The position numbers and the translations under genes were made by a program. A stretch of 42,026 nucleotides of DNA, from positions 1 to 42,026 of the forward strand of contig NZ_JAFREL010000048.1 of NCBI RefSeq assembly GCF_017377655.1, read 5' to 3'. Of this stretch, positions 1 through 42,026 are shown piece after piece. Origin of the DNA: Candidatus Enterococcus ferrettii (lineage in GTDB: Bacteria > Bacillota > Bacilli > Lactobacillales > Enterococcaceae). Position 1 is the first letter of the stretch; every line of letters starts with the position of its first letter. Under the pieces are notes generated by a model. It made no database searches and was not told where the DNA came from. It was given only the letters and a program-made list of their open reading frames with translations.

Positions 1-18
1 TCCCTTTTAGTTTTTTGT
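1..18 (+). repeat. Left copy of an 18-base inverted repeat shared by the two window ends
   Basis: TCCCTTTTAGTTTTTTGT here is the exact reverse complement of 42008-42025. This copy lies within the Mrr-type coding region. Confidence 0.75.
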
Positions 19-547
19 AATCTTCAAGAAACTTAATCAAATTTTTTCTATCCCATAATTCGACGTCAAGTTTTTCAGCTAATTGTTTAGCAGGTTTTGT
101 GAAATAGCTATTAGTAATGACAATAGCTCTATCCAGAGAGTAATATCCAATACCTGCATGAACTTCTTGAATAGCTTTGTTTCCAACATTTTTTTTCCAG
201 CGTTTACATTGGAACCCAAAGTTAAGATCATTTTTTTGGGCAATAATATCAATCCCTTGATCACCATAAGATTGAGTAACTTTTACTTTTAAGTATCCAT
301 TTTTTTCAAGCAAAAAGGCCATATATTTTTCGAACTCTAGACCAGTCATTAAATCGATGGTTTCTAGTTCGGCCTTAGAAAATCGTTTGATTTGACTTAG
401 ATATGGGAAGACTTCTGTGATAAAAGTAATGAGAAGAAAAATTATACCGATGTAAAGAAATAGAACATTTGGATTGCCATCACCAACAAAGTAATATGCT
501 AGCGAAAATGATCCAAGAATTAGGAGTTTTAAATTGTCTTTTTTCAC
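1..547 (-). CDS. Membrane-anchored Mrr-type restriction endonuclease, 3' end cut by the window
   Basis: Read from a GTG at 547 (AAAGG eight bases upstream) this gives 182 codons with no stop before the left edge, so the C-terminus is missing. Residues about 6-22 and 28-50 are hydrophobic and look like two membrane helices. From about residue 67 the protein matches an Mrr_cat nuclease fold. Visible motifs are TGLEFEKYMAFLL, then YGDQGIDII (about 94-102) and FQCKR (about 112-116), which form the D...QxK catalytic pattern of Mrr-like PD-(D/E)XK enzymes. Such enzymes cleave modified or foreign DNA. A two-helix anchor before the nuclease domain recurs in Firmicutes, but its substrate is not established. 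No methyltransferase partner is visible in the window. The domain call is firm; the biological role is inferred. Confidence 0.82.
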   Translation of the reverse strand, partial: MKKDNLKLLILGSFSLAYYFVGDGNPNVLFLYIGIIFLLITFITEVFPYLSQIKRFSKAELETIDLMTGLEFEKYMAFLLEKNGYLKVKVTQSYGDQGIDIIAQKNDLNFGFQCKRWKKNVGNKAIQEVHAGIGYYSLDRAIVITNSYFTKPAKQLAEKLDVELWDRKNLIKFLEDYKKLKG

Positions 548-580
548 ATAATCAGCCTTTCACAAACGGAAGTATAGTAT

Positions 581-586
581 ATTATA
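581..586 (-). promoter_or_regulatory. Extended -10 (TGCTATAAT) for the Mrr-type gene
   Basis: The minus strand reads TGCTATAAT here, an extended -10 about 35 bases upstream of the GTG start at 547. The -35 is poor, as expected for an extended -10 promoter. The rest of 548-797 is AT-rich and I see no gene in it. Confidence 0.5.
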
Positions 587-797
587 GCACAGTAAGAATA
601 GTACAAATAGATTAAATATTTTTGAAAAGACATAGCAACTAATCCGATTCAACTTTGTATAATGTATATTATGTAAACCAAAATAAAATTTTTAACAAAT
701 CTACATATTCTTAGCAAAATCCCTGTATCGTCAGCATTTGCATCCTTTCATTCTCTAAAAATTGCAAATTATGATAATTTCTCTCAACATTTAAAAA

Positions 798-836
798 AAT
801 CTAAAGAGCTCATCTTACTTAAAAGCTCTCTAGATT
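798..836 (-). terminator. Intrinsic terminator of the sigma/anti-sigma operon
   Basis: The arms AATCTA-AGAGCT and AGCTCT-TAGATT pair across a 13-base loop with one mismatch. On the minus strand they are followed by a run of T. It lies just past the anti-sigma stop at 842. Confidence 0.8.
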
Positions 837-841
837 CTCTA

Positions 842-1427
842 TTAGTCTAACTGTAGCTGTTGATCACTAATCTTAACAGATTCCACAACGTCTAAATTAA
901 TCAAACCAAATTGCCATTCGTAGGAATCATCTTTTTCTTGATATTCTACAGTTAGTTTCTTGATTGTTCCGTCCGTTAACACAATTTCAATCGATGCATC
1001 GTTTAAAGATCCCGTATGATCAAAACTAATGGAAATTGGCGATAATCGAATATTTTTTAATTGAATTTGTTGTTCATTAACAGTTACAGTTTGATCTGGT
1101 AAATTCTTTGCCGGAAGTTCTTTTGATTCCTGCAACTGAATTGGCCAGCAACACCTCAACTTCAGACCCGAAATGCTTTTGATAAATCAGACGCAATTCA
1201 TCACGGAATGTAAAGGCTGTCAACAATATGATACTAGCAGCTGCCACAGCAAGTATAGCAATTTTTTTATAAGAAAGGTTTTTTCTTGGTTTTGCTAGTT
1301 TTTTAGTGCGAAATTGTTTTTTGATAGTTTCGGTATTTCTTGCTGTTATTGGTATTTCCGAATACTCTAAAAATAGATCCAGCTGTTCATCAGTTAAGTG
1401 TTCGAAAGGATGCTTTTTCTTATTCAT
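842..1427 (-). pseudogene. Anti-sigma factor (DUF4179-like), disrupted by a frameshift
   Basis: The start at 1427 overlaps the sigma gene stop by 8 bases, the usual coupling of a sigma factor with its anti-sigma factor. The first frame gives a cytosolic N-terminus (HLTDEQLDLFLEYSEIP), one membrane helix (about residues 50-68, KKIAILAVAAASIILLTAF) and the start of an extracytoplasmic domain, then runs into a stop near 1077. The next frame (+1) continues from about 1140 to 842 with a plausible beta-rich domain (NEQQIQLKNIRLSPISISFD) and ends right before the terminator. Joined, the two parts would make about 194 aa, a normal length for this group. The change lies between about 1140 and 1085. 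It may be a real mutation, a sequencing error or, less likely, programmed. If real, the truncated protein keeps its sigma-binding part and anchor but loses most of the outer domain. Confidence 0.75.
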
Positions 1428-1977
1428 AACTATTCACCTCGTTAATGAAATTTTGATATTCCAGAAATTCATGCAGTTTTTTCTTTCCCCGATACAAGCG
1501 ATTGTCCACTTCTTTGCTGGATAAGCCTAACTGCATTTGAATCTCACTAGGCTTCATTTCATAGAAAAAGCGCATAATTAAAATTCTACGGGTCGGTTCT
1601 TCCAACTTCATTACTGCATCATACAAATCCTGCCATGCAATTTCTTCGTCCTTGTGTGCTGTTTCTGATAAGTAGAGTTCGTTGACTTTACCAATATCTT
1701 CGTACTGATGCCGGCGTTTCTCTTTCAATTTGTTGAGGGCTAAACTCTTTGTCATAATAACTAGATAACTTTTTAAACTGCCTTTTTTAGGCTTGTATTT
1801 TTCTGGCTGCTGCCAAAGACGTAAAAATACATCACTAATGACTTCTTCTATATACATTTGCTGATTGGAATTTTTAACAGTTAATATGGTTGCCGCCACT
1901 GCCCATAATAATTTGCTGTATTGATCAATAAGCTGATCGAAAAACTGTTCATCACCAGCAAGTAATTTATTTTTCAT
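1420..1977 (-). CDS. ECF-type RNA polymerase sigma factor
   Basis: 185 aa, the size of an extracytoplasmic-function sigma factor. Region 2 is at about residues 10-95 (DQYSKLLWAVAATIL, then ISDVFLRLWQQPEKY, and SLKSYLVIMTKSLALNKL). Region 4 is at about 120-175, with a helix-turn-helix around EMKPSEIQMQLGLSSKEVDNRLYRGKKKL. It would direct RNA polymerase to a small stress regulon and be held inactive by the membrane anti-sigma encoded immediately downstream. The gene starts 23 bases after the pentapeptide gene stop with only a weak ribosome site, so translation is probably coupled. It resembles the SigV/SigM group in layout, but I cannot assign a specific name. Confidence 0.88.
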   Translation of the reverse strand: MKNKLLAGDEQFFDQLIDQYSKLLWAVAATILTVKNSNQQMYIEEVISDVFLRLWQQPEKYKPKKGSLKSYLVIMTKSLALNKLKEKRRHQYEDIGKVNELYLSETAHKDEEIAWQDLYDAVMKLEEPTRRILIMRFFYEMKPSEIQMQLGLSSKEVDNRLYRGKKKLHEFLEYQNFINEVNSYE

Positions 1978-2000
1978 TTCATCATCTGTAGCAGTAACAT

Positions 2001-2633
2001 TTAATCAACAATCTTAATTCCTAATCCAGCTGCGATTATCAGTGCTTGTTCTTGGTTAACTTTTAAATCTTTGATTCGATCCTGGGAAAGCATAATTCGT
2101 TCAAACTTATTACTTGATAGGTCTAAACCAGACATTTTCGTGTTCATCCAATTGCTATTGGTTAATTCGTTATGCTCTAAAAATAAGTGCTTCCAGGTAG
2201 CTTCAAAAAATTCACTATCGTTTAACTGACAATGATCAAACTGAACATTTTTCAAATTGGTTGCACTAAACGAAGCAAAATTACCAATACAGTTGGTGAA
2301 ACGGCAATCTCTCAAATAACTTTCAGCAAAATTGGTTCCAGTCAGCTTACATTGATCAAAAACCACCTGGTGAAAGCTGCCACCGATCCAGTCCAGATTA
2401 GACAAATCACATTTCTCAAAAACAACATTGCTGCATTCGACGCGTTCTAAACGGGTCCGTTGCATGGTTACTTTCTTCATCCTCGAACCGCGAATCATTA
2501 AATTTCGAGCAGTCAAATAGCTATAATCCATCTCGTTGATTTCAATACCTTCGAAAGTAGCTTCGTCGTCTAAGTAGAAATCATTTGTAAAATGTCCAGG
2601 TAAAATCGGCTGAGCTGGTCGGTTCTTTTTCAT
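2001..2633 (-). CDS. Pentapeptide-repeat protein
   Basis: 210 aa from the ATG at 2633, chosen because AGAAGGAG sits just upstream; an in-frame TTG at 2726 exists but looks less likely. The sequence is a run of A(D/N)LxF-type repeats from about residue 25 to 185 (for example NVVFEKCDLSNLDW, GTNFAESYLRDCRF, FASFSATNLKNVQF), which folds into a right-handed quadrilateral beta-helix. The C-terminal tail (about 188-210) is a short helix typical of YjbI-like and Qnr-like proteins. Enterococcal EfsQnr, which protects gyrase from quinolones, is a repeat protein of similar length, but sequence inspection alone cannot assign that activity here. It is the first gene of the leftward unit with the sigma and anti-sigma genes and is probably co-regulated with them. 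Confidence 0.8.
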   Translation of the reverse strand: MKKNRPAQPILPGHFTNDFYLDDEATFEGIEINEMDYSYLTARNLMIRGSRMKKVTMQRTRLERVECSNVVFEKCDLSNLDWIGGSFHQVVFDQCKLTGTNFAESYLRDCRFTNCIGNFASFSATNLKNVQFDHCQLNDSEFFEATWKHLFLEHNELTNSNWMNTKMSGLDLSSNKFERIMLSQDRIKDLKVNQEQALIIAAGLGIKIVD

Positions 2634-2739
2634 GTCAGTTCTCCTTCTAATAGTCCGTAAATAAAGGTATCTTGCCAGATTGGCAAGTTGTTGGTGATTT
2701 AATTTAAAATAGGTATTACTTCTCAAGTGACCTTCATGA

Positions 2740-2758
2740 GTGAATCCGATCGATTCAC
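2740..2758 (-). repeat. Inverted repeat in the leader of the pentapeptide/sigma unit
   Basis: GTGAATC and GATTCAC flank a 5-base spacer, about 25 bases downstream of the likely transcription start and over 100 bases before the ATG at 2633. It could be an operator or an RNA hairpin in the 5' leader. No T-run follows it, so it is not an obvious terminator. Confidence 0.45.
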
Positions 2759-2788
2759 CCTGTTGGCCCTTTTTCCACGTACTTGTTC

Positions 2789-2817
2789 AGTATATCAGTT
2801 CTTTTTGTTCACTGAAA
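2789..2817 (-). promoter_or_regulatory. Likely sigma-A promoter for the pentapeptide/sigma unit
   Basis: On the minus strand, TTTCAG (2817-2812), a 17-base spacer and TATACT (2794-2789) preceded by TGA, an extended -10 pattern. Transcription would run into the gene starting at 2633. Confidence 0.5.
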
Positions 2818-2824
2818 TCTATTT

Positions 2825-3031
2825 TTACATGTCCAAGTGATAAAGGTGTCGGTTCTCTCCAGTCATAAGATCTTGTTTCCCTGGCATTAAATCCATCAGC
2901 AGTTTTTGATCTATTTGCTGAGGTGAAAAGCTTTTAGCTTCATTTAGATTAAAACCTCCTAAAGCAAATTTGTCTGTTTCCAGCTGATTATGAATAATCG
3001 TTTGTTCTAAAGTAGCGTAATACTCGCTTCT
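2825..3031 (-). pseudogene. Unidentified gene remnant downstream of the VOC gene
   Basis: Directly after the VOC stop codon, in the same frame, 68 sense codons follow before a stop at 2825-2827. They contain no suitable start near the beginning. The composition is protein-like (KFALGGFNLNEAKSFSPQQI, LMPGKQDLMTGENRHLYHL). A shift of frame near the end lets it continue for about 14 more residues (HVKIDFSEQKELIY). This looks like the 3' part of a gene that lost its start, or a short gene with an unseen start. I do not recognise the family. Confidence 0.35.
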
Positions 3032-3463
3032 TTATGCGCCCTTATGATGAAAAACTTCTAAACGAACACCATTTGGATCTTCAAAAAAGACTGCGTAATA
3101 ATTGGGAGCAATCTTATCATAATAACGAGCTTCGTCGTGTAAAATATTGACATCTAACTGGCTAAGAGCCTTGTAAAAGTCGTTAACTGCTTGTTTTGAT
3201 TCAGCCGCGAAAGCCAAATGCTGAATAGCTTTGGGTGTTCGAGCATCAATAGTAATGTCTCTTAACTCTTTTTTGGGTGAACAAATTGCGAAATCTAGGT
3301 CTTCGTGCATATACTCAACCACTGACATGTCCATATGAGGCAAATCACCTTTATACTTAGAAGTAATATCCCAGCCAAGGATTGTAAACAACTGATCGTA
3401 AAACTTTTCAGAAACAGATACGTCTTCAACTGTAATGTGTAAATGGTGAAACCGATACTTCAT
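3032..3463 (-). CDS. VOC-superfamily (glyoxalase/bleomycin-resistance fold) protein
   Basis: 143 aa from the ATG at 3463 with GGGGAG seven bases upstream; a TTG at 3487 would add eight residues but lacks a good ribosome site. It has the two-module beta-alpha-beta-beta-beta fold of the vicinal oxygen chelate family: FHHLHITVEDVSVSEKFYDQLF at the start (metal-ligand His in the first strand), IQHLAFAAESKQAVNDFYKAL in the middle, and the typical end YYAVFFEDPNGVRLEVFHH. The His and Glu positions fit metal binding. Members range from glyoxalase I and dioxygenases to drug-binding proteins, and the substrate cannot be read from sequence. It starts 16 bases after the DUF2087 regulator stop, so the two are probably one operon. 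Confidence 0.85.
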   Translation of the reverse strand: MKYRFHHLHITVEDVSVSEKFYDQLFTILGWDITSKYKGDLPHMDMSVVEYMHEDLDFAICSPKKELRDITIDARTPKAIQHLAFAAESKQAVNDFYKALSQLDVNILHDEARYYDKIAPNYYAVFFEDPNGVRLEVFHHKGA

Positions 3464-3479
3464 CGCTAACTCCCCTTTC

Positions 3480-4190
3480 TTAATCAACTACCCAATAGCT
3501 TTTGCCATCCTTTGTCCGATTCATAAAACCATATTCAATTAGATACCGTCGCAAAGTTACATAGTCATCATTGACTAACTGCAGAATGTCATTCACGGCC
3601 GTTTCAGAGTAATTTTTACTGGCGTCAAAATGCTCGATAATTTTAGTTAGTACGATTACTTTACGTTTTTCTTTGCTTGGCAAAGAGCTTAAACGTCCAT
3701 TATCAGTAAAATAAGTCGCTAATACCTTATTCCGTTCTGCCGGTGTAATATGATAGCGTTCATCAATCATGCGCGCTCCTCGATGAGGCGGAATAAAGGG
3801 TTCATCATTCAGCAAACTCATAATACTCAGAAAAACTTTGGCTTGCTTTTCCTTTTCTCTTAGCTTAAAACGATGATTTCTAACAGTGGATGTAGAAATT
3901 CCTAAACGTTGTGCGATTACCGGGTCGCTTAAACGGCGAGCAAACAACTCTAATATTTCTTGCTGAACCTCACTCAATCCGCTGATTTCTTTGCGCTGCG
4001 CAATTAAGGAACCTAATGCTCCAGCATGTTTTGTATTCAAATGCTGGAGCATCGCCCGTTGAGCCGTAGCTTGTCGATCCTCAACTGGATAGATGTAACC
4101 TTCCTCATATTGCTGGTCACAATAGAGACAAGCAAATATTCCGTCATGGTAGCGATAACCCTTCTGATAATCCTCAATTGTTTCATCCAT
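3480..4190 (-). CDS. Transcriptional regulator with LuxR-like HTH and C-terminal DUF2087
   Basis: 236 aa from the ATG at 4190, preceded by AAAGGAG. The N-terminal part has a CxxC pair (ACLYCDQQYEEGY) and an HLNTKH segment, suggestive of a small metal-binding finger (about residues 20-60). A helix-turn-helix resembling LuxR/sigma region 4 follows (LSDPVIAQRLGISTSTVRNHRFKL, about 90-115). The end (about 155-236) matches DUF2087: SLPSKEKRKVIVLTKI, then FDASKNYSETAVNDIL and the terminal LRRYLIEYGFMNRTKDG. It probably controls itself and the VOC gene. TGTTAGC occurs twice upstream (around 4230 and 4261) and could be its binding sites; this is speculative. Confidence 0.82.
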   Translation of the reverse strand: MDETIEDYQKGYRYHDGIFACLYCDQQYEEGYIYPVEDRQATAQRAMLQHLNTKHAGALGSLIAQRKEISGLSEVQQEILELFARRLSDPVIAQRLGISTSTVRNHRFKLREKEKQAKVFLSIMSLLNDEPFIPPHRGARMIDERYHITPAERNKVLATYFTDNGRLSSLPSKEKRKVIVLTKIIEHFDASKNYSETAVNDILQLVNDDYVTLRRYLIEYGFMNRTKDGKSYWVVD

Positions 4191-4341
4191 AGTATTTCCA
4201 GCTCCTTTCAACCTTTTGTTTATATAAATGCTAACATAAGTGTATTTCGTTTGCAAATAGGCTAACAAAAAAACCAATAAGCATTTGCGTGTCGTGATTA
4301 TAAAATATGTGTCATACTTAAGAAAAGAAAGAGGTGATCAG

Positions 4342-5766
4342 ATGACCTCAGTAATGTGGTTTCGTCGTGATTTGCGTTTAGAGGACAATACAGCTTTATA
4401 CCATGCCTTTGAAGATTCTGATGAGGTAATTTTACTGTTTCAGGTAAATCCCAAGCAATTCCTGAAAGATAGTACCAACCAACATGCTTTTTTCGCAAGT
4501 GTGGCTCATTTTCAGACAGCAGTAAATAAAAAGCTGCATCTGCAAATTTTATATGGTGATTTAGAAGAAAGCTTCGGTAAGTTAAAGGAAAATTTAGAGA
4601 ATTGGGACCGTATTTATTTCAATTATGATGAGCGAGGCTTTGGAGCTGAACGTGATCAGAAAATGCGAGAATTTTTTAAGAAAAACAATATTGTAGTGCA
4701 TGATTACATGGATCACCATTTACACGGGGCTAAAGAAATCAAGAATCAAAGTGGAGATCCTTATAAAGTGTACACTCCTTACTACAATCAATGGAAGCAA
4801 TTAGCTAAACCAACGCCGGTCAAAGTAAAGCTGTCTTCAGAAAAGGTTGTAAAGGATAGCTTGTTTGCTGAGGATGAGAAAAAATTCGAGGAATTGTGCA
4901 AAGATCTTCCAGATAAGTCCTTTTATAAATTAGGATCAAAAGCTGCCAAACAACAATTGGAGCATTTCCTTTTAGAAGACGTTGTTGATTATACGAAAGC
5001 GCGGGATATTCCGGCACAGGACCGAACCAGCCGCCTCTCCCCTTATCTACGCACTGGTGAGATTTCGATTCGAACAGTTTGGCAGCAGCTGCAAGAAACT
5101 GAGAACAGCGCTGGCAAGCAAACCTTCGAAAAGGAATTATGCTGGCGTGATTTCTACAATATGATTTATGCCGCTAATCCAAAGCAAAAGCAGCAACCGA
5201 TTCAAACTAATTTTCAATTCATTCAGTGGAGTGATAACCAGGATCATTTAAAAAAATGGCAGGAAGGAAAAACTGGGTATCCAATTGTCGATGCTGCGAT
5301 GAGACAGTTAAATCAAACCGGCTGGATGCATAATCGACTGAGGATGATCGTTGCTTCTTTTTTAACGAAAGACTTGTTAATTGATTGGCGTGAAGGAGAA
5401 AAATACTTCCAGAAAAGTTTAATTGACTATGATCCTGCCAGCAACATCGGCGGTTGGCAATGGGGCGCCTCTACTGGTACTGATGCAGTTCCTTATTTTC
5501 GGATTTTTAATCCAACGACTCAATCTGAAAGATTTGATGCTTCAGGAGATTTCATTCGTAAGTATGTTCCAGAATTAAAGGATTTGCCGAAGAAGTTTAT
5601 TCATCAGCCCGACAAAATGTCAGAGGATGAGCAAGCTGAATATGGTGTTTTATTGGGTGAAGATTATCCTAGTCCTATTGTTAATCATAAGGAAGCTCGT
5701 CGCAAAGCCCTATCAGCCTATGAAGGCAGCCGAGAGTTCGCTAAAGAAGTACCTGAATCTGAATGA
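4342..5766 (+). CDS. phrB: Class I CPD photolyase (deoxyribodipyrimidine photo-lyase)
   Basis: 474 aa from the ATG at 4342, chosen because AAGAGGTG precedes it; an upstream start at 4285 would place 19 unlikely residues before the conserved MWFRRDLRLEDN. The enzyme uses blue light and FADH- to split cyclobutane pyrimidine dimers. The N-terminal alpha/beta domain binds the antenna cofactor (about residues 1-130). The C-terminal FAD domain carries TSRLSPYLRTGEIS, ELCWRDFYNMI, the stretch around AAMRQLNQTGWMHNRLRM and GGWQWGASTGTDAVPYFRIFNP, all class I signatures. It is a single gene, divergent from the DUF2087 regulator and closed by a hairpin terminator. No SOS box is visible upstream. Confidence 0.96.
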   Translation: MTSVMWFRRDLRLEDNTALYHAFEDSDEVILLFQVNPKQFLKDSTNQHAFFASVAHFQTAVNKKLHLQILYGDLEESFGKLKENLENWDRIYFNYDERGFGAERDQKMREFFKKNNIVVHDYMDHHLHGAKEIKNQSGDPYKVYTPYYNQWKQLAKPTPVKVKLSSEKVVKDSLFAEDEKKFEELCKDLPDKSFYKLGSKAAKQQLEHFLLEDVVDYTKARDIPAQDRTSRLSPYLRTGEISIRTVWQQLQETENSAGKQTFEKELCWRDFYNMIYAANPKQKQQPIQTNFQFIQWSDNQDHLKKWQEGKTGYPIVDAAMRQLNQTGWMHNRLRMIVASFLTKDLLIDWREGEKYFQKSLIDYDPASNIGGWQWGASTGTDAVPYFRIFNPTTQSERFDASGDFIRKYVPELKDLPKKFIHQPDKMSEDEQAEYGVLLGEDYPSPIVNHKEARRKALSAYEGSREFAKEVPESE

Positions 5767-5778
5767 AGACTAAAACAG

Positions 5779-5813
5779 GCCGCTGAATTCAAATATTGAA
5801 TTCAACGGCTTTT
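5779..5813. terminator. Bidirectional terminator between phrB and the AraC gene
   Basis: GCCG-TGAATTCA pairs with TGAATTCA-CGGC across a 5-base loop and is followed by TTTT. The stem overlaps the stop codon of the convergent AraC gene at 5802. Confidence 0.85.
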
Positions 5814-6614
5814 ATAAACCATTAATTCAGTTGGATACCCAACTTCAATCAATTCTTTGTGAGGTGTGAAACCGACGTTGAGCAGACGTTGTCTTTCACC
5901 AATGTCTAATTTATCTTTCGCTCTAAAGGTGGTGGTTGATAATTTTTTATGGTCAAAGATTGTTAAGGCTAGAAGTTGCTTTAATAAACGTTCCTCAATA
6001 TCTTCATCCCATAGAAATGGTAAGGAAGATAAACCATCTATCCGATTGTTGGCTTGGTCATAGATTAATAAGCCGGTTATCAGTTCTCTTGAGACCGCCA
6101 CCCAGACATGCCCTTTTTTTATTCGCTGGTTGACTGTGTAATAGAAACTTCGCTCTTCGTAATAAGGAAAGGCCCATTGGATATGTTCCATATAATCAGC
6201 TAATTTGGATAGTTCTTCCATTCGTGCCAAACGAATAATACTCTTGCTTGGAAATTGATAAAGCAGTCGGTTACTAGCTCCAACCAAACCAAAAGTTCTT
6301 TTTTGCCGGCGAAACTGGCTGGGAGAAACCTTGTATATTTCCTTGAAAACTTTGGTAAAAGATTGCTGGTTTTGATAACCACTGATCAAAGCAATAGCAA
6401 TAATAGATCGATTGCTTTTCAACAAACACTGCGCTGCTTCATGCAGGCGGCGCTTTTTTATATAATCGTATATGCTCCAGTTGGCAGCTGCTGAAAATTC
6501 ATGCTGCAAGTGATGCTTAGAGTAATGCAATTGCTGGGCCATACTTTCTAACGATATGGGCTGATCTAAATGTTCATCAACATATTGTTCAATAGTAGTA
6601 ATCAGTTTACTCAA
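5802..6614 (-). CDS. AraC-family regulator with a C-terminal GNAT-like domain
   Basis: 270 aa from a TTG at 6614; AAGGAGG lies inside the end of the helicase gene at the right distance and the two genes overlap by 4 bases, so translation is coupled. The N-terminal 100 residues carry the double helix-turn-helix of AraC proteins (ISLESMAQQLHYSKHHLQHEF and IIAIALISGYQNQQSFTKVFKEIYKVSPSQFRRQ). The remaining 160 residues resemble an acetyltransferase-type fold (IRLARMEELSKLADYMEHI near the start) and may bind a ligand rather than catalyse. Being coupled to a HelD-type helicase suggests that both respond to the same stress. I cannot name the effector. Confidence 0.83.
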   Translation of the reverse strand: MSKLITTIEQYVDEHLDQPISLESMAQQLHYSKHHLQHEFSAAANWSIYDYIKKRRLHEAAQCLLKSNRSIIAIALISGYQNQQSFTKVFKEIYKVSPSQFRRQKRTFGLVGASNRLLYQFPSKSIIRLARMEELSKLADYMEHIQWAFPYYEERSFYYTVNQRIKKGHVWVAVSRELITGLLIYDQANNRIDGLSSLPFLWDEDIEERLLKQLLALTIFDHKKLSTTTFRAKDKLDIGERQRLLNVGFTPHKELIEVGYPTELMVYKSR

Positions 6615-8608
6615 GAGACACCTCCTTCTATCAAAATCAGCTGATGAATTGCACGAGTGGCAGCGACAAATAATTGCTGCTGGCCAGCTCGACCCGTAAA
6701 ATTCTCCACTTGGCTGTCTAATACAATTACTGCATCAAACTCTAATCCCTTAGCTGTGCCGACACCACACAAATAAGTCCCCACTTTGTCAAGAGTCTGG
6801 TTGTTGTCCTGCAGTAAAGTAATAGAAATCGAATCCTTTAGACGATCATACCAGTTTTGTGCCTGATGTGTGTTTTTCGTAATTAAGGCAATTGTTTGGA
6901 AATTGGAAGTTAACATCCTCACCTGCTTTTTTATTACTGCCAATCGATTGCTGTCTTCAATTTGCAATACTACAGGATCTGCTCCGTGGCGAATAACTGG
7001 TTCAATCAACTGATCTTGAATTAATCCTTTGGCAAAATTCATAATTTCGAAGGTTGAACGATAGCTCTTAGTTAGCTGCACTAAGTTGGCGTCCGAAAAA
7101 ATCTGCTGAAGTTGGGAAAGATTCATAAAATTAGTTGCTGTTATTTGCTGTGTATAATCGCCGACTAATAATTTTTGGCAAGGGAATAAATCCTTGATCA
7201 CTCTCAGCTGCATCATCGTGTAATCCTGTATTTCATCAATCACCACATATTTGTTTTCTTCAAAGGTTAGTGTCTGATCAAAAAAGGATTGAATATGAGC
7301 TAGTGGAAACAAATCAGAGTAGCAATAGCTTTTAAGTGGTTGAATGTCTTGATCATTTAAAAAAGCGTCATAAATAGCAGCGCTTGAGCGATAGTTTAAG
7401 CATTGGATCAGCTTCTTCTTTAATTGATTCTTTGTAGGCAGTCGCTTTGGTCGAAACGGCTTATTCTTAACTTCTTCTATTATATCATTGGCAATCATCT
7501 CGAGACGTATAACAATTGGCTGCCGCCGATAGGCCTGAAATCGTCTATTTAAATAATCGGGAGGAAATTCATAGCTGCCAACTTCCAGCAATTCTGCTTC
7601 GAAAATCGTTTGTTCCATCTTGTATAAAAAGTTCTGCAGATCTTTGACACTTTTTGATGTAGCCAAATAGCTGATTTGAGCAGGCAGCTGGTCTGCTATC
7701 GCCAACTCGGTTTCTTCCAATCGAGAGATCGTCGCTTTCTGCTTAGTTAACTGCTCCATCAGCAAATCAATACTCCATTCATTCACTGGTTCTTCGCCGA
7801 GCTCGGGTAACACTTCAGAAATATAGCTGCCAAATACACGATTCGGAGATAAAATCGTAATTTGATCGGAAGAGAGTCGTTCTCGCTCCTGATACAAAAG
7901 AAAAGCTATCCGATGTAAAGCAATCGATGTTTTGCCTGAACCAGCTACACCATGGACAATTAAATCTTTGTGATTAGTGGACCGGATAATTTGATTCTGC
8001 TCTTTTTGAATTGTGCTGATAATCGTAGACATTCGCCCACTTTGTTGGTTACTCAGTTCCTTTTGCAAAATGTCGTCAAAAATAGTTGTGTGCGTATCTA
8101 ATACATAGTTAAGTTCACCCGCTACAAATTTCAGTTGCCGTTTTCCAGTAATAGCTCCCTTAACTAAACCGTTAGGAGCCTCATAATAAGCAGCACCAAA
8201 GTCAAAATCATAAAAAAGGCTGGCAATCGGTGCTCGCCAGTCGTAAATCAGCAGCTGGTTTTGTTCGTTTGAAAAGGAAAAGCGTCCAATGTATAAGGCG
8301 TCAGCCTTTGTTTCACCATCAAAAAGAAAATCAACTCGAGTAAAATAGGGATTGGATAATTGTTTTTGCAGCTTTTCTAACTGCTGGAACTTAATTGAAC
8401 TAGCTAAAATTTGCTGCTCCTGCAGACGAACATTAGTAAACATTTCATGAGGATCAATCTCTCCTTTGTAGTTAACCAGATATGTCTGAAACTGCTGTAG
8501 TTCCTCAGTAGCTGAATTCAAGGAGCCAGTTAATTGTTTTTGCTGAGTCAGCATTTGCTGTTTAATCTGCTCCCAATTTTTTTGTTCTTCCTTTTCAATT
8601 GCATTCAT
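6611..8608 (-). CDS. HelD/HelR-like UvrD-family helicase (RNA polymerase-associated)
   Basis: 665 aa. A coiled-coil N-terminus (about residues 1-85) is followed by family-specific motifs ALYIGRF and YDWRAPIASLFYDFDFG (about 105-138), Walker A GVAGSGKTSIALHRIAFLLY (about 220-239) and ILSPNRVFGSYIS. Later motifs are the Walker B-like YVVIDEIQDYTMMQLRV, then LTKSYRST, GTAKGLEFDAVIV and FVAATRA. In Bacillus subtilis HelD removes stalled RNA polymerase from DNA, and actinobacterial HelR gives rifamycin tolerance by the same action. This protein is shorter than B. subtilis HelD (about 770 aa) and is probably a paralogue-type member. AAAGGGAG precedes the ATG, and a TATAAT (8649-8644) lies upstream. 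It is translationally coupled to the AraC gene. Confidence 0.88.
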   Translation of the reverse strand: MNAIEKEEQKNWEQIKQQMLTQQKQLTGSLNSATEELQQFQTYLVNYKGEIDPHEMFTNVRLQEQQILASSIKFQQLEKLQKQLSNPYFTRVDFLFDGETKADALYIGRFSFSNEQNQLLIYDWRAPIASLFYDFDFGAAYYEAPNGLVKGAITGKRQLKFVAGELNYVLDTHTTIFDDILQKELSNQQSGRMSTIISTIQKEQNQIIRSTNHKDLIVHGVAGSGKTSIALHRIAFLLYQERERLSSDQITILSPNRVFGSYISEVLPELGEEPVNEWSIDLLMEQLTKQKATISRLEETELAIADQLPAQISYLATSKSVKDLQNFLYKMEQTIFEAELLEVGSYEFPPDYLNRRFQAYRRQPIVIRLEMIANDIIEEVKNKPFRPKRLPTKNQLKKKLIQCLNYRSSAAIYDAFLNDQDIQPLKSYCYSDLFPLAHIQSFFDQTLTFEENKYVVIDEIQDYTMMQLRVIKDLFPCQKLLVGDYTQQITATNFMNLSQLQQIFSDANLVQLTKSYRSTFEIMNFAKGLIQDQLIEPVIRHGADPVVLQIEDSNRLAVIKKQVRMLTSNFQTIALITKNTHQAQNWYDRLKDSISITLLQDNNQTLDKVGTYLCGVGTAKGLEFDAVIVLDSQVENFTGRAGQQQLFVAATRAIHQLILIEGGVS

Positions 8609-8690
8609 GATCTAGTCACTCCCTTTAGTCACATCAATCATTTATTATAAAGGAAGCGTCGAGCGTATTTTTGTCCAATCCTGCGACTTT

Positions 8691-8951
8691 TTATTGCTCT
8701 AAAGATTGATAAAATTGTAACAACTGCTGTTTGCGTTCAGCTGGTAAATCCTTCTTAGATATTTCCTGGATAGCGCCTTCAATCCCGTAAAGCATATGCA
8801 AGCAGGCTCCCGCATCTCGCTGCATCCGAATCTTTAAAAACGTCGCCTCAGTTCCGGATTTTTTTAAGTCTTCAGAAGATTCAATCCCAATAGCCGTTAA
8901 ATGTTCAGCTAGCACTTTTCCAACGTTAGGTAAGGTTTGTAATTCTGTCAT
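8691..8951 (-). CDS. TfoX C-terminal-domain protein
   Basis: 86 aa. The first 30 residues form a helix-hairpin-helix (TLPNVGKVLAEHLTAIGI, then SSEDLKKSG), and the rest (YGIEGAIQEISKKDLPAERK) completes the small all-helical fold of the TfoX C-terminal domain. Full-length TfoX/Sxy activates competence genes in gamma-proteobacteria, but free-standing C-terminal domains in Firmicutes have no settled role, so competence should not be assumed. The start overlaps the zinc-ribbon gene stop by 4 bases (ATGA), giving coupled translation in a three-gene TetR operon. Confidence 0.85.
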   Translation of the reverse strand: MTELQTLPNVGKVLAEHLTAIGIESSEDLKKSGTEATFLKIRMQRDAGACLHMLYGIEGAIQEISKKDLPAERKQQLLQFYQSLEQ

Positions 8952-9193
8952 CGTTTAACTCTCCTCCAAGCTGGTAAATCCTTCATCATCGTTTCTACGA
9001 CTCCGACAGCTGCATCGGCATCAATTCCTTGAGTCCGGATGACAAAAGTGAGTAGGTTTTCCCGTTTTTCTTTGTAGGTTTGCATTCGTCCATCAGGCGC
9101 AGCGCAATGTAAACAATAGTTTTTACTAACGTCTTCTTGAGCATGATCCTCCGGTTTTTCCATCGGCATTCCACAAGCAATACATTTCTTCAT
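8948..9193 (-). CDS. Small putative zinc-ribbon protein
   Basis: 81 aa. Two cysteine pairs, CIACGMP (residues 4-7) and CLHCAAPDG (about 27-30), form a zinc ribbon, followed by a helical tail (about 38-81, RENLLTFVIRTQGIDADAAVG and AWRRVKR). This agrees with the putative zinc ribbon family (Zn_ribbon_2-like), whose members often sit beside small regulators. The function is unknown. It lies 6 bases downstream of the TetR gene and overlaps the TfoX-C gene, so it belongs to that operon. Confidence 0.8.
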   Translation of the reverse strand: MKKCIACGMPMEKPEDHAQEDVSKNYCLHCAAPDGRMQTYKEKRENLLTFVIRTQGIDADAAVGVVETMMKDLPAWRRVKR

Positions 9194-9199
9194 TTTCTA

Positions 9200-9778
9200 T
9201 CAACCTTTCCGTACTAAGTGTAAATAGCCTTCAATCCATTCATCCTTATAACGTTCAATCACTGACGTATCTGGTGCAAACATAACCTTGTTCTGCAGAT
9301 AGTAATGAATAATTCCAAGCCAGGTATTAAAAAGCAAATGAGGCGGTATACCTGTAAGTTGACCTTCTTTCTCTAATAAAATCAACAAATGGGCGGATAA
9401 GGTTGACTGATGACCAAATAATTTCTCTTGAGTTGTCTTGGGCAAAGCTGTCATGTTAGTAATTATTTGTGTGTAAAAAGCTTCTTTCTCTTGCAACAGG
9501 GCTAGATGCTGAGCCAAAAATTCTTCTAATGTTCCGCTGTTAGCCACAACCTTATGAATACGAGTATTCATGCTTTTGAAAAAATTATTAATGACTGTAT
9601 CAATCAAATCTTCCCGTGTAGGAAAATGTAAAAACAATGATCCATGAGCTAATCCAGCTGTCTGAGCAATTTTACTGGTAGACACTTGGAACCCTTCTTC
9701 AGCAAATAATCGACTAGCTGTTTTTATGAGTTTTTTTCTGGTTTGTTGTTTCTTTTTTTCTCGTACTGACTCTGCCAT
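9200..9778 (-). CDS. TetR-family transcriptional regulator
   Basis: 192 aa. The N-terminal helix-turn-helix is clear (TRKKLIKTASRLFAEEGFQ, then STSKIAQTAGLAHGSLFLHFPTREDLI, about residues 13-60). The helical C-terminal half is the ligand and dimer domain, and its inducer cannot be predicted. GGAGGG lies 8 bases before the ATG. A near-perfect palindrome at 9799-9812, just upstream of that site, is a good candidate for its own operator, so the gene and the two small downstream genes are probably autoregulated. Confidence 0.9.
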   Translation of the reverse strand: MAESVREKKKQQTRKKLIKTASRLFAEEGFQVSTSKIAQTAGLAHGSLFLHFPTREDLIDTVINNFFKSMNTRIHKVVANSGTLEEFLAQHLALLQEKEAFYTQIITNMTALPKTTQEKLFGHQSTLSAHLLILLEKEGQLTGIPPHLLFNTWLGIIHYYLQNKVMFAPDTSVIERYKDEWIEGYLHLVRKG

Positions 9779-9798
9779 TTTACTGACCCTCCACTCAC

Positions 9799-9812
9799 TG
9801 AGTATACACTCA
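9799..9812. promoter_or_regulatory. Candidate TetR operator
   Basis: TGAGTATACACTCA is a 14-base palindrome with a single mismatched pair, placed about 20 bases before the tetR ATG. Its position fits autorepression. Confidence 0.55.
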
Positions 9813-9905
9813 TTTTATTATTGAAACCATTCTCTGTCAATTGATCTTTTCGACTTTTTCCTTAAATGGTAAGATAAAGATACTTCATCAGAAAGAGAGT
9901 CAATT

Positions 9906-10844
9906 ATGAAAACCTGGGAAAGTATTCAACAAACCATCAATTATATAGAAGAAAATTTAGGAGAAATCATCACCTTACCAGATTTGGCTGCTGTGGCGCA
10001 TCTCTCTCCATTTTATTTTCAGCGTCTATTTAAGAAACTAGTCGGCCGACCAGTCATGGAATATGTGAAGTTGCGGCGTTTAGCTAGATCCTGTCAGATC
10101 CTGGCAACTACCCAGGGAAAGATTTTGGACATCGCCTTGGCAGTCGGGTTTAATAGTCATGCTTATTACACCAAAACATTTAAGGCTGCTTACGGAATGA
10201 CACCTGAGCATTATAGGCTGGAAAAACCGGCTTTGAATCAAATGCTTCAGCCGGACTTAACAATGACCCAAGTCATCCTGACAGAAAATGATTCTTTTAT
10301 TACTGAAGACATGGTGCTGAAGATTCAGCATCGTAATTTGACTGAGGCAGAATATTATCTGGGCATTATCGGGCAGCTGATAATTGGAAATAATATCCCA
10401 ATTGGCGGGACAACTGGGATTAATCAGGCTAATACTCTTTGGCAGGAATTTCACCAACTAAAAGCGGAGCTTCCAGAACTATTTACTGGAAATATTGAGT
10501 TAGGCGCTTCTTTCCTGCAGGATTCTTCGCTTGATCCTCTGGCCTTAAGCTCATCACAGACCTTTGATTATTTTGCAGGTGGAAAAGTGAAGCAACCAAA
10601 GCATAGTGCACTAAAGACATGGACGATTGAACCAGGGGATTATATTGTTTGCAGCTTTGAGGCAGAAAATACAGACGAGATGAGAAATGCTGCTCTTGCT
10701 AAAGCACTCAGTTATTTGTTGGGGACATGGCTGCCGAGACAACATTTAATCACCGAAGCTTATTCACTAGAAAAATATTTTACAGCCCCTGCTGAGGAGG
10801 CTGCTGCAATAGAAATTTGGGTAGCACCATTACCAATGCCATAA
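9906..10844 (+). CDS. AraC-family regulator with GyrI-like effector-binding domain
   Basis: 312 aa. The N-terminal AraC domain (about residues 1-105) has both helix-turn-helices (ITLPDLAAVAHLSPFYFQRLFK and ILDIALAVGFNSHAYYTKTFKAAYGMTPEHY). The C-terminal part (about 125-312) looks like a GyrI-like/BmrR-type ligand-binding domain with the characteristic GDYIVCSFEAE strand and IEIWVAPLP at the end. Proteins of this build (SoxS/Rob-like or YdeE-type) often sense hydrophobic drugs. It is transcribed away from the tetR operon and converges on the UvrA-like gene, with a shared terminator. Target genes are not visible. Confidence 0.88.
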   Translation: MKTWESIQQTINYIEENLGEIITLPDLAAVAHLSPFYFQRLFKKLVGRPVMEYVKLRRLARSCQILATTQGKILDIALAVGFNSHAYYTKTFKAAYGMTPEHYRLEKPALNQMLQPDLTMTQVILTENDSFITEDMVLKIQHRNLTEAEYYLGIIGQLIIGNNIPIGGTTGINQANTLWQEFHQLKAELPELFTGNIELGASFLQDSSLDPLALSSSQTFDYFAGGKVKQPKHSALKTWTIEPGDYIVCSFEAENTDEMRNAALAKALSYLLGTWLPRQHLITEAYSLEKYFTAPAEEAAAIEIWVAPLPMP

Positions 10845-10847
10845 AAG

Positions 10848-10879
10848 AAACCTGCCGCCATCTCAGCGACAGGTTTTTT
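10848..10879. terminator. Bidirectional terminator between the AraC and UvrA-like genes
   Basis: AAACCTG-CGC pairs with GCG-CAGGTTT around a short loop and is followed by six T on the plus strand. The A-rich upstream side provides the T-run for the minus strand. Confidence 0.8.
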
Positions 10880-10881
10880 CT

Positions 10882-13137
10882 TTATAGGGAAGCTTCAAGA
10901 TATGGCTTAGTAATAGAATCTTCACTATCCAGTAATTCTTGGGGAGCTCCGCTAAACAGAATCTCTCCCCCTTTGGCTCCGCCTTCTGGTCCAACCTCGA
11001 TTAACCAATCTGCCTGCTTCATAATAGCTAAATGGTGTTCCAATAAAATCAAACTATTGCCTTGGTCTACCATTTGATTAAACAGTTGAAGCAGCTCTTG
11101 GATATCAGCCAAATGCAAACCATCCGTTGGTTCATCGAGTAAATAAATGGAGCCTTTTTTATGCAGCTGCCCTGCCAGCTTTAAGCGCTGGAGTTCTCCG
11201 CCAGATAAAGTGGTTAAGGATTGATTTAGTCGAAGATAGCCTAAACCTACATCCACTAAAGCCTTTAATTGCTTACTAAACTTTTCTTTCACGAAAAAGT
11301 GATAAGCTTCATTCACCGTAAAATGTAAAACATCGACAATACTTTTACCTTGGTAATGATACTTTGCGATCTCTGGTGCGTAACGTTCCCCATGACAAAC
11401 CTCACAAACTGTTACGATATCCTCCATAAAGGACATGTCAGTTACAATGACTCCTTTTCCGTGACAACGTGGACAAGCACCTTTGGAGTTATAGCTGAAG
11501 TAGGCAGCGGAGATATCATTCGCTTTAGCAAACAATTGCCGAATGTCACTGAACACATTTAGATAAGTTAGCGGTGTTGATCGCAAATTAATTCCAATAT
11601 TCTTCTGGGAAATTGCTACAATCTCACGTCCTTCTTCCAATGCCATCTGGCGGACTGCTTCACCTAAAGAGCTCTTTCCTGATCCAGCCACGCCGCATAA
11701 AACGGTGAGGACACCTAAAGGTACATCCACTGAGACGTTCTTCAAATTATGAATCGAACTGTTTTTCACCTGTAATGAATCAGTTGATTTTCGTACTTGC
11801 GACTTCAACGGCAAGCGGCTTTGTAATAACTGGCTGGTGATGGTTCCACTTTTGAGAAAATCCTGATAACTACCTGCAAATTGAATTTCGCCACCGGCTT
11901 CACCTGCGCCAGGACCAATGTCAATAATATAGTCAGCTGCTTCGATTAACTGTGGATGATGTTCTACTAAGATGACTGTGTTGCCCTTATCTCGCAGCAT
12001 GGTTAAAGCCTTTTTGAAGCGATCAATATCTTTCGGGTGCAATCCGGCACTAGGCTCATCCAACACATACATAATATCCGTTAAAGAGCTGTTGATATAT
12101 TTGGAAATTTTTATCCGTTGTGCTTCCCCACCAGATAATGTTCCTGTAGAACGGGCTAGGGTTAAATAGCTTAATCCAATATCCAATAAGGCAGCTAAAC
12201 GTTTTTGTAATTCTCGTTTGATATCTGCCGCTAAAGGATCATCAATTATTTTGACAAAATCAGTTAATTCATCCAAAGACATTAAAACTAGATCTGAAAT
12301 ATTTTTTCTTTTAATTAAACAAGTTCTTACCCGATCATTGACTCTTGTCCCGTGACAAGCTGGACAAGTTTCTACTGTAACAAAGTGATTCAATTGTTTT
12401 TGATGTCTTTTCCCTTCATCTTTATTCAAAATGCTGCGCTGCATGCGAGGAATAAGTCCTTCGAACAAAGCTGTATGAGGCCATTCTTTAGGCGGATTTT
12501 TCAACTTAATTTGTGGCGAGTACAAGAATAAATCCAATTCTTCCGGTGAGTAATCCTTAATTTTTTTGTCTAAATCAAATAAGCCACTGTTAGCATACCT
12601 TTTCCAACGCCAAAAGCCATGGTGAAAGGTAGGAAAATCGATGGCATCTTCATTAAGGGATTGATTAAAATCCACTAGTTTATGAATGTCGATGGTAGTA
12701 GTCAGACCTAGACCATCACATTCAGGACATTTTCCCTCCGGATGATTGAATGAAAAGGTATCGGAATAACCAATAAATGGTTCCCCTACTCGAGAAAAGA
12801 GCAGGCGCAAAAAGGTGTAGATATCAGTATAAGTACCGACTGTTGAACGAGCATTTGCAGACAGTTTTTTTTGGTCAATTACAATTCCCACCGGCAACTG
12901 TTCAATAGCTGCAACTTCTGGTCGGCCGTACTTAGGTAAATATTGTTGTAGAAAGCTGGGAAAAGTTTCGTTTAACTCTCGACGTGATTCTGCTGCCAGA
13001 GTGTCAAACACCAGTGATGACTTTCCAGAACCTGATAATCCAGTAACAACCGTTAGCTGCTTTTTGGGTATTCTAGTTGAAACATTTTTTAAATTATTTT
13101 GTCGAGCATCTTTGATCGTGATCCATTGCTGTTCCAT
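10882..13137 (-). CDS. Short UvrA-like ABC ATPase (UvrA2/drug-resistance type)
   Basis: 751 aa, about 190 shorter than housekeeping UvrA (about 940). Two ABC ATPase halves are visible: GLSGSGKS (33-40) with TLSGGEAQRIKISKYI and YVLDEPSAGLHP in the first, and GVAGSGKSSLGEAV with TLSGGELQRLKLAGQL and LLDEPTDGLH in the second. Zinc modules CPECDGLG, CPACHGTR and CPRCHGKG/CEVCHGERY remain. The protein runs almost directly from the first ATPase signature into the family core, so the UvrB-binding and insertion domains of true UvrA appear missing or reduced. Related proteins (DrrC-like) protect producers from DNA-binding drugs, so a role in tolerance to such agents is likely but unproven. AAGGAGG precedes the ATG. 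Confidence 0.85.
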   Translation of the reverse strand: MEQQWITIKDARQNNLKNVSTRIPKKQLTVVTGLSGSGKSSLVFDTLAAESRRELNETFPSFLQQYLPKYGRPEVAAIEQLPVGIVIDQKKLSANARSTVGTYTDIYTFLRLLFSRVGEPFIGYSDTFSFNHPEGKCPECDGLGLTTTIDIHKLVDFNQSLNEDAIDFPTFHHGFWRWKRYANSGLFDLDKKIKDYSPEELDLFLYSPQIKLKNPPKEWPHTALFEGLIPRMQRSILNKDEGKRHQKQLNHFVTVETCPACHGTRVNDRVRTCLIKRKNISDLVLMSLDELTDFVKIIDDPLAADIKRELQKRLAALLDIGLSYLTLARSTGTLSGGEAQRIKISKYINSSLTDIMYVLDEPSAGLHPKDIDRFKKALTMLRDKGNTVILVEHHPQLIEAADYIIDIGPGAGEAGGEIQFAGSYQDFLKSGTITSQLLQSRLPLKSQVRKSTDSLQVKNSSIHNLKNVSVDVPLGVLTVLCGVAGSGKSSLGEAVRQMALEEGREIVAISQKNIGINLRSTPLTYLNVFSDIRQLFAKANDISAAYFSYNSKGACPRCHGKGVIVTDMSFMEDIVTVCEVCHGERYAPEIAKYHYQGKSIVDVLHFTVNEAYHFFVKEKFSKQLKALVDVGLGYLRLNQSLTTLSGGELQRLKLAGQLHKKGSIYLLDEPTDGLHLADIQELLQLFNQMVDQGNSLILLEHHLAIMKQADWLIEVGPEGGAKGGEILFSGAPQELLDSEDSITKPYLEASL

Positions 13138-13265
13138 GAGCGAACCTCCTTATTATTGATCAAAATAGTTGGTCATCTTTAGTCTAGGACATTCTAGCAA
13201 GGAACGCAAAGAAACCAATTTTGGGTATCATTTATTAAGTAATCATCACAAACCCCCTATTTAGT

Positions 13266-13294
13266 TTGACGCCTTTTACTAAAACCTATAGAAT
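13266..13294 (+). promoter_or_regulatory. Promoter of ltaS
   Basis: TTGACG (13266-13271), a 17-base spacer and TAGAAT (13289-13294) match the sigma-A consensus. It lies about 40 bases before the ltaS ATG. Confidence 0.65.
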
Positions 13295-13331
13295 AAATGA
13301 TGATTGCACTTTCAGAGATAAGGAGCGTTAT

Positions 13332-15434
13332 ATGTCTCATATAAAAAAATATAAAAACTTTGTAAATACTAGAATCGGCTTTTTTAGTTTACTGATAGTA
13401 TTACTATGGGTAAAAAATATGTTCGGTTATGTCATGGATTTTCACCTAAGCTTGCAAAGTCCTTTACAGTTCTTCATTTTAGTAATTAATCCGATCAGTG
13501 TTTCTATGTTGCTGATCAGTATTGGTTTGTTCATTAAAAGAACACGCGTTGCTTATACAACTTTATTTGGTATCTATTTACTATTATCGATCTGGCTTTT
13601 CTCAAATGCGGTATATTACCGCGAGTTTACAGATTTTATCACGATTAATACATTGTTAGGTGCTGGACAGGTTTCAACAGGTCTTGGGGAAAGCGCGGTT
13701 CGTTTGTTCAGAATCTATGATATTTTTTACATTATCGATTTGTTTATTCTCCCGCTTTTATTATGGAAGAAAAAGATTGAATTGGATGATCGAGTTCCTC
13801 GATTGCGTCAAGCTACCGCTTTAGCAATGGTTTCACTTTTAATCGGAAGTGGAAATTTGTTTTTAGCTGAAATCGACCGTTCAGGGTTACTCAGTCGTCA
13901 GTTTTCTCGTGAACATTTAGTAAAGTATCTTGGAATCAATGCGTTTACTTTTTATGACGGATATCAAACATATCAAAATAATCAAGTCCGAGCGGAAGCT
14001 AGTCCAACTGATTTAAAAGAAGTTGAAGATTATGTGGATGAACATCAGACAGCACCAAATGATCAAATGTATGGCATTGCTAAAGGTAAGAATGTTGTAT
14101 ATATTCATTTGGAGAGTTTTCAGCAATTTTTAATTGATTATCAGCTGACTGATGAGAACGGCGAAGCTCATACCGTTACGCCCTTTCTGAATAGCTTATT
14201 CCACGATCAAAGCACTTACAGCTTTGATAACTTTTTCCATCAGGTAAAAGCTGGTAAAACTTCTGATGCGGAAACACTCTTGGAAAATTCTTTATTTGGA
14301 CTAAACCAAGGGGCATTATTTACACAAATGGGCGATAAGAATACGTTCGAAGCTGCGCCAAACATTTTACAGCAAACAGCAGGTTATACTTCAGCGGTTT
14401 TTCATGGTCACTCAGCTAGCTTTTGGAATCGAGATGCTACCTATAAGCATCTTGGCTATGACTATTTCTTTGATTCAAGCTATTATGATATTAACGAGGA
14501 GAACTCATTCCAATACGGGATGCATGATAAACCGTTTCTAAATCAATCAGTTCAATATTTGGAACACTTGCAACAACCTTTCTATGCAAAAATGATTACG
14601 GTGTCTAATCACTACCCTTATTCCAGCTTTAATAATGATGAAGACGGGTTTCCGGTTGCTAATACAAATGATTCTACTATCAACGGTTACTTTGCTACAG
14701 CGAATTATTTGGATACAGCACTGCAGGAATTTTTTGATTATATGAAAGCAAGCGGTTTGTATGATGATTCTATTTTCGTGCTTTACGGCGATCACTATGG
14801 AATTTCTAACACCCGTAACAATGAACTCGCGCCGTTATTAGGGAAAACCTCTGAGGATTGGGGTGACTTTGATAATGCTCAAATGCAACGTGTACCTTTC
14901 ATGATTCATATCCCTGGTCAAACCGATGGGGAAGTTAATCATACTTATGGCGGACAAGTAGATGTTTTACCTACGTTGCTGCATTTATTGGGAATATCAA
15001 CTGATGATTACTTGATGTTAGGTCAGGACCTCTTTTCTTCAGAACACAAACAAGTAGTTGCTTTCCGAGACGGTGACTTTGTAACACCGGATTATACTTT
15101 CTATGGAGGCAAGGTTTACGATAATCAAACTGGTTTGCCAGTTGATGAGCCAAACCTAGAGCAGCAAAAGCTTTTTACGGAACTAAACCAGGCAGTTGAT
15201 GAGCAATTAATGACCTCAGATAAAATTAACAACGGAGATTTGCTTCGTTTCTATCAAGGCAGTAACTTAAAGTCTATTGATCCTCAAGACTTTGATTACC
15301 ATGACCAGCTAGAGCGATTGCTTCAAATTGAGGCAGATAAAGGTGGAAAATCAACCAGTTTATATAGTAAAAATGATGAACAAACAACTGTTCCACTTTA
15401 TCGAACAGAAACCTATACTGAATACCAAAAATAG
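13332..15434 (+). CDS. ltaS: Lipoteichoic acid synthase (polyglycerol-phosphate type)
   Basis: 700 aa from the ATG at 13332, chosen because AAGGAG precedes it; a TTG at 13266 falls inside the promoter. Five hydrophobic segments in the first 185 residues anchor it in the membrane, followed by an extracellular sulfatase-fold domain. The catalytic features of LtaS are present: metal-ligand Glu in YIHLESF (about residue 261), nucleophile Thr in AGKTSDAE (about 310) and the metal site LYGDHYG (Asp/His about 487-488). It transfers glycerol phosphate from phosphatidylglycerol to build lipoteichoic acid. The C-terminal 80 residues are a polar tail beyond the catalytic core. It is a single-gene unit with its own promoter and terminator. 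Confidence 0.95.
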   Translation: MSHIKKYKNFVNTRIGFFSLLIVLLWVKNMFGYVMDFHLSLQSPLQFFILVINPISVSMLLISIGLFIKRTRVAYTTLFGIYLLLSIWLFSNAVYYREFTDFITINTLLGAGQVSTGLGESAVRLFRIYDIFYIIDLFILPLLLWKKKIELDDRVPRLRQATALAMVSLLIGSGNLFLAEIDRSGLLSRQFSREHLVKYLGINAFTFYDGYQTYQNNQVRAEASPTDLKEVEDYVDEHQTAPNDQMYGIAKGKNVVYIHLESFQQFLIDYQLTDENGEAHTVTPFLNSLFHDQSTYSFDNFFHQVKAGKTSDAETLLENSLFGLNQGALFTQMGDKNTFEAAPNILQQTAGYTSAVFHGHSASFWNRDATYKHLGYDYFFDSSYYDINEENSFQYGMHDKPFLNQSVQYLEHLQQPFYAKMITVSNHYPYSSFNNDEDGFPVANTNDSTINGYFATANYLDTALQEFFDYMKASGLYDDSIFVLYGDHYGISNTRNNELAPLLGKTSEDWGDFDNAQMQRVPFMIHIPGQTDGEVNHTYGGQVDVLPTLLHLLGISTDDYLMLGQDLFSSEHKQVVAFRDGDFVTPDYTFYGGKVYDNQTGLPVDEPNLEQQKLFTELNQAVDEQLMTSDKINNGDLLRFYQGSNLKSIDPQDFDYHDQLERLLQIEADKGGKSTSLYSKNDEQTTVPLYRTETYTEYQK

Positions 15435-15460
15435 TGGGAATGATTTCCCACTATTTTTTA
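15428..15460. terminator. Bidirectional terminator after ltaS
   Basis: AAAATAGTGGGAA pairs with TTCCCACTATTTT around a short loop, followed by further T. It also lies downstream of the convergent gene ending at 15489. Confidence 0.9.
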
Positions 15461-15488
15461 TTTACTATTCTTTTTTTACCTATCTACC

Positions 15489-15845
15489 CTACTCTTCCAC
15501 TACAATTACAGCCAAATCCTCTGATTTTTCTAGTTTGGGATGATCTGAGGAAGAATACCCATCATAAACAACTACTGAAAATTCCTGCTTAGCTTTTATT
15601 GCTAGAGCGATCAACTTCGCTATAGTACCTTCCTGCAAGTTTCCATTAATCACTAATTTTTTACGAGATTTATTTAATAAAGTAGTTAGCTTATCCATAG
15701 AATTCCGAGGATTTAGGTGAAAATCTTTGTACGTAATGAATTCGGAAATCTTTTTGGGCTTACAGCCTAATAAGATGTGCTTTTCTTCCAACACTGCTTT
15801 TGATTTATTTTGTCTTTCTAAAAGGTAATTCAAAATCATATTCAT
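15489..15845 (-). CDS. Hypothetical 118-aa protein, predicted target of the divergent MerR regulator
   Basis: I do not recognise the family. The sequence is basic in the first half (residues about 10-65) and has an alternating alpha/beta pattern in the second: KKLVINGNLQEGTIAKLIALAI (about 62-83), FSVVVYDGYSSSDHP, and LAVIVVEE at the end. It has no signal peptide, membrane helix or cysteine cluster. The start at 15845 has AAGGAG ten bases upstream; an overlapping ATG in another frame ends after 16 codons. Its promoter has the 19-base spacer typical of MerR-activated genes, with a dyad in the spacer, and the MerR gene is divergent. It is therefore probably induced by whatever ligand that MerR protein senses, as in BmrR- or TipA-type drug-response pairs. 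Confidence 0.7.
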   Translation of the reverse strand: MNMILNYLLERQNKSKAVLEEKHILLGCKPKKISEFITYKDFHLNPRNSMDKLTTLLNKSRKKLVINGNLQEGTIAKLIALAIKAKQEFSVVVYDGYSSSDHPKLEKSEDLAVIVVEE

Positions 15846-15904
15846 CCTTTTTCATCTCCTTTTTAATCCTTTACTTGAAGGTAATTTCAAAATGCTATAC
15901 CATA

Positions 15905-15935
15905 GTTATAAACTATCCCTTAAAGGGAAGGTCAA
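15905..15935 (-). promoter_or_regulatory. MerR-type promoter and operator with 19-base spacer
   Basis: On the minus strand, TTGACC (15935-15930), exactly 19 bases, then TATAAC (15910-15905). The spacer contains the dyad TCCCTTTAAGGGA, which closely resembles the CTCC-CTTAAGG-GGAG pattern of BmrR/Mta-type operators. MerR activators untwist such over-long spacers. Transcription would start about 50 bases before the 118-aa gene. The -35 side overlaps the ribosome site of merR, so binding may also affect merR itself. Confidence 0.8.
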
Positions 15936-15945
15936 GGAGAAACTA

Positions 15946-16758
15946 ATGGATCATAAGAATATGTTAACGATCGGTAAGCTAGCTAAAATTTCGGGGGTTC
16001 ATGTCAAAGCTTTGCGCTATTATGAACGTATTGGAATATTGCCGCCATCCTATGTAAATTCTGAAAACGGTTATCGCTATTATTCACAGGTCCATATTTA
16101 TTTAGTTGAAACCATCAGGCTGTGTGCGGAATTGAGTATCCCCTTAAAAGAACTGAAAAAATATATTTCTGAAGATACGTTTACTATTTCTATGCAAGAA
16201 ATTATTGAAACTGGAATCCAACTGGCCAATCATAAGATGCGACAGTTTCAGAATAATTTAGATTTTCTTGAGGAGATAAAACAAGAAATTCAGCGCTCCG
16301 ACCGTTTGTTTCAAGCTAAAGAGGACCAAAGAATCACTATTCCTGATAAAGATTATTGGGTGATTCCCTTCGAAGAAAATTTTGACGAGGATAGCTATGA
16401 TTATCACCAATTACTGAATGAAACTTATGGAAAGGTTTTGGAATTAGGTTTACGTCCGGTTTATGAAATGGGCGCTTTACTTAGATACTCTGGTGGGGAT
16501 TATCGATCCTATCTCTTTCTAACTCTAGAGAAAAATCAGCAAAACCATTTGTATGAGAATACTCTCACGCTACCGGAAACAACTTATGTTTCCAAACTGA
16601 CGGATACTAACCGACCACAGCTTGCTGAAGAATTATTTCCTGAGCTTTTCAGCTTGGAATATGATAAGGTGGTTTTCAAATTGGATATTATGACTAGTCA
16701 GTTTGATGTTCGTTCACCATTATTTGAAGTTCGGTGTTCGCTGCCAGCTGAAGATTAG
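15946..16758 (+). CDS. MerR-family regulator with BmrR/GyrI-like ligand domain
   Basis: 270 aa from the ATG at 15946 with AAGGAG upstream; the in-frame ATG at 15892 lies before the operator and would add 18 unlikely residues. The N-terminal winged helix is clear (LTIGKLAKISGVHVKALRYYERIGILPP and GYRYYSQVHIYLVETIRL, about residues 7-60). A dimerisation coiled coil follows (about 90-125). The C-terminal 140 residues resemble the effector domain of multidrug-sensing MerR proteins (YWVIPFEENFDEDSY, PVYEMGALLRY, and FEVRCSLP at the end). Only one cysteine is in the N-terminal half and there is no metal-binding loop, so an organic ligand is more likely than a metal. It is divergent from its predicted target at 15489-15845. 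Confidence 0.88.
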   Translation: MDHKNMLTIGKLAKISGVHVKALRYYERIGILPPSYVNSENGYRYYSQVHIYLVETIRLCAELSIPLKELKKYISEDTFTISMQEIIETGIQLANHKMRQFQNNLDFLEEIKQEIQRSDRLFQAKEDQRITIPDKDYWVIPFEENFDEDSYDYHQLLNETYGKVLELGLRPVYEMGALLRYSGGDYRSYLFLTLEKNQQNHLYENTLTLPETTYVSKLTDTNRPQLAEELFPELFSLEYDKVVFKLDIMTSQFDVRSPLFEVRCSLPAED

Positions 16759-16761
16759 ACG

Positions 16762-17056
16762 CAAGCGTATTATTCGCATGAGTTTCTGATTTTTATTCAA
16801 ATACGGATAGAATTGCAGACCGATCACCACACTGGCAGCTGGGCCAACTATATGTGGGAACGATTAATCCATTTTAGAGATTAGCGATATTGATGAAGCA
16901 CTCAATCATTTTTGTGACGGTGACGCGACCTGCAGCACAAGCACAAGGCTACGTCGTTCCCGACAGCTTTACCCGTTCAAAGTAAAGATTGGTTTGATCG
17001 AGGTTATCACCTACGCTAGCTTTCGACATAGTGACATCTTCACGACGAATAATAGT
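16762..17056 (+). pseudogene. Decayed neutral zinc metallopeptidase (YpfJ/Zn_peptidase family)
   Basis: Translated pieces in changing frames line up in order with the C-terminal half of this family (PF04228-type): QAYYSHEF (remains of the AHE-containing zinc motif), RIELQTDHHTGSWANYMWE, DIDEALN, AQAQGYVVPDSFT, DWFDRGYHL, and SDIFTTNN. In intact members these read roughly AHEVGHH, ELQAD..G.WA, DI.EAL, AQGYVVPDSFTHG, WF..GY and DTF. At least four frame changes and several stops are present, and the stretch between the zinc motif and ELQAD is deleted. The N-terminal half of the gene is gone; MerR ends three bases before the remnant. It accounts for nearly the whole gap up to the asnB terminator. 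Confidence 0.8.
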
Positions 17057-17060
17057 AAAA

Positions 17061-17101
17061 AAGAAGAGTATCTCGATCATCATGATTGAGATACTCTTCT
17101 T
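17061..17101 (-). terminator. Terminator of asnB
   Basis: A 14-base perfect stem (AAGAAGAGTATCTC with GAGATACTCTTCTT) with a 13-base loop. On the minus strand it is followed by TTTTTTAC just past the asnB stop. Confidence 0.92.
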
Positions 17102-17106
17102 ATGTT

Positions 17107-18993
17107 CTAAGCTACGTTAGTTGGTACTGGTACAGGCTTTTCACCATTGTTGACAAAGTATACTTGATACCAAGTTAAGAAGGTATAGATAGTCCAAATT
17201 TTGCGTCGACCATCAGCCGTTCCTTCAAAATTATCATCCAATAGCTTCAAGATTCTCTCTTGATCAAAAAATTCTTTTACGAACTCCTGCTCAAACAAAT
17301 TACGGATAATCTTGTAATATTTTTCTTCTCGTAACCAGTCTTTAATTGGTACAGGAAAGCCTAATTTTTCACGATTGTACCACTCCTCTGGCAAATGGCG
17401 GGCTGCCGCTTGACGGAAAGCATACTTCGTATTTTCTGCATTGATCAAATATTTCGTTGGTACTTGTTCTGAAACCTTCATTAATTCTTTATCCAATAAA
17501 GGGACACGTACTTCTAAGGAACTGGCCATTGATAACTTATCTGCTTTCAATAAGATATCTTTAGGCATCCATTGGTGCATATCCAAATACTGCATTTTTT
17601 TAATCTCTGACATGTCTTGGACTTGGTCATAGTGTACTTGAACAATATCTTTAACACTAGGACTTGATTGATAAGTAGGTTGTAAGTAATCTACCGCTTC
17701 TTCTTCTTCAAATACCTTAGCCTGACCTATGAAGAAGTCTTCAGCTGGTGCTAAAGAAGTATATAAGTGCAAAGCACCACGGAATGATTTCCCTTTTAGA
17801 CCGCGGCCAATTTTATAGCGCATGTCTTTAGGCAGTTTTTTTAAACCTTCAGCGACTACCTTTACCATTTTAGAATTTGTGTTCATCCCATAGGCTTGGT
17901 AACCGGCAAATAATTCATCTGCCCCTTCCCCGCTAAGCGCCACACGAACATCACGACTCGCAAGTTCAGCCAGGAAATAAAGCGGCACACAGGATGGATT
18001 TGAATCAGGCTCATCCAAATGGTATTGAATCAATGGGAAATAATCAAAAGCTTCATCTCCAGTTACAACTCGAGATGTATTATTTAAATCAATTAGCTCG
18101 GCCAATTTTTTTGCTTCCACTGATTCATTATAAGTCTTGTCACCGAATCCGATTGAATAAGAATGTTCAGGACGTAATACGGCTGTTACATAACTAGAGT
18201 CAACCCCAGAAGATAAGAAGGAACCTACTTCAACATCAGCAATTCGATGAGCTTCCACTGAAGAAATCACAGTTTTATCAATTAAATCAACTGTTTCTTC
18301 TAAAGTTAAACCAGTTTCCTTTTCATTAACATCCCAATATTGCTCAATCTTCAATTTACCATCTTTATAAATAAAGTAATGCCCTTCTTTAATACGATAC
18401 ACATTTTTGAAGAAGGTTTCATCTAATGCCGAGTATTGAAAAGTCATATAAGGCTTCAAAGCTTCCTTATTCAACTCTTTTACAAAATTTGGATGCTTCA
18501 AAAAGCTCTTGATTTCTGAACCATACATAAAGGTTCCGTTCATTTGAGTATAATACAATGGCTTAATTCCAAAATGATCCCGAGCGCCAAATAATTCTTG
18601 TTTTTCTGTATCCCAAATAACAAACGCAAACATTCCACGGATTTTTTGCAGCAGATCAACACCATATTCTTCATAACCATGAAGCAATACTTCAGTATCG
18701 GCATGGGTTCTAAAAATGTGTCCTTTAGCAATTAAATCCTCACGAATGGATTGGTAGTTATAAATTTCACCATTAAAAGTAATAATCTTTGTTTCATCTT
18801 CGTTATAGATCGGTTGAGAACCGCCTTCCAAGTCAATGATACTTAAGCGACGAAAGCCTAAAGCAACACCTTCATCAATAAATTGACCAGAGCTGTTTGG
18901 TCCACGGTGAACGATGGTATCCATCATTTCCTTAATGACTTGTTCTTTTTGTGTTGTATTTGAACGATCAACGAATCCTACAATTCCGCACAC
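17107..18993 (-). CDS. asnB: Asparagine synthase, glutamine-hydrolysing
   Basis: 628 aa from a GTG at 18993 (AGAGGG upstream), which places Cys2 directly after the start (MCGIVGF), the nucleophile exposed after Met removal. The N-terminal glutaminase domain (about 1-210) has IVHRGPNSSG, ARDHFGIKPLYY and FNGEIYNY. The synthetase domain (about 230-600) has the ATP pyrophosphatase loop SSGVDSSYV and ALSGEGADELFAGY. It makes asparagine from aspartate, glutamine and ATP through an aspartyl-AMP intermediate. The length fits the Bacillus/Lactobacillales AsnB group. It is monocistronic. I looked for a T-box leader upstream and saw none. Confidence 0.95.
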   Translation of the reverse strand: MCGIVGFVDRSNTTQKEQVIKEMMDTIVHRGPNSSGQFIDEGVALGFRRLSIIDLEGGSQPIYNEDETKIITFNGEIYNYQSIREDLIAKGHIFRTHADTEVLLHGYEEYGVDLLQKIRGMFAFVIWDTEKQELFGARDHFGIKPLYYTQMNGTFMYGSEIKSFLKHPNFVKELNKEALKPYMTFQYSALDETFFKNVYRIKEGHYFIYKDGKLKIEQYWDVNEKETGLTLEETVDLIDKTVISSVEAHRIADVEVGSFLSSGVDSSYVTAVLRPEHSYSIGFGDKTYNESVEAKKLAELIDLNNTSRVVTGDEAFDYFPLIQYHLDEPDSNPSCVPLYFLAELASRDVRVALSGEGADELFAGYQAYGMNTNSKMVKVVAEGLKKLPKDMRYKIGRGLKGKSFRGALHLYTSLAPAEDFFIGQAKVFEEEEAVDYLQPTYQSSPSVKDIVQVHYDQVQDMSEIKKMQYLDMHQWMPKDILLKADKLSMASSLEVRVPLLDKELMKVSEQVPTKYLINAENTKYAFRQAAARHLPEEWYNREKLGFPVPIKDWLREEKYYKIIRNLFEQEFVKEFFDQERILKLLDDNFEGTADGRRKIWTIYTFLTWYQVYFVNNGEKPVPVPTNVA

Positions 18994-19046
18994 ACTGTCT
19001 ACCCTCTTTCAAATAGCCTCAGATACACACTGGTATCAACTTTCAA

Positions 19047-19075
19047 AGTATATCATAGGATATCTCGACTTTCAC
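19047..19075 (-). promoter_or_regulatory. Candidate asnB promoter
   Basis: On the minus strand, GTGAAA (19075-19070), 17 bases, then TATACT (19052-19047) with TGA just before it, giving an extended -10. It is about 55 bases before the asnB GTG. Confidence 0.45.
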
Positions 19076-19135
19076 GAATTGCGCAGATTTTCTATACAAA
19101 TTGTCGAGAATTCTTAATTTTTTACAAAGGGATAG

Positions 19136-19448
19136 CGAAGAAAACGTTCGCTAATTCTTTTAAACTTATTAATTCAGCTAGCTTCTATCTATCAGGTAAA
19201 ATCTTTAGAAGAAGTAGTTGAATTTCCTATGTTTAATTCCTTTTTAACCCCGAATACTATCTTTTTAGAACGTGATGCATTGGAACATTTCTGTTTTTCA
19301 CCCGCAACTTAACAAAACTCCAGAGGTAAGCTTTTCATTATATTCTAAAAAATCCTTAACAGATCTCGCTTCCAGATTGGTACACCGTAAAAAAATTCTA
19401 GAGAAGGAATTAATAATACAGAACCAAGTCTGTCGATGTCACGAATAA
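19136..19448 (+). pseudogene. Unidentified, frameshifted gene remnant
   Basis: Two overlapping open stretches on the plus strand read as one interrupted protein. The first (19136-19312) contains SLEEVVEFPMFNSFLTP and FLERDALEHFCFSP. The second (19275-19448), in another frame, continues with PEVSFSLYSKKSLTDLASRL and HRKKILEKEL. A single shift near 19300 would join them. There is no ribosome site or convincing start. I do not recognise the family. Otherwise 18994-19547 holds only the asnB promoter and the hairpin at 19464. Confidence 0.35.
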
Positions 19449-19463
19449 TCACGACCACGTAAA

Positions 19464-19526
19464 AATACCCGAACATTTATTAAAAGATCACTTGATGTGA
19501 GTGAATCTTTTCATAGTTCGGGTATT
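19464..19526 (-). terminator. Long hairpin terminator of the two-gene coiled-coil operon
   Basis: Outer arms AATACCCGAAC and GTTCGGGTATT pair perfectly. Inner arms (AAAAGAT..ACT with AGT..ATCTTTT) extend the stem to nearly 30 bases. On the minus strand T follows the stem. The outer sequence resembles that of the hairpin at 30999-31068. Confidence 0.75.
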
Positions 19527-19547
19527 CTGTATAGTAGCTTTTGAAGT

Positions 19548-20579
19548 CTACTTTAGAGCTAGTGACACTAAGAACGGGTACGCTCCAAAAAATTCAATCA
19601 AGGATTTGTTGCTATTAACCGTGTTTATAGTTAAACGGGTAGCATTTTGAGCTTCATTTTGAATCAACTCGACTCTGTGATCATTTTCCAATTTAATTAA
19701 ATAGTGATTTTCTTCGATTTTTTTGAAGTCATACTTGGGATTGTTCATAGTTGTAATGAAAATGGCATCCAATGTATCTATACTTACCAAGTGTGGCAAA
19801 TCAAAGGATAAATTTAATGGGCGGCTATTATCTAATAGATTGTCACCCAAAGCAAAACCTAAGCTCTTCATATGTGTAAAAACACTGTTCATTTCATAGC
19901 TAAGTAATGAGTTCTGACCACTGGTATATATGTGGTGCTGGTAGCAATCAGCCAATAAAGTCAAAACAGCATCGTTTAAGACTGCCACTCTCATTGACTC
20001 CGGATAAACTGTCATCAAATGAATTTTTTCTGTCCGAATTTTCCCTTCAGAAGTAGGCATCATCAGATTAAAAATAATCTCGTTCTCGTTCATTAAACGA
20101 TAAGAAAGCGTGAAGTGTTTAGTTTCCCAGGTTGAAAAATCATTACTGGAAAGCTGTAAATCATGTGTTTCCAAGGGTTTTAATAATTCAAAGGTAAAAT
20201 ATTCCAGCAGAGCACTTTTAGCAATTGCTGAAACTTCATAGTCTTTACTTAAAAATACTTCCCGAAAATCATTCAATAAAGTCGCAAAATCTGACTCCAT
20301 TAATTTCTTTCGGAATTTCAAATCGGCTAGCTCTTTCTCGGCATCTTCAATCAGGTTTAACAAATCTTGATAGTTATTTTCTCGATTGTCATAATACGAA
20401 AGAGAGGATCGACTGAGAGGCTTTTCGTGAACGGGTAATTCTTCAGCAGACTCTGATTCAAAATCAGCTTCATCGGTATGCAGCACTTCTTTTTCTCGAA
20501 TCATTAATTCTTCATTTTCTTCAGGCGCAACTAGAGTATCGTATAATTCGCTAACTCGCGTTTTCTTTTCATCAGTCAT
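19548..20579 (-). CDS. Hypothetical protein, acidic N-terminus with central coiled coil
   Basis: 343 aa, family not recognised. Residues 1-60 are acidic and low-complexity (EENEELMIREKEVLHTDEAD). Residues about 65-115 are a predicted coiled coil (YQDLLNLIEDAEKELADLKFRKK). The last 200 residues look like a folded alpha/beta domain (FTLSYRLMNENEIIFNLMM, HLVSIDTLDAIFITTMNN). No signal peptide or membrane segment is seen, so it is probably cytoplasmic. Its ATG abuts the stop of the preceding coiled-coil gene (TAAATG), so the two are made together and may interact. The pair ends in a strong terminator. Confidence 0.7.
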   Translation of the reverse strand: MTDEKKTRVSELYDTLVAPEENEELMIREKEVLHTDEADFESESAEELPVHEKPLSRSSLSYYDNRENNYQDLLNLIEDAEKELADLKFRKKLMESDFATLLNDFREVFLSKDYEVSAIAKSALLEYFTFELLKPLETHDLQLSSNDFSTWETKHFTLSYRLMNENEIIFNLMMPTSEGKIRTEKIHLMTVYPESMRVAVLNDAVLTLLADCYQHHIYTSGQNSLLSYEMNSVFTHMKSLGFALGDNLLDNSRPLNLSFDLPHLVSIDTLDAIFITTMNNPKYDFKKIEENHYLIKLENDHRVELIQNEAQNATRLTINTVNSNKSLIEFFGAYPFLVSLALK

Positions 20580-21416
20580 TTACTTGTCCTCCTTGTTTAA
20601 AAACACTTGGACAAATTGCTGCATTTGCTGTTCCATCTCTTCTAGTGAACCAAAGCGCTTATTAATAATCCGCAATTCTTTCAAGGCAATTGCTTGTTCC
20701 AACTCAAGTGCTTTTATTCTTTGAGCTAATTCAATCTTTTGAGATTCACGGGAGACTTCGCTGCTGACAAAAGGAAGCCATTTACGATGCTCTTCCTGAA
20801 GAGCCAAAATTTTGCGATTTAACTGATCGATTTCATCATCGATTTTTTTGCGATTCAACAACCCCTTTGAATCTTCAAGTTCTGCTTTTTTTTGTTCCTG
20901 CTCCTGAATTTGCAGCTCCAACTCTTCAATTTCCGAACGAGCAGCAATTATTCTTGCATCGAAATCATTTTCCTGAGACCTCAAAGCTTCAATTTCTTCG
21001 TGATAAGTACCCTGTTCAGTTTTTTTCCATTGTTTTTTTACTTCAGGTAAAATGATCACCGATGGTTGCGTAGCATCAAGCTGAATAACCGCTCGGTCTC
21101 GATAATAACTTCCCAGCTGATAATCCAATAAGACTGGTGTAGCTTGGTCTCGTAATTGCATGAAAGGATATTTCCGTAAAAACTCCCGATCCAATTTACT
21201 GGTGAAATAATTATCCATTTCATGATTTGCATTGCTGGATTGCTGAATTGACACAGGCAGCTCATTCCAATAAATTTGGTAAACAGCTCCCATATCTTCT
21301 CTCTCCATGGCTTCTTCCAAGCGTTGCAATTGCGACATTAAATCGCCTAGTACAACAGAAGCTGATTCCTTTACTGAATCAAAGGACGTTTCAGACTGCT
21401 TTTCTGGCGTCTCCAT
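20580..21416 (-). CDS. Hypothetical coiled-coil protein (SbcC/SMC-like coil)
   Basis: 278 aa. The first 130 residues are mixed, with an acidic start and a short folded stretch (FMQLRDQATPVLLDYQLGSYYRD). Residues about 135-275 are almost continuous heptad repeats (IIAARSEIEELELQIQEQEQ and ELEDSKGLLNRKKIDDEIDQL), broken once near WLPFVSSE, so it may form a hairpin coiled coil. There is no ATPase motif, so similarity to exonuclease SbcC is only of the coil type. It is the first gene of a two-gene unit. The start at 21416 has AAGGAGG upstream. Confidence 0.7.
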   Translation of the reverse strand: METPEKQSETSFDSVKESASVVLGDLMSQLQRLEEAMEREDMGAVYQIYWNELPVSIQQSSNANHEMDNYFTSKLDREFLRKYPFMQLRDQATPVLLDYQLGSYYRDRAVIQLDATQPSVIILPEVKKQWKKTEQGTYHEEIEALRSQENDFDARIIAARSEIEELELQIQEQEQKKAELEDSKGLLNRKKIDDEIDQLNRKILALQEEHRKWLPFVSSEVSRESQKIELAQRIKALELEQAIALKELRIINKRFGSLEEMEQQMQQFVQVFLNKEDK

Positions 21417-21506
21417 TTGATAGCCTCCTTGTGCATGTTTATAATTTTATAGTACCATTTTTTTATACGAAAAAGTGTTTTTATGACTCGAAAATTGGTC
21501 AAAAAG

Positions 21507-21530
21507 AGCGTTGACCTAATGATCAACGCT
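21507..21530 (-). terminator. Terminator of the DUF1002 gene
   Basis: AGCGTTGA pairs with TCAACGCT across an 8-base loop; on the minus strand CTTTTTG follows. It lies about 55 bases past the stop at 21584. Confidence 0.8.
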
Positions 21531-21583
21531 TATTTATTCATCCTTGGTATTTCATTGTCGAAGATTCAAACAATTTTTTAACA

Positions 21584-22630
21584 TTAGTTCCCAATATTCC
21601 CAAAGAAATCTTTAATCGACTGCCATAAATTAGCAAAGAATCCTTGGTTTTCTTCTAGTGTCCCTTTAATAGAATCACCAAATTTTCCTAACTGATCTGA
21701 AAGACTATTTACTGTATCTTTGAAATCACCACTGATTTTATCTAGTTGCTCAATTGATTGTTTGTCCAACACACCATCAGTAGTTTGATATTGCTCAGCA
21801 AGAGAAACCAGCTTGTTAATGTCTTCTTGACTAATATATTGAGATAAATTGTTCTTTTCTAAGGCTTGATTGACAATATTTTGGACGTCTTCTTTGGTAG
21901 CTAATTCACCCTGTTTTTCCTTTAGTTCAGCTAAATCCTTTTTGATATCCACTAACGTTTGGTTTAGTTGCGCTTTATAAGCTTCATCGGCTTTTTCTTT
22001 GTCACTGGCTGAAAGATCTTGTTGTTGCTGATTCTCATTCGCACTATTCACAATTGATTGAGAAACTTCATTGGTGGTATCTAATTCGGTTTGAGCCAAT
22101 TGAGCTCGAGCGGGATCCACTTGTTCACCATTCGATTCAAATGCTTTATAAACACCAGTCAAAGCACTTTCACCGGTTACTTTTACCACACTAGCTACTT
22201 TTACGGTTGCATCAGATATACCAGCAGTAACTAACGGATTTTTGTATTGATCAGCAGTAATTTGAGTAATATTTTCCGGAGTCAAAATTTTTACATTGAT
22301 CCCTTTACCTTGGTCTTCTCTATTCACAACAACTGAGCTAAGCATGACGCTGTCATCTCCGCTGCCATATCCTAAATATTTTACTAGATCAGCACCTGTA
22401 GCCTGTTCAGTTTTTACACTATCCTGATTAATACCTAGTACGTTCATCGTTTCGTTTAACTGCTGTTGATTTAAACCAGCACCCGCAACAAATGTTGGTT
22501 TTCCCCAACGTTCATTGATAACAGCTTCTGAACTAACGTTAGTTGCTTGAGCAGTAGTACTAGCATGAAAGGTACCTACTCCTAATGACAGCGTTAAGCT
22601 AGCTAAAATAATATATTTTTGTAGTTTCAT
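21584..22630 (-). CDS. Secreted DUF1002-family protein
   Basis: 348 aa. A signal peptide is clear (MKLQKYIILASLTLSLGVGT, cleavage likely after ATTAQA near residue 29). The DUF1002 core follows (about 40-180): GAGLNQQQLNETMNVLGI, VKYLGYGSGDDSVMLSSVVV and VTGESALTGVYKAFES. Residues about 195-320 are glutamine- and lysine-rich helices, probably coiled coil, and the end (NLWQSIKDFFGNIGN) is amphipathic. It is exported and lacks an LPXTG or lipobox, so it is probably secreted or loosely wall-bound. DUF1002 proteins are common in Firmicutes and have no assigned activity. It is a single-gene unit. Confidence 0.88.
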   Translation of the reverse strand: MKLQKYIILASLTLSLGVGTFHASTTAQATNVSSEAVINERWGKPTFVAGAGLNQQQLNETMNVLGINQDSVKTEQATGADLVKYLGYGSGDDSVMLSSVVVNREDQGKGINVKILTPENITQITADQYKNPLVTAGISDATVKVASVVKVTGESALTGVYKAFESNGEQVDPARAQLAQTELDTTNEVSQSIVNSANENQQQQDLSASDKEKADEAYKAQLNQTLVDIKKDLAELKEKQGELATKEDVQNIVNQALEKNNLSQYISQEDINKLVSLAEQYQTTDGVLDKQSIEQLDKISGDFKDTVNSLSDQLGKFGDSIKGTLEENQGFFANLWQSIKDFFGNIGN

Positions 22631-22785
22631 TGTTTTTGTCCTCCTATTGCTTTTCTAGTTTCATTTTAGCTGATTTTCTTTTTTTTCAGTAAAAATAATC
22701 TGAGGATTTAAGCAATTATTTATCAACCTAAACTTAATTTAACAAAAAAATCAGACCAAGGTTGGATGTTTTTCTTTAGTTTTCC

Positions 22786-23565
22786 TCAAGACCACAAAAA
22801 CTCAGCGATCAATTTGTCCACTACAGGATTCTCATGAAGCATGAAATGAAAAGCAGTGAGTGGAGAGCCGTTGATAATTACAAACTGGTAGCTTTTCACA
22901 TAAGGTTCCACAACAGGTTCGATTGCTCGCACTTCCGTCTCCTTAACTAAACCATCTGTTGGTCGGCCCCAAATGTTGCCTGCAATTGTTAAGACAGCCA
23001 AATCACTTGGCAGTTTTTCTCCAGAAGCCAAATAGCTCTCACTGGGATGCAGTGGAAAATCGCCACCAATACTTATCAATTTTTCTGGTTTGGGAATTGT
23101 CGAATCATTGGGATAAGTAGTTAAGATAGCAACACTCATTGGAGCACCCGTAGAATGCCCCACTAAATTCATTTTGTCAAAACCCTGAGCTTTCAAGTAT
23201 TGCAGATAAGGATAAATTTGTTTGACTTCTTTTTCCGGCGCTCGGCTATCTTCAAATAATAGTTGAACCATTGAATTATTGCCAAAACCAGCTTGTTTTT
23301 GTTGAGAAAATTTACCATCCGACTTTATATATGTTCGCTCACTAAAAGTTCCCAGATCATAACGATCTAATCGATTAACAACTCCACCAAAGGACGTTCG
23401 ATTTCCGCCGTAACCTGGAACAAATAAAGTAACTGTTTTTGTATGTGGTTCTACCTTCACTTCATTCAATAGTTGTTCTCTTTGTCGGAACCACAAGAAA
23501 AAGACAACGATTAAGCCTACTATGATCGCAAAAAAAATACCCAACACTTTCTTCCACCTCTTCAT
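22786..23565 (-). CDS. Membrane-anchored alpha/beta hydrolase (DUF915 family)
   Basis: 259 aa from the ATG at 23565, with GAGGTG upstream; a GTG three codons earlier overlaps that site. An N-terminal hydrophobic segment (VLGIFFAIIVGLIVVFFLWF, about 7-26) is a signal anchor, placing the enzyme outside the membrane. The hydrolase domain shows the oxyanion-loop pattern TLFVPGYGGNRTSF, the nucleophile elbow LVGHSTGAP (Ser about residue 137), and a late His in FHFMLHENP. DUF915 hydrolases are widespread in lactic acid bacteria and Listeria, with substrates mostly unknown. It lies downstream of the PBP operon terminator and is probably transcribed separately. Confidence 0.87.
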   Translation of the reverse strand: MKRWKKVLGIFFAIIVGLIVVFFLWFRQREQLLNEVKVEPHTKTVTLFVPGYGGNRTSFGGVVNRLDRYDLGTFSERTYIKSDGKFSQQKQAGFGNNSMVQLLFEDSRAPEKEVKQIYPYLQYLKAQGFDKMNLVGHSTGAPMSVAILTTYPNDSTIPKPEKLISIGGDFPLHPSESYLASGEKLPSDLAVLTIAGNIWGRPTDGLVKETEVRAIEPVVEPYVKSYQFVIINGSPLTAFHFMLHENPVVDKLIAEFLWS

Positions 23566-23630
23566 GGATGTCACCTCTGGAGCTAGTTTACCATGAAATA
23601 AAAGAAAAAACTTTTTCCAAGCACAAAAAT

Positions 23631-23658
23631 AAGACTAGAACAGTTACGTCCTAGTCTT
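23631..23658 (-). terminator. Terminator of the blaI-blaR1-PBP operon
   Basis: AAGACTAG and CTAGTCTT form an 8-base stem with a 12-base loop. On the minus strand ATTTTTG follows. It is the first good terminator downstream of blaI. Confidence 0.8.
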
Positions 23659-23662
23659 AGTA

Positions 23663-23845
23663 CTACAACTCTTTTGTTGTGAAATGAATTTTGCCTTCGT
23701 CATCTCTTGATAAGATCGTTTGCTCTTTCAAGTAAGGAAAAGTTAATTCAGGAAGCTTTGGATCTTCCAGCATTTTTTCATATCCTTCAAAGATATCACG
23801 CATATACTGCTTGTAAGCCTTCTTCTTTCTTTGTCGCTTATTCAA
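23663..23845 (-). CDS. Small hypothetical protein at the end of the PBP operon
   Basis: 60 aa from a TTG at 23845; AAGGA lies 12 bases upstream, a little far. The sequence is very basic at the start (NKRQRKKKAYKQYMRDIF) and acidic later (LEDPKLPELTFPYLKEQ). There is no membrane segment. It lies 57 bases past the PBP stop with no terminator between, and a terminator follows it, so it is probably the last gene of the blaI-blaR1-PBP transcript. I know of no function. Confidence 0.55.
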   Translation of the reverse strand: MNKRQRKKKAYKQYMRDIFEGYEKMLEDPKLPELTFPYLKEQTILSRDDEGKIHFTTKEL

Positions 23846-23902
23846 GTTACTGCACCATCCTTCTGAAATATCTTACCAATCTTTATTGGTCTGGACAAGT
23901 GC

Positions 23903-25927
23903 TTATTGATAAGTTGACTGTAGATAAGTCAATAATTCTTTAGAAAGCTCAGTAGCTGATTGACCATCAGATCGATTTTCTAAAAATTCCAGAAGCGAAT
24001 AAGCTTGATTTTGAGCATCAAAAGCATACAAAAAACTATTTTCTTGACCTTTCTCATCTTGCTTTTCCTTGATTTCGGCGGTTCCTGTTTTTGCTGCTAA
24101 TGGAATATTTAAGCTCTGTAGACTATTAGCTGTACCATTTGGATCGCTAACAACAGCTTGCAAATCCTGATTGATTGTTTCAACTGTTCCTCCTGAAACA
24201 ACGTCAGGTTTTGTTTTCGTTTCGGTATCTGCTAATAACTTAGGATAAACTAGTGTCCCCTTATTAGGAAATACAGAATAAGTAGCAATTTGTTGAATAG
24301 GATTTAAAAGCAGCTGTCCTTGTCCATAGCCAGTATCAGCCAACAATACCTCTGACCCAAAAGAATCGTCATTAGAAATTTGAGCGGGATCCATTGCAAT
24401 TGGCAAATCTAACTTCTCACCAAAGATAAATTTGTTTAATCCATCTCTAAAAGTCTTTTTACCCATTTGCAAAGTTTCTTGTGCCATGTAAATATTGTCT
24501 GAGTAGACTAAAGCTGTTCGCAGGTTAACAGGCGAAACATCACTTACTCGAGTAACTTGATAACCACCCCAAGAACTATCTTTTTGCCATTTTAATCCAT
24601 TAATTGCCAATTCTTCATTTGGATCAAGTGTACCAGAATCTAAACCGATCGCTGCAGTGACAGTCTTGAATGTAGAACCCGGAGCATAACCAGTAGCAAA
24701 ACGACTCATAAATGGTAAATTTTTATCGTTATTGTACGCATCATAATCTGCCTGACTGATTCCATTGGTCATTTTATTTGGATCAAAGCTTGGTGAGCTG
24801 ACAACTGCCAGCAGGTCGCCTGTTTTAGGAGCGGTTGCTACACTCGAGCCGGGTTGTCCTTGTAAAGAATCATAAGCAAGTTGCTGTGCTTTCAGGTCAA
24901 TGGTTAATTTAACGTTCTCACCATCCGTCTTTTTAACTTCTTGCAGAACTTTCTTTTGTGAATCAGCTTTATCCACAATGGCTAACACTCCACCATCTTG
25001 TCCTCTTAGCTGCTTATCTAAAGCACGTTCTAATCCCGTTCTACCGATTAAACTTTCAGCAGCAAGTGTATCATTTTTTTCTATATCTTCAGCAGTAACT
25101 TTTCCCACATAGCCAATTAGCTGTGCAGCAGCCTCTCCTAAAGGATAAGTTCTACCTGTTGCCTGGTGAACTTCAGCTCCTTCTGGTACATTTTCTGGTA
25201 TTTCGGATACGGTTTTTAGAGGAACAAAGAAGTCGTCTTGGACCCAACCTTGTTCTAAAGCACTGTTAACTGCATCAACCGTACTGCCAATTGACTCAGC
25301 GATTGCTGCAATTTTCTGAGAGCGTTCATTATCACTGCCTAATTGATTTGGAATTACACCGATTTGATAGATCGTACCATTAACGGCTAGACCTTGATCA
25401 TTGCGATCAAGTATTTCACCGCGTGTAGCTGAAGTAGCTTGGTAGCTGATTTTATCTGTAGCAGACATTTCTGGAAAAATCAAATCGGGCTTCCAAATAA
25501 TTTTTTGATTTCCATCTGCCAGTGTCCCTTCGTACTTTTGATTATCTAGTTTGCCAAGACCAGTTGTTAAAGTCAATTTGTAGCTGAAGTTGTAGCCATC
25601 ATTGTTTTTTTTCACTTGAATATCACTGGCTTTAATATTGGAAGCGTTGATGCCGGTAAAAATGTTTTGGTATTTTTCTGCCACGCTATCTTTAGTAAAC
25701 GCGTTATCTTTTATTGAAGATTCAGTCAAATAGTTAGGTATTTCATTGTATTTACCTTTTGAAATCGCAGAGATAAATTTCTTAACCGTCTGCTCTCCCT
25801 CATTTCTCAATTGATTAGCGTGATAAACGGTATATCCGCCAAATCCTGCAATAGTTATCAGGACGATTGCACCTATAATAATTAAAGGCAGTTTGGTACT
25901 TCTTTTGCTTTTTTGGCTTCTTTGCAT
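23903..25927 (-). CDS. pbp5: Low-affinity class B penicillin-binding protein, PBP5-like (subclass B3, PBP2a type)
   Basis: 674 aa against 678 in Enterococcus faecium PBP5, and similar along its whole length. Order: a short cytosolic basic start, one membrane anchor (about 13-35), an NTF2-like MecA_N domain (about 40-155), a linker/dimer domain (about 165-330) and the transpeptidase domain. Active-site motifs are STFK (418-421, acylated Ser418), SDN (476-478) and KTGT (613-616). It cross-links peptidoglycan, and members of this group react slowly with beta-lactams. At the places corresponding to E. faecium M485 and E629, which change in highly ampicillin-resistant PBP5, this protein has Met481 (SDNIYM) and Glu625 (KEKQDE), as in susceptible types. 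Unlike the psr-ftsW-pbp5 context of E. faecium, here it follows blaR1 by 32 bases with no promoter of its own. The symbol is by similarity. Confidence 0.93.
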   Translation of the reverse strand: MQRSQKSKRSTKLPLIIIGAIVLITIAGFGGYTVYHANQLRNEGEQTVKKFISAISKGKYNEIPNYLTESSIKDNAFTKDSVAEKYQNIFTGINASNIKASDIQVKKNNDGYNFSYKLTLTTGLGKLDNQKYEGTLADGNQKIIWKPDLIFPEMSATDKISYQATSATRGEILDRNDQGLAVNGTIYQIGVIPNQLGSDNERSQKIAAIAESIGSTVDAVNSALEQGWVQDDFFVPLKTVSEIPENVPEGAEVHQATGRTYPLGEAAAQLIGYVGKVTAEDIEKNDTLAAESLIGRTGLERALDKQLRGQDGGVLAIVDKADSQKKVLQEVKKTDGENVKLTIDLKAQQLAYDSLQGQPGSSVATAPKTGDLLAVVSSPSFDPNKMTNGISQADYDAYNNDKNLPFMSRFATGYAPGSTFKTVTAAIGLDSGTLDPNEELAINGLKWQKDSSWGGYQVTRVSDVSPVNLRTALVYSDNIYMAQETLQMGKKTFRDGLNKFIFGEKLDLPIAMDPAQISNDDSFGSEVLLADTGYGQGQLLLNPIQQIATYSVFPNKGTLVYPKLLADTETKTKPDVVSGGTVETINQDLQAVVSDPNGTANSLQSLNIPLAAKTGTAEIKEKQDEKGQENSFLYAFDAQNQAYSLLEFLENRSDGQSATELSKELLTYLQSTYQ

Positions 25928-25959
25928 AGACTGTTTGTCCCTTCGTTTAATAATAATAG

Positions 25960-27726
25960 TTAGTAAAGATCTCTTTCACGCAAAATACGCAAGGTTTCCT
26001 TAGCAGCCTCTTGACCAGAAGTATCCTCACCTTGCAAATGACAGGCAAAATAATAGGTTTGATCTTTTGCCTCGATAAACCCGATAAACCAGCCACGACT
26101 TTGTTGATTTTGCCTTCTACCTGTTCCAGTTTTACCATAAAGAGTATAATTCGGACTAGATTCCAGCTTAATTGCGTCCTTTATAAATTGAATTTCTGCT
26201 GTTGAAAAGTTCAATTCATTATTTAAAAGCTTTTTTAGTAGTTGAACCTGTTCAGTAGCGGATATCTTTAAAGAAGATTCCAACCAATAATCGTTTATCG
26301 GTCCCAACAGATTTGAATTACCATAATTGATTGCTGAAAATTCTTTAGCTAATGAAGCTTTACCTAGACGATTATCTAGCAGCTGGAAATACCAATTAGT
26401 CGAATTAGTTAAAGCTTCCTGCAGCCCTTGATCTTTGTTCCAAGCGGCAAAAGGATAAGCTGTCCCGTCCCAGGTTAATTGATTCTGATTTGGTTGAATT
26501 ATGTCGTATTTCAATCCAAACAAACCACTCCATAATTTGTAGGTACTATCTGGAGAAAAGCGTTGATAAGCAGCTTTTTCATTATAGATAGAATATTTTT
26601 CCGCTGTTTCATCATATAAAACCAGGGCATTCTGGCTATTCTTAAAAAAGGATGTATCTGCCAATACTTCAATAGAGGCCTTTTCCTCCAGTAATGAGGC
26701 ATTCTGACTACCTTCACTTTGAGGAATCGCTATAAATGCTGCTCCTGTTATAAGAAGTATCATTAAAATTTGAATGTACCAGTATTTTGTTTTTGCTCGA
26801 TAATCAGCGATAATATGGATTCGCTCTATCAACAATTTTTTGTTGTCAGAAAAAGCGATTAGTTGACTATTATTTTTTTGAACGAAACTGTTCAATAATG
26901 CTTGTCCATAACTAATGATTTCAGTTTCTGATAAACGAGACATGACAAGCTGGTCACAAGCTATTTCACGATCCTTTGCAGCTTTTCCTGCCATCCAATA
27001 AAGTAGTGGATTATACCAAAAAAATATCGTAGACCAGATAAATAAGCATTGCTGATAAAAATCTTTATTTTTGTGGTGTGCCAGTTCATGCATCAGGATG
27101 AGGAATAGATGCTCCTCCGACTTTTTACTACAATACCCATCCGGTAATAAAATCACTGGATGAAACAATCCGCTGGTAGCAGGTGTTAAAATTCTTTTAG
27201 AAGAGATAATACGAACTCTTTTATGGTATTTTAATGCTGCTTGGGCCTTTTCTAAAGAGTGTTGAATCGTACTATTCTGCAGCAGTTGACCTTCTTTTAT
27301 CCAGCTATGTAAGTTGTAAAAAGAAAAAAGAAAAAGAAATCCTTTAATACCTACGCCAATCACCCAAACAAGCACAAAAAGATACATATAATCACTAAAT
27401 GCCGAACTTGCTGACAGGGAATAATCATTCATCCATTCATTTTTCAATGGAGAAAAAGAATCGAGTATCCCTGCATTAGCTTTCTCCATCCAGCTGTTTT
27501 GAAAATAGCTGATAGTGCCTACATTATAATGCAGATATGCTTTAAAATTTGCTAAAGGCTGATAAGGAATAAAAAAGAGAATACTCAAAAAGGGGAAATA
27601 CCAAAAAAAACCTCTCAACCGCGGATTCAACTGCTTTCCAATTACATTTCGCACTAATGCGATCAATAACAAAAATAGACTCATAGATACATTATTAAAC
27701 AAGAATCGTTCAATTAACTGAGTCAT
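25960..27726 (-). CDS. blaR1: BlaR1/MecR1-type beta-lactam sensor-transducer
   Basis: 588 aa, the normal BlaR1 length. The N-terminal half has four membrane helices and an M56 metalloprotease domain with HELAHH (His213, Glu214, His217) and a downstream CDQL zinc-ligand region. After the last helix (about 316-335) comes an extracellular penicillin-sensor domain of the class D beta-lactamase type: FSPDSTYK (Ser394/Lys397), STN (442-444) and KTGT (532-535). In staphylococci, acylation of this serine activates the protease domain, leading to loss of the BlaI/MecI repressor. All motifs needed for this are intact. The gene overlaps blaI by 17 bases and precedes the PBP gene, so sensor, repressor and target form one operon. 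Confidence 0.94.
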   Translation of the reverse strand: MTQLIERFLFNNVSMSLFLLLIALVRNVIGKQLNPRLRGFFWYFPFLSILFFIPYQPLANFKAYLHYNVGTISYFQNSWMEKANAGILDSFSPLKNEWMNDYSLSASSAFSDYMYLFVLVWVIGVGIKGFLFLFSFYNLHSWIKEGQLLQNSTIQHSLEKAQAALKYHKRVRIISSKRILTPATSGLFHPVILLPDGYCSKKSEEHLFLILMHELAHHKNKDFYQQCLFIWSTIFFWYNPLLYWMAGKAAKDREIACDQLVMSRLSETEIISYGQALLNSFVQKNNSQLIAFSDNKKLLIERIHIIADYRAKTKYWYIQILMILLITGAAFIAIPQSEGSQNASLLEEKASIEVLADTSFFKNSQNALVLYDETAEKYSIYNEKAAYQRFSPDSTYKLWSGLFGLKYDIIQPNQNQLTWDGTAYPFAAWNKDQGLQEALTNSTNWYFQLLDNRLGKASLAKEFSAINYGNSNLLGPINDYWLESSLKISATEQVQLLKKLLNNELNFSTAEIQFIKDAIKLESSPNYTLYGKTGTGRRQNQQSRGWFIGFIEAKDQTYYFACHLQGEDTSGQEAAKETLRILRERDLY

Positions 27727-28102
27727 TATGCTTTTTCCTCTCCGTTAATAACGTTTGCAACTTTTCCAGTTCTCTTTGGTCAACTACTTCTTCCTTAACA
27801 AAATTCATAACTAGCTCACTAACTTTACCATCAAAAAATTTTTGTATAAACTTTTTACTCTCTTGCCTTACAAAATAATCTCTTGGAATCAGCGCATTGT
27901 AAATATACATACGACCGGATTTTACATGCGTAATCACTTCTTTCTGCTCTAAGCGCGTCAACAGTGTTCGGATTGTATTAGGGTTCCAACCTTGTGACTG
28001 CTCCAAGAGCTGATTAATTTCCTTTGAACTGATAGTTCCATGATCCCAAACAACTTCCATCACCTTTAGTTCAGATTCAGTGATATTAATCTCCATGTTC
28101 AT
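27710..28102 (-). CDS. blaI: BlaI/MecI-family repressor
   Basis: 130 aa. The N-terminal winged helix is typical (ITESELKVMEVVWDHGTISS, then WNPNTIRTLLTRLEQKEVI, about residues 7-57), followed by KSGRMYIYNALIPRDYF. The C-terminal dimer domain contains ELVMNFVKEE, with an Asn100-Phe101 bond exactly where MecI and BlaI are cut on induction (N101-F102). AAGGAG lies four bases before the ATG. A perfect dyad with TACA/TGTA cores covers the promoter -10, so the protein should repress its own operon, including blaR1 and the PBP gene. Confidence 0.94.
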   Translation of the reverse strand: MNMEINITESELKVMEVVWDHGTISSKEINQLLEQSQGWNPNTIRTLLTRLEQKEVITHVKSGRMYIYNALIPRDYFVRQESKKFIQKFFDGKVSELVMNFVKEEVVDQRELEKLQTLLTERKKHNDSVN

Positions 28103-28116
28103 TTTACTCCTTAAAT

Positions 28117-28140
28117 TTTAAACTACAAGTGTAGTTTAAA
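28117..28140. promoter_or_regulatory. BlaI operator (perfect 24-base dyad)
   Basis: TTTAAACTACA and TGTAGTTTAAA are exact reverse complements with a 2-base centre. The TACA/TGTA half-sites match the core of known bla and mec operators. It covers the -10 box and likely transcription start of blaI. Confidence 0.85.
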
Positions 28141-28161
28141 CGAGTTCAGTCATCCTGTCAA
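28133..28161 (-). promoter_or_regulatory. Promoter of the blaI-blaR1-PBP operon
   Basis: On the minus strand, TTGACA (28161-28156, consensus), a 17-base spacer and TAAACT (28138-28133). The -10 lies inside the operator dyad, so bound BlaI would block RNA polymerase. A near-consensus promoter under tight repression fits strong induction. Confidence 0.8.
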
Positions 28162-28171
28162 AATAATTAAG

Positions 28172-28220
28172 AAAATAGATACCTGTCTTCAGCAAAAGCG
28201 AAAAAACAGATATCTATTTT
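28172..28220 (-). terminator. Terminator of the ABC exporter operon
   Basis: AAATAGATA-CTGT and ACAG-TATCTATTT pair with one mismatch around an A/T-rich loop. It lies just past the stop at 28226 and 11 bases upstream of the blaI promoter, insulating the two units. Confidence 0.75.
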
Positions 28221-28225
28221 TTTAA

Positions 28226-28855
28226 CTATACACTATTTCTTTGATATGTAGTCAGCAGTACGCTGCTAACTATCAAAAACAGTCCTACTAAAAATAGCAA
28301 AATTTTAGATTCCCAGTCATTTTCAGCTAATGTAAACAAATAAAATGGACCTAAATATTTTTGATTACTAAACATATTCATGACATAGTACATAACAGCA
28401 ATCATAGTACTAGGAATAATATGATGAAAAAAAGTGTAGCTTATACTTAGTAAACCACCTAAAAAAAATACGGTTGCAAATTCAGCGAAAAAAAATACTT
28501 GGAAGTTAAACTGAGAGTGATTAAATTTAAGTGTACCAAGAAATAGTGCCAATGCAATTAAACCCATACATAGGATTTGTCCTAAACGTATTAACAGCAA
28601 AATCATATAAGAGGTTTGTTTAGCTCGAACCACTGCTACTATTTCCTTTTGAGTATCCGGTAAATAAAGGGGAATGAAGAGGAATATCCCTATAATTGTA
28701 AATACTCGTTCTACTATGAATGCAGTTTGTGCACTTTCTAAATATTCCGCCCCGAATAAAAAAGGAAAAAGGAGTAGAAAAATTATTGTTACCAAGACAA
28801 AAGGCATATAGTGAAAGCGAAAAAAATAAAGGTTCAGCTTATTGATCTTTTCCAA
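28226..28855 (-). CDS. Integral membrane protein of an ABC-2-type exporter
   Basis: 209 aa from a TTG at 28855, with AAGGAGGGG six bases upstream. It has about six hydrophobic segments (for example YMPFVLVTIIFLLLFPFLF, VFTIIGIFLFIPLYL and ILLFLVGLFLIVSSVLL) and no large soluble domain. It overlaps the preceding permease gene by 17 bases, so it is almost certainly the second membrane subunit or an accessory subunit of the same transporter. The substrate is unknown. Confidence 0.75.
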   Translation of the reverse strand: MEKINKLNLYFFRFHYMPFVLVTIIFLLLFPFLFGAEYLESAQTAFIVERVFTIIGIFLFIPLYLPDTQKEIVAVVRAKQTSYMILLLIRLGQILCMGLIALALFLGTLKFNHSQFNFQVFFFAEFATVFFLGGLLSISYTFFHHIIPSTMIAVMYYVMNMFSNQKYLGPFYLFTLAENDWESKILLFLVGLFLIVSSVLLTTYQRNSV

Positions 28856-30032
28856 ATAAAGCCCCTCCTTTTCGCCTGTAATCTGCTAATAGTACTGTCA
28901 GAAGGCAGCAAATAATCCCCACCACGCTCCAAAAAATTCGATTAGCAATAAGCTCAGGCAGCATTTGATTAAACAACTCCCTTTGACCGACCTCATTGAA
29001 ACGAGGAATTAAGTTCCAACCCGCACTGCCGGTGATTGATCCGCCATTCATAAATAAGTTTGCTAACCAAAATAGTAACTGAGCTAAGATGGCAACAATC
29101 CCACCTGCTAATTCAGTTAATAAGAAACCAATACCAACAACCGCTAAAATAGTGGGTATCAGCCAACCTAAAACGTATTGATAAAACAATAAAAGATTTC
29201 CTTGCGCGTGTAAATTCTTAGCCATTGTTAAAGATTGCATACCAGGCATCAAAACGAAGAGTAGCATTGGTACTACTAACAAAAGTATGCAGCTAAAGTA
29301 GCGGCTTATAATCAGTTTAGCTGTCGAAGTTTGCTTAGTAAAAATCACCTGCTGAGCTTGAGCACGTTTATCTCGCACTATCACAGTGGCTGCCAGAAAG
29401 ACTGGAACTAGTGCTAAAATAATACCAAAATAATCACACACCATTCGGGCATATGCACCACTTACTTGATCTTCCTCAATGATTTTTTGAAAGTCTTTAT
29501 GAGCTTGTTGGTAAGTCTTTGGTTCTACAGCTTTCGATTTGTAGCGTTTTTCTTCGAAATTGGAACCTTTTCCTATTATTTTTTCGGTTTTGTGCATATT
29601 TTGCTGAAACTCCTTGTAGCTATAACCTTTCTTTACTGGAAAACTAAAGACCGTTTGACTATTCGAAGTTATTGACTCTTGATACTTTTTGGTTAATTCA
29701 TCAATAGACATTCCGCTAGCCGAAGTTAAGATTTTTTCAATTTCCTTTTGCTGATTGTTCGACAAGCGTACAGATTTTAGAAAACCTAACGGGTAAGTTG
29801 CATAGCTATTGTTAATATACTCTGGAAAAAGCTGTTGATAGGTTGACTCTTGAATTTTCTTTGGATCTTTAGTGGGTTGTAAACCGTACTCCTCTTCGTT
29901 AGGCTTTGGCTCTTTGATCATTGTCAAGTCACCGCCAATTTGCGAAAAGGCAAATAAGCCAATTAGTAGAATTACTACCCAAAAAGTCATGCTTTTTAAC
30001 GTTATTTTCATTTCTTTGATTACCAAGCTCAT
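28839..30032 (-). CDS. ABC-2-type transporter permease
   Basis: 397 aa. One membrane helix at the N-terminus (SMTFWVVILLIGLFAFSQIGG, about 14-34) is followed by a large outside domain (about 35-195) rich in Lys and Gln, then five C-terminal helices (about 200-390). This is the layout of ABC-2/NatB-like exporter permeases with a big extracytoplasmic loop between helices 1 and 2. Its ATG overlaps the ATPase gene stop (ATGA), so translation is coupled. A nearby two-component system suggests a response to an envelope-active compound, but loop and substrate cannot be matched to a known transporter by eye. Confidence 0.82.
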   Translation of the reverse strand: MSLVIKEMKITLKSMTFWVVILLIGLFAFSQIGGDLTMIKEPKPNEEEYGLQPTKDPKKIQESTYQQLFPEYINNSYATYPLGFLKSVRLSNNQQKEIEKILTSASGMSIDELTKKYQESITSNSQTVFSFPVKKGYSYKEFQQNMHKTEKIIGKGSNFEEKRYKSKAVEPKTYQQAHKDFQKIIEEDQVSGAYARMVCDYFGIILALVPVFLAATVIVRDKRAQAQQVIFTKQTSTAKLIISRYFSCILLLVVPMLLFVLMPGMQSLTMAKNLHAQGNLLLFYQYVLGWLIPTILAVVGIGFLLTELAGGIVAILAQLLFWLANLFMNGGSITGSAGWNLIPRFNEVGQRELFNQMLPELIANRIFWSVVGIICCLLTVLLADYRRKGGALFGKDQ

Positions 30033-30916
30033 GAGTGATCACCTACCTGTTCAGATAGACAATACAGATAAGCATCCTCCAGAGTAGGCTGAACCTGACG
30101 AACTAATGGGTGTTCCATGATTAAAGAGCCTATTTTACCAATGAAACGAATGCGGGTATTTGCACCATCAGGATGAAGGCTGATAACTTCCACTTGTTTT
30201 TTCATGGATGCTAATTCAGTCCGCGGTAGATCTATCTCGTAGATATTGCCTTCCGCTTCATCTAACAATTCATTGACTTTACCAGCGAAGATAATCCGGC
30301 CTTCATCTAGGATAGCCAATTGCTCCGCCACTGCTTCGATATCCCCAGCGATGTGGGTAGATAATAAAACAATTTTATTTTCACTGATTTCACTTAGCAA
30401 ATTCCGAAAACGTAATCGTTCTTCCGGGTCTAAGCCAGCGGTTGGTTCATCAACAATTAAAATTTGGGGGTCATTTAACAAAGCTTGAGCAATTCCTAAA
30501 CGCCGCCTCATTCCCCCTGACATCGCCTTGACTTTGTTTTTTTGATAGGCTGACAAATTTACCTGCTCAAGCAAATTTAAAATTTGTTTTTTTCGTTCTC
30601 CTTTTTTGATATCTGACAATACTGCTAAATAATCCATCGCATCATAGACAGTCATGTTGCCATACATTGAAAAGTCCTGTGGCAAGTAACCAACGATCCC
30701 TCGAATTTCTTTGCGTCGTTCGACAGAGATATCAGCCATGCGTACAATCCCTGCTTTAACCGGCAATAAAGTGACCAAGGTTTTCATTAAAGTCGATTTC
30801 CCAGCACCATTTCGTCCTAATAATCCATACATCCCGGTTTCTATTTCTAAGTTAATGTCATGTAAAACTTGTTTCTTGCCATAAAATTGATTCAAATTCT
30901 TAATAATAATTTCCAT
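30029..30916 (-). CDS. ABC transporter ATP-binding protein
   Basis: 295 aa from the ATG at 30916 with GGAGGAG six bases upstream; an ATG six codons earlier overlaps that ribosome site. Walker A is GLLGRNGAGKSTLMKTL (about 35-51), the Q-loop GYLPQDFSMYGNMTV, signature MSGGMRRRLGIAQAL (about 130-144), Walker B ILIVDEPTAGLDPEER and the H-loop LLSTHIAGDIEAVAEQL. The C-terminal 80 residues are the extension seen in drug and antimicrobial-peptide exporters. It energises the two membrane proteins encoded immediately downstream. The unit lies after the sensor kinase gene, separated by a long hairpin. Confidence 0.9.
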   Translation of the reverse strand: MEIIIKNLNQFYGKKQVLHDINLEIETGMYGLLGRNGAGKSTLMKTLVTLLPVKAGIVRMADISVERRKEIRGIVGYLPQDFSMYGNMTVYDAMDYLAVLSDIKKGERKKQILNLLEQVNLSAYQKNKVKAMSGGMRRRLGIAQALLNDPQILIVDEPTAGLDPEERLRFRNLLSEISENKIVLLSTHIAGDIEAVAEQLAILDEGRIIFAGKVNELLDEAEGNIYEIDLPRTELASMKKQVEVISLHPDGANTRIRFIGKIGSLIMEHPLVRQVQPTLEDAYLYCLSEQVGDHS

Positions 30917-30998
30917 CTGATCTCCTCCATTCATTAACAGTTTACTAAGGAAATATCTATATTTTCTCTACATAATATGAGGAATTGGATCAAAATAG

Positions 30999-31068
30999 CC
31001 GAACTATTTTCGTTTTGCTTCTGACAAGCATAAATGGAAAACACAGAAGAAAACCTAAATTAGTTCGG
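30999..31068 (-). repeat. Long imperfect hairpin between the kinase and ABC genes
   Basis: Two 25-base arms (30999-31023 and 31044-31068) match at 21 of 25 positions as inverted repeats, with ends CCGAACTA/TAGTTCGG. On the minus strand CTATTTTG follows. It may terminate the two-component operon about 40 bases after its stop or act as a leader for the ABC genes. Its outer sequence resembles the hairpin at 19464-19526. The rest of 30917-31110 shows no gene. Confidence 0.65.
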
Positions 31069-31110
31069 ATACTTTATTATTGGAAGATGACTGAATGGCA
31101 CAACACTTGT

Positions 31111-32271
31111 TTACCTCATATTCAACTGAAAAACAGCAGAGACGATGGCGCCGTTTTCTGCGCCATTAGCCAATTTAAGAACGCCGCCGTGTTTTTCTGT
31201 TAAACTGCTGGCAATAGTTAAACCTAAGCCAAAATGATTTTCTTTACTCTTGGAAAAATATGGGAGCGTGGCACTGGTTAATTCTCCTTTAGAAAAACCG
31301 TTCCCATCATCTTTTACAAATAGGAAAATATAAGGATTTTGGTACTCAAGTGTAACTTCAATACATTGCTTTTTATATCTCATCGCATTTGTTAGAAGAT
31401 TTTCGAAAACCTCCATAATTAGATACAGATCATAAGCTGCTAGTACAGAAAAATTGCCGCTAAGACGAAGAGCAGAGTCTTCTAAACCAAATGTTTTTAA
31501 TAAGTCTCTGATGTTTTCCACTAAATCAGATAAAGAATTTCTGCTCATATGTACTTCAAAATCATCAATTTTTTGGATCGATTTCATAGTTGCCGAAAAT
31601 GCGTCGAGGCGCTGAATATTCGACTGAATTTTACCTAAGGATTTATATAACAAATCATCAGCCATTTGCCCGGTCGGATAATAGGTCTCGATTAATTCTA
31701 CATTATTTTGAATTACGGTCAATGGGGTACGCAAATCATGAGAGAAAGCTGCATTGATTTTCTTTTGTTCTATATGAAGTTGATGAATTTGCTCCTGACT
31801 ATCCTTCAACTGGATGCGCATTTCGTTGATCTGTTCTGTCAGCGACTGGAATTCATCTTTATTGATAGCATAAATCGGATGTCCGAAATCTCCTGACTTT
31901 ATTTGTTCAACACCATCAGAAATAGCAATTATTGGTTGCATTACCTGATTCTCTACGAAAAAAGCAGATGCTAGTCTACAATACAATACTAAATAACCAA
32001 CTAAACTACCCCAACGAACAAATTCAAACCGTTGAATCACTATATTTTGCTTTAGAACAGTAAGAGGTGGCTGCCAGGTTAAATATTCCCAAGTACTTAG
32101 CCGTTGCTGATCCATAATTATTAAACGTTCCCAACTAACAATTAAGCTAACTGTGAATACCCATGCAAGCAATACTAAAATAAGCCCAATTGTCATTATC
32201 ATAAAGAGACTACCCTTTAAGCCAAATGCTCCTATTTTTAATTTGTCTAGCTGATCTTCTAACCAATCCAT
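31111..32271 (-). CDS. Sensor histidine kinase
   Basis: 386 aa from the ATG at 32271, inside the end of the response-regulator gene with GGGG just upstream. Two membrane helices (about 15-45 and 88-110) flank a short outside loop of roughly 45 residues. A HAMP-like linker (PIIAISDGVEQIKSGDFG) follows, then the phospho-acceptor FSHDLRTPLTVIQNN, the N box FENLLTNAMRY, G1 DDGNGF and G2 HFGLGLTIA. The small outside domain is unlike the intramembrane-sensing BceS type but is compatible with direct peptide or envelope-stress sensing. It pairs with the regulator at 32259-32933. Confidence 0.9.
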   Translation of the reverse strand: MDWLEDQLDKLKIGAFGLKGSLFMIMTIGLILVLLAWVFTVSLIVSWERLIIMDQQRLSTWEYLTWQPPLTVLKQNIVIQRFEFVRWGSLVGYLVLYCRLASAFFVENQVMQPIIAISDGVEQIKSGDFGHPIYAINKDEFQSLTEQINEMRIQLKDSQEQIHQLHIEQKKINAAFSHDLRTPLTVIQNNVELIETYYPTGQMADDLLYKSLGKIQSNIQRLDAFSATMKSIQKIDDFEVHMSRNSLSDLVENIRDLLKTFGLEDSALRLSGNFSVLAAYDLYLIMEVFENLLTNAMRYKKQCIEVTLEYQNPYIFLFVKDDGNGFSKGELTSATLPYFSKSKENHFGLGLTIASSLTEKHGGVLKLANGAENGAIVSAVFQLNMR

Positions 32272-32933
32272 TTGTACCCCAGCCCCCAAACTGTATGGAT
32301 GCACTCTTGTGTTGTCAATTTTTTTACCTTTGTACGAATTCGACGAATGTGCTCAGTGATGATTGATGAATCTCCATCCTTGTCAAAGCCCCATATTTTT
32401 TCATAGATTTGTTCCCGATCAAATATAACACCCGGATGCTTAGCTAGTAATTCTACAATTGTGAATTCAGTTTTTGTTAGAGGAACTTGTTGTTCTTTGG
32501 CAAATAACTGTTTTTGGTCGTACTCAACAACCAATTCTCCAAAGAAGCTCACCGATTGTTGCAGCTTTTTTCGCTCTTCACGTCGCAAATGAGCAGCTAC
32601 TCGCATACCTAATTCTTTTAGGCTAAAGGGTTTTAGCAAATAATCGTCTCCTCCAGCCATCAAACCGGCTAAACGGCTCGACTCGTCAATCTTAGCTGAA
32701 AGAAAGATAATTGGGCAGCCCACGAAGGAACGGATTTTTCTACAAAAAGTAATGCCATCTATATCCGGCATCGAAACATCCAACAAAATTAAGTCTGGTT
32801 CTGCTGCCAATAATCTTTCAGCCTGATGAATATTATCTGCTGTGTACACTAAATAATCTGATAGTTCAAAAAAATCTTTTAAAGTATCTAAAAGTTCCGT
32901 TTCATCATCAACAATCAGCAAGCTCTTTGTCAT
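32259..32933 (-). CDS. OmpR/PhoB-family response regulator
   Basis: 224 aa. The receiver domain (about 1-118) shows the acidic pocket LLIVDDETELL, phosphorylation site LILLDVSMPDIDG (Asp about 53), switch IIFLSAK and LLKPFSLKEL. The winged-helix DNA-binding domain (about 130-224) ends in HIRRIRTKVKKLT and TVWGLGYKWIG. It overlaps the kinase gene by 13 bases. It starts 27 bases after the LUD gene, so all three may share a transcript. The ABC genes on the same strand are the likely targets. Confidence 0.92.
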   Translation of the reverse strand: MTKSLLIVDDETELLDTLKDFFELSDYLVYTADNIHQAERLLAAEPDLILLDVSMPDIDGITFCRKIRSFVGCPIIFLSAKIDESSRLAGLMAGGDDYLLKPFSLKELGMRVAAHLRREERKKLQQSVSFFGELVVEYDQKQLFAKEQQVPLTKTEFTIVELLAKHPGVIFDREQIYEKIWGFDKDGDSSIITEHIRRIRTKVKKLTTQECIHTVWGLGYKWIG

Positions 32934-32960
32934 TATTATCTTTCCTTTTTAGTAATGTAT

Positions 32961-33602
32961 TTAAAATCCCACAGGTTCCAAAATTAAAAAAATAGTGATT
33001 CTTTCTGAATCCCAAGATCGCCGAGTGATAGCCATTGTATTACAAATGCATTCTTCATTGAGACAATCGCCACAGATTCCTTTTTTAATACAAGGTGTAC
33101 CTTCTAGTCCAATTCGGTGAGCATTTAACGGAGCAGTCTTTTTTCTAACCATTTCAATGGTAGTATCCAAATCTCCGTAGACTTTATTAATGCCAACAAA
33201 TGCAAAGACTTTATCTGGACCATATGCAATAGCTGCTACTCGATTTCCGATATTATCGACATTCACTAGTTGGCCATCCTCTGAAATACCGTTAATACTG
33301 GTTAGAAAAAAGTCTGCATTCAATGCTTTTTTCATTAATTGGTGCCTTTCAGCTAAGCTTTTTGCCTTTTCTCGATCTATAATTGATTGCCCGCGACCAT
33401 ACAGATCATTAATAATTCCTGATTCTACTAGCGTGTTTGAACCACCAAAGGAAACAACAGCTTCTGAATCAATAAGCACCAACGCTTTATTCTTAGCTTC
33501 TTCGAGGGTATCACAAATAATTGTCTGGAAATTTCTGCGATTTAACCGTTTACTTACTGTTTGTGCTGCTACTTTATAGTACTGGTGACGGATTTCTTGC
33601 AT
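32961..33602 (-). CDS. LUD-domain protein (LutC/YkgG-like)
   Basis: 213 aa with one LUD domain (DUF162): DTLEEAKNKALVLI, the glycine-rich VVSFGGSNTLVESGI, FFLTSINGISEDGQLVNVD and GPDKVFAFVGINKV. The end carries a cysteine cluster CIKKGICGDCLNEECIC, a feature of the stand-alone LUD proteins of Firmicutes rather than of LutC itself. LutABC oxidises lactate, but no lutA or lutB is present here, so the role is open. AAAGGAG precedes the ATG. It lies immediately upstream of the two-component genes on the same strand. Confidence 0.87.
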   Translation of the reverse strand: MQEIRHQYYKVAAQTVSKRLNRRNFQTIICDTLEEAKNKALVLIDSEAVVSFGGSNTLVESGIINDLYGRGQSIIDREKAKSLAERHQLMKKALNADFFLTSINGISEDGQLVNVDNIGNRVAAIAYGPDKVFAFVGINKVYGDLDTTIEMVRKKTAPLNAHRIGLEGTPCIKKGICGDCLNEECICNTMAITRRSWDSERITIFLILEPVGF

Positions 33603-33737
33603 AAGTTGATTACTCCTTTAATTCTTTCTTTCATTTTCCTTTATTTCTCTTTGATTAGCAATACTAGAATTACTTCCGACTTGTTTCTGGATGAAATCAT
33701 TCTTTTTCTTTATACTTAACCAAAAGGAGGAGATCAA

Positions 33738-34283
33738 ATGAATCATTGCTACTTATTTATTGGTCCTAGCGGTTCAGGTAAAACTACCTTGGCTGCTAAT
33801 TGCTTCACTCCTGACCAAAAAATTGTCTCCTACACAACAAGGTTGAAACGAAATGGTGAAAAAGATAATGTAGACTATCATTTTATTTCAAATAAAGCCT
33901 TTGAAGATATGATTCAACAAGGAGCCTTTGCTGAATACGACTGTTATGATCATCATTATTACGGAATTGCAATGTCTAGCATCCAAGAAGCGCTTAAAAA
34001 AGGAGATTGCTATGACCCGATCACTATGTCTGGTTTCTGGAATTTACGTAAAAAATTCGATATAACTGTTGTACCAGTGTTAATTGACGTGTCAAAAGAG
34101 ACCATTCATCAGCGCTTAAAATATCGCCAAGCCTCATTTGATGAAATTAATCGACGTTTAGACTTATTTTCTGAAGAACAAAAGCAATACCCAGAATTAG
34201 AAAAAATACCGGATTTAATAAAAATAAACGGAGAACAACCATTAAAAGCCATGATTCAGCAGCTGAAAGCGAACCTTCTTTAG
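33738..34283 (+). CDS. Guanylate-kinase-like P-loop protein
   Basis: 181 aa with AAGGAGGAG upstream. Walker A is FIGPSGSGKTTLA (about 7-19), followed by the guanylate-kinase pattern VSYTTRLKRNGEKDNVDYHF (about 31-50, GMP-binding), then GAFAEYDCYDHHYYGIA and the lid segment RLKYRQASFDEINRRL. It lacks the usual R-x-x-R-P-G-E (here TTRLKRNGE) and is shorter than housekeeping Gmk (about 205 aa), so it is a divergent paralogue and its true substrate is uncertain. It is a single gene, divergent from the LUD gene. Confidence 0.82.
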   Translation: MNHCYLFIGPSGSGKTTLAANCFTPDQKIVSYTTRLKRNGEKDNVDYHFISNKAFEDMIQQGAFAEYDCYDHHYYGIAMSSIQEALKKGDCYDPITMSGFWNLRKKFDITVVPVLIDVSKETIHQRLKYRQASFDEINRRLDLFSEEQKQYPELEKIPDLIKINGEQPLKAMIQQLKANLL

Positions 34284-34298
34284 CTAAATCATGGCTTT
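34245..34298 (+). terminator. Possible terminator overlapping the end of the kinase-like gene
   Basis: AAAGCCATGATT and AATCATGGCTTT are exact inverted repeats with a 30-base spacer, and T follows. The left arm lies inside the coding region. The loop is long, so efficiency is uncertain. Confidence 0.5.
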
Positions 34299-34958
34299 TT
34301 ATTTAATATCTAACAGTTGGAATGCCTTTCGTTCTCCGTGTTCGAATGGAAAGTGTACCATACCACAATAGGTGAATCCCAATTTGTCGATTAGGCGCAG
34401 CATCGGTTTATTGCCTGGATAAGTATCAATTCGAATATCATAATAACCAAGTTCCTTAGCTTTTTCAATAGCTTTCACTAATAAAAGATTGCCTAATCCT
34501 TTACTGCGTGTTTTCTGACTGACAGCAACTCGGTGAATGGATACATATTTTTGGTCTCCTTGCCAAGTTCCATCAATCGCTTCATACACAGGGTCTATCC
34601 CACCAACCAATGCTGCTGTTCCAATTATTGTTTCATTCTTCTGAACTAAGACATAACTAAAATCAGCTGCCATATCTCTCAAAATTGATGACTCATCAGG
34701 ACCATGACCATCTTGCCATTGAGGCGAGCCCTGCTCTTTTAAATAGTTTGCAGCCCCTTCGAAAATCATCAATATTTCAGGGATGTCTGCTTTGGTTGTT
34801 TTCCGAAGCGTAAACGCATCCTCCAATGTATCACTAGCTCGTTGTTCTTCTCCAAAAGATAAAATTTCTTCAGCATCTTTTTTGCCTAATAATCCGCCTA
34901 ATACCTCTCCAGCTTGTTTAGCCATTCGAGTAACGTAATCCTTGTCTTCATATCCCAC
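34299..34958 (-). CDS. GNAT acetyltransferase with an extra N-terminal helical module
   Basis: 219 aa. Residues about 1-45 (YEDKDYVTRMAKQAGEVLGG) resemble the start of small DUF6483-like helical proteins. From about residue 48 a normal GNAT domain begins (FTLRKTTKADIPEILMIFEGA), with the acetyl-CoA loop VAVSQKTRSKGLGNLLLVKA and the C-terminal IRIDTYPGNKPMLRLIDKLGF. It would acetylate a small molecule or protein N-terminus; the substrate is unknown. It starts three bases after the sce7725-family gene and is the last gene of that cassette. Whether the N-terminal module is a true fusion or family-typical needs an alignment. Confidence 0.85.
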   Translation of the reverse strand: MGYEDKDYVTRMAKQAGEVLGGLLGKKDAEEILSFGEEQRASDTLEDAFTLRKTTKADIPEILMIFEGAANYLKEQGSPQWQDGHGPDESSILRDMAADFSYVLVQKNETIIGTAALVGGIDPVYEAIDGTWQGDQKYVSIHRVAVSQKTRSKGLGNLLLVKAIEKAKELGYYDIRIDTYPGNKPMLRLIDKLGFTYCGMVHFPFEHGERKAFQLLDIK

Positions 34959-34961
34959 TGA

Positions 34962-35873
34962 TTATTTCATCCCTTCCATCCAATGGTCACCGTGATCAAA
35001 AAAACTGCTTAACAATTCTAAATGATGGGCCAACGACCATTTCTTAATTGTACCTAAGCCTGGAAATTTTCCTTCTTTTTCATAGCTCAAAAGCTGTTGC
35101 AATCCGAGGGTTAACAACAACTGATCTTGATTTCGGTAATACCACTTGCTTAATTTGATCAAAGCTTCATTGAACTTCACGCCTTGATCCTTAGCTGAAT
35201 CATTTGTATCAGAAACAAAATGCTTTACACGTAAATTTAGATATGCATCAAAATAGGTGACATGAATCGCTATTGCTCGGCTTGGTCCACCCTTGTCGAA
35301 ATAATGACTACCTTCGATGGTATAGTCACTATAACCAGAAAAACCGTCTTCTAAATAGTATAAATGATTATCGGTGAAAAAGTCATCCTCTTTTATTCCA
35401 TAATCTGCAATATGCCGTCTTGGCTGGAAAGATTCTTGCAGTAAAATTCTTTCATCCACTGGCAAGATGCGAAAACGTCCTTGGTCCGGAATAACCATTT
35501 GCGCTTTTTGTTCCATCAAGTGCTGGATTTGCTGAACAGTTCGTGGAGAGTGTTCATTGAATAAGAATAGGTCTGCAGGTTTTGTTAGATCAGTTTCCGT
35601 TATGATTCGTGCTTTTTTTACTGAGGAGCTATCTGATAAAATCCATGTATGCTTTTTGTCATTAAATAGTTTGAAGGTCCCCACCTGTGGATTCTCCACG
35701 ATATACAAAGAAAGATTCATCTGATCAAATAATTCAATTGTCTTTTTTAAAGTGGCAGAATCACGCACAGGTTCTATGATTGGTACAATTTGATGAGACC
35801 AGCGTTTTTCATTAATTAATGCCGTCAAGGCCAGTAAATCAAATTGTTTTCCTCTTAAATAAGGATAATACAT
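34962..35873 (-). CDS. sce7725-family protein
   Basis: 303 aa starting MYYPYLRGKQFDLLALTALI, the characteristic start of the sce7725 family. Further on it has IVPIIEPVRDSATL, HSPRTVQQIQHLM and the late stretch YYLEDGFSGYSDYTIEGSHY and AIAIHVTYFD. No catalytic motif is obvious to me. Members occur next to nuclease-like partners (often sce7726) in mobile or accessory regions, and their function is not established. Here the partner four bases upstream is a PD-(D/E)XK-like protein, consistent with a two-component module. It is cytoplasmic, with no signal or membrane segment. Confidence 0.72.
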   Translation of the reverse strand: MYYPYLRGKQFDLLALTALINEKRWSHQIVPIIEPVRDSATLKKTIELFDQMNLSLYIVENPQVGTFKLFNDKKHTWILSDSSSVKKARIITETDLTKPADLFLFNEHSPRTVQQIQHLMEQKAQMVIPDQGRFRILPVDERILLQESFQPRRHIADYGIKEDDFFTDNHLYYLEDGFSGYSDYTIEGSHYFDKGGPSRAIAIHVTYFDAYLNLRVKHFVSDTNDSAKDQGVKFNEALIKLSKWYYRNQDQLLLTLGLQQLLSYEKEGKFPGLGTIKKWSLAHHLELLSSFFDHGDHWMEGMK

Positions 35874-35877
35874 CTAC

Positions 35878-36564
35878 TCACTCCAAAGATTCAGTTGGTC
35901 GACGAATCTGCCGCTGACGTTTCAAAAAATCATAATCTTGTCGTAAAGCTGTTAACTCTTCTTCCAGACTGGCTACTCGCTCATTTTGAACATCAGCAAC
36001 AAAGCGTTGATAATAATTATCTTCGCTCAAATGATCTTTATCTAAACTTCTTTTACGTAACTCCCTATAAAGCTGTTCAGTTGAGAAAAACGATGTGCCA
36101 TAATCCATTCGCTTAGCCTTTTGAACTTCACGAAACATGGATGACATGAAGCGCTGAGTCAAGGCTAATTCTGTTACCTTCAGCTCTTGTCTTACTGGTT
36201 TTTTTACAATCGTAAAGGTTCCTTTCGCTCTCATTTCATCGTTTAGATTATCATAAGGGCGATAAACCATCGCACCAATTTCAGCAGGAATTTCCGATTT
36301 AACCCCTTCATATAAAGCAAGCGGCAATACAAAATAGTTATAGTGACCAATAAACGATAATTTTGCTTTCGAACGGAAATCAGCTTTGGTAACCTTTAAC
36401 TCATAACAACGCCATTCAAAGCTTTCTTCTTTAAAGAAACAAGCCAAAGTATCTACAATTCCCTGTTCTTCAGGCATGGATACTTCTTCTACCACTAGGG
36501 CTCCTAGCTCTATACAATAATAATACAAAGCCTTTTCTATTTCTTGTGTTAATTCTGTTTTCAT
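35878..36564 (-). CDS. PD-(D/E)XK nuclease-like protein with C-terminal coiled coil
   Basis: 228 aa from the ATG at 36564 (GGTGATG upstream). An in-frame GTG at 36603 is rejected because the LexA box and the probable -10 lie between the two. The nuclease signature is visible: helix TQEIEKALYYYCIELGA, then Asp38 in GIVDTLACFF, and Glu55-x-Lys57 in YELKVTKADFRS, followed by SFIGHYNYFVLP. This resembles MmcB-like and sce7726-type PD-(D/E)XK folds. Residues about 195-222 form a coiled coil (RVASLEEELTALRQDYDFLK). It leads a cassette with the sce7725-family and GNAT genes. Damage-inducible expression is inferred from the upstream LexA-type box. Confidence 0.72.
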   Translation of the reverse strand: MKTELTQEIEKALYYYCIELGALVVEEVSMPEEQGIVDTLACFFKEESFEWRCYELKVTKADFRSKAKLSFIGHYNYFVLPLALYEGVKSEIPAEIGAMVYRPYDNLNDEMRAKGTFTIVKKPVRQELKVTELALTQRFMSSMFREVQKAKRMDYGTSFFSTEQLYRELRKRSLDKDHLSEDNYYQRFVADVQNERVASLEEELTALRQDYDFLKRQRQIRRPTESLE

Positions 36565-36576
36565 TTCATCACCATG

Positions 36577-36590
36577 GGAACGTATTTTCG
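36577..36590 (-). promoter_or_regulatory. Candidate LexA (SOS) box
   Basis: The minus strand reads CGAAAATACGTTCC, which matches 13 of 14 positions of the Gram-positive LexA consensus CGAACRNRYGTTYC. It overlaps a likely -10 (TATACG) 13 bases before the ATG at 36564, the right place for repression. Confidence 0.62.
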
Positions 36591-36616
36591 TATACTTTAG
36601 CACAAAAACTACAAAA

Positions 36617-36640
36617 AAAACAGAGGAATTCCTCTGTTTT
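36617..36640 (-). terminator. Palindromic terminator after the oxidoreductase gene
   Basis: AAAACAGAGGAATTCCTCTGTTTT is a perfect 24-base palindrome flanked by A/T runs. It overlaps the stop codon at 36639 and lies just upstream of the nuclease promoter. Confidence 0.85.
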
Positions 36641-37964
36641 AAATGAAATATTCTAAATCGCTTGCCGGTGTTGGATAGGCAAAGATGAAATCAGTTAATT
36701 CTTCATGACTAACCTTTTTCTCCAAAATCAAGTTAAAGTAATTGATCAATTCATCGGCTAATTCACTGAAGCAGGTAATCGCTACAATCTTTTGATTTTC
36801 ATCGTAAACTAATTTGATCTTAGCTTCTTGATCATTGATCCGGAAGTAAGTAAACCAACTGCCTAATTCAATAGTTTTACTATGATATTTTTGAGCATTT
36901 TCGCTTAATTCTTTTTCACTTAGACCAACTCTAGCCAGCTTTTGATCACCAAAGACTAATGAAGGTATTTGTGGGTAATGGATTGGTTCAGTATCACCAT
37001 TCATTGCTTTTACCACGTAAGAAGCTTCGAATCCAGAAACAGGGGTTAATTTAGGATGAGACTTATCCAATACATCACCACAAGCAAAAATGTGTGCTTG
37101 ATTGGTCCGTAAATAGTCGTCAACGATAATCCCTCTTTTGGAATAATTTACTCCTGCATTGTCCAACTTCAGTGATTCAATGTTGGGCACTCGTCCAGCA
37201 GCAACCACCACCATATCAGTTGATAGCTCAAAATTTTCAGCAGATAAGCAATAACCTGGCTCAACAGCTTCTACTTTAGCGATATCTATATTTAAATGGA
37301 AAGTAATTCCTTTATTTTTTAAATGGTCGACCAAATCCATAGCTAACTCTTTGTCAAAGCCTTTCAGTGGTTGATCATTGTGTTGGATGATGTGAACATC
37401 AGCTCCAGCGGCATTCGCAATAGTAGCTAATTCAAAAGCGATATAGCCAGCACCAATGAAAGTAATTCGTTCAGGCATTTTATCCAAATTAAGAAAGTCA
37501 GTACTTGTCTGTAGATACTCCTGTCCTTCAACTGGTAAGATAGCTGGACGCTGCCCAGTAGCGATTAAAAATTGTTTTGCAGACAGTTGTTCATCTGCTA
37601 CCTTTATTGTATTAGCATCGATAAACTCTGCTTGACCCTCAAAGGTATCAATTTCTGCATCCTCAAATCCTTTTTTTGTATTGCTTGGAACAGAATCAGT
37701 GTAAAAACGTTTAAAGGCCATGAGTTCATCCCATTGAATCGTTGGTGAGCCATTAAACCCTTTACCGTTCAATTTTTCTATCCGAGATTTTGCTTCCACT
37801 GCACTCATCAAAATTTTTTTTGGATCACAGCCGCGGTTAGGACAAGTTCCCCCCCATAGATCAGCTTCAATCACTGCAACTGATTTGTTTTGTTCCTGTA
37901 AAGCATAAGCTGCAGCAATTCCTCCGGGTCCGCCTCCGATAACAATTGCATCATAATTCTTCAT
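36639..37964 (-). CDS. Class I flavin disulfide reductase-like oxidoreductase
   Basis: 441 aa from the ATG at 37964 with GAGGAGG seven bases upstream; an ATG twenty codons earlier has no ribosome site. FAD binding is at YDAIVIGGGPGGIAAAYAL, the redox disulfide at GGTCPNRGCDPKK (CxxxxC), the NAD(P)H loop at ITFIGAGYIAFELA, and the second FAD motif at HIFACGDV. The dimer domain ends with FAYPTPASDLEYF. Here Tyr stands where glutathione and lipoamide reductases have the catalytic His of HPTxxE, so the acid-base dyad is altered and the substrate may not be glutathione. It follows a thiol- or amine-type transporter on the same strand after 102 bases. Confidence 0.87.
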   Translation of the reverse strand: MKNYDAIVIGGGPGGIAAAYALQEQNKSVAVIEADLWGGTCPNRGCDPKKILMSAVEAKSRIEKLNGKGFNGSPTIQWDELMAFKRFYTDSVPSNTKKGFEDAEIDTFEGQAEFIDANTIKVADEQLSAKQFLIATGQRPAILPVEGQEYLQTSTDFLNLDKMPERITFIGAGYIAFELATIANAAGADVHIIQHNDQPLKGFDKELAMDLVDHLKNKGITFHLNIDIAKVEAVEPGYCLSAENFELSTDMVVVAAGRVPNIESLKLDNAGVNYSKRGIIVDDYLRTNQAHIFACGDVLDKSHPKLTPVSGFEASYVVKAMNGDTEPIHYPQIPSLVFGDQKLARVGLSEKELSENAQKYHSKTIELGSWFTYFRINDQEAKIKLVYDENQKIVAITCFSELADELINYFNLILEKKVSHEELTDFIFAYPTPASDLEYFI

Positions 37965-38066
37965 ATTATTTCCTCCTCTGGTGTTAATGAGTTGGTTTTC
38001 CAAAGAAAAATCAGCTCTAATCATCTATTAAATCTTATTTTTGAAAAACTTATTCCACATTTCTAA

Positions 38067-39014
38067 TTAGCTCAAGAAACGGAAAATATCCGCTCGTGTA
38101 ACTTCAGCAATTACGTTTTGCTGTGCATCTTTGATGTAAATTTTCTCATGATCAGCAAACGCTTCAAAAGCTTGACTAATGTTTGTTGTAATTGCCAAGA
38201 CCGGAATATCCTCCTCAGGTATGATAACCGCTTGATGGTAACCTGCATTATAAACTGTTTCCAGTGTTTGCTCATGCAGTTCATCCGTTGCCTCATCAAA
38301 AAAGGCTTTTACAAATTCGTCTTTGGGCTGACTCTGTATCATTTCGGGAGTATCGCATTGGACTAGTTTCCCGTCATGCATTACTGCAATTCGATCCCCT
38401 AACTTTAAAGCTTCCTTCATGTTATGTGTTACGAAAACAATAGTATTACCTAATTTCTTGTGGAGCTCCAAGACTAAATCTTGCAAGCTGGTACGTGAAA
38501 TAGGATCCAGGGCACTGAAGGGCTCATCCATCAAGATAACATCCGGTTCAGCTGCTAAAGCACGCAAAATGCCGATTCGTTGACTTTGCCCACCAGACAA
38601 TTCAGCCGGCATACGAGTACGAAAAGTTTTAGGATCAAGATCCACTTCTTCCAGTAATTCATCGGCACGCTGATTACGACGCTTTTTATCCCAACCAAGC
38701 ATTTCAGGAATGATATCAATGTTTTCTTTGACGGTCATTGTTGGGAAAAGAGCGATTTGCTGTAAAACGTAGCCAATCTGCCAACGTAGTTTATGAATAT
38801 TATACTCTTTGATTCGTTGATTTTTGTAATACACATCTCCTTCGCTAGGCTCCACCAAGCCGTTAATCATTTTTAGAGAAGTAGTTTTTCCACTGCCGGA
38901 AGGTCCCACCAGTACAAAGATTTCTCCTTTTTTGACCGAAAGATTTAAGTCTTTTAAGACGACCTGACCTTCGAATTCTTTTCCCACATTTTTAAACTCA
39001 ATAATTGATTCCAT
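38067..39014 (-). CDS. ABC transporter ATP-binding subunit (EgtV/OpuCA-like)
   Basis: 315 aa. Walker A is LVGPSGSGKTTSLKMI (about 35-50), the signature ELSGGQSQRIGILRAL, Walker B VILMDEPFSALDPISR and H-loop FVTHNMKEAL. Residues about 245-315 form one CBS-like module (IPVLAITTNISQAFEAF), shorter than the paired CBS domains of OpuA/OpuCA that sense ionic strength. Its ATG abuts the stop of the fused permease/binding gene (TAGATG), so the two make one importer. The substrate follows the partner: ergothioneine or a quaternary amine such as betaine or carnitine. Confidence 0.9.
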   Translation of the reverse strand: MESIIEFKNVGKEFEGQVVLKDLNLSVKKGEIFVLVGPSGSGKTTSLKMINGLVEPSEGDVYYKNQRIKEYNIHKLRWQIGYVLQQIALFPTMTVKENIDIIPEMLGWDKKRRNQRADELLEEVDLDPKTFRTRMPAELSGGQSQRIGILRALAAEPDVILMDEPFSALDPISRTSLQDLVLELHKKLGNTIVFVTHNMKEALKLGDRIAVMHDGKLVQCDTPEMIQSQPKDEFVKAFFDEATDELHEQTLETVYNAGYHQAVIIPEEDIPVLAITTNISQAFEAFADHEKIYIKDAQQNVIAEVTRADIFRFLS

Positions 39015-40550
39015 CTACTTCTCCCCCCCAATGATCTTTTCTTTTGTTAAAAAGTCACGGGCAACTGCTGCTGGCTGTTTTCCTTCAACATTTACTTGAT
39101 AATTCATGTCGATCATTTGATCTTCAGTTATTTTTCCAGCCAAACGGTTCATAGCTTTCACAACTGTTGGATGCTCTGAAGCAAAATCATTCCGCATTAA
39201 AGCCGCTCCCTGGTATGGAGGGAATAGATTCATATCATCTTCCAAAGTCACTAAATCATATTGTTTGATTTCACTATCTGTAGAATAACCATCAATGACA
39301 TCTACATCACCATTTTGAATTGCTTGGTAACGCAAGGCTGGTTCCATACTTTGAACCGAACCAAAATTCAAACCATACAATTCCTGAATTCCTTTATAAC
39401 CATCTTGACGATCAATGAATTCTAAAGTAAATCCGGCACGAAGATTTCCCTCATCAGCAATTAAATCAGAAATCTTCTTGTAGCCGTGTTCTTCAGCTAC
39501 CTCACGTCGCATGGCCAAAGCATAAGTATTTTCATATGCCATTGGTTCCAACAGCTTCATATCAAACTGTTTATTCAGCAACTTATTAGCTTCTTCATAG
39601 GTTTTTTCCTTTGATCCATTTGTTTCTGTTCCATCTGGTACTTTTACTAAACTTTCTAATACAGTTCCAGTGAATTCAGGATAAATATCTACTTGATTAT
39701 TCTCCAGTGCACTAAACAAGAAGCTAGTTTTACCAAAGTTTGGTTTCAGATCAACCTGAATCGATGAATCTTCATCTTGAATAACTTCTTTATAAATATT
39801 AATTAGAATATCAGGCTCAGATCCTAACTTTCCAGCAATCGTTACAGTTTGATTTCCTAACGGATTGTGTTGAGCAAAGAAAATACCACCTATTCCTAAG
39901 AAAATAATTCCTAATGTAATTAGAGTAGCTTTCATGCTGCGATGCTGTAAAAAACGAATTAATCCGCTAAAAATAATTGCTAATAAAGCAGAGCTAATAG
40001 CGCCAATCAGCGTCAAGGTTGGATCATTTCGATCAATTCCTAGCAAAATGAAAGTACCTAACCCACCAGCACCAATTAAAGCAGCTAAGGTTGCAGTACC
40101 AATGATTAAGACCAAGGCTGTCCGGATACCTGAGACAATTACTGGCATAGCCATCGGCAGCTCTACCTTGAACAGCTTACGCATACGAGACATCCCGAAG
40201 GCGTCCGCCGCTTCTTCTATTGAGGGGTCAATTTCTGACAAACCAATATAAGTATTTTGGAAAATCGGTAAAAGAGCGTATACTACTAATGCAATCAACG
40301 CTGGCACGGTTCCTATCCCGACAAAGGGAATGAGTAGTCCTAATAAAGCCAGTGAAGGAATTGTTTGCAAAATACTCGTCAGCTGCAAAACAATCTCTGC
40401 TAATCTTTTTCTTTGACTAAGTAGAATTGCCAAAGGTATTGCAATCAAAATGGCAATCAAAAGAGCGCTTAGTGAAATAGCCAAATGTTCAAAAATCGCA
40501 TTTAGCAAATCGTCCTTCCGCTCCATAAATGTTTGTATAATTTTGTTCAT
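39015..40550 (-). CDS. Fused permease and solute-binding subunit (EgtU/OpuC-like)
   Basis: 511 aa. The first 205 residues are an ABC importer permease with about five helices and the coupling motif EEAADAFGMSRMRKLFKVELPMA. After another helix (about 210-227) the C-terminal 280 residues are an outside solute-binding domain (TVTIAGKLGSEPDIL, KPNFGKTSFLFSALEN, DIYPEFTGTV, GFTLEFIDRQDGYKG, MEPALRYQAI, DDMNLFPPYQGA and NYQVNVEGKQP). As I recall them, several of these are shared with Streptococcus pneumoniae EgtU, which binds ergothioneine, more than with betaine-binding OpuAC. I therefore favour ergothioneine uptake, while OpuC-type compatible-solute uptake remains possible. A near-consensus promoter lies upstream. 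Confidence 0.87.
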   Translation of the reverse strand: MNKIIQTFMERKDDLLNAIFEHLAISLSALLIAILIAIPLAILLSQRKRLAEIVLQLTSILQTIPSLALLGLLIPFVGIGTVPALIALVVYALLPIFQNTYIGLSEIDPSIEEAADAFGMSRMRKLFKVELPMAMPVIVSGIRTALVLIIGTATLAALIGAGGLGTFILLGIDRNDPTLTLIGAISSALLAIIFSGLIRFLQHRSMKATLITLGIIFLGIGGIFFAQHNPLGNQTVTIAGKLGSEPDILINIYKEVIQDEDSSIQVDLKPNFGKTSFLFSALENNQVDIYPEFTGTVLESLVKVPDGTETNGSKEKTYEEANKLLNKQFDMKLLEPMAYENTYALAMRREVAEEHGYKKISDLIADEGNLRAGFTLEFIDRQDGYKGIQELYGLNFGSVQSMEPALRYQAIQNGDVDVIDGYSTDSEIKQYDLVTLEDDMNLFPPYQGAALMRNDFASEHPTVVKAMNRLAGKITEDQMIDMNYQVNVEGKQPAAVARDFLTKEKIIGGEK

Positions 40551-40581
40551 AACCTGTCCCTTTCCCTTCTGAATTAATTTA

Positions 40582-40609
40582 AGTATAACGGAATAAAGAA
40601 GTGCGTCAA
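40582..40609 (-). promoter_or_regulatory. Promoter of the EgtUV/OpuC-like operon
   Basis: On the minus strand, TTGACG (40609-40604), 16 bases, then TATACT (40587-40582), about 30 bases before the ATG at 40550. Confidence 0.7.
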
Positions 40610-40668
40610 AAGGATTCGCTCAATTACGGCTTGTTAAGAGAAGCAAAAAAACAAAGGAGTTCAGATAA

Positions 40669-41283
40669 ATGTTTGAAAAAGACCTATCCACTGTTCAATT
40701 GGTAGTAAATAATCACACGTTAACTTATACAAATTCTTTTTATTACAACTGGTTCAAAACACTTCACGGTAACCTGCTGCAAACCACTAATTTTACAAAT
40801 CACTTTGTTCTCTTAGAAAAAAATGCTCCAGAGACTTACAAGAAGATTGAGGAGCAGCTCTTATCAACCAGCATTGTGGCATTTTTAAAACAGCTTGAAC
40901 CAACTGAAACTTTTCTATTATTGACAGTCGCTTGGAGCATGGGATTAGCTAATGAAAATCAAGCAAAAGCACTTAAAAATTATCTGATAAGTTACACAAT
41001 TCAGGCGGAGGATTTACGTGGCATTAATCAAATGAATGCTGACCTCAATCAGGTTTTGATTCAGCATATTCCCTATATACAAATAAAGGATTTAAAAATG
41101 ATTTACCGAATGTTGGAAATAAATTTTTTATCAGACACAGAACAGAATGAAAAGTTGTCAAAGTTAAATCAACCTGCTAAGAAACGAACGAAAGAGCTTT
41201 TATCTTTATTGGAAGATATCTCTCACATAGCAAATGGCAATAAAAAATTGATAACAGACCCTACTTTAATTAAACATCTGTAA
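40669..41283 (+). CDS. Hypothetical 204-aa protein
   Basis: Family not recognised. AAAGGAG sits ten bases before the ATG, so it is very probably translated. The sequence is almost wholly helical, for example YYNWFKTLHGNLLQTTNF, ETFLLLTVAWSMGLANENQ and IKDLKMIYRMLEINFL. There is no signal peptide or membrane helix and no catalytic motif; cysteine is absent. It is divergent from the EgtUV-like transporter and converges on the AhpD-like gene. It could be a regulator or adaptor, but nothing shows this. Confidence 0.7.
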   Translation: MFEKDLSTVQLVVNNHTLTYTNSFYYNWFKTLHGNLLQTTNFTNHFVLLEKNAPETYKKIEEQLLSTSIVAFLKQLEPTETFLLLTVAWSMGLANENQAKALKNYLISYTIQAEDLRGINQMNADLNQVLIQHIPYIQIKDLKMIYRMLEINFLSDTEQNEKLSKLNQPAKKRTKELLSLLEDISHIANGNKKLITDPTLIKHL

Positions 41284-41286
41284 AAA

Positions 41287-41326
41287 CTCCATTGACAAAG
41301 TCCCTTTGAGGATTTTACCAATGGAG
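41287..41326. terminator. Terminator between the hypothetical gene and the AhpD-like gene
   Basis: CTCCATTG and CAATGGAG pair across a 24-base loop. On the minus strand TTTTTAC follows, so it mainly serves the gene ending at 41334. Confidence 0.7.
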
Positions 41327-41333
41327 CGTTTAA

Positions 41334-41684
41334 TTATTGTTGTTCCTGGTTAAACAAATATTCCGCAATTGCTAATGCTTTAGCACCGTAGGCTGTTGAT
41401 GGGCCCCCGCCCATTAAAATTGCAACCTCAATCGTTTCGGAGAGTTCTTCCATAGTTGCTCCGGTTTGAATGGTATTACGTACATGAGCCATAATGCAGT
41501 CCTCACATCGAACAGACACTGCAATCCCTACCGCAACTAGTTCTTTTGTTTTCGCATCCAAATGTTTCGGCGTTAGTACTTCCTTGGCCACCCCCATAAA
41601 TTTATTCATAACTTCGGGGCTATTCTTCTTTAATATCTCGCTATTTTGCGCGGATTCTTCAAATTTAGCTTTAAAATCTGTCAT
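41334..41684 (-). CDS. Carboxymuconolactone decarboxylase/AhpD-family protein
   Basis: 116 aa, a normal length for the single-domain family. The redox motif RCEDCIMAHV (CxxC with a following His, about 58-67) is intact, preceded by LDAKTKELVAVGIAVS and followed by GATMEELSETIEVAILMGGGPST. Members act as alkylhydroperoxidases with a peroxidatic CxxC or as lactone decarboxylases; the CxxC-xx-H pattern favours the peroxide or disulfide type. AAAGGAGG precedes the ATG. A possible cre site overlaps its promoter. Confidence 0.9.
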   Translation of the reverse strand: MTDFKAKFEESAQNSEILKKNSPEVMNKFMGVAKEVLTPKHLDAKTKELVAVGIAVSVRCEDCIMAHVRNTIQTGATMEELSETIEVAILMGGGPSTAYGAKALAIAEYLFNQEQQ

Positions 41685-41731
41685 ATTAATATTCCTCCTT
41701 TATTTTAATAATAATTGTACCACAGCCTTTT

Positions 41732-41745
41732 AGGAAACGTTCTCA
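41732..41745. promoter_or_regulatory. Possible CcpA (cre) site upstream of the AhpD-like gene
   Basis: AGGAAACGTTCTCA matches 12 of 14 positions of TGWAANCGNTNWCA. It covers the -35 area, while TACAAT at 41719-41714 (minus) is the likely -10. Catabolite control is plausible but unproven. Confidence 0.4.
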
Positions 41746-41890
41746 TTTTTTATTCGAAAGATTCTAGAATTCAACTATTTTAAGAAAAAATTTTTAGTGT
41801 GCACAGCTTTTTTAACCAATAGGACTTTCACGAATTAGTTCTTTATCATAATGAAACGGTAATGTATTTTATGAATAAAGAAGATTTAAA

Positions 41891-42019
41891 ATGAATGGGG
41901 CAATTCCTTCTTATTCAGAAGGGATCCTTAATTTACTATTTGACATTCCTGAAAGCAGCTTTAATAAAGAGAAATATTCAAACACTCTTTCATTCGTTGT
42001 GACTGCAACAAAAAACTAA
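41891..42019 (+). other. Short open frame at the right edge, coding status unclear
   Basis: 42 codons from ATG to TAA (starts MNGAIPSYSEGILNLLFDIP), without a convincing ribosome site. It may be the remains of a gene or chance. Otherwise 41746-42026 is AT-rich with nothing I can name. Confidence 0.2.
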
Positions 42020-42025
42020 AAGGGA
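42008..42025 (-). repeat. Right copy of the terminal inverted repeat
   Basis: ACAAAAAACTAAAAGGGA, the exact reverse complement of bases 1-18, one base from the window end. Confidence 0.75.
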
Positions 42026-42026
42026 G

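What the first reader, a model, noticed from the sequence alone, without database searches (positions are those of the whole stretch)
23631..28161. A mecI-mecR1-mecA-like operon built around an enterococcal PBP5-type protein
A repressor (BlaI), a sensor protease (BlaR1) and a low-affinity class B PBP are encoded in one leftward transcript with overlapping or closely spaced genes. In staphylococci this logic gives beta-lactam-inducible resistance. In E. faecium pbp5 is known in a psr-ftsW-pbp5 setting, not behind BlaR1/BlaI. All functional motifs are intact: HELAHH, STYK, STN and KTGT in BlaR1; STFK, SDN and KTGT in the PBP. The sequence thus predicts an inducible chromosomal PBP5.
Basis: partly seen in the sequence, partly recalled or inferred. 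Interest (0 to 1): 0.82.

Follow-up and report, generated by a model that had tools for sequence, protein, structure and literature searches.

The report
Penicillin-sensing operon controlling enterococcal PBP5
In a relative of Enterococcus pallens, the gene for the penicillin-tolerant cell-wall enzyme PBP5 lies in one operon behind a penicillin sensor and its repressor, much like the switch used by MRSA, so the enzyme is probably made on demand; related units sit on plasmids.

Summary
One leftward unit (28161 to about 23630) encodes BlaI, BlaR1, a PBP4(5)/PBP5-type transpeptidase and a 60-aa protein. A TTGACA-17-TAAACT promoter carries the palindrome AAACTACACTTGTAGTTT over its -10 box; the perfect palindrome occurs once in the 5.4-Mb genome, and the same promoter-operator precedes blaI in 10 of 10 enterococcal operons compared. 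Catalytic motifs are intact. The pbp5 is not foreign: it sits at the avium-group pbp5 locus, which lacks bla genes in 15 of 18 loci with these neighbours; in three (window, E. pallens, E. sp. 669A) blaI-blaR1 lie between the guanylate-kinase-like gene and pbp5. These three genomes hold no other PBP5. A second form, with another PBP5 lineage and an extra operator before pbp, is on E. raffinosus and E. avium plasmids and in E. malodoratus. The 19 BlaR1 of enterococcal type form one clade, the linked PBPs do not (p-AU 0.009), so control and PBP were probably combined more than once. Inducibility is inferred, not measured; three published E. pallens isolates were ampicillin-susceptible. The open-access papers searched showed no description of it. 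New variant of a known kind.

The parts
28156..28161 (-). -35 box TTGACA of the operon promoter (17-nt spacer)
   Evidence: pattern in 10 of 10 enterococcal operons; 10 of 12 consensus positions
28133..28138 (-). -10 box TAAACT, overlapped by the operator
28120..28137 (.). BlaI/MecI-type operator palindrome AAACTACA-CT-TGTAGTTT
   Evidence: one departure (+ strand reading) or two (- strand reading) from the mec/bla consensus quoted in PMC5341023
28172..28220 (-). hairpin between the ABC genes upstream and the operon promoter, possible terminator
   Evidence: 28160-28230 folds at -28.7 kcal/mol, z -8.8 (hairpin limits read off the fold); not among the terminator-like sites listed
27710..28102 (-). 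blaI: BlaI/MecI-family repressor, 130 aa; keeps Asn-Phe where S. aureus BlaI is cut
25960..27726 (-). blaR1: M56 metalloprotease plus penicillin-sensor domain, 588 aa
23903..25927 (-). pbp5: class B PBP4(5)/PBP5-type transpeptidase, 674 aa; the only one in the genome
23663..23845 (-). 60-aa conserved protein downstream of pbp5 (TTG start), also present in the 15 bla-free loci
   Evidence: no Pfam match
23630..23659 (-). terminator-like hairpin at the end of the operon
33738..34283 (+). guanylate-kinase-like gene: upstream border of the added segment (next to pbp5 in relatives)
32961..33602 (-). LUD-domain gene, in the added segment in the three carriers
31111..32933 (-). two-component system (histidine kinase and response regulator), in the added segment of the window
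28226..30934 (-). ABC transporter (ATPase and two membrane proteins), in the added segment of the window
17107..22630 (-). downstream flank shared with relatives: DUF1002 gene, two uncharacterised genes, asnB-like gene

Best explanation
It is a beta-lactam-inducible pbp5 operon. A BlaI dimer sits on the palindrome over the -10 box and holds down the single promoter for blaI-blaR1-pbp5-orf60. A beta-lactam outside the cell acylates the BlaR1 sensor domain; the membrane metalloprotease then cuts BlaI (at the Asn-Phe bond, as in S. aureus), the promoter opens, and the cell makes PBP5 together with fresh sensor and repressor, so that the response is self-limiting when the drug is gone. It arose when blaI-blaR1 came to lie upstream of the existing chromosomal pbp5 of the E. 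pallens lineage. Shown by sequence: genes, motifs, operator and its position, likely borders of the unit, shared locus, recurrence in relatives. Inferred: binding, cleavage, induction, and that PBP5 from this operon carries the strain's beta-lactam tolerance.
For: Family assignment of the three proteins. -35, 17-nt spacer, -10 and operator in register in 10 of 10 enterococcal blaI-blaR1-pbp operons, while the core palindrome is in 0 of 39 bla-free pbp5 loci, 674,900 bases (39 of the 41 bla-free loci; L055 and L056, partial, left out). Perfect palindrome once in 5.4 Mb; with up to 3 mismatches the genome has fewer matches (35 a strand) than the control pattern (70), so no sign of a wider regulon. 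The S. aureus mecA-mecR1 gap has the same ACTACA-N2-TGTAGT core. HELxH, SP[DV]STYK, NSTNWYF and YGKTGTG intact in 19 of 19 BlaR1 of the enterococcal clade although blaR1 has diverged to 60%. NF kept in 5 of 5 BlaI printed; S. aureus BlaI is cut between Asn101 and Phe102 (PMC9834060, passages). Hairpins at both ends of the unit. Same gene block with blaI-blaR1 between guanylate-kinase-like gene and pbp5 in 3 loci, without them in 15. One PBP5 per genome in the three carriers.
Against: No expression data. E. pallens isolates in print were susceptible to penicillin and ampicillin (3 isolates, PMC5343133, passages), so an induced PBP5 does not give penicillin resistance there. Promoter-like and terminator-like matches in the region are no more frequent than in shuffles (41 against 35.2, sd 6.4; 9 against 7.1, sd 2.5), and the upstream hairpin is not among the terminator-like sites of that scan. 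One weak promoter match (GTGAAA-18-TATTAT, 25979-25950) lies just upstream of pbp5; by eye it is not in the 669A sequence, but a second promoter cannot be excluded. The best NCBIfam match of BlaI is the copper repressor CopY/TcrY, below its cut-off (98.2 of 121.95).
Confidence: 0.8

Rival explanations
1. blaI-blaR1 regulate mainly themselves; pbp5 is read mostly from a promoter of its own inside or behind blaR1, so that PBP5 is constitutive and the neighbourhood means little.
For: Weak promoter-like match 25979-25950 (9 of 12). The mobile operons have a second operator 35-37 nt before pbp (7 of 7), which suggests that a promoter can lie there in that lineage.
Against: In the window only 32 nt separate blaR1 and pbp5; matches of that quality are at chance level. 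The mobile second site is itself an operator, so pbp there would be under the same repressor. The gmk-pbp5 gap of relatives resembles the window's gap next to the guanylate-kinase-like gene (10 of 13 loci above all 200 shuffles, 3 of 13 reached by 1 of 200; the shared part includes that gene's own upstream side), and scores lower against the blaR1-pbp5 gap, which is only 32 nt long.
Confidence: 0.12
2. The switch works, but its purpose is not drug resistance: it tunes PBP5 in response to beta-lactams or cell-wall signals met in the gut or environment, with PBP5 doing housekeeping or stress work.
For: Carriers in print are ampicillin-susceptible; the chromosomal form is old (BlaR1 at 60% identity between the window and E. 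pallens) and under purifying selection (pN 0.24, pS 0.72).
Against: The BlaR1 sensor domain is 47% identical to that of Priestia and 35-37% to S. aureus BlaR1/MecR1, with the acylation motifs kept; a related form is on plasmids with IS6-family transposases near it, which fits resistance.
Confidence: 0.15
3. The whole blaI-blaR1-pbp5 operon was acquired as a unit by the E. pallens lineage and replaced the native pbp5.
For: Mobile blaI-blaR1-pbp5 operons exist in the same genus. In one of nine stretches (residues 526-600) the window PBP5 is as close to the mobile E. malodoratus one (77%) as to native ones (73-78%).
Against: The window PBP5 groups with avium-group native PBP5s (94/83) and not with the mobile ones (one clade rejected, p-AU 0.009); in the other eight stretches native E. 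malodoratus PBP5 is closer than its mobile one; the flanks, including the 60-aa gene, are those of the relatives.
Confidence: 0.06

Closest known systems
mecI-mecR1-mecA of staphylococci (and mecB/mecD of Macrococcus)
   Same: BlaI-family repressor, M56 sensor protease with penicillin-binding domain, and a MecA_N-type class B PBP under one operator type; the S. aureus mec region has the ACTACA-N2-TGTAGT core.
   Different: mecA and mecR1-mecI are divergent, likewise mecD (PMC5341023, passages); here one co-directional transcript with blaI first. The PBP is PBP4(5), which scores 390.6 bits against the PBP2a model's cut-off of 750. The chromosomal form is at the locus pbp5 has in relatives, not on a cassette.
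blaZ-blaR1-blaI of staphylococci and bla operons of Bacillaceae
   Same: Sensor and repressor families; sensor domain motifs; BlaR1 and BlaI/MecI chains (S. aureus by recall) are the best solved relatives. blaI-blaR1 with blaZ is known in Enterococcus (PMC13118434, passage).
   Different: The target is a PBP, no beta-lactamase gene is in the operon; BlaR1 is about 29-31% identical to the S. aureus proteins, and the enterococcal type forms a clade of its own.
psr-pbp5 / ftsW-psr-pbp5 of E. faecium
   Same: Same PBP family (PBP5 chains, E. faecium by recall, are the best matches in the PDB).
   Different: There PBP5 level depends on psr (PMC11077988, passages); here blaI-blaR1 precede the gene and no psr or ftsW is next to it.
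Plasmid pbp5 units between IS1216 copies in E. hirae/E. faecium
   Same: PBP5 mobilised by IS6-family elements (PMC12277050, passages).
   Different: The one opened carries an LCP-family gene and no BlaR1/BlaI in the fetched stretch; the plasmid form found here carries blaI-blaR1.
Niallia taxi megaplasmid pbp-blaI-blaR1
   Same: PBP (49%), BlaI and BlaR1 adjacent, ACTACA-N2-TGTAGT palindromes.
   Different: Other gene order, two palindromes before pbp, PBP and BlaR1 from other branches.

Membership tests
BlaR1/MecR1 sensor-transducer | M56 metalloprotease domain with HExxH plus C-terminal penicillin-sensor domain with SxxK, SxN, KTG | tested here: met
BlaR1/MecR1 sensor-transducer | acylation by beta-lactam and cleavage of BlaI | not testable with these tools
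   motifs only; mechanism taken from PMC9834060 (passages)
BlaI/MecI repressor | Penicillinase_R family, homologous over its length to S. aureus BlaI and MecI | tested here: met
   residues 2-123 against 1sd4, 5-121 against MecI. Below the NCBIfam cut-offs for CopY/TcrY (98.2 of 121.95, the best NCBIfam match) and for the named BlaI/MecI exceptions
BlaI/MecI repressor | TACA-N2-TGTA operator at the regulated promoter | tested here: met
   against the published longer consensus one departure on the + strand reading, two on the - strand reading
PBP4(5)/PBP5 low-affinity class B PBP of enterococci | MecA_N, dimer and transpeptidase domains; NCBIfam PBP4(5) above cut-off | tested here: met
PBP4(5)/PBP5 low-affinity class B PBP of enterococci | low affinity for beta-lactams | not testable with these tools
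   needs acylation kinetics
mec gene (PBP2a family) | PBP2a-family model above cut-off | tested here: not met
   390.6 bits, cut-off 750
mec gene complex | divergent PBP gene and mecR1-mecI | tested here: not met
   co-directional here

The most novel reading that the evidence does not exclude
Enterococci have a mec system of their own. One family of BlaI-BlaR1 was joined at least twice to different PBP5 lineages: once by insertion at the chromosomal pbp5 of the E. pallens lineage, which took over control of the cell's only PBP5, and once as a blaI-blaR1-pbp operon with two operators that moves on plasmids, some mobilizable and with IS6-family elements beside it, among E. raffinosus, E. avium and probably E. 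malodoratus.
Probability: 0.6. Interest if true: 0.72.

Novelty: new variant of a known kind. Interest (0 to 1): 0.62.

Why it matters
Enterococcal PBP5 is a classic case of intrinsic beta-lactam tolerance that is not thought of as drug-inducible (recalled). An inducible PBP5 would make susceptibility tests depend on prior exposure, and gives a natural comparison (same locus, with and without the switch, in related species) for how mec-type control is built. The plasmid form shows a sensor-controlled PBP gene already on plasmids, two of them typed as mobilizable, in enterococci.

Tried and rejected
Whole-operon acquisition by the E. pallens lineage: disfavoured by the flanks and the PBP tree. 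The one-clade test was run after the tree had been seen, so its p-value (0.009) is somewhat favourable. Single ancient coupling with later losses of blaI-blaR1: not excluded by the trees, but E. florum, which groups with the E. pallens clade in the PBP tree (99/95) and shows no bla genes, would then need its own loss, so one insertion is simpler.

Mosaic PBP5: 8 of 9 stretches favour native origin, 1 of 9 is undecided. A wider BlaI regulon: no sign. Atypical base composition of blaI-blaR1: none (35% G+C, other genes 31-40%). dN/dS: synonymous sites are saturated, so only pN against pS is used. Phage carriage: 17 phage records match BlaR1, the 10 shown at 31.7% identity or less.

Rows dropped or chosen: of the 45 loci, 4 have blaI-blaR1 before the PBP; of the other 41, L029 and L056 hold too little upstream DNA to tell (766 and 0 nt). 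The PBP tree used 52 of 53 translated rows (L055, partial, left out; L050 only as its first piece; L056 and the G007 copy not collected). The BlaR1 tree used 33 of 107 homologues, picked by hand to span the hit list, plus the window and 15 loci. Of 55 plasmid records with a PBP match (40 listed) I opened 6; of 1914 with a BlaR1 match (60 listed) I opened 7. The comparison of gmk-pbp5 gaps took 13 of the 15 bla-free loci (L015, L024 left out).
Full report
WHAT IS THERE. On the minus strand the window encodes blaI (27710-28102), blaR1 (25960-27726, overlapping blaI by 17 nt) and a PBP (23903-25927, 32 nt further on). Pfam and NCBIfam place them as Penicillinase_R, Peptidase_M56 plus transpeptidase (blaR1_generic above cut-off) and PBP4(5) (1043.5 bits, cut-off 700). 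The best solved relatives are PBP5, BlaR1, and BlaI and MecI chains; that these are from E. faecium and S. aureus is recalled for most of them. A 60-aa gene without Pfam match follows (23663-23845).

THE TRANSCRIPTION UNIT. Upstream of blaI lies TTGACA, 17 nt, TAAACT, and a palindrome AAACTACACTTGTAGTTT that covers the -10 box (28120-28161). A strong hairpin sits just before it (28160-28230: -28.7 kcal/mol, z -8.8, 0 of 200 shuffles as good) and another after the 60-aa gene (z -3.8, 0 of 200); the terminator scan lists the second but not the first. Promoter- and terminator-like matches as classes are not above chance in this stretch (41 against 35.2; 9 against 7.1), so the weight rests on position and conservation. 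In the window the palindrome occurs once (0.03 expected at up to 2 mismatches); in the 5,396,889-base genome it is perfect only here, the next site has 2 mismatches, and sites with up to 3 are rarer than for the control pattern (35 against 70 a strand). Against the mec/bla consensus quoted in PMC5341023 (figure legend seen among passages) it departs at one position on one strand and two on the other.

SAME OPERON ELSEWHERE. A scan of genome contigs with the PBP gave 45 loci. blaI and blaR1 precede the PBP in E. pallens (L012), Enterococcus sp. 669A (L013), E. raffinosus DSM 5633 (L028) and E. malodoratus (L047); the other 41 show none, though L029 and L056 hold too little upstream DNA to tell. 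Plasmid records add E. raffinosus pHG52 (79,977 bp, mobilizable, IS6-family transposases on both sides), an E. avium Inc18 plasmid (87,704 bp, mobilizable, IS6 and IS1182 transposases nearby) and two E. raffinosus megaplasmids (typed non-mobilizable). Strain HG-5 carries the operon on two plasmids, pHG51 and pHG52. The T[TA]GACA-17-TAAACTACANNTGTAGTT pattern is present in 10 of 10 of these enterococcal operons, and the core palindrome is in 0 of 39 bla-free pbp5 loci examined. The mobile type has a further palindrome 35-37 nt before the PBP start (7 of 7; 0 of 3 in the chromosomal type).

ONLY THE CONTROL IS NEW AT THIS LOCUS. The genes around the window's pbp5 are those around the pbp5 of the avium group: opu-type transporter genes, a disulfide-reductase-like gene, an mmcB-like gene, another, a GNAT gene (no hit in L024) and a divergent guanylate-kinase-like gene on one side; the 60-aa gene, DUF1002, two uncharacterised genes and asnB on the other (the labels opu, mmcB, asnB are mine by recall). 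Of 18 loci with this block, 15 have the guanylate-kinase-like gene before pbp5 with no queried gene between and no bla genes; 3 (window, E. pallens, 669A) have a LUD gene and blaI-blaR1 in between. The window also has a two-component system and an ABC transporter there; E. pallens keeps an 80-residue piece of the response regulator. 669A has further genes between the 60-aa gene and the DUF915 gene. The gap between the guanylate-kinase-like gene and pbp5 of relatives resembles the window's gap between that gene and the LUD gene (10 of 13 loci beat all 200 shuffles, 3 of 13 were reached by 1 of 200), which fits an insertion between that stretch and pbp5. Carriers of the chromosomal type have one PBP5 (G000, G011, G013); carriers of the mobile type have two (G007, G010, G016); five other genomes of the genus group have one.

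TREES. 52 PBPs: the window, E. pallens and 669A group with E. florum (99/95) and with the avium-group native PBP5s (94/83, not starred); the mobile PBPs form another clade with a Tetragenococcus protein (100/99). Forcing the nine enterococcal bla-linked PBPs of the set into one clade costs 33 log units, p-AU 0.009. 49 BlaR1: 19 rows form one clade (100/100): 10 loci from Enterococcus genomes and plasmids (one of them the unnamed G007), 3 proteins named Enterococcus by their source and 6 without an organism name. It splits into the chromosomal type (6 rows) and the mobile type (13 rows), the gene context being seen only for the 10 loci. Hence one BlaI-BlaR1 family, two PBP5 lineages. In the family 6 of 105 genomes have such a BlaR1 (E up to 1e-20), all 6 in the window's genus group (6 of its 20 listed genomes); in a sample of the order, 1 of 395 (E up to 1e-30), the window's own.

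STATE OF THE PARTS. In 19 of 19 rows of that BlaR1 clade HELxH, SP[DV]STYK, NSTNWYF and YGKTGTG are intact. blaR1 is the fastest-changing of the genes compared with E. pallens (60%; pbp5 91%, blaI 75%, others 79-91%), the membrane/protease half more (52%) than the sensor (69%); non-synonymous change stays far below synonymous (pN 0.24, pS 0.72). BlaI keeps NF where S. aureus BlaI is cut between Asn101 and Phe102 (5 of 5 printed; alignment; PMC9834060, passages). In the E. raffinosus DSM 5633 record the blaI frame is broken (80 aa, against 124 in the other five mobile copies examined); whether this is real or an assembly error was not tested.

HOW IT MOST LIKELY WORKS. As mec/bla: repression at the operator, sensing by BlaR1 acylation, cleavage of BlaI, derepression of the whole unit. 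The co-directional layout with blaI first should give negative feedback on the same transcript. Since the genome holds no second PBP5, tolerance carried by this PBP would depend on this switch. These functional steps are inferred from family knowledge and motifs.

AGAINST A RESISTANCE READING. Three clinical E. pallens isolates were susceptible to penicillin and ampicillin (PMC5343133, passages); a genus-wide survey lists E. pallens among species in which it found no resistance genes (PMC12094018, passages). The first paper calls E. pallens, like other enterococci, intrinsically resistant to cephalosporins; an effect of the switch should rather be sought there, which is my inference.

IN PRINT? 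Ten searches of the open-access library (four of them listed only part of their hits) showed no paper describing BlaR1/BlaI control of a PBP in enterococci. I saw passages of twelve papers and no paper whole; subscription literature is not held. blaI-blaR1 is known in Enterococcus as the regulator of blaZ (PMC13118434, passage). PMC9866002 (passage) states that no pbp5-carrying plasmids had been described in E. faecalis or E. faecium; PMC12277050 (passages) later reports plasmid pbp5fm in E. hirae, with no occurrence of the term BlaR. NCBI's automatic annotation already names the single genes. I recall, from no call, older work on penicillin-resistant E. raffinosus with an altered PBP; whether it is this mobile PBP is open.

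VERDICT. Observation confirmed, interpretation supported with changes; a new variant of a known kind of switch, with the unexpected points that it took over the pbp5 of an old chromosomal locus and that a sister form is on plasmids.

Noticed in passing
L028:5802-6180 (E. raffinosus DSM 5633): blaI reading frame of the mobile-type operon is broken in this record (80 aa instead of 124); the five other mobile copies examined are intact.
   Followed up: partly
L006 (G000:C126, about 90505-92170): A second BlaI-M56 pair in the same genome; the M56 protein (434 aa) is too short for, and by eye shows no, transpeptidase-type sensor domain.
   Followed up: partly
L068 (Niallia taxi pMEGANia): pbp-blaI-blaR1 in another order with paired ACTACA-N2-TGTAGT palindromes before the pbp: a further PBP beside BlaI/BlaR1 outside staphylococci.
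   Followed up: partly
L071 (Priestia megaterium pPmC-129-1): blaR1-blaI facing a cluster of two PBP genes and a class A beta-lactamase gene.
   Followed up: no
L066, L067 (E. faecalis and Vagococcus plasmids): PBP4(5)-like genes (48-49% to the window) between IS6/IS1216 elements without BlaI/BlaR1 in the annotated stretch; the query matched PBPs on 31 Enterococcus and 6 Vagococcus plasmid records.
   Followed up: no
L012:5404-5643: E. pallens keeps an 80-residue piece of the response regulator that the window has whole, so the two-component/ABC part of the added segment was probably lost there.
   Followed up: no
P0016: A mobile-type BlaR1 (38%) named E. faecium by its source, on a 189-kb contig: the operon may have reached that species; context not seen.
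   Followed up: no
L050:5714-7742 (E. ratti): pbp5 appears as two pieces in different frames.
   Followed up: no
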